A stretch of 23,216 nt of DNA from positions 1 through 23,216 of the forward strand of contig NZ_JOJL01000066.1 in the NCBI RefSeq assembly GCF_000721705.1, written 5' to 3'. Origin of the DNA: Actinoplanes subtropicus. Its GTDB lineage: Bacteria; Actinomycetota; Actinomycetes; Mycobacteriales; Micromonosporaceae. The translations under genes and the position numbers were made by a program. This document shows positions 1-23,216 of the stretch, piece by piece (position 1 is the stretch's first letter; each line of letters starts with the position of its first letter). The notes beneath the pieces were generated by a model that saw nothing but the letters and a program-made list of their open reading frames with translations, was not told the DNA's origin and did no database searches.

Positions 1-53
1 CCGGCGGCGATCGCGAGGATGACGGAGAGCAGAACCCTACGCACGGGAATCAC
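1..53 (-). CDS. Secreted protein, N-terminus only (partial)
   Basis: From a GTG at 53 the minus strand reads 17 codons to the window edge, starting V-I-P-V-R-R followed by the hydrophobic run VLLSVILAIAA. This has the charged n-region and hydrophobic h-region of a Sec signal peptide. The ATG at 60 in another frame meets a stop after seven codons, so GTG53 or GTG44 is the likely start. No strong ribosome binding site is visible. The mature protein lies outside the window. The perfect CebR-type box 21 bp upstream suggests a cello-oligosaccharide-controlled exported protein such as a glycoside hydrolase, but that is inferred from the box alone. Confidence 0.55.
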   Translation of the reverse strand, partial: MIPVRRVLLSVILAIAA

Positions 54-73
54 CACTCATAGAGGTAGGTCGA

Positions 74-87
74 TGGGAGCGCTCCCA
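74..87. promoter_or_regulatory. CebR-type LacI-family operator
   Basis: The 14-bp perfect palindrome TGGGAGCGCTCCCA matches the operator described for the cellobiose-responsive repressor CebR of Streptomyces. It lies just upstream of the minus-strand secreted protein start at 53, where a bound repressor would block transcription. The identity of the regulator is inferred; no cebR gene is in the window. Confidence 0.8.
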
Positions 88-213
88 CAAGCATCGGTGT
101 CATCCCCGTGCGAGTCAAGAGTCAGGAGGATAGCGCTGTGCGTGCCGAAAACCCCATCCCACCTCCTAACCAGGGAGTTCCGCCACGACTGCTTGGTTTG
201 GGCGCCGCGTATG

Positions 214-289
214 TGAACACGTTCAAGCTCGCCGGACAAGATTCGTGAACACGTTCAAGAGTAGGACCTCAAGAATTTGAACGCGTTCA
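214..289. promoter_or_regulatory. Three palindromic boxes at 32-bp spacing
   Basis: Three 12-bp boxes of form TGAAC-RC-GTTCA lie at 214-225, 246-257 (both TGAACACGTTCA) and 278-289 (TGAACGCGTTCA, a perfect palindrome). Their starts are exactly 32 bp apart, about three helical turns, which places all boxes on one face of the DNA. They sit upstream of the minus-strand secreted protein and beyond the 3' end of the 374-688 gene, so they most likely serve the former. The half-site spacing of 2 bp does not fit the actinobacterial LexA box. The regulator is unknown. Confidence 0.6.
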
Positions 290-373
290 TGATCTTGCCG
301 GTTCCGCGATGGATGAGGTGACTTAGTGGTCCGAGCCGTAAGTCCGTCGGGGGTTGACGGGTGACGGGTGGGG

Positions 374-688
374 TCAGGGTGTGATGGTGCCGATGTGGAT
401 GTCGCAGACGAAGTCGAAGGCTTCTTCAGTGGTGCCGCTGAACCAGACCTGACTCTCGTAGCTGTTGCTGCTGGCCACGTAGATCGCGGTACCCCAGCGG
501 TGCGCCGACCCGCCGTACCGTAGCCGCATCAGCGGCATCTGGTCCCCGTCGGTGAGTTCACCGGTGACGTACGCGAACTGGCCGCGGTAACGCACATCCA
601 CCGCGGCCAGCTGCGGCCGCTTCAGCTTGGCGTGCTCGCGCAGCCGCTGCGCCAGAGAGATCTTGGTGGACTCGGGAATGGCGGGCAT
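374..688 (-). CDS. Conserved hypothetical protein (104 aa)
   Basis: A 104-aa cytoplasmic protein with no signal peptide or membrane segment. It begins MPAIPESTKISLAQRLREHA and carries a central RYRGQFAYVTG stretch and an LRYGGSAHRWGTAIY stretch. I recognise this pattern from small uncharacterised proteins found widely in Streptomyces and relatives, but know of no function. The start ATG at 688 has a GCAGGAT purine stretch upstream. It is convergent with nothing and follows fadB on the same strand after about 136 bp, so it may be a separate unit. Confidence 0.75.
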   Translation of the reverse strand: MPAIPESTKISLAQRLREHAKLKRPQLAAVDVRYRGQFAYVTGELTDGDQMPLMRLRYGGSAHRWGTAIYVASSNSYESQVWFSGTTEEAFDFVCDIHIGTITP

Positions 689-824
689 GGATCACATCCT
701 GCCCTCGGGCGTGTCGATATGCGGCCATGGGCGCACGACACGGCAGTCTCGCCCGCGCCCCTGACACATGATCACTTCGCGAAGGGCCGCCCGTGCCACC
801 CGCCCTAACCGAGCGGCGTTGGGG

Positions 825-2873
825 CTAGCTCCCGAAGCGGCGGGTGGTGACTCGCTCGGCGACTCCGGAGTGATCAAGGTAAGGGGTGATGCCGCCCAGG
901 TGGAAGGGCCAGCCGGCGCCGAGGATCATGCACAGGTCGATGTCGGCCGCTTCGGCCACGACACCCTCGTCCAGCATCAGCCGGATCTCCTGCGCCAGCG
1001 CCTCCAGTACGTCGGTCCGCACCTGCTCCTCGGTCAGCGGCTGGTTTCCGACCGTCAACAGCGCCACGACCTCGGGGTTCAGCTCGTCGTCGATCAGCAG
1101 CGGCTTGCCGGAACTCGCGATGACCGACAGGTTGTCGCTGACGCCGAACCGGTCCGGGAACTGCTCGTGCAGCACCCCGCCGACGTGCGCGGCGACTGCC
1201 GGGCCGATCAGGTCGAGCAATGTGAACGGTCGCATCGGCAGGCCCAGCGGGTCCAGCGCGCGGTTGGCGACCTCCGGCGCGGTGCCGGCGTCGACGGCCC
1301 GGAAGATCTCGCCGACGAGCCGGGCCAACACCCGGTTCACCACGAACGCCGGGGCGTCCTTGACCAGCACGCAACTCTTCTCGAGCTGGGTGCCCACCGC
1401 GAACGCGGTCGCGAGGGTCGCGTCGTTGGTGTGCTCCGCCCGTACGATCTCCAGCAGCGGCGTCATCGTGACCGGGTCGAAGAAGTGCAGGCCCACCACC
1501 CGCTCGGGGTGTTCGAGGTCGGCGGCCATCTGGGTCACCGACAGCGACGAGGTGGTGGTGACCAGAACGCACTCCGGCGTGACGATCTTCTCGATCTCGG
1601 CCCATACCTGTTTCTTGACCGACAGGTCGTCGAAGACCGTCTCGATCACCAGGTCGGCGTCGGAGAACGCTGACCTGTCCACCGATCCGGACACCAGGCT
1701 GCGCAGTTCCGCCGCGCTGCCGGTAGACATCGTGCCGTTGGCGACCTGCTTGTCGATCTCGCTGTGCACCTCGCCGACGCTCTTGTCCAGCCGCTCGGAG
1801 TCAGGGTCGGTGAGCACCACCGGGACCTTCAGCCGGCGGGTGAACAGCAGAGCGAGCTGGGACGCCATCGGGTCGGTGCCGATGATGCCGACCTTGGTCA
1901 CCTTGCGGGCCAGCGCCGGGTCCGGTGCGCCGGTCGGCTGTTTGGCTTGCCGCCGCACCAGGTCGACGGCGTAGAGCGAGCTGGCCAGCTCGGGGGTGAA
2001 GGCAAGGTCGGCCAGCGCCTCGATCTCGGCGTCCAGATTGGCTTGCGTGACGCCGTCCTTGGCGAGTGCGAGCAGCTTCATCGCCTTGTCGACCGACGGC
2101 ATCGCACCGTGCAGCTTCTTGTCCAGCTCCACCTTGGCGGAGCCGAGCACCGCGTCCCACGTCGCGGAGCGGTCGATCTCCGGCCGGCGGACCGTGATGG
2201 TGCCGTTGACGACTCCTGCGGCCCATTCCAGCGAGCGCTGCAGGAAGTCCTCCGGCTCCAGCAGGATGTCGCCGATGCCGAACTCCGCGGCCTGCCGGCC
2301 ATTGAGCAACGTGTTCTGCATCAGCGGGTTCTGCACGATCACCTGGAGCGCCGGGGTGATCCCGATCAGGTTCGGCAGCAGCTGCGAGCCGCCCCAGCAC
2401 GGGACGAGGCTGAGGCCCACCTCGAACATGCCCAGCGTGGTGATGTCGCTGGACAGGGTGCGGTAATGGCAGTGCATCGCGACCTCCAGGCCACCGCTCA
2501 CCGCCACGCCGTTGACGAAGGCGAAGGTCGGCACGCTGCTCTCGCGCAGCTTGGCGAAGGCCGTCTGGCCCATCCTGCCGATCTCCAACACCTGGTCCCG
2601 ACTGGTCATCATCGTCGCGAAGCTGCCCAGGTCGGCGCCGGCCAGGAAGATGTGCGGCTTGCCGGTGACCGCGATGAAGGACGGCTGGGCGGCCAGCGCG
2701 GCATCGATCGCCTCGGACAGGCTGGCCAGCCCGCCGGGCCCGAACGTGTTGGGAATGGTGTGGTCGAACCCGTTGTCGAGCGTGATCAGCGCGGCCGGCC
2801 GGTCCAGGCCGGGCACGGTGACCGAGCTCAGCCTGGCGTGCGTGACGATCTCGGTCGGGTTGGTGGGTGCCAT
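825..2873 (-). CDS. fadB: FadB-like enoyl-CoA hydratase / 3-hydroxyacyl-CoA dehydrogenase
   Basis: A 682-aa bifunctional beta-oxidation protein. Residues about 20-220 are a crotonase domain with the oxyanion regions around 71-82 (GKPHIFLAGADL) and NGVAVSGG (121-128) and both acids present (E130 in SGGLE, E151 in MFEVG). Residues about 327-510 are the NAD-binding 3-hydroxyacyl-CoA dehydrogenase domain, followed by its C-terminal domains to 680. Catalytic His463 (HFFDP) and its partner Glu475 are present, as is Asn513. Oddity: the dinucleotide loop reads VGIIGTDPMAS, so the second glycine of GxGxxG is Asp334, which could weaken NAD binding. The ATG at 2873 has GAAGGGA upstream. A TetR-type operator lies at 2907-2924. 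It is expected to hydrate 2-enoyl-CoA and oxidise the 3-hydroxyacyl-CoA. Confidence 0.92.
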   Translation of the reverse strand: MAPTNPTEIVTHARLSSVTVPGLDRPAALITLDNGFDHTIPNTFGPGGLASLSEAIDAALAAQPSFIAVTGKPHIFLAGADLGSFATMMTSRDQVLEIGRMGQTAFAKLRESSVPTFAFVNGVAVSGGLEVAMHCHYRTLSSDITTLGMFEVGLSLVPCWGGSQLLPNLIGITPALQVIVQNPLMQNTLLNGRQAAEFGIGDILLEPEDFLQRSLEWAAGVVNGTITVRRPEIDRSATWDAVLGSAKVELDKKLHGAMPSVDKAMKLLALAKDGVTQANLDAEIEALADLAFTPELASSLYAVDLVRRQAKQPTGAPDPALARKVTKVGIIGTDPMASQLALLFTRRLKVPVVLTDPDSERLDKSVGEVHSEIDKQVANGTMSTGSAAELRSLVSGSVDRSAFSDADLVIETVFDDLSVKKQVWAEIEKIVTPECVLVTTTSSLSVTQMAADLEHPERVVGLHFFDPVTMTPLLEIVRAEHTNDATLATAFAVGTQLEKSCVLVKDAPAFVVNRVLARLVGEIFRAVDAGTAPEVANRALDPLGLPMRPFTLLDLIGPAVAAHVGGVLHEQFPDRFGVSDNLSVIASSGKPLLIDDELNPEVVALLTVGNQPLTEEQVRTDVLEALAQEIRLMLDEGVVAEAADIDLCMILGAGWPFHLGGITPYLDHSGVAERVTTRRFGS

Positions 2874-2906
2874 GGTGACGTCCCTTCTGCTACCAAGGTT
2901 GTCGGA

Positions 2907-2924
2907 TTATGTTCGTAATTTAAT
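2907..2924 (-). promoter_or_regulatory. Shared TetR-type operator, copy 1 (fadB)
   Basis: The plus strand reads TTATGTTCGTAATTTAAT, one of six matching elements in the window. The palindromic core is TTATG-TT-CGTAA. On the minus strand the tail reads TAAATT, a -10-like TANNNT hexamer directly upstream of the core, so a bound repressor would cover the transcription start of fadB at 2873. Confidence 0.65.
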
Positions 2925-2963
2925 CAATGTCCACGAGTTGGCGTCATCGCGGGGAAAGGAGGG

Positions 2964-3791
2964 CTATGCCTGCTGGTTCGCGGCGCCGAGGTATTTGCCG
3001 AGGTGTAGCTCCACCTCATCGGCGCCCAGGTCGGCGACGAGCTTGCCGAAGCCGGGCGCCCGGTCCTGGAATCCCGGCCAGGTGAGCGAGGTCAGGAATT
3101 CTCCGTACGCCGTGACCAGGTCGGCGTCCGGCGGCAGAGATGCCCGGTTGACCTGTGCCTTGGCGGCGGCCAGTGCGGTCTTGTCGAAGGAGGCGAGGCG
3201 GGCCGCTAGGGCGTCGACGAAGCTGTCCAGTTCGGCGTCGGGCATGGCGCGGGTGACCCAGCCGTAGCGCTCGGCGAGATCGGCGTCGTAGTCGTCGCTG
3301 CTGAGGATGGCTTCCAACGCCCGGTCCCGGCCGATCAGCCGAGGGAGGCGTTCGGTGCCGCCGCCGCCGGGAAGCAGGCCACCGCCGACCTCGGGATGGC
3401 CGAACACCGCGTGCTCGCGGCTGGCGTAGCGCAGGTCGCAGGCCAGCGCCAGTTCGTTGCCGCCGCCTCGAGTCCGCCCGCGGATGGCGGCGATGCTGAT
3501 GAACGGCGCCTTCGACAGCCGCAGGACGAGATCAACGGTGGCCGGCAGCGAGCCCTCGGCCGGGACGAAGCCGGCCGCCTGGGTGAGGTCGAAGTGGTTG
3601 AAGAAGTAGTCGGGGGTGCTGCTGGTGAAGACGACGACCTGCACCTGCGGGTCCTCGGTCATCTCCACCACGAGATCGCGCAGCGTTGCGACGGTCTCCG
3701 GCAGCATCAGATTCACCGGAGGGTTCGCGAACGTGATCTTCCGGATCTGCGGGGTCAGTCGTTCGAAGCTGATCGTGCTGGACTGGGTCAT
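2964..3791 (-). CDS. Enoyl-CoA hydratase/isomerase family protein (copy 1)
   Basis: A 275-aa crotonase-fold protein. The ATG at 3791 is chosen because CAAGGAG lies 6 nt upstream; an in-frame start 30 nt earlier lacks one. The family signature is seen as RGRTRGGGNELALACDLR (about 105-121) with Glu113, and FGHPEVGGGLLPGGGGTERL (130-149) with Glu134, so both catalytic acids of a hydratase are present. It should act on an acyl-CoA in the cytoplasm. It lies upstream of fadB on the same strand, but fadB has its own operator, so the two may be separately promoted. A paralogue of identical length is at 12816-13643, about 60% identical by eye. Confidence 0.9.
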   Translation of the reverse strand: MTQSSTISFERLTPQIRKITFANPPVNLMLPETVATLRDLVVEMTEDPQVQVVVFTSSTPDYFFNHFDLTQAAGFVPAEGSLPATVDLVLRLSKAPFISIAAIRGRTRGGGNELALACDLRYASREHAVFGHPEVGGGLLPGGGGTERLPRLIGRDRALEAILSSDDYDADLAERYGWVTRAMPDAELDSFVDALAARLASFDKTALAAAKAQVNRASLPPDADLVTAYGEFLTSLTWPGFQDRAPGFGKLVADLGADEVELHLGKYLGAANQQA

Positions 3792-3924
3792 CGCGTTCTC
3801 CTTGAAGGTTTGCAGGACCACTCAGCGTGGGCTGTACAGCGCGGAAAGCTGGTCTGTGTCTGGGTGCGTGCACCAACGAGGCCCGTCGCCAGGCATGGGT
3901 CGCAGCCATTGCCGGTGCATGGCC

Positions 3925-4339
3925 TCATTGGCCGAGTTCGGTGGCTTTCGCGAGCAGTTCGTGCTGCGGGACGACATGGTCGACGGCCCCGTTCGCGAGA
4001 GACTGGGCGGGCGTGAGCGGCGTGCCCTCGAGGAGGGCGACCAGGGCCTTGTGGGTGCCGATCAGGCGGTCAGGCGGGGGCTGCCGCCACCGCCCGTCAT
4101 GACTCCGAGCAGGATCTCGGGCATCGGGTTGCAGTACTAGGCGAGCGCGGCGTCGAGACCGAGAGCCGAACCGTTGAGGGTGGCGACGAAGGTAACGCCG
4201 CTGCGGTTCATCCGCAGGAACGTCTTGTTCATGCGCCCGAGCTGAATGGCTCCCCACCGCGGGGTCTTGCGCAACACCGGCTCCAGCGCAGCCGCCCGGT
4301 CCGCGCCGGGCGTCCGGCGGACCGTGACGGCCCCCGCAG
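3925..4339 (-). pseudogene. Decayed enoyl-CoA hydratase (crotonase) gene
   Basis: Reading the minus strand directly after the fusion gene's stop, one frame gives FLRMNRSGVTFVATLNGSALG, a crotonase oxyanion region, then an in-frame TAG at 4139-4137, then EILLGVMTGGGGSPRL. A frameshift near 4080 moves to another frame giving RLIGTHKALVALLEGTPLTP and a family-like C-terminal part ending DHVVPQHELLAKATELGQ before a stop at 3925. The GLEIALACDHR-type segment carrying the first catalytic Glu is missing, so there is an internal deletion as well. It resembles the crotonase part of FadB/FadJ-type proteins more than its intact neighbour at 2964. Confidence 0.8.
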
Positions 4340-4342
4340 CCG

Positions 4343-6088
4343 TCAGAACATGGTGTTGTCGTTAGCGGAGTTCTCCGGCACGGCCTGCGCGGCGGACCAG
4401 TGTTCGACGATCTTTCCGTCCCTGACGCGGAAGAGTTCGAGGACCGCCCAGCCAGGCGCGCCCGGTGTGTCGATGTAGTGGCTGTGGACGGCGACCAGGT
4501 CGCCCTCGGCGATGACCCGCTTCGGCACCACGCTGAGCTGCGGGAACTGTGCGAAGTACGCGCCGAGGCCGGCTTTCGCGCCTGCCGCACCGTCGGGGGT
4601 GTCCGGGTGGTGCTGGTGGTACTCGGTGCCGATGTAGGTGTCGATGGCGGTCAGGTCCTTGTTCACCATGAGCTGGTCGAAGAAGGCTGTGACCAGTTTC
4701 TTGTTGTAGGCGGTGTACCACCGCTGTCCTGGCGCCTCGGTCTGCGGACCGCTGAGGGTGGCGAACATGTCGTTGCCGCTGGCCGTGGTCGCTGGGACTT
4801 CTTGCAGGACGTCCCAGTGCTCGGCGATCTTCCCCTCCTGGAAGCGGAAGATGTCGAACACGGCCATTCCCGGGGTGCCCGGGACGAGGACGCTGTGGGA
4901 GTGCAGGAGCACCATGTCACCGTCGGAGAAAGCCCGCTTTTCGTGGTGCACGGCGTCCGGGAACTGCTGCTGCATTCCGGCACCGAAGGCTTTCATGGCC
5001 TCGGGGCCGTCGGGCGCGAGGGGGTTGTGCTGGATGTAGTCCGGCCGTACGACCCGGTCGATGACGGCCGTGTCGCCTCCCGTAAACACGGCTTTGAGGA
5101 CCTGGGCGGCGATCTGCGCCTTCCCTGCCTCGGCAACGGTGAGCACGATTTTGCCGGTGGTGCGGCCGGTTTCGCCGAGGGCGTGGGCTTTGGCGGCCTG
5201 GTCGAGGGGGAAGATGGCCTCGATGTGCGCGCGCAGCGCGCCGGTCTCGACCAGGGCGGCGATGGCCTGTATGCCGGCGTGGTCGGCCTCGACCAGCAGC
5301 GACTCGTAGCGGATGCCGCGCTCGGCGATCGCCGCTAGTTCGGCAGGGTCGACGGGTACGGGCAGGATTGAGACGAGGGTGCCGCCCGGGCGCAGCACGG
5401 CCAGCGAGCGGGCGCGGCCGACCGGGTCGAACGAGACCGGGTCGAGAACCACGTCGATGTCCGTGACGGTCTGGGCGATGTCGACGCTGTGGTAGTCGAT
5501 CACCTCGTCGGCGCCCAGGGAGCGGACGAAGTCGTGTTTGGCGGTGCTGGCGGTGCCGATGACGTATGCGCCGCGGGATTTGGCGATCTGCACGGCGAGG
5601 TGACCGACGCCGCCGGCCGCAGCGTGGATCAGGACCCGCTGCCGCGGCTGGACGTCGGCGGTCTCGACCAGTGCCTGGTAGGCGGTGAGCGCGGCCAGCG
5701 GCAGGGCGCCGGCCTGGACGTGGTCGATGCCGGCGGGCTTATGCGTGAAAGCGCGGGCGGGCGCGGTCACGTATTCGGCATGTGCGCCGACTCCGCCCGG
5801 GTAGGGCAGCATGCCGAAGACCTCGTCGCCGGGTTTGAAAATGGTGACGCCCGTGCCGACGGCCTCGACGACGCCGGAGACGTCCCAGCCGAGCACCAGT
5901 GGCATCTGGGCGACGGTCATGGGCTGGGCGCGGTTCTTCCAGTCGGTCGGGTTGACGCCGGCGGCGTGGACCGCGACGAGGATCTCACTCAGTCCCGGCG
6001 CCGGTTTGGGAATCAGTGTCTCCTGAAGCACGTCGGGGGGTCCGTAGGTGTCCTGGCTGATGGCCCGCATGGTTTCCGGCTTCGTCAT
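4343..6088 (-). CDS. Fusion: zinc-less MDR oxidoreductase + two SnoaL-like domains
   Basis: A 581-aa protein with three parts. Residues 1-319 are an NADPH-dependent quinone-reductase-like MDR enzyme, with the nucleotide loop AAAGGVG (157-162) and no structural-zinc cysteine cluster. Residues about 324-441 and 460-581 are two SnoaL-like (NTF2-fold, COG4922-type) domains; each has a YIQHNP or YHQHHP-type motif, a V(x)HSH strand, a GKI(A/V)EHW motif and a similar C-terminal end (SGNDMF, NDNTMF). SnoaL domains normally stand alone, so the tandem fusion to an MDR enzyme is unusual. I chose ATG 6088; ATG 6124 and ATG 6070 are alternatives, none with a strong ribosome binding site. The open frame continues upstream but only as antisense of the GlxA-type gene. 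It is divergent from that regulator, with which it probably shares a control region. Substrate unknown. Confidence 0.88.
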   Translation of the reverse strand: MTKPETMRAISQDTYGPPDVLQETLIPKPAPGLSEILVAVHAAGVNPTDWKNRAQPMTVAQMPLVLGWDVSGVVEAVGTGVTIFKPGDEVFGMLPYPGGVGAHAEYVTAPARAFTHKPAGIDHVQAGALPLAALTAYQALVETADVQPRQRVLIHAAAGGVGHLAVQIAKSRGAYVIGTASTAKHDFVRSLGADEVIDYHSVDIAQTVTDIDVVLDPVSFDPVGRARSLAVLRPGGTLVSILPVPVDPAELAAIAERGIRYESLLVEADHAGIQAIAALVETGALRAHIEAIFPLDQAAKAHALGETGRTTGKIVLTVAEAGKAQIAAQVLKAVFTGGDTAVIDRVVRPDYIQHNPLAPDGPEAMKAFGAGMQQQFPDAVHHEKRAFSDGDMVLLHSHSVLVPGTPGMAVFDIFRFQEGKIAEHWDVLQEVPATTASGNDMFATLSGPQTEAPGQRWYTAYNKKLVTAFFDQLMVNKDLTAIDTYIGTEYHQHHPDTPDGAAGAKAGLGAYFAQFPQLSVVPKRVIAEGDLVAVHSHYIDTPGAPGWAVLELFRVRDGKIVEHWSAAQAVPENSANDNTMF

Positions 6089-6121
6089 GTGATCATCGTG
6101 CTCGCGGCGGGCTTCCGCTAC

Positions 6122-6160
6122 CATGGCAGGATCGCCAATTTTCGACGGGATCCTGCCATG
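6122..6160. promoter_or_regulatory. Perfect 12-bp inverted repeat in divergent promoter
   Basis: CATGGCAGGATC at 6122-6133 and GATCCTGCCATG at 6149-6160 are perfect inverted arms around a 15-bp AT-richer spacer. The right arm ends in the ATG start codon of the GlxA-type regulator, and the left arm ends in a possible ATG (6124, minus strand) of the fusion gene. It may be an operator for the regulator itself, or an RNA hairpin that hides the start codon. Confidence 0.6.
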
Positions 6161-7117
6161 AGCGACGTGCATCGAGTTGTCGTCCTCGCATCCCACGGCG
6201 TGTACCCCTTCGACCTGGGCATCCCCACGCGGGTCTTCGGCGTCGCCGATGGCCGCTACGAGGTGGTGACCTGCACCGCCGACGGTCGCCCGGTTCGCAC
6301 CAACGCCGACTTCTCGATCACCGTCGACCACGGGCCGGAGGTGTTGCGCACCGCCGACACCGTGGTCATCCCGCCGTTCGGTACCACCGACTTCAGTCGT
6401 CAAACGCCGGTCGACGTGGGGCAAGCCCTGGCGTTCGTGTCCCCCGGCGCCCGGATAGTGTCGATTTGCACCGGCGCGTTCGTGCTGGCCGCGGCGGGGC
6501 TGCTGGACGGGCGGCGGGCCACTACGCACTGGGCCGCCGCGGACGTCTTCCGTGAGTGGTATCCGCAGGTGGACCTGGACCCGAACGTGCTGTTCGTCGA
6601 TGAGGGTGACGTGCTGACCTCGGCCGGCGCCGCCTCCGGCATCGATATCTGCCTGCACCTGGTCCGCAAGGACCACGGCAGCGAACTCGCCAACCATGTG
6701 GCCCGCATGTGCGTCGTCCCCCCGTGGCGCGACGGGGGCCAGGCGCAATACATCGTCCGCCCGGTCCCCGATGCCACGGCGAACGACACATCCGCCGCAC
6801 GCCAGTGGGCGCTGCAGAACCTCCACCTGCCACTGACCCTGACCGACCTCGCCGAGCACTCCCGCATGAGCCTGCGCACCTTCGCCCGCCGCTTCAACGA
6901 AGAAGTCGGCATAAGCCCGGGGCGCTGGCTCATCCAGCAACGCATCGACCGGGCACAACACCTTCTGGAATCCACCGACCTGGCGGTCGACGAGATCGCC
7001 GTCCAGGTCGGCTTCGCCGGCGGCACGTCGCTGCGCGAGCACCTGCACGCGGCCATCGGCGTCTCACCGATCGCCTACCGGCGCACCTTCCGGGGAGCGC
7101 TGGCACAGAACCGGTGA
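6158..7117 (+). CDS. GlxA-family transcriptional regulator (DJ-1/PfpI + AraC)
   Basis: A 319-aa regulator. Residues 1-170 form a DJ-1/PfpI-like amidotransferase-fold domain, with Cys104 in the elbow ICTGAFVLAAAGLLDGR and TTHW at 122-125. Residues about 215-312 form an AraC-type DNA-binding domain with two helix-turn-helix units: TLTDLAEHSRMSLRTFARRF and, further on, AVDEIAVQVGFAGGTSLREH. The start ATG 6158 fits the family length and begins MSDVHRVV. Regulators of this type often control an adjacent catabolic gene in response to an unknown small ligand. The divergent oxidoreductase-SnoaL fusion is the natural target. The inverted repeat at 6122-6160 overlaps its start codon, suggesting autoregulation. 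Confidence 0.92.
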   Translation: MSDVHRVVVLASHGVYPFDLGIPTRVFGVADGRYEVVTCTADGRPVRTNADFSITVDHGPEVLRTADTVVIPPFGTTDFSRQTPVDVGQALAFVSPGARIVSICTGAFVLAAAGLLDGRRATTHWAAADVFREWYPQVDLDPNVLFVDEGDVLTSAGAASGIDICLHLVRKDHGSELANHVARMCVVPPWRDGGQAQYIVRPVPDATANDTSAARQWALQNLHLPLTLTDLAEHSRMSLRTFARRFNEEVGISPGRWLIQQRIDRAQHLLESTDLAVDEIAVQVGFAGGTSLREHLHAAIGVSPIAYRRTFRGALAQNR

Positions 7118-7196
7118 CCGAACGGCTCTGCCGCTGTCTCGCCCCGGCGGGGAACGGAGGACCGATACGGTGCCGACCCGGCGGGCGCGGCCGTCA

Positions 7197-7297
7197 TCCG
7201 CGCTGGCGCCAGGCGGCGAAGGGCTGGAGTATTTCCTCGGCGAACACCTGTCGCCTCAGCATCGCGACACCCCCGCGAGGGACTGCGCTTGGGCTGT
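7197..7297 (+). pseudogene. Fragment of a TetR regulator (ligand-domain part)
   Basis: In one plus-strand frame the sequence reads SALAPGGEGLEYFLGEHLSP followed by QHRDTPARDCAWAV. This lines up with the intact TetR at 15203-15775, which has SALPPGRAGLEEFLREYLSP then QHRDNPADGCPSAA, in roughly 20 of 32 positions by eye. Neither the DNA-binding part nor the C-terminal end is present. It lies between the GlxA-type gene and an orphan operator copy, so it is a remnant of a lost regulator gene. Confidence 0.75.
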
Positions 7298-7354
7298 AGA
7301 CAATCCTTCCCCCGTTGGCCGGCCAAGTCTTCCGCCGACCCGACCAAGTTGCGA

Positions 7355-7372
7355 GTATGGTTGTAATTTAAT
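7355..7372 (-). promoter_or_regulatory. Shared TetR-type operator, copy 2 (orphan)
   Basis: The plus strand reads GTATGGTTGTAATTTAAT, matching the other five copies. The minus-strand TAAATT -10-like hexamer points towards the TetR fragment and the GlxA-type gene, both on the opposite strand, so no intact gene follows it. It is probably the control site of a gene now lost. Confidence 0.55.
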
Positions 7373-7597
7373 TTCGTCCATCGTCTTGCCCTTGCTTCGA
7401 GACAAGGACCGCGATGTCAGCGGCCCCGATAGTGGCCGAGGCGCCGGCCCATGTGTGTCCGATGCTCTTCCGCCTCGGGCACGTCCTGTGGCTCAGCGGA
7501 CGGCGGAGCAACACCTTCAGGCAGGGAGTGAACCCGGAGGCGGATTTGAAGTTTGTCCCTTCGGCCGTGGCCGTCGAGGGGGCCACCTCGTGCGGCC

Positions 7598-8464
7598 CTA
7601 TCGCTGGAGGAAGTCGAGGGCCTTGGCGACGAACTGGGCGTGGAACTGGAAGATGCCGCCGTGCCCGGCGTCGGGGTAGATCACCAGCTCGCTGTCCGGC
7701 AGGCGCCTGGCCAGGTCGAGTGAGTTCGAGGTGGGCACCATCCGGTCGGTGTCGCCGTTGGCCACGAGCACGGGCTGACGGATGACGGAGAGGTCGTGTG
7801 GGCGTTCCAGTCCCCAGGCGTGGATGGCGTCGAGCTGGGAGAAGTAGGACTTGAGCTTGATCGGCTTGTCGCGGTTCTCGGTGCGTTCCTTCAGCCGGGC
7901 CAGGAACTCCTTGCCGGCCCGGCGGCCGTTCGGGGTCCGGGTGAAGAAGAGGAACTGTTTCGGGTCCTGGAAGGTGAGTAGCGCCCGGACGGTGTCGAGG
8001 TGCGAAAGTTTGGTGACGTTCTTGATGCCCTCGCCGCCGGCCGGGCCGGTGCCGGCGAGGATCAGTTTGCGGAAGAGCTGAGGGTCGCTCTGCACCATCA
8101 CCTGGGCGATCATGCCGCCCATGGAGAAGCCGAGCAGGTCGACCTGGGTCAGGCCGAGCGCGTGGATGAAGGTGAGAGCGTCGGCCGCCATCGCCTGGAT
8201 GGTCTTCGGGGTGGTGCCGGTGGAGGCGCCGACGCCCCGGTTGTCGAACGCGATGACGTGGTGTTTGGTGGCGAGGCCGTCGACGACCCGGGGGTCCCAG
8301 TTGTCCAGCACCGCGGCCAGATGGGTGACCAGCACCAGCGGGACGCCGGTCTTCGGGCCGAGCTCGCGGTAGGCGAACTCGACGCCACCGGCGGAGATCG
8401 TGCGGGTCGGCGCGGACTTGTATGACGTCACCACACCGTGACGTGCTTCCTGACTGTTGTCCAT
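7598..8464 (-). CDS. Alpha/beta hydrolase (288 aa)
   Basis: A 288-aa alpha/beta-hydrolase fold enzyme, cytoplasmic. Nucleophile Ser114 lies in GFSMGG, the acid is probably Asp240 (NGDTDRMVP), and the base is His268 (DAGHGG). The usual HG oxyanion motif is replaced by HLAAVLDNWDP, which I know from a common subfamily of uncharacterised hydrolases that also has the FDNRGVGAS and FTRTPNGRRAGKEFL stretches seen here. AAGGAG lies 6 nt upstream of ATG 8464. A TetR-type operator lies at 8548-8565. A degraded copy of its C-terminal part is at 14956-15165, evidence of an earlier duplication. Substrate unknown. Confidence 0.9.
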   Translation of the reverse strand: MDNSQEARHGVVTSYKSAPTRTISAGGVEFAYRELGPKTGVPLVLVTHLAAVLDNWDPRVVDGLATKHHVIAFDNRGVGASTGTTPKTIQAMAADALTFIHALGLTQVDLLGFSMGGMIAQVMVQSDPQLFRKLILAGTGPAGGEGIKNVTKLSHLDTVRALLTFQDPKQFLFFTRTPNGRRAGKEFLARLKERTENRDKPIKLKSYFSQLDAIHAWGLERPHDLSVIRQPVLVANGDTDRMVPTSNSLDLARRLPDSELVIYPDAGHGGIFQFHAQFVAKALDFLQR

Positions 8465-8547
8465 GACTATCTCCTTGTCTGATGAACTCTCGAGCGAGGC
8501 GGACCCAGTGCGATGGAGCGAGGTGACGCGCCCAGCGCGTGATCAAA

Positions 8548-8565
8548 GTATGACCGTAATATAAT
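8548..8565 (-). promoter_or_regulatory. Shared TetR-type operator, copy 3 (hydrolase)
   Basis: The plus strand reads GTATGACCGTAATATAAT. The minus strand gives TATATT, a -10-like hexamer, directly upstream of the palindromic core. It lies 84 bp upstream of the 7598-8464 hydrolase start. Confidence 0.65.
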
Positions 8566-8866
8566 TGCTGCGCAAGCCCCGGAGCTCATCAAATGCAGCT
8601 AGCAGACATACGAGGGTTTCCTCGTCGAGCGCTACCGCAAGGACGGCCCTTTCGAGCCGCCCCCGTGCCCGAACGACGGTGCGACGCGGGAGCGACAGCC
8701 CATCCGAGGAAGGGCCTGGCCTCTCCCAACGGGCTGGGCGAGCGCGCCGAAATGCGAGATCCTCACCGTGGCGGCCTTCGACGTCCCCGCCGGCCTCGGG
8801 CGCCACACCGTCGCGCAGCTGAACACACTCGATGGCAGGCTGGCTGACGAAGTCGGCGAGAGACGG
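8566..8866. other. 301-bp stretch without a convincing gene
   Basis: The plus strand from about 8605 has an open frame without a start, reading YEGFLVERYRKDGPFEPP and onward past 8866. A stop lies just before it and I recognise no family. It may be the remnant of a gene truncated at both ends, or chance in GC-rich DNA. No RNA gene or clear repeat is seen. Confidence 0.35.
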
Positions 8867-9754
8867 CTACCGGAGGAACTGCGACAGGGCGGCGGCTGTG
8901 GCGGCGGGCGCTTCCTCGGCGAGGAAATGTCCGGCGGAGGCGATGGCGGTCGTGGACACGTCGGTGGCGTAGGACTGCCAGACGGCGGCGACGTCGTAGT
9001 GCCGGCCGACGAATCCCGCGGTGCCCCACGTCACGAGCAGCGGGCAGGTGATCCGGTCGCCGCGGGTGTAGCCGGCGTCGTCGTGCTCCAGGTCGATGGT
9101 GGCCGCCGCGCGGTAGTCCTCGCAGCTCGCCGCGATGGCGGCGGGGTCGCGGAAGTGCGTGACGTACTGCTCGACGGCGGTCTCGTCGAATGGGTGGCCG
9201 CCGGCGGACCAGGCGGCCAGCTTTGCCCGGAGGTAGAACTCGGGGTCGCCGGCGATGAGGTGCTCCGGGAAGCCGGGCGGCTGGGCCAGGAAGAACCAAT
9301 GTTCGTAGGCCATCGCGAGGGCTGTGTCCGCGGTGGCGAAGACGTGCCGGGTGGGCACGATGTCCAGGACGGCGGCACGGCTGACCCGATCGGGGTGGTC
9401 GAGGCACATCCGGTGCACGACCCTTGCGCCACGGTCGTGTCCGACCGCGGCGAAGCGGTCGAAACCGAGACTCGCCATCACCGCGACCTGGTCCGCGGCC
9501 ATCGTTCGTTTGCTGTACTCGGCATGGTCGGTTCCCGCAGCCGGTTTCGTGGATCCGCCATAGCCGCGCAGGTCCGCCAGCACGACGGTGTGGCGCTCGG
9601 CCAGGATCGGGGCGACCTGATGCCACATCACGTGCGTCTGCGGATAGCCGTGCAGCAGCAGGACCGGTGGTCCGGTGCCGGCTGTGCGGCCGGTGATGCG
9701 GATCCCGTCGACGTCCACCTCGACTGGTGCGAACCCCGCGAGCAGCTGTGCCAT
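8867..9754 (-). CDS. Haloacetate (fluoroacetate) dehalogenase-like hydrolase
   Basis: A 295-aa alpha/beta hydrolase. It has the pattern of characterised fluoroacetate dehalogenases: nucleophile Asp107 with Arg108 and Arg111 (GHDRGARVVHR), acid Asp131 (VLDIVPT), base His276 (AGHFLAEEAP), and the halide-pocket candidates His152-Trp153 (YEHWFFLAQP) and Tyr214 (CEDYRA). In Rhodopseudomonas RPA1163 the equivalents are Asp110, Arg111, Arg114, Asp134, His280, His155, Trp156 and Tyr219, from memory. Such enzymes replace halogen on a 2-haloacid by hydroxyl through an aspartyl ester. ATG 9754 is preferred over GTG 9763 because GGGAG is well placed for it. An epoxide hydrolase role is the main alternative, but the Arg pair and Trp favour haloacids. 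It follows TetR 9902-10498 on the same strand. Confidence 0.8.
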   Translation of the reverse strand: MAQLLAGFAPVEVDVDGIRITGRTAGTGPPVLLLHGYPQTHVMWHQVAPILAERHTVVLADLRGYGGSTKPAAGTDHAEYSKRTMAADQVAVMASLGFDRFAAVGHDRGARVVHRMCLDHPDRVSRAAVLDIVPTRHVFATADTALAMAYEHWFFLAQPPGFPEHLIAGDPEFYLRAKLAAWSAGGHPFDETAVEQYVTHFRDPAAIAASCEDYRAAATIDLEHDDAGYTRGDRITCPLLVTWGTAGFVGRHYDVAAVWQSYATDVSTTAIASAGHFLAEEAPAATAAALSQFLR

Positions 9755-9795
9755 GTCGCCCACTCCCGCCTCGCGCTCTGCTGCCTGCTGTCGGT

Positions 9796-9880
9796 TCAGA
9801 GTTTGACGATCATCGTGCCGTGGTTCTCGCCGCGCATCAGCGCGAGGAACGCGTCCAGGATGGGGGCTCCGGCGCTGCGC
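9796..9880 (-). pseudogene. C-terminal fragment of an NADP-dependent oxidoreductase
   Basis: The minus strand reads APILDAFLALMRGENHGTMI then VKL and a TGA at 9798-9796. This matches the end of the MDR oxidoreductase family, whose members finish AFLxLLRGENxGKxLVRL. Nothing of the rest of the enzyme remains. It lies between the TetR stop and the dehalogenase-like gene, suggesting that an oxidoreductase gene was deleted here. Confidence 0.65.
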
Positions 9881-9901
9881 GTGAGACGCTGACGCTTCTG
9901 C

Positions 9902-10498
9902 TCAACCGGCGTCCTGTCGCCGGCCTTCGGTGCCGAGCAGTGTGAGGGCGCTCTGGATGCCCTGCTCGAGGACGACGTCCGCGAGGTGCCGATCGGCCAG
10001 GGCGCGGGAGAGTTGCAGCGTACCCACCATCAGAGCGTAGATGCTGAACGCCTGCACCCGTGCCGATCGCGGGTCTTGGGGCGCCACCCGGGCGGCGACG
10101 TCGTCGATGACGGTGAGGACACCGTCGGTGTACGCCCGTTTGGTCGCGTCCGCGCAACGGGCGATCTCGTCGAGCAGCGCGGCCGACGGGCAGCCGTGCT
10201 CGGGGCTGTCGCGGTGCTGGACCGAGAGATAGGTACGCAGGATCTGCTCGACCCCGGCATGGCCGGGCGCCGCCGCGCCGAGGGCCTCGCACTGCTCGCG
10301 GAGCTGGTCGGCGACCGCGGTGGCGACCAGGTCGTCCTTGGAGTCGAAGTGGGCATAGAAGGCGCCGTTGGTCAGGCCCGCGTCAGCCATGAGCGCGGCG
10401 ATCCCCGAGCCGTCGATGCCGTCGGCCTTGAATCGGCGCCCAGCCGCCTCGATGATGCGCCGCCGCGTCTCCTGCTTGCGCTCCCTGCCGTACCGCAC
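9902..10498 (-). CDS. TetR/AcrR-family transcriptional regulator (copy 1)
   Basis: A 198-aa regulator. The N-terminal helix-turn-helix spans about residues 10-56 (TRRRIIEAAGRRF ... IAALMADAGLTNGAFYAHF), and residues 57-190 form the ligand and dimer domain, which contains the QHRDSPEHGCPSAALLDEIARC stretch also seen in its paralogue. GTG 10498 is chosen because AAGGAG lies 8 nt upstream and the next upstream ATG adds 19 Arg-rich residues without family likeness. It is closely related to TetR 15203-15775. An operator copy at 10561-10578 precedes it, so it probably represses itself and the shared operator set. Ligand unknown; an acyl-CoA or hydrolase substrate is a guess. Confidence 0.9.
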   Translation of the reverse strand: MRYGRERKQETRRRIIEAAGRRFKADGIDGSGIAALMADAGLTNGAFYAHFDSKDDLVATAVADQLREQCEALGAAAPGHAGVEQILRTYLSVQHRDSPEHGCPSAALLDEIARCADATKRAYTDGVLTVIDDVAARVAPQDPRSARVQAFSIYALMVGTLQLSRALADRHLADVVLEQGIQSALTLLGTEGRRQDAG

Positions 10499-10560
10499 CC
10501 CGCACGCTCCTTCACTCGTCCGGCCGACGGCTGGTCGCCGCCTCCGGGCCCACATTGAGC

Positions 10561-10578
10561 GTACGGCCGTAATTTAAT
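10561..10578 (-). promoter_or_regulatory. Shared TetR-type operator, copy 4 (TetR copy 1)
   Basis: The plus strand reads GTACGGCCGTAATTTAAT. The 10-bp core TACGGCCGTA is a perfect palindrome. The minus strand gives TAAATT directly upstream of it. It lies 63 bp from the GTG of the 9902-10498 TetR gene. Confidence 0.7.
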
Positions 10579-10621
10579 TTCTTCCAACCTATTGCCCGAC
10601 GCCTCCTCCCGCCCTATGGTC

Positions 10622-10639
10622 GTATGAGCGTAATACAAA
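10622..10639. promoter_or_regulatory. Shared TetR-type operator, copy 5 (SDR remnant)
   Basis: The plus strand reads GTATGAGCGTAATACAAA. It is the most divergent copy and lacks the minus-strand TANNNT hexamer, which fits it serving the plus-strand gene starting 18 bp downstream. It is framed by GGTCGT (10618-10623) and ACGACC (10639-10644). Confidence 0.6.
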
Positions 10640-10656
10640 CGACCGGGGAACCGACG

Positions 10657-10788
10657 ATGACAGCGACACGGCTGGTGGCACTCGTGACGGGTGCGTCCAC
10701 GGGCATCAGCGTGCTGCGCCACATCGCGCCGGCCCGGACCTTCGACAGCAGCGTCCGCAACCTCAACCGGATGCCGAGCCGACGCTGA
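10657..10788 (+). pseudogene. Internally deleted short-chain dehydrogenase (43 aa)
   Basis: ATG 10657, with GGGGAA just upstream, opens a 43-codon frame. Residues 1-17 read MTATRLVALVTGASTGI, the SDR start with the TGxxxGI cofactor motif. Residues 19-43 read VLRHIAPARTFDSSVRNLNR and MPSRR, typical of an SDR C-terminus. The roughly 200 residues between, including the catalytic Tyr and Lys, are gone, apparently by an in-frame deletion. Promoter, ribosome binding site and both ends are intact, so a 43-aa peptide could still be made, but it cannot be an enzyme. It lies upstream of and collinear with the hydrolase at 10894. Confidence 0.75.
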
Positions 10789-10893
10789 CCGTCGAGCCGG
10801 CGAACACGGCTGTACGGCAGACCAAGCACCTTGTTGCATCACCGAACCGGCTGGGCGCGACGAGCGTGCCCGAGCACAGACAGGAGTGTCATC

Positions 10894-11805
10894 GTGGAAA
10901 TCAGTCCCCAGGCGCAGCAGTTCGCGCAGTTCCTGGAAAGCGTGCGCGCCAAATCGTCCACGCCCGGCCTGGACCTGGGCATCGTCCGCGACATCGTCGA
11001 AACGCACCACCTGGCGTCAACCGAGCCGGAGGGCGTCACCTACGCCGAGGTCGACGCCGGCGGCGTCCCCGCCCTCTGGTGCATCCCCGCCGGCGCCGAC
11101 CCCGACCGGGCGCTGCTGCACTTCCACTTCGGCGGCTCGGTCACCGCGTCGATGCATTCGGACCGCAAGGCCGCCGGGCACATCGCGAAGGCCGCCGGGA
11201 TCCGCTCGCTGGTCGTGGATTTCCGCTTGGCCCCCGAACACCCCTACCCGGCACAACTCGACGACGCCGAGACCGCCTACCGGTGGCTGCTGGCACAGGG
11301 CTACCAGCCGCAGCACATCGGCAGCACCGGCCACTCCATCGGCGGCACCCTCGCGATCATGCTGCCGCTACGGCTGCTCGCCAACGGTGAACCCACCCCC
11401 GGCGCGATCGTCAGCATCTCCCCGTGGACCGATCTCACCATCGCCAACCCCAAGGTCGACGAGAACGCCGAACACGACAAGATGCTCAGCCGCACCACCC
11501 TCGAACTCTTCCGGGGAGCCTGGCTGCAGGACCCGGCCCTGGACTTCGCCGACCCGCGGATCAGCCTCGTCAACGCCGACCTGACCGGCCTGCCACCCAC
11601 CGTCGTGCACTACGGCGAGTACGAAACCCTCGCCGGCGACGGCGCCGAACTTGCCCAACGCCTCACCGAATTCAAGGTCACCTCCGAGGTCCACCCGATG
11701 CCCCAGGGACAGCACTCGTTCATCCTCGCAGCCGACCGCGTACCCGAAGTCGACCAGGCAATCGGGCAGATGGGCCAGTGGCTGCGCCGGCACCTCGGCG
11801 CCTGA
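10894..11805 (+). CDS. HSL-type alpha/beta hydrolase (esterase)
   Basis: A 303-aa enzyme of the hormone-sensitive-lipase/steryl-acetyl-hydrolase group. The oxyanion motif is HFHFGG (76-81, for the usual HGGG), followed by the family block FRLAPEHPYPA (110-120), nucleophile Ser148 in GHSIGG, acid probably Glu244 (YGEYETL) and base His274 (GQHSF). It likely hydrolyses short acyl esters. GTG 10894 is chosen because CAGGAG sits 7 nt upstream. It heads a plus-strand run with the hydrolase at 11852 (46-bp gap) and the crotonase at 12816, likely one operon that began with the deleted SDR. Confidence 0.9.
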   Translation: MEISPQAQQFAQFLESVRAKSSTPGLDLGIVRDIVETHHLASTEPEGVTYAEVDAGGVPALWCIPAGADPDRALLHFHFGGSVTASMHSDRKAAGHIAKAAGIRSLVVDFRLAPEHPYPAQLDDAETAYRWLLAQGYQPQHIGSTGHSIGGTLAIMLPLRLLANGEPTPGAIVSISPWTDLTIANPKVDENAEHDKMLSRTTLELFRGAWLQDPALDFADPRISLVNADLTGLPPTVVHYGEYETLAGDGAELAQRLTEFKVTSEVHPMPQGQHSFILAADRVPEVDQAIGQMGQWLRRHLGA

Positions 11806-11851
11806 ACGGCGGACCTCACCCGTCATCCCAACAACCGAAAAGGACAGCGTC

Positions 11852-12706
11852 ATGAGTACTTTTCTGGCTGACAAAGCCGAGAACCTGTCGGTGGAGGGCC
11901 CTTCCGCCACGTTCACCTACCGGCGTATCGGCCGGCCGGGCGGGACACCGGTGGTGCTGCTGAACCGATTCCGGGCCACCATCGACTGGTGGGACCCGGA
12001 GTTCCTGGACCTACTCGCCGCTGACCACGACGTGATCCTCTTCGACACCGTCGGGACCGGCTACTCCACCGGTGAGCCCCGCGACTCCCTGGACGGATTC
12101 GCCGACGGCGCCATCGAGTTCATCGAGACCCTCGGCCTGCCCCAGGTCGACTTGCTCGGCTGGTCGATGGGCGGCTTCGTGGCCCAGCGCATCGCCCTGC
12201 GCCGCCCGGAACTGGTGCGCCGGCTCGTCGTGGCGGGAAGCGGCCCGAACGGCTGGCTGCCCGGGGCCCCGGCCATGAACGAGAAGGTCGTGGCCATCAT
12301 GCAAAAGCCGGGCGGCGGCAACGCGGACGACCTGCTGTACCTGTTCTACCCCGACACCGAAACCGGACGCGCCGCCGGACGACGGCACCTCGACCACATC
12401 TCGACCCGCCTGAACGCCGGCGGCCCGGCCGTGTCCGAGACCACCGCCCAGGGCATGTTCACCGCGGTGAGCCAACTCCTTCAAGTCACGCCGGAGCAGG
12501 TGCGAGCGGAACTGGAAGCCATCAAACACCCCCTGCTGTACATCTGCGGACAGCACGACGTGATGGTGCCCGCCTACAACTCGTACGCGGCGATCCGGTA
12601 CCTCGACGCGGCCACCTTGATCATCTACGGCGACGCCGGGCACGCCCTGATGTTCCAACACGCCAAGACCTTCGTCGCGGACGTGACCACCTTCCTCGCC
12701 GCCTGA
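11852..12706 (+). CDS. Alpha/beta hydrolase (284 aa)
   Basis: A 284-aa alpha/beta hydrolase. Nucleophile Ser105 lies in GWSMGG, acid Asp236 in CGQHDVMVP and base His264 in GDAGHALMF. As in the 7598-8464 enzyme, the HG oxyanion motif is replaced, here by NRFRATIDWWDPEF, and the strand FDTVGTGYSTG corresponds to FDNRGVGAST there, so the two belong to related subfamilies. AAAAGGAC lies upstream of ATG 11852. It starts 46 bp after the preceding hydrolase and is followed by the second crotonase, consistent with co-transcription. Substrate unknown. Confidence 0.9.
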   Translation: MSTFLADKAENLSVEGPSATFTYRRIGRPGGTPVVLLNRFRATIDWWDPEFLDLLAADHDVILFDTVGTGYSTGEPRDSLDGFADGAIEFIETLGLPQVDLLGWSMGGFVAQRIALRRPELVRRLVVAGSGPNGWLPGAPAMNEKVVAIMQKPGGGNADDLLYLFYPDTETGRAAGRRHLDHISTRLNAGGPAVSETTAQGMFTAVSQLLQVTPEQVRAELEAIKHPLLYICGQHDVMVPAYNSYAAIRYLDAATLIIYGDAGHALMFQHAKTFVADVTTFLAA

Positions 12707-12815
12707 CCCAGCCCGCCGATACGGCTCGGTGAACGGGCCGGATTGGCAGGCCGCCGCCTCGTCTCACCCCGGCCGGAAAAGGCCTTCCCCGACCCGACAC
12801 CTCAAGGAGACCGCG

Positions 12816-13643
12816 ATGACCCAGCCCAGCACGATCAGCGTGCAAGCACCGACACCCAAGATCCGCACTGTCACGTTCGCGAACCCGCCGGTGAACCTGA
12901 TGGTTCCGGAGACCGTCCACCGGCTGCGCGAGGTGATCACCCAGTTCAGCGACGATCCGCGGGTTCAGGTCGTCGTCTTCACCAGCGACACGCCCGGCTT
13001 CTTCATCAACCACTTCGATCTCGCCCAAGCCGGCGAACTGCTGACCCAGGACGCGGACGCCACACCCGCCTGGATCGACCTTGTCGAGCGGCTGTCCACG
13101 GCACCGTTCATCAGCATCGCCGCCATCCGCGGCCGGACCCGCGGCGCGGGTAACGAGCTGGCCCTGGCGTGCGATCTGCGCTACGCCAGCCGCGAGCAGG
13201 CGGTGTTCGGCCAGCCGGAGGTCGGTATCGGCATCCTCCCCGGCGGCGGGGGCACCCAACGCCTGACCCGCCTGCTCGGCCGCGACCGGGCCCTGGAAGT
13301 CGTGCTGTCCGCCGACGACTACGACGCCGACACGGCGCACCAATCCGGCTGGGTGACCCGGGCCGTACCCGACGCCGACCTGGACGGTTTCGTCGACGCG
13401 ATGGCGTCACGCCTGGCATCGTTTGACAAGGGCACGCTGCAGGCCGCCAAGGCGCAGATCAACCAGGCGACGCTGCCGCCGCGGACCGAACTGCTCGCGG
13501 CATACACCGCATTCGCCACGTCGCTGACCTCGCCCGCATTCGCCGCGCGCGCCCAGGAAATGGGAAAGCTCGCCGAACAGAAGGGCCTCGACGTGGAACT
13601 GCGCATGGGCGACTACCTCGGCGTCGCCAACCAGCAGATCTGA
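12816..13643 (+). CDS. Enoyl-CoA hydratase/isomerase family protein (copy 2)
   Basis: A 275-aa crotonase, the same length as copy 1 at 2964-3791 and about 60% identical by eye; both start MTQ(S/P)STIS and end (G)ANQQ(A) or (G)VANQQI. Catalytic acids are Glu114 (AGNELALACDLR) and Glu135 (FGQPEVGIGILPGGGGTQRL). ATG 12816 is chosen because CAAGGAG lies 6 nt upstream, the same arrangement as in copy 1; an upstream in-frame ATG has no such site. It is the third enzyme of the plus-strand run. The pair probably arose by duplication and then specialised for different acyl-CoAs. Confidence 0.9.
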   Translation: MTQPSTISVQAPTPKIRTVTFANPPVNLMVPETVHRLREVITQFSDDPRVQVVVFTSDTPGFFINHFDLAQAGELLTQDADATPAWIDLVERLSTAPFISIAAIRGRTRGAGNELALACDLRYASREQAVFGQPEVGIGILPGGGGTQRLTRLLGRDRALEVVLSADDYDADTAHQSGWVTRAVPDADLDGFVDAMASRLASFDKGTLQAAKAQINQATLPPRTELLAAYTAFATSLTSPAFAARAQEMGKLAEQKGLDVELRMGDYLGVANQQI

Positions 13644-13667
13644 TTCCCCGCGTGACCGGCCGCGCGA

Positions 13668-13805
13668 ATGCCACGGTACGGGGGCGCAGCACCACCAGGC
13701 GACCGGCGGCGAATCATCGAGACGGCCGGACACCGGCTCGGGCAGGACGACGACGTCGACGGGCTCTGGTATCGGCCCGCTGGTGGCCGGCGCCGGGGCG
13801 ATTCG
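13668..13805 (+). pseudogene. Fragment of a TetR regulator (DNA-binding part, frameshifted)
   Basis: ATG 13668 opens MPRYGGAAPPGDRRRIIETA followed by GHRLGQDDDVDG, which lines up with the start of both intact TetR proteins (RY..., RRRIIEAAG or QRIIKVAGHRFKQDGIDG). After DG a one-base shift restores GSGIGPLVAGAGA, matching GSGIAALMADAGL. No recognisable ligand domain follows. Together with the 7197-7297 fragment this makes four traces of this TetR subfamily in one window. Confidence 0.75.
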
Positions 13806-13911
13806 CCGCGCACACGCCGCGGGCCGGGTACAGATCCAGCCGCCCGCCCAACGCCATGACCATCGCGAGCGCTCCTGCACACTCCACCTCACCGATCGAC
13901 CAGGAGTCACC

Positions 13912-14904
13912 ATGAAGGCCTTCGTCGTCACCCACTACGGACCCGACGGGCTCCGCGCGGCCGACATCCCCACACCCCCGGTAGGGCCTCGTGACGTCCT
14001 GGTCGACGTCAAGGCCGCCAGCGTCAACCCCCTCGACAAGATGGTGCGCAACGGCGAGTTCAAGCAACTCCTGAAGTACCAGCGCCCGTTCACCCTGGGC
14101 CACGACGTCGCCGGAATCATCACCCGAGTCGGCGCCGACGTGCACGAATTCAAGGCCGGCGACGAGATCTACGCACGACCACGCGACCTGCGGACCGGCA
14201 CCTTCGCCGAATCGATCGCGATCGACGCCGACGACGTGGCCATCAAGCCCGCCTCGCTCTCCTTCGCCGAGGCCGCCGCCGTACCGCTGGTGGCGCTCGC
14301 CGCTTGGCAGAGCCTCGTCGACCTCGCCGACGTACGCCCCGGGCAGAAGGTGCTCGTGCACGCCGGTGCGGGCGGCCTCGGCTCGACCGTCATCCAGTTC
14401 GCCAAACATCTCGGCGCGTACGTCGCCACCACCGCCCACACCCGCGACCTCGACAAAGTCCGAGACCTCGGCGCCGACGAAGCCATCGACTACACCACCA
14501 CCGAGTTCACCGACGTCCTCCACGGCTACGACGTCGTCCTCGACTCCCTCGGCCCGGCCAGCCTCGAAAAATCACTGACGATCCTCAAGCCCGGCGGACT
14601 CGCCATCAGCGTGGTCGGCCCACCCGACCCGGCCTTCGCCGCACAGCTCGGCCAGCCGCTGCTCAAACCGGTCATGGCCCTGCTCAGCCGCAAAGTCCGC
14701 CGCCGGGCGAAGCGACTGGGCGTCCGATACTCGTTCTTCTTCATGCACGCCGACGGCACCCAGCTCAAGGCCCTGGCAGCACTCTACGACGCCGGCACCC
14801 TGCGCCCCGTCCTCGACCGCACCTTCGATTTCGACGACACCCTCGACGCCCTCGCCTACGTCGAACAGGGCAAGGCCAACGGCAAGATCGTGATCACCCG
14901 CTGA
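13912..14904 (+). CDS. NADP-dependent zinc-less MDR oxidoreductase
   Basis: A 330-aa medium-chain dehydrogenase/reductase of the quinone-oxidoreductase type. The N-terminal catalytic domain starts MKAFVVTHYGPDGLR; the nucleotide-binding loop is HAGAGGLG (150-157) in the Rossmann domain; the C-terminus is GKIVITR. Structural and catalytic zinc cysteines are absent. It probably reduces an enone or quinone with NADPH. CAGGAG lies 6 nt before ATG 13912. It is separated from crotonase copy 2 by 268 bp holding the TetR fragment. It is related in type, but not closely, to the MDR half of the 4343-6088 fusion and has no SnoaL domains. Confidence 0.92.
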   Translation: MKAFVVTHYGPDGLRAADIPTPPVGPRDVLVDVKAASVNPLDKMVRNGEFKQLLKYQRPFTLGHDVAGIITRVGADVHEFKAGDEIYARPRDLRTGTFAESIAIDADDVAIKPASLSFAEAAAVPLVALAAWQSLVDLADVRPGQKVLVHAGAGGLGSTVIQFAKHLGAYVATTAHTRDLDKVRDLGADEAIDYTTTEFTDVLHGYDVVLDSLGPASLEKSLTILKPGGLAISVVGPPDPAFAAQLGQPLLKPVMALLSRKVRRRAKRLGVRYSFFFMHADGTQLKALAALYDAGTLRPVLDRTFDFDDTLDALAYVEQGKANGKIVITR

Positions 14905-14936
14905 CCACGACGCCGGTGCAGCCGCACTGCCGTTGA

Positions 14937-14955
14937 CCGTCCCCAGCCGGGACGG
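14937..14955 (+). terminator. Hairpin behind the MDR gene
   Basis: CCGTCCC (14937-14943) and GGGACGG (14949-14955) form a 7-bp stem with a 5-nt loop, 32 bp after the stop of the 13912-14904 gene. No T-run follows, as is common in actinomycetes. Confidence 0.45.
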
Positions 14956-15165
14956 CTCCGTCATCGGCCAGACGTACTCGTGGCCAACGGCGAAAGCGAC
15001 CGGATGGTGCCGACCCGGAACCCGCTCGACCGGGCACGACGGCTGCCGGACAGCGATCTGGTGATTGATCTACCCGACGCGGGGCACGGCGGGATCTTCC
15101 CGTTTCACGCGCAGTTCGTCGACAAGAGGCGGCCCCTAATGCTGTCGAACCGACGGTCGTGGGGG
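14956..15165 (+). pseudogene. C-terminal fragment of an alpha/beta hydrolase
   Basis: The plus strand reads VLVANGESDRMVPTRNPLDR then ARRLPDSDLVIDLPDAGHGG and IFPFHAQFVDK. The intact hydrolase at 7598-8464 has VLVANGDTDRMVPTSNSLDL, ARRLPDSELVIYPDAGHGG and IFQFHAQFVAK. The fragment keeps the acid and His regions but has one extra residue in LVIDLPDAG and loses the family end after QFVDK. There is no nucleophile part, so it is a non-functional copy of that gene. Confidence 0.85.
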
Positions 15166-15170
15166 CCGCC
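15128..15170. terminator. 9-bp-stem hairpin between convergent genes
   Basis: GGCGGCCCC (15128-15136) and GGGGCCGCC (15162-15170) are perfect arms around a 25-nt loop, itself containing ACCGACGGT. It lies between the plus-strand hydrolase fragment and the 3' end of the minus-strand TetR gene (stop at 15203), where a two-way terminator would be expected. Confidence 0.5.
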
Positions 15171-15202
15171 CGGACGGCATCCGGGCTGCTGCGGCGCCAT
15201 GC

Positions 15203-15775
15203 TCAGCGAAGGAACTCCTGGGCGTTCTGCATACCCAATTCGAGGACCTCGTCGGCGAACTTCGGGTCGGACAGGGAGCGGGACAGCTGCAGTGTGCCGA
15301 CCGCCATCGTGTACAGCCCGAGCGCCTTCGCCCGCGCGGATTGCGGATCGTCAGGAGCCAGGCGGCCGGCGATCTCGTCGACGATGACCCGCGCACCGTC
15401 GGTGTAGGCATCCTTGGCTGCGGTCGGGCAGCGCCCGATCTCGTCGAGCAGCGCGGCGGACGGGCATCCGTCGGCGGGGTTGTCCCGGTGCTGCGGCGAC
15501 AGATACTCGCGCAGGAACTCTTCCAGTCCCGCCCGGCCGGGTGGCAACGCGCTGAAACTCTCGGCCTGGGAGCCCAACTGGTCGGCGACCACGTTGGCGA
15601 CCAGGTCGTCCTTGGACGCGAAATGGGCGTAGAACGCGCCGTTGGTCAATCCCGCGTCCGCCATCAAGGTGGCGACGCCGGAACCATCGATACCGTCCTG
15701 CTTGAACCGATGACCGGCCACCTTGATGATCCGCTGCCGCGTCGCCCGCTTGTGCTCCTTGTCGTAACGCGCCAC
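15203..15775 (-). CDS. TetR/AcrR-family transcriptional regulator (copy 2)
   Basis: A 190-aa regulator. The helix-turn-helix region (about residues 10-56) reads TRQRIIKVAGHRF ... VATLMADAGLTNGAFYAHF, nearly the same as in copy 1 at 9902-10498. The ligand domain carries LSPQHRDNPADGCPSAALLD, again shared. GTG 15775 is chosen because GGAGGT lies 5 nt upstream. An operator copy at 15832-15849 precedes it, so self-repression is likely. The near-identical recognition helices suggest that both TetR proteins bind the same sites, with different ligand domains allowing two inputs. Confidence 0.9.
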   Translation of the reverse strand: MARYDKEHKRATRQRIIKVAGHRFKQDGIDGSGVATLMADAGLTNGAFYAHFASKDDLVANVVADQLGSQAESFSALPPGRAGLEEFLREYLSPQHRDNPADGCPSAALLDEIGRCPTAAKDAYTDGARVIVDEIAGRLAPDDPQSARAKALGLYTMAVGTLQLSRSLSDPKFADEVLELGMQNAQEFLR

Positions 15776-15831
15776 CGGGCACCTCCAATCGCTCGCCAAG
15801 GGCCTTACGGCGCTCACCCGCAACTATAGCC

Positions 15832-15849
15832 TTACGTGCGTAATATTAC
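15832..15849 (-). promoter_or_regulatory. Shared TetR-type operator, copy 6 (TetR copy 2)
   Basis: The plus strand reads TTACGTGCGTAATATTAC, with core TTACG-TG-CGTAA. The minus strand gives TAATAT upstream of the core as a -10-like hexamer. It lies 57 bp from the GTG of the 15203-15775 TetR gene. Confidence 0.65.
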
Positions 15850-15939
15850 GATCAGCGAACAAACCGATCGATGATCCCGGCCCGCCCCGGAGGCGGGTTC
15901 AGACGACCTTGAGCTGCCCCGCCATCGATCAGGAGCCGG

Positions 15940-16490
15940 TGATGTGGCCGCAGCAAGCTCGACAGCCTGCGAGTCCTTGAGGAAGCGGGTGTGAACCCAC
16001 CGTCGTACGCCACCGCCAAACGGCGGCTGTCGATGTTCGCCGACCCGACATGGCGGCAGCGGCTGGCTGCGGCGTGTGCCACGCAGGCCGGGCTGGGCCC
16101 GGCGTCGCTGGTGCTCTACGACGTATCGACGCTGTAATTCGAGACCGATGCCGGCGACGGGTGCCGCGAGCTGGGGTTTTCCAAGGACTGCCGTCTGGAG
16201 CCGCAGATCACCATCGGTCTGCTGACCGATGCGTCCGGGTTCCCGCTGATGGTTGAGGCGTTCGAGGGCAACAAGGCCGAGACGACCACAATGCTCCCAA
16301 CGATCCGGGCGTTCATGGCAGCGCACCGCCTACCGGACGTGACGGTGGTGGCCGACGCGGGCATGATCTCGGCGGCGAACCAGAGCGATCGAGGACGCCG
16401 GACTGTCGTTCATCCTCGGCGCCCGCATCCCCGACGTCCCTTACTGTCAGCACCGGCGACGTGGTCGACGCGGCGGTGGCGGCGCCCCAT
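15940..16490 (+). pseudogene. Decayed IS1634-type transposase
   Basis: From about 15940 the plus strand reads GRSKLDSLRVLEEAGVNPPS then YATAKRRLSMFADP, continuing to LVLYDVSTL, an in-frame TAA at 16135-16137 (in place of a Tyr codon) and FETDAGDGCRELGFSKDCRL, then EPQITIGLLTDASGFPLMVE and VTVVADAGMISAANQ. This is the DDE transposase of IS1634-type elements. A two-base loss near 16385 shifts the frame to AIEDAGLSFILGARIPDVPY, after which the similarity ends near 16445. Both the N-terminal and C-terminal parts are missing and I see no terminal repeats, so the element is dead. It separates the TetR/hydrolase island from the sugar operon. Confidence 0.82.
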
Positions 16491-16512
16491 GCTGGTAGGC
16501 CTGAACCGGACG

Positions 16513-17325
16513 TCAGTGGGAGGCGCCAGGATCCTCCGCCAACGCGGGGATGGTGAATGTTCTCCGGAATCGTTCCAGCGCGACGACGGGGTCGCCGGCG
16601 GCCCAGCCTTCGAGGCCGACGGTGCCGTGGTAGCCCATCTCGGTGAGGGTCCGGGCGATCGCCGGGTAGTTGATCTCACCGGTGCCGGGTTCGCAGCGGC
16701 CGGGGACGTCGGCGACCTGGACCTCGCCGATGAGGTGGCCGGCCCGGCGTAGCAGCTGGATCAGGTTTCCCTCGCCGATCTGGGCGTGGTAGACGTCGAA
16801 CATCATCCGTAGATGCGGGCTGTCGACGGTTTCGACGAGGGTGAGCACGTCCGCCGCCCGGGCGAAGGGTGTGTGCGGGTGGTCGACGTCGACGTTGAGG
16901 TTTTCCAGGACGAAGGTGACGCCTTCGCGGCGGCCGAGTTCGGCGATCCGGTGCAGGGTTTCGCCGGCCTTGAGCCACTCGGCGCCGGTCACCTGGTATG
17001 ACGGGACGGCGGGCAGGCCGCGGTTGTCCAGGCCGGTGCCATGCAGGTTGAGCACGGGACTGCCGAGTTTGTGCGCAACCGGGATGGATTGCCCGACGGT
17101 TCGCAGCAGTTCGTCGGCGCCGTCGGGGTCGGCGAGCCGGCCGGTGATGTATCCGGTCATGGAGGTGAAGGTGGCGCCGGTGGCCGCGAGCGCGTCGATG
17201 TCCTTGGTGGTCCAGTCCCAGATCTCGACGGCGAACCCGAGCTCGTGGAGGCGCCGCACCCGGTCCAGGTGAGGCAGGTCGAGGAAGAGCATCTCGGAGG
17301 AAGCGGCGAGGGTGAACCCGGTCAC
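16513..17325 (-). CDS. Hydroxypyruvate isomerase-like TIM-barrel protein
   Basis: A 270-aa sugar isomerase of the xylose-isomerase-like TIM barrel superfamily, closest in pattern to hydroxypyruvate isomerase (Hyi). Expected metal and acid residues are in place: Glu141 (VLENLN), Asp177 (MFDVYHAQIGEGNL), Gln203 (EVQVADVPGR) and Glu240 (GLEGW), and the block EPGTGEINY is present. Two usual histidines differ: GHVQIA is GEVQVA and RHEPG is RCEPG, so the substrate may not be hydroxypyruvate. GTG 17325 overlaps the upstream dehydrogenase stop by 4 bp (GTGA), so translation is probably coupled. It is the last gene of the sugar operon and likely isomerises the keto-sugar made by the neighbouring dehydrogenase. 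Confidence 0.85.
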   Translation of the reverse strand: MTGFTLAASSEMLFLDLPHLDRVRRLHELGFAVEIWDWTTKDIDALAATGATFTSMTGYITGRLADPDGADELLRTVGQSIPVAHKLGSPVLNLHGTGLDNRGLPAVPSYQVTGAEWLKAGETLHRIAELGRREGVTFVLENLNVDVDHPHTPFARAADVLTLVETVDSPHLRMMFDVYHAQIGEGNLIQLLRRAGHLIGEVQVADVPGRCEPGTGEINYPAIARTLTEMGYHGTVGLEGWAAGDPVVALERFRRTFTIPALAEDPGASH

Positions 17326-18350
17326 GCGTCGACCTCGCTGATCGGGACGGGCCGGCCGGCCTTGACAGACTCGATCGCTGCCAGGGCGAGAACCAGGGCC
17401 GCCCGTGCGTCATGCCCGGTGACCTCTGGCGTCGTGTCGTTGCGGGCAGCTCCGATGAAGGCGGCCATTTCCGCGGTGTAGGCGTCGTGGAACAGGGCGG
17501 CGTCTCCTCGTACGGTCTGTTGTCGGATCCCGCTGGCGGTGTAGTGCCGCATCGACGTCTGCGCGTGGGCGCCTGCGGTGACCATGCCGGCCGAGCCGAA
17601 GACCTCGCCGCGGACGTCGTACCCGTATGCGGCGGAGAAGTTGGCCTCGGCGGTGGCGATGGCGCCGTTGTCGAAACGGATCACGACGACCGACGTGTCG
17701 AGCAGGCCCGACGCCTTGTAGGCGGGCGCGACCAGGGCGTCGGCCACCGCGTACACGTCGACCGGGCGCGCGCCGGGGTTGAGCCACAGCAGAGCGTCGA
17801 AGTCGTGGATGAGGGTCTCCCGGTAGATCGTCCACGGTGGGACACGCTCGGGATTGGCCAGGCCGGGGTCCCGGGTGACCGAACGCAGCAGCTGCGGTGT
17901 GCCGATTCCGCCGGCCGTCACGACCTGGTGGGCGGCCCGGAAGTCAGCGGCGAACCGTCTGTTGAATCCGACCTGCAGCGCGACGCCGGCGTCCTTGGCG
18001 GCGACGATCGCCCGGTCGGCCTCGTCGAGGGTGAGCGCCATCGGCTTCTCGCAGAAGACGGCCTTGCCGGCCTGGGCCGCGGCGACCACGAGTGCGGCAT
18101 GGGTCCGCGCCGGGGCGACGATGACGACCGCGTCGATCGAGGGATCGACGATCGCCTCCGCGGGGTCGCCGGTCCATCTCGGACAGCCCACCGTTGCCGC
18201 AAGGCGCTGGGCGGCGCCGTCGGCGGGGTCGGCGATGACGGCCAGTTCGGCGTCGGGGATCCGGCGGGCGAGGCTTTCCGCATGGAAGCTGCCCATGCGT
18301 CCCGCGCCGATGAGGGCGACCCGGGTCGGGGCGGAGGTGGTAGCGGTCAT
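17322..18350 (-). CDS. Gfo/Idh/MocA family sugar dehydrogenase
   Basis: A 342-aa NAD(P)-dependent dehydrogenase, similar to myo-inositol 2-dehydrogenases. Residues 10-20 ([11 protein letters not shown]) are the Rossmann loop, 101-103 the conserved EKP with its catalytic Lys102, 128-132 GFNRR, and His182 lies in ETLIHDFD. In inositol dehydrogenases an Asp sits four residues before this His; here it is Glu178, a conservative change. ATG 18350 overlaps the ATPase stop by 4 bp (ATGA), and GAGGAG lies just upstream within that gene. It likely oxidises a sugar or cyclitol taken up by the transporter. The substrate cannot be fixed from sequence. Confidence 0.88.
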
Positions 18351-19222
18351 GACTCCTCGCTCGTGGTGCTGGTGGGGGTGTTTTCGTGGATGCCGAGGGC
18401 AGCGACGTCCTCGGCGATGGCCCGGGCGATCGAGCTTTCGGCGGGACCGCTGCGTTCGAGTTCGTGGGTGAGTTCCTCGAGCTCGGCGCCGCCGGCCATG
18501 AGGGCCGTCATGGCGTCGCGACTGATGTCGGCCTTGGCGTAGTCGCCCATCGAGTGGCCACGATTGAGCAGCAGGAAACGGTCGCCGACGGGGTAGGCGT
18601 GGTGCGGGTTGTGGGTGATGAAGATGACCCCGAGGCCTCGGTCGCGGGCCTGGGCGATGTATCTCAGGACGACCCCGGCCTGCTTGACGCCGAGGGCGGA
18701 GGTGGGCTCGTCGAGGATGAGCAGGCGGGCGCCGAAGTGGACGGCGCGAGCGATCGCGACGGACTGCCGCTCGCCGCCGGACAGGGTGCCGACGGTCTGG
18801 TCGGGATCGCGGATGTCGATGCCCATGTCGCGCAGTTCGCGCCGGGCGATCGCGCGGGCTTCGGCCCGGTCGATCCGGCGGAGCTGGGCCCAGCCCTTGC
18901 GCGGTTCGGAGCCGAGGAAGAAGTTCCGCCACACCGACATCAGGGGGATCATCGCGAGATCCTGGAAGACCGTGGCGATGCCGGCGTCGAGCGCCTGCCG
19001 CGGGTTGGCGAACGTCGCCGGCGCGCCGTCCAGGAGCAGTTGGCCCTCGTCGGGCTGGTGCACGCCGGACAGGATCTTGATCAGCGTGGACTTGCCCGCG
19101 CCGTTGTCGCCGAGCACGCAGGTGACCTCGCCGGCCCGCACGCTGGTCGAGATGTTCTTGAGGGAGATGACGCTGCCGAAGAACTTCGACACACCGCGCA
19201 ACTTTAGGATCGGGTCGGTCAT
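18347..19222 (-). CDS. Sugar ABC transporter ATP-binding protein
   Basis: A 291-aa ATPase with a single nucleotide-binding domain, as in FrcA rather than the double-domain RbsA. Walker A is GDNGAGKST (38-46), the Q-loop is VFQD (85-88), the signature is LSGGERQ (147-153), Walker B is LLILDEP (167-173) and the switch His is 204 (FITHN). An acidic extension of about 45 residues follows the domain ([13 protein letters not shown] to the end). AGGAG lies 6 nt before ATG 19222, which overlaps the permease stop by 4 bp. It should energise sugar import at the inner face of the membrane with the permease upstream. Confidence 0.93.
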
Positions 19223-20265
19223 AGCGATCTCCTGCGGGCGCCGAGGCCGCGGACGAACTGGTTGGCCAGGACGGCGACCAGGAGCATTCCGCCGAGGAAG
19301 AACCGGAACCAGTCCGAGTCCCAGTTGGCGTAGACGATCCCGGCCGAGGTCATGCCGAAGATGAGCGCGCCGATCGAGGCTCCCACCACGGAACCGAATC
19401 CGCCCGTGAGCAGGCACCCGCCGATGACCGCGGCGACGATGAAGACCAGCTCCTGCCCGACGCCCGCGACGGCCTGGATCGAGTTGAACCGCAGCACGAT
19501 GGTGTTGCCGGCGAACCAGGCCGCGAACGACACGGTCATGAACAGGATGATGGTAGTCCGCGCGGCGGGGACTCCGACATTGCGGCTGGCGTTCTTGTCG
19601 CCGCCGATCGCGAAGATCCAGTTACCGAAACGGGTCTGGAACAGCACCCAGGACCCGACGGCCGTGAACAGCAGCCACCAGAAGACCGCGATCGGGATGG
19701 GCTGGCCGGCGATGGTGATGTTGCTGGCCAGCAGCGCGTGCGGCCCGGAGACGTACGGCTCCTTGTCGATGCCTTGGACCTGCACGGTGTTCGTGATGAG
19801 CTTGGTGAGGCCGACGTTCAGGCCCTGCAGGCCGAGGAACGTGCTGAGCGTGATGATGAAGCTCGGCAGGCCGGTGCGGACCACCAGGAACCCGTTGAGG
19901 AACCCGATGGCCAGGCACAGGATCAGCGATTCGAGCATCGCCACCCAGATGACGGTGTGGGCGTTCTGGGTGAGGATGGCGGTCGCCAGGCCGGCGGTGC
20001 CGACCATCGTGCCGGCGGACAGGTCGAAGTGGCCGCCGATCATCAGCAGCGCCACGGCGACGGCCATGATGCCGATCGGGTTCGAGGCGAGGTCGAGCCA
20101 GTTTGCGACGCCGCTGAACGACCAGAAGACGTCGCTGAGCGACGAGAAGAAGACGAAGATCAGGACGGCGCCGATCAGTGCCCCCAGTTCGGGTTTGAGC
20201 AGGAGCCGGCGCAGCAGCCCGAGGCGGGCGATCCGCTCGTCGGCTCCGGCTGTCGTGGCCACCAT
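19219..20265 (-). CDS. Sugar ABC transporter permease (BPD_transp_2 type)
   Basis: A 348-aa integral membrane protein with about nine hydrophobic segments, of the ribose/fructose-type permease family. Landmarks are [13 protein letters not shown] (the family's DLSVG-like block), [20 protein letters not shown] and [21 protein letters not shown] 20265 has GGAGG 8 nt upstream; a start 57 nt earlier would add an unlikely Pro-rich leader. It forms the membrane channel for the sugar. A 20-bp perfect palindrome lies between it and the binding-protein gene. Confidence 0.93.
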
Positions 20266-20300
20266 CGTGGGTGCCTCCAACGGTGAGTGGGCGGTGCCGG

Positions 20301-20320
20301 GTGGGGCCGGCCGGCCCCAC
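20301..20320 (-). terminator. Perfect 20-bp palindrome, intercistronic hairpin
   Basis: GTGGGGCCGG at 20301-20310 is followed at once by its exact inverse, CCGGCCCCAC. In RNA it would form a very stable hairpin (loop of a few nt) between the binding-protein stop at 20332 and the permease start at 20265. Such hairpins often protect the upstream message or cut downstream reading, giving more binding protein than permease. Confidence 0.7.
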
Positions 20321-20331
20321 ACGGTCGCTGG

Positions 20332-21318
20332 TCAGCGAGTGCCGGATTCCGCGAGCTTGGCGACCTGGGCCGCGTTGTCGGGCGTCACGAAGCTCGGGCC
20401 GGTCAGGACCGGCTGCCCGCCGCCGATGAGGTTGAGGTTGGACTTGTAGAGGGTGAGCAGGACGATCGGCATGTAGCCCTGGGCGAACGGCTGCTGGTCG
20501 ACCGCGAACAGCGCTTTCCCGCTGGTGAGCAGGGACGTCACGTCGGAGTTCAGGTCGAACGTCGCGAGCTTCGCCGAGGAGCCTGCGTCGGCGATCGCCT
20601 GCGAGGCGATCACGGCCATCTGACCGCCGAGGGTCAGGACCCCGTCGATGCTCTTGTCGGCCTGCAGCTTCGCCTTGATGGTCGCCTGAGCGGCGGTCGG
20701 GTTGTTGTTGTCGACCTGCAGATTGTCGGTGGTGCCGCCCAGGCCCGCCTTGGCCGAGCTGCACCGCGTCTCGAGGGCGACGTTGCCGGCCTCCTGGATG
20801 ACGCAGAGCAGGTGCTTGACGCCGGCGTCCTTCAGCCTCTCGCCCGCGGCCTGCCCGGCAACCGTCTCGTCCTGCCCCACGTGCACGAGCGCGCCGAACT
20901 CCTTGGACTGGGCCAGCCCGGCGTTGATGGTGATGACCGGGATCCCGGCCGCGACCGCCTTCTGGATCGAGGCCTTCAGCGCGTCCGGGTTGGCCATCGA
21001 GACGACCAGCCCGTCGACCTTCTGGTTCACCGCCGCGTCGATCAGCTGTGCCTGCTTGGTGGGGTCGCCGTCGCTCTGGTAGTCGACGGTGACGCCCTCG
21101 TCCTGGCCGCCCTTGACCGCGCCGGCCTTGACCACTGACCAGAACGCGTCGCCGGCGCTGCCGTGTGTGACCACGGCGAACTTGTACGGGTAGCCGGAGC
21201 CCCCGGCGGCGGGGGCGGCGCTCGCCGCCGGCGTGGACGAGTCGCTGGTCGACGTGCAGGCGGCCAGGGGCAACACGAGCACCGCTGCCAGCGCGGCGTG
21301 CCTCAACCTCTTGTTCAT
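20332..21318 (-). CDS. Sugar ABC transporter substrate-binding lipoprotein
   Basis: A 328-aa ribose-type periplasmic-binding-fold protein. The signal peptide MNKRLRHAALAAVLVLPLAA ends at a lipobox with Cys21 (LAAC), so it is a membrane-anchored lipoprotein, followed by a Ser/Ala/Pro-rich linker to about residue 41. The body shows typical strands: YKFAVVTHG, VDGLVVSMANP, AGIPVITINAG, IDGVLTLGG and AKLATFDLNSD. AAAGGGA lies before ATG 21318. It is the first gene of the sugar operon, divergent from the LacI regulator. It captures the sugar outside the cell; the ligand is unknown. Confidence 0.93.
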   Translation of the reverse strand: MNKRLRHAALAAVLVLPLAACTSTSDSSTPAASAAPAAGGSGYPYKFAVVTHGSAGDAFWSVVKAGAVKGGQDEGVTVDYQSDGDPTKQAQLIDAAVNQKVDGLVVSMANPDALKASIQKAVAAGIPVITINAGLAQSKEFGALVHVGQDETVAGQAAGERLKDAGVKHLLCVIQEAGNVALETRCSSAKAGLGGTTDNLQVDNNNPTAAQATIKAKLQADKSIDGVLTLGGQMAVIASQAIADAGSSAKLATFDLNSDVTSLLTSGKALFAVDQQPFAQGYMPIVLLTLYKSNLNLIGGGQPVLTGPSFVTPDNAAQVAKLAESGTR

Positions 21319-21670
21319 GATCGTTCCCTTTCTGCCCGCTGCTATGCAGACCAGGCACTGATCGCCGTATTCCGGCGGGACAAAGGCATGCGGGCCCGCG
21401 ACGACCGGCGGGCGTGGGTGGAAGAGGCACGGGATGCGATGGGGGCAGGGACCCACTGGTGGCGCTGCTTGTGGCAGCGGGAGCACCGCGGCGGCGGGCG
21501 TACGCGGTCGGCAGCTGGCTAGTGACCAGAGTCACACCGCCTGCCGCTTGACCTTTAACGCTAAAAGCTGAGTGAACTATGATGGCTCGGCCGTGAGACG
21601 TCAAGACCCGACATCAACTTCGTGTCGGACTCGTTGCTGTAGCATTTCCGCGACTTCCCGGAGAGAGCCC
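21319..21670. other. Divergent control region of the sugar operon
   Basis: The 352 bp between the binding-protein start and the LacI start hold no gene I can support. Besides the LacI-type operator, GTGAC (21522-21526) and GTCAC (21531-21535) form a small inverted repeat with a 4-bp spacer that could be a second site. Confidence 0.5.
21554..21565. promoter_or_regulatory. LacI-type operator between divergent genes
   Basis: TTTAACGCTAAA matches its own inverse at 10 of 12 positions, has a central CpG as LacI-family sites usually do, and extends to CTTT...AAAAG. It overlaps a TTGACC -35-like box (21548-21553). It lies between the binding-protein gene and the lacI gene, so the 21671 repressor is the natural binder. 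Confidence 0.6.
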
Positions 21671-22714
21671 GTGACAGCGAACCCATCTCGGCGGCGGCCG
21701 CGCGAGCCGCGACGGGTGACGCTTGCCGATGTTGCGGAGCGGGCCGGTGTCTCCACGATGCTGGTGTCGCTGGTGATGCGGGGGCGGCCAGGAGCGAGCC
21801 CCGCCAACCGGGAGCGTGTGCTCCAGGTGGCCCGCGAGCTCGGCTACGTCCCGGATGCCCGGGCCAGGGTCCTGCGCCAGGAGCGGACGAACCTGCTCGG
21901 CGTGACGTTCGCCGTCCAGCAGCCCTTCCACTCCGACCTGGTCGAGGGCATCTACTCGGCCGCCGACACCGCCGGCTACGAGGTCGTCCTCAGCGCCATC
22001 ACCGGCACCCGGGCCGAGGCACGCGCAATCGAGACCCTGCTGGCCGAGCGGTGCGAGGCGCTCATCCTGCTCGGCCCGCAGACGCCCAAGCGGCAGCTGC
22101 TCGAGCTCGCCGAGCGGCTACCCGTCACCGTGGTGGCCCGCGGCGTCGCCGATCCCACACTGGATGTCGTGCGCACCGCGGACGTACGAGGCATCCAGCT
22201 CGCCGTCGACCACCTGGTAGAACTGGGGCACACCAGGATCGCGCACGTCGACGGCGGCACCGCCCCGGGCGCCGCGCAGCGCCGCAAGGGCTACCGCGAC
22301 GCCATGCGCCGACACGGCCTCGCCGAATTCGAGCGGATCGTCCACGGCGGGCTCACCGACGACGACGGGGCCCGGGCGACCAGGCAACTACTGACCACCC
22401 TGCCCCCGTCGACCGGCATCTTGGCCTTCAACGACCGCTGCGCGACGGGTGTGCTCGACGCTCTTTTCCGGGCACGACTGCACGTTCCGGACAACGTCTC
22501 CGTCATCGGGTTCGACGACGCCCACATCGCCGCGTTCTCGCACGTCGATCTCACCACCGTGCGCCAAGACGCCAAGGTCATGGCCCGCCTCGCCGTCGAC
22601 CACGCGCTCAGCCGACTTGACGCCGATGGCCCGTCACTCGCCCGCGAGACCGTGGTCCCGCCCACGCTGGTCGTGCGAGGCACGACCGGGCCACCACCTC
22701 CATCCACTGCATGA
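21671..22714 (+). CDS. LacI-family transcriptional regulator
   Basis: A 347-aa repressor. After a basic N-terminus, residues about 16-72 form the LacI helix-turn-helix and hinge (VTLADVAERAGVSTMLVSLV ... ELGYVPDARARVLR). Residues 75-335 form the sugar-binding domain, with GILAFNDRCATGVLDALFRA and VSVIGFDDAHIAAFSHVDLTTVRQD as landmarks. GTG 21671 is chosen because GGAGAG lies 6 nt upstream and the longer frame adds a Cys/Ser-rich stretch unlike the family. It is divergent from the sugar operon, which it most likely represses through the site at 21554-21565 until the sugar is present. Confidence 0.93.
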   Translation: MTANPSRRRPREPRRVTLADVAERAGVSTMLVSLVMRGRPGASPANRERVLQVARELGYVPDARARVLRQERTNLLGVTFAVQQPFHSDLVEGIYSAADTAGYEVVLSAITGTRAEARAIETLLAERCEALILLGPQTPKRQLLELAERLPVTVVARGVADPTLDVVRTADVRGIQLAVDHLVELGHTRIAHVDGGTAPGAAQRRKGYRDAMRRHGLAEFERIVHGGLTDDDGARATRQLLTTLPPSTGILAFNDRCATGVLDALFRARLHVPDNVSVIGFDDAHIAAFSHVDLTTVRQDAKVMARLAVDHALSRLDADGPSLARETVVPPTLVVRGTTGPPPPSTA

Positions 22715-22838
22715 CCGCGCATCACAACTAGCCACGCGAAGGACATCCCACGGGCATCACCCCGCAGAGTGACTGCCACGTCGGCCCCGCAGACTCACCG
22801 TGAAACAAAGTCGGTGAACAGCAAAGCGGGTGTGCGTG
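22715..22838. other. Spacer after lacI
   Basis: A short stretch with no gene, repeat or clear hairpin that I can support; it leads into the integrase fragment. Confidence 0.4.
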
Positions 22839-22976
22839 ATGTCGGGTCCGGGTGTGATCTTCAAGCGGTGCGGGTGCCGCGACGCCAACCGGCGGCGCCT
22901 CGAGCAGTCCTGCCCACGACTCGGCGAACGCGGGCCGTGCCGAAACTCCGTGCGTGCCCGTGAGCTGGCACTTTGA
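22839..22976 (+). pseudogene. N-terminal fragment of a tyrosine-type integrase
   Basis: ATG 22839 opens 45 codons reading MSGPGVIFKRCGCRDANRRR then LEQSCPRLGERG. The pattern FKRCGCRD...CPRL is the N-terminal arm-binding start of actinobacterial site-specific integrases. After ERG the frame diverges, but a neighbouring frame gives PVSWHFED, like the family's HGSWYF, so a frameshift lies near 22935-22960. The rest of the integrase is absent, replaced by the IS end that starts at 22985. A 9-bp inverted repeat, GATCTTCAA (22856) and TTGAAGATC (22973), is probably chance. Confidence 0.6.
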
Positions 22977-22984
22977 AGATCTCA

Positions 22985-23216
22985 TCAGGCTGCGCGGTGG
23001 TACTCGTTGATCACACCGCCGAGGCGTTGCCGGCGTCGTACCGGGGCGTCCATCGCGATCACGACGGCCGGGTCGTGGTTCGGCGGTAGCTGTTGCCGGG
23101 CTTGATGCGGGCGGTGGTCGTTGAAGTGGTTCACGTACTCGCCGACCACCGCGAGGGCGTGCCGTTCCTGGTAGATCAACAGCCGGTCGGTGCACTCCTG
23201 ACGCAGGCTGCGGCCC
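22985..23216 (-). mobile_element. 3' end of an IS transposase (integrase-core type), partial
   Basis: The minus strand from the window edge reads [20 protein letters not shown] and continues with [26 protein letters not shown] and [11 protein letters not shown] to a TGA at 22985. This is the end of an rve-type DDE transposase of the IS3/IS481 group, in which the E(C)xDRxLI...HYNxHRPH block carries the last catalytic Glu. At least 76 residues are visible and the frame is open at the edge, so the gene may be intact outside the window. Its position directly after the integrase fragment suggests the IS truncated that gene. Confidence 0.8.

Follow-up and report, generated by a model that had tools for sequence, protein, structure and literature searches.

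The window, a 23,216-nucleotide stretch of Actinoplanes subtropicus DNA, carries six elements that are, with high probability on the evidence of sequence, operators of a group of NemR-like TetR repressors, which would repress their own and neighbouring genes until induced. All six elements lie at the coordinates originally given and match KTAYGNNYGTAAT exactly. At one mismatch or fewer, eight matches were detected in the window (the six elements, two of them read again on the reverse strand), with 0.25 expected, and none of 100 dinucleotide shuffles reached this number. The 11.26-Mb genome contains 11 exact matches, six of them in the 23-kb window; four more lie at three places in a second cluster on contig C17, where one palindromic place is counted on both strands, and the remaining match, on contig C23, is inside a called gene and probably arose by chance. 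A genome-wide control with the reversed pattern gave three matches, and 66 congeneric genomes had a mean of 1.2 matches per genome. Searches with the bare palindrome TTACGNNCGTAA, allowing one mismatch, were uninformative (44 matches per strand vs 40 for the reversed control).

Operator 1 (2902..2923, core 2907-2918) lies 34 bp before a minus-strand gene (825..2873) for a FadB/FadJ-like enoyl-CoA hydratase/3-hydroxyacyl-CoA dehydrogenase, which is a candidate target; among the 80 relative loci described below, none had a called fadB homologue. Operator 3 (8543..8564, core 8548-8559) precedes a minus-strand alpha/beta hydrolase gene (7598..8464), a predicted target, and a site precedes the hydrolase also on C17 and in genomes G009, G070 and G050. 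Operators 4 (10556..10577, core 10561-10572) and 6 (15827..15848, core 15832-15843) are upstream of the minus-strand genes for TetR1 (9902..10498, 198 aa; 9902-10555 in a longer reading) and TetR2 (15203..15775, 190 aa, 63% identical to TetR1), respectively. A site occupies the same place as operator 4 at the C17 paralogue, and sites related to operator 6 are found in the corresponding position in G009, C17b and C23. Operator 5 (10609..10638, core 10622-10633, overlapped by a weaker match at 10614-10626) lies before a plus-strand SDR remnant (10654..10767) and has a core identical to that before an intact SDR on C17 (locus L001). The gene identities of the original prediction (fadB-like, hydrolase and two TetR genes) were borne out, as was the SDR deletion, which spared only the parts corresponding to residues 1-18 and 248-268 of a C17 homologue 272 residues long. 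The claim that all elements face the same way applies to the strings as written, but the core is near-palindromic and the site at 10622 is opposite in orientation relative to its gene. Operator 2 (7350..7371, core 7355-7366) had also been thought to precede a gene, but no gene starts within 200 bp of it; its flanks resemble those of the TetR1 promoter and it is probably a relic.

The cluster in the window and the one on C17 are paralogous blocks, giving two cluster copies in this genome, and the window copy is partly decayed. It contains a fragment of a further TetR gene (7182..7286, plus strand; 35 residues, 63% identical to TetR2), the C-terminal end (20 residues) of a quinone oxidoreductase-like protein (9799..9858, minus strand), whose C17 homologue follows the TetR gene, and a C-terminal alpha/beta hydrolase fragment (14917..15141, plus strand) that is convergent with TetR2, as on C17. 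Other genes are of AraC type (6164-7117) and for a hormone-sensitive-lipase-like hydrolase (10894..11805, plus strand) downstream of the deleted SDR. Paralogous blocks with several gene remnants could mean that the repeated sites are passive, non-functional leftovers of gene-block duplication. This is very improbable because the gene families that the sites precede, and the flanking sequences, are unrelated to one another, and because the sites persist in other genera, in which only a short consensus extends beyond the operator.

Using a matrix built from the six window sites alone, we detected a site within 150 bp upstream of the TetR gene in 76 of 80 orthologues and none in the other four (these are the best 80 of 189 orthologues found, and the loci are not independent, 43 being titled Streptomyces and some upstream regions being identical). 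Controls were far lower, with sites upstream of 20 of the 707 unrelated genes at these loci, in 63 of 3645 random stretches and in 51 of 1600 shuffled TetR upstream regions. This conservation agrees with the original prediction. As most of the examined relatives that have the matching repressor gene carry the same element in front of it, the element very probably is the site to which the repressors themselves bind. In the 80 loci, a site was present within 150 bp upstream of 90/111 TetR, 36/54 SDR, 23/48 hydrolase and 5/8 ECH genes, and before 6/23 HSL genes, 4/38 quinone-oxidoreductase-like genes (0/20, 3/17 and 1/1 by type) and 1/16 genes of the oxidoreductase-SnoaL type; 46 of the 352 sites in the loci fall inside called genes.

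Random scatter through the genome, which was held to speak against the prediction, was not observed: sites were clustered in this genome and in a set of 25 genomes. In the latter, 57 of 82 pattern places (48 of 72 without G000) were within 15 kb of a TetR gene of this group and 25 were far from any, corresponding to a density of 53 per Mb near such genes vs 0.12 elsewhere. Three congeneric genomes encode a TetR protein of 53-54% identity, each with an exact pattern match 56-57 bp before the first matched residue, and in two of these a further site precedes a hydrolase gene. Only 2 of 15 TetR homologues at 36-44% identity have a site, which assigns the operator to this repressor group rather than to all NemR-like proteins. 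An operator common to all NemR-like TetR proteins was rejected, as 2 of 28 homologues (L006-L033, 27-44% identity, 200 bp upstream of the match start) reached 10 bits. The result is a defined operator, repressor group and target list for a regulon that, judging from the named relatives, spans many actinobacterial genera; one homologue, at 92% identity, bears an Actinoplanes name.

Comparison of sites revised the length of the element from 18 bp to about 22 bp, in the form of a palindrome, TNRNMKTAYG-NN-CRTAMKNYNA, in which conservation extends to the outer arm on each side (94 of 111 sites have T at -5 and 96 of 111 have the mirror A). This symmetry bears on the minus-strand TANNNT hexamer, which, as noted originally, touches five of the six window cores as read from the sequence, and which was proposed to be a -10 element such that the repressor covers the start of transcription. 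The hexamer adjoins the core on the promoter side in 44 of 111 sites and on the other side in 34, as would fit a symmetric arm, and in 24 of 105 TetR promoters a TTG[GA] at the left edge is followed 16 bp on by TANNNT, placing the operator in the spacer. Asymmetry is seen at TetR1-type sites (promoter side 9/17, other side 1/17) and hydrolase sites (4 vs 1 of 5 and 9 vs 6 of 19), while 32 of 59 SDR promoters have a TTGC separated by 17-18 bp from a TANNNT, which would place the -10 at the core or immediately in front of it, and this arrangement recurs in 10 of 14 quinone-oxidoreductase-like genes. We consider the -10 reading unlikely overall and set it aside as a general explanation, with some promoter types excepted: the hexamer is largely the outer arm of the operator, and may still serve as a -10 at TetR1-type and hydrolase promoters.

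From the presence, clustering, conservation before orthologues and placement of the sites before genes, we infer that a repressor dimer would bind the palindrome of about 22 bp, lying on the core promoter, and would shut its own gene and its neighbours, chiefly an SDR gene and alpha/beta hydrolase genes; repression would in some relatives extend to an enoyl-CoA hydratase or quinone-oxidoreductase-like gene. An inducer would then release the repressor from the DNA. Distances between paired sites peak at 8 bp (23 pairs), 62 bp (16 pairs) and 15 bp (12 pairs); staggered pairs offset by 8 or 15 bp are frequent, and a distance of 61-62 bp separates TetR-side from SDR-side sites. These spacings are as though pairs of dimers bind, perhaps cooperatively. 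A local TetR regulon, as first proposed, is upheld in sequence terms and is wider than first noted, but the operator length, the number of repressors, the role of site 7355 and the -10 assignment have changed.

Both window repressors contain a TetR_N domain (PF00440) above the Pfam cut-off (5.1e-9 for TetR1 in the longer reading, 3.4e-8 for TetR2). Rather than two repressor genes there are five paralogous TetR genes in the genome, all with a site 56-62 bp upstream, and the near-identity of recognition helices originally reported is even stronger than stated, as DAGLTNGAFYAHF is identical in the five proteins and in one from G009. It is plausible that the two window repressors share sites and sense different ligands. 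An extended form of this idea, to which we give nearly even weight, is that the paralogues share all sites and cross-repress, such that a target is freed only after each of the paralogues present has encountered its own inducer. The identical recognition helix is consistent with such sharing, as are the scoring of autoregulatory sites of both clades by one matrix and the greater divergence of the C-terminal part (identity between the two window repressors is 77% over residues 2-57, in the HTH part, and 58% over 58-188). Similarly, a single TetR of this group (E <= 1e-40) is present in 13 of 25 genomes, and the single-TetR loci L077, L114 and L116 have sites before the TetR gene and also before SDR/hydrolase genes away from its promoter. 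Division of the sites is instead suggested by differing N-terminal arm residues (MRYGRERKQ vs ARYDKEHKR) and by a TGAYG half-site that could favour one paralogue, being found in 5 of 7 autoregulatory sites of the TetR2 clade (as taken from tree order) and in three other loci of the same listing. Rather unlikely is a single shared-operator network of all five same-helix paralogues, in which any paralogue fits any site and decayed clusters add tuning sites; targets would then open only with all inducers, or as cross-repression is relieved stepwise. Duplicated regulators in general pose the question of whether near-identical paralogous repressors use common sites or partition them.

A potential route to induction is provided by Cys103, which is conserved in 85 of 86 rows of the alignment; the one exception (L099) is a fragment of 7 residues. 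In a profile comparison by hhalign (96% probability over 153 columns, 21% identity), Cys103 falls on Cys106 of Escherichia coli NemR, its position in the fold thus resting on sequence alignment. The hhalign match ends at NemR residue 171; ungapped extension places Arg165, which at least 97% of rows share, at NemR Lys175, a residue with a functional role in NemR-like sensing. We tentatively favour a reactive electrophile or oxidant acting via Cys103 as the type of inducer, and SDR and quinone-oxidoreductase-like neighbours would fit carbonyl or enone handling. Alternatively, and with a probability not far short of even, the inducer may be a compound that the controlled enzymes metabolize, for example an acyl-CoA or ester product, held in the usual TetR pocket, with Cys103 having a structural role in a wider subfamily. 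Enzymes of acyl-CoA- and ester-processing types are indeed among those controlled or neighbouring, and the GCP motif also occurs in the solved structures 2fd5 and 3qbm, so that the motif is not unique to known redox sensors; the near-invariance of the cysteine and its alignment with NemR Cys106 argue in the other direction. Such a repressor/operator pair could become a sensor part.

The original prediction presented the operator form as one with no known published counterpart, and we found no match in the open-licence literature searched; eleven papers there contain one of six exact operator strings, none of them concerning a TetR operator as judged by title. NemR, described as an autoregulated local repressor, shares the fold family and the aligned cysteine but is otherwise distant. 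It controls an Old Yellow Enzyme gene (nemA) or a glyoxalase gene, neither type of which was present among the window proteins scanned or the genes named here, C17 neighbours being named only by likeness to window proteins. The NemR box also differs from the operator found here. AltR of Pantoea ananatis is described as a NemR-related TetR-family repressor with an inverted-repeat operator at its own promoter, a target gene cluster and a conserved Cys100 needed for release (PMC13178969), features with putative counterparts here; by contrast, its operator is CAATCTAC-N6-GTAGATTG and its targets are thiosulfinate tolerance genes (PMC13178969). In Streptomyces, TetR regulators such as SCO7222 likewise stand divergent to an enzyme gene, and between one and three palindromes are listed for the intervening region, but the operators compared are other sequences, e.g. 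TGGAACG/TCGTTCCA for SCO7222 (PMC3511530). CssR of Corynebacterium glutamicum is likewise a TetR stress regulator with an imperfect palindrome; its operator, however, is TAA(G)TG-N13-CA(G)TTA, an ABC transporter operon is among its targets and its cysteines are reported to have no redox role (PMC8176726). Among the 120 homologues listed, several carry the JGI label 'repressor of nem operon'.

The six 12-base cores at 2907, 7355, 8548, 10561, 10622 and 15832 lie where the original prediction placed them and, judged from sequence comparison, are very probably operators of a NemR-like group of TetR repressors. Within the window, KTAYGNNYGTAAT with at most one mismatch was matched eight times (0.25 expected). 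The 11.26-Mb source genome contained 11 exact matches, as against three for the reversed control: six in the 23-kb window, four on contig C17 in three places inside 14.3 kb, and one on contig C23. The 66 other genomes of this genus averaged 1.2 matches each, with a maximum of seven. This clustering on the window and C17, with the low genus mean, argues against random scatter of the sites across the genome. A second pattern, KTAYGNNCRTAAT, was examined in 25 genomes (the source genome and 24 chosen among genomes of the best 80 loci of 189 relatives), where 57 of 82 distinct places lay within 15 kb of a TetR gene of this group, a density of at least 53 per Mb near such genes versus 0.12 per Mb elsewhere. 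The source genome contributed nine of the 57 near places and one of the 25 far places; two of the genomes (G090 and G098) contained the TetR gene and zero exact KTAYGNNCRTAAT matches.

Conservation upstream of orthologues, proposed as a check in the original prediction, was assessed by scanning a named genome collection once, with the alignment of TetR proteins as query. Of the 189 relatives detected, the best 80 loci were analysed; 43 are titled Streptomyces and the remainder Nonomuraea, Lentzea, Kribbella, Amycolatopsis, Frankia, Micromonospora, Mycobacterium and others. The scan used the peptides RFK[QA]DGID and M[AT]DAGLTN, and hence the invariance of those residues derives partly from selection; helix residues 45-51 lie outside both peptides. 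A matrix derived solely from the six window sites found a site of at least 10 bits within 150 bp upstream in 76/80 of these best orthologues, loci that are not independent because certain upstream regions are identical between species. The four lacking such a site (L074, L091, L099 and L112) are included in the 80: L112 aligns only from query residue 8, the L099 reading frame ends after 7 residues and L074 apparently retains one half-site. Control rates were 63/3645 for random stretches, 51/1600 for shuffles and 20/707 for unrelated genes (14/679 away from regulon-type genes). By family, among the best 80 of 189 loci, upstream sites were present for 90/111 TetR, 36/54 SDR, 23/48 hydrolase, 5/8 ECH, 6/23 HSL, 1/16 oxidoreductase-SnoaL and 0/8 AraC type genes, rates that are affected by operon-internal genes, which are not expected to carry a site, and by approximate gene starts, as calls were made by a simple codon-usage caller written for this analysis. 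The 4/38 obtained for quinone-oxidoreductase-like genes in these loci (0/20, 3/17 and 1/1) points weakly to them as possible targets. Close repressor relatives were also seen in metagenome bins titled Chloroflexi (L073, L081 and L086); these may reflect mislabelling or transfer.

In the genus, 5/67 genomes contained a TetR homologue at E <= 1e-40: the source genome, G009 and three more with 53-54% identity. The exact pattern of the original prediction occurred 56-57 bp before the first matched TetR residue in all three of these, each with a divergent quinone-oxidoreductase-like gene across the site, and two of the three had a hydrolase with an upstream site. Further out the site is mostly lost (2/28 homologues at 27-44% identity). 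Three homologues of 37-40% identity (L015, L016 and L018) have longer, related palindromes upstream, TTAGATTACG...TCTAA or TCCAA, which suggests that variants of this operator serve the wider subfamily. A local autoregulated TetR regulon is a well-known kind of system, to which this operator and repressor group would add a member; the open-licence literature, searched for exact operator strings and related topics, yielded no TetR operator of the same form, in agreement with what had been claimed.

In a consensus of 107 non-redundant sites with both strands pooled, conservation reaches five bases past the 12-base core, with T at -5 (85%), A or G at -3 (93%) and A or C at -1 (99%), followed by KTAYG. 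Gene-oriented sites carried the outer T in 94/111, the mirror A in 96/111 and both in 85/111. The minus-strand TANNNT hexamer touching the core had been read as a -10 element. This hexamer (at -4 or -5) was present on the promoter side in 44/111 sites and on the opposite side in 34/111, and so would be largely the outer arm of the operator, making the -10 reading unlikely overall; a -10 is possible at TetR1-type sites because the hexamer is one-sided there (9 versus 1 of 17). Promoter-like pairs vary with gene type: TTG[GA] at the left edge with TANNNT 16 bp later in 24/105 TetR sites, and, near the core, TTGC separated by 17-18 bp from TANNNT in 32/59 SDR, 10/14 oxidoreductase and 6/30 hydrolase sites. 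The predicted operator would overlap the polymerase site in each promoter type. Spacing between sites peaks at 8 bp (23 pairs), 62 bp (16) and 15 bp (12), which suggests pairs of dimers, with the motif's own symmetry accounting for part of the 8-bp peak. With the 8-bp stagger (23 pairs, 22 loci), two dimers could be accommodated by three half-sites. Overlapping operators of this kind with a common central block were observed at 10609-10638 and upstream of TetR in L053.

The recognition helix, DAGLTNGAFYAHF, is identical in six TetR proteins compared, which bears out the proposed near-identity between TetR1 (9902..10498) and TetR2 (15203..15775). It was found in 68/86 aligned rows, with one or two residues changed in 17 and the L099 row being a 7-residue piece. 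Mean identity over all pairs, L099 excluded, was 84% for residues 2-57 and 67% for residues 58-188 (77% and 58% for TetR1 versus TetR2). The nearest solved structure by sequence is 2fd5. The sensor residues of NemR are Cys106 and Lys175. Conservation of Cys103 in 85/86 rows and its alignment with NemR Cys106 support a putative role of these repressors in sensing electrophiles or oxidants; the AltR paper, in its text on NemR, goes no further than stating that one conserved cysteine is critical (PMC13178969).

A regulon with two repressors sharing sites had been envisaged. Both TetR genes were confirmed, but they belong to a set of five close paralogues in the genome, of which the window and C17 have two each and C23 has one; all five have an upstream site at 56-62 bp. 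Sharing of sites among them is plausible if slightly doubtful: the helix is the same in all paralogues of the source genome, and one TetR protein probably reads both autoregulatory and enzyme-gene sites, since 13/25 genomes have a single TetR of this group, several with a site between it and a divergent SDR or hydrolase gene, and at L077, L114 and L116 sites also lie before SDR or hydrolase genes in other parts of the locus. Full sharing is opposed by a TGAYG half in 5/7 autoregulatory sites of the TetR2 clade, a half that is absent from the window's own TetR2 site.

On C17, TetR and an intact SDR are separated by the same two operator positions as 10561 and 10622, and more sites lie upstream of a quinone-oxidoreductase-like gene and an alpha/beta hydrolase. 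The window copy of the cluster is decayed: the SDR, correctly described as deleted, lacks residues 19-247, an oxidoreductase remnant keeps the final 20 residues, and fragments of an alpha/beta hydrolase C-terminus (14917-15141) and a TetR (7182-7286) persist. The 7355 site with its flanks is similar by eye to the TetR1 promoter, but it is probably a relic because no called gene starts within 200 bp; the claim that the sites precede genes does not extend to it. Short transposase-fragment-like stretches, recognized by eye from translations at 16249-16400 and 22985-23179, could account for both the decay and the contig ends. The gene at 4343-6088 encodes a quinone-oxidoreductase domain joined to a C-terminal region whose internal repeat resembles a pair of SnoaL-like domains, and a 69% identical copy is present on C17 (L002). 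A second, separate gene set at 16513-22714 is free of these sites and, as named by eye from translations, comprises sugar isomerase-like, Gfo/Idh-like, ABC transporter ATPase, permease, lipoprotein-like and LacI-type regulator genes.
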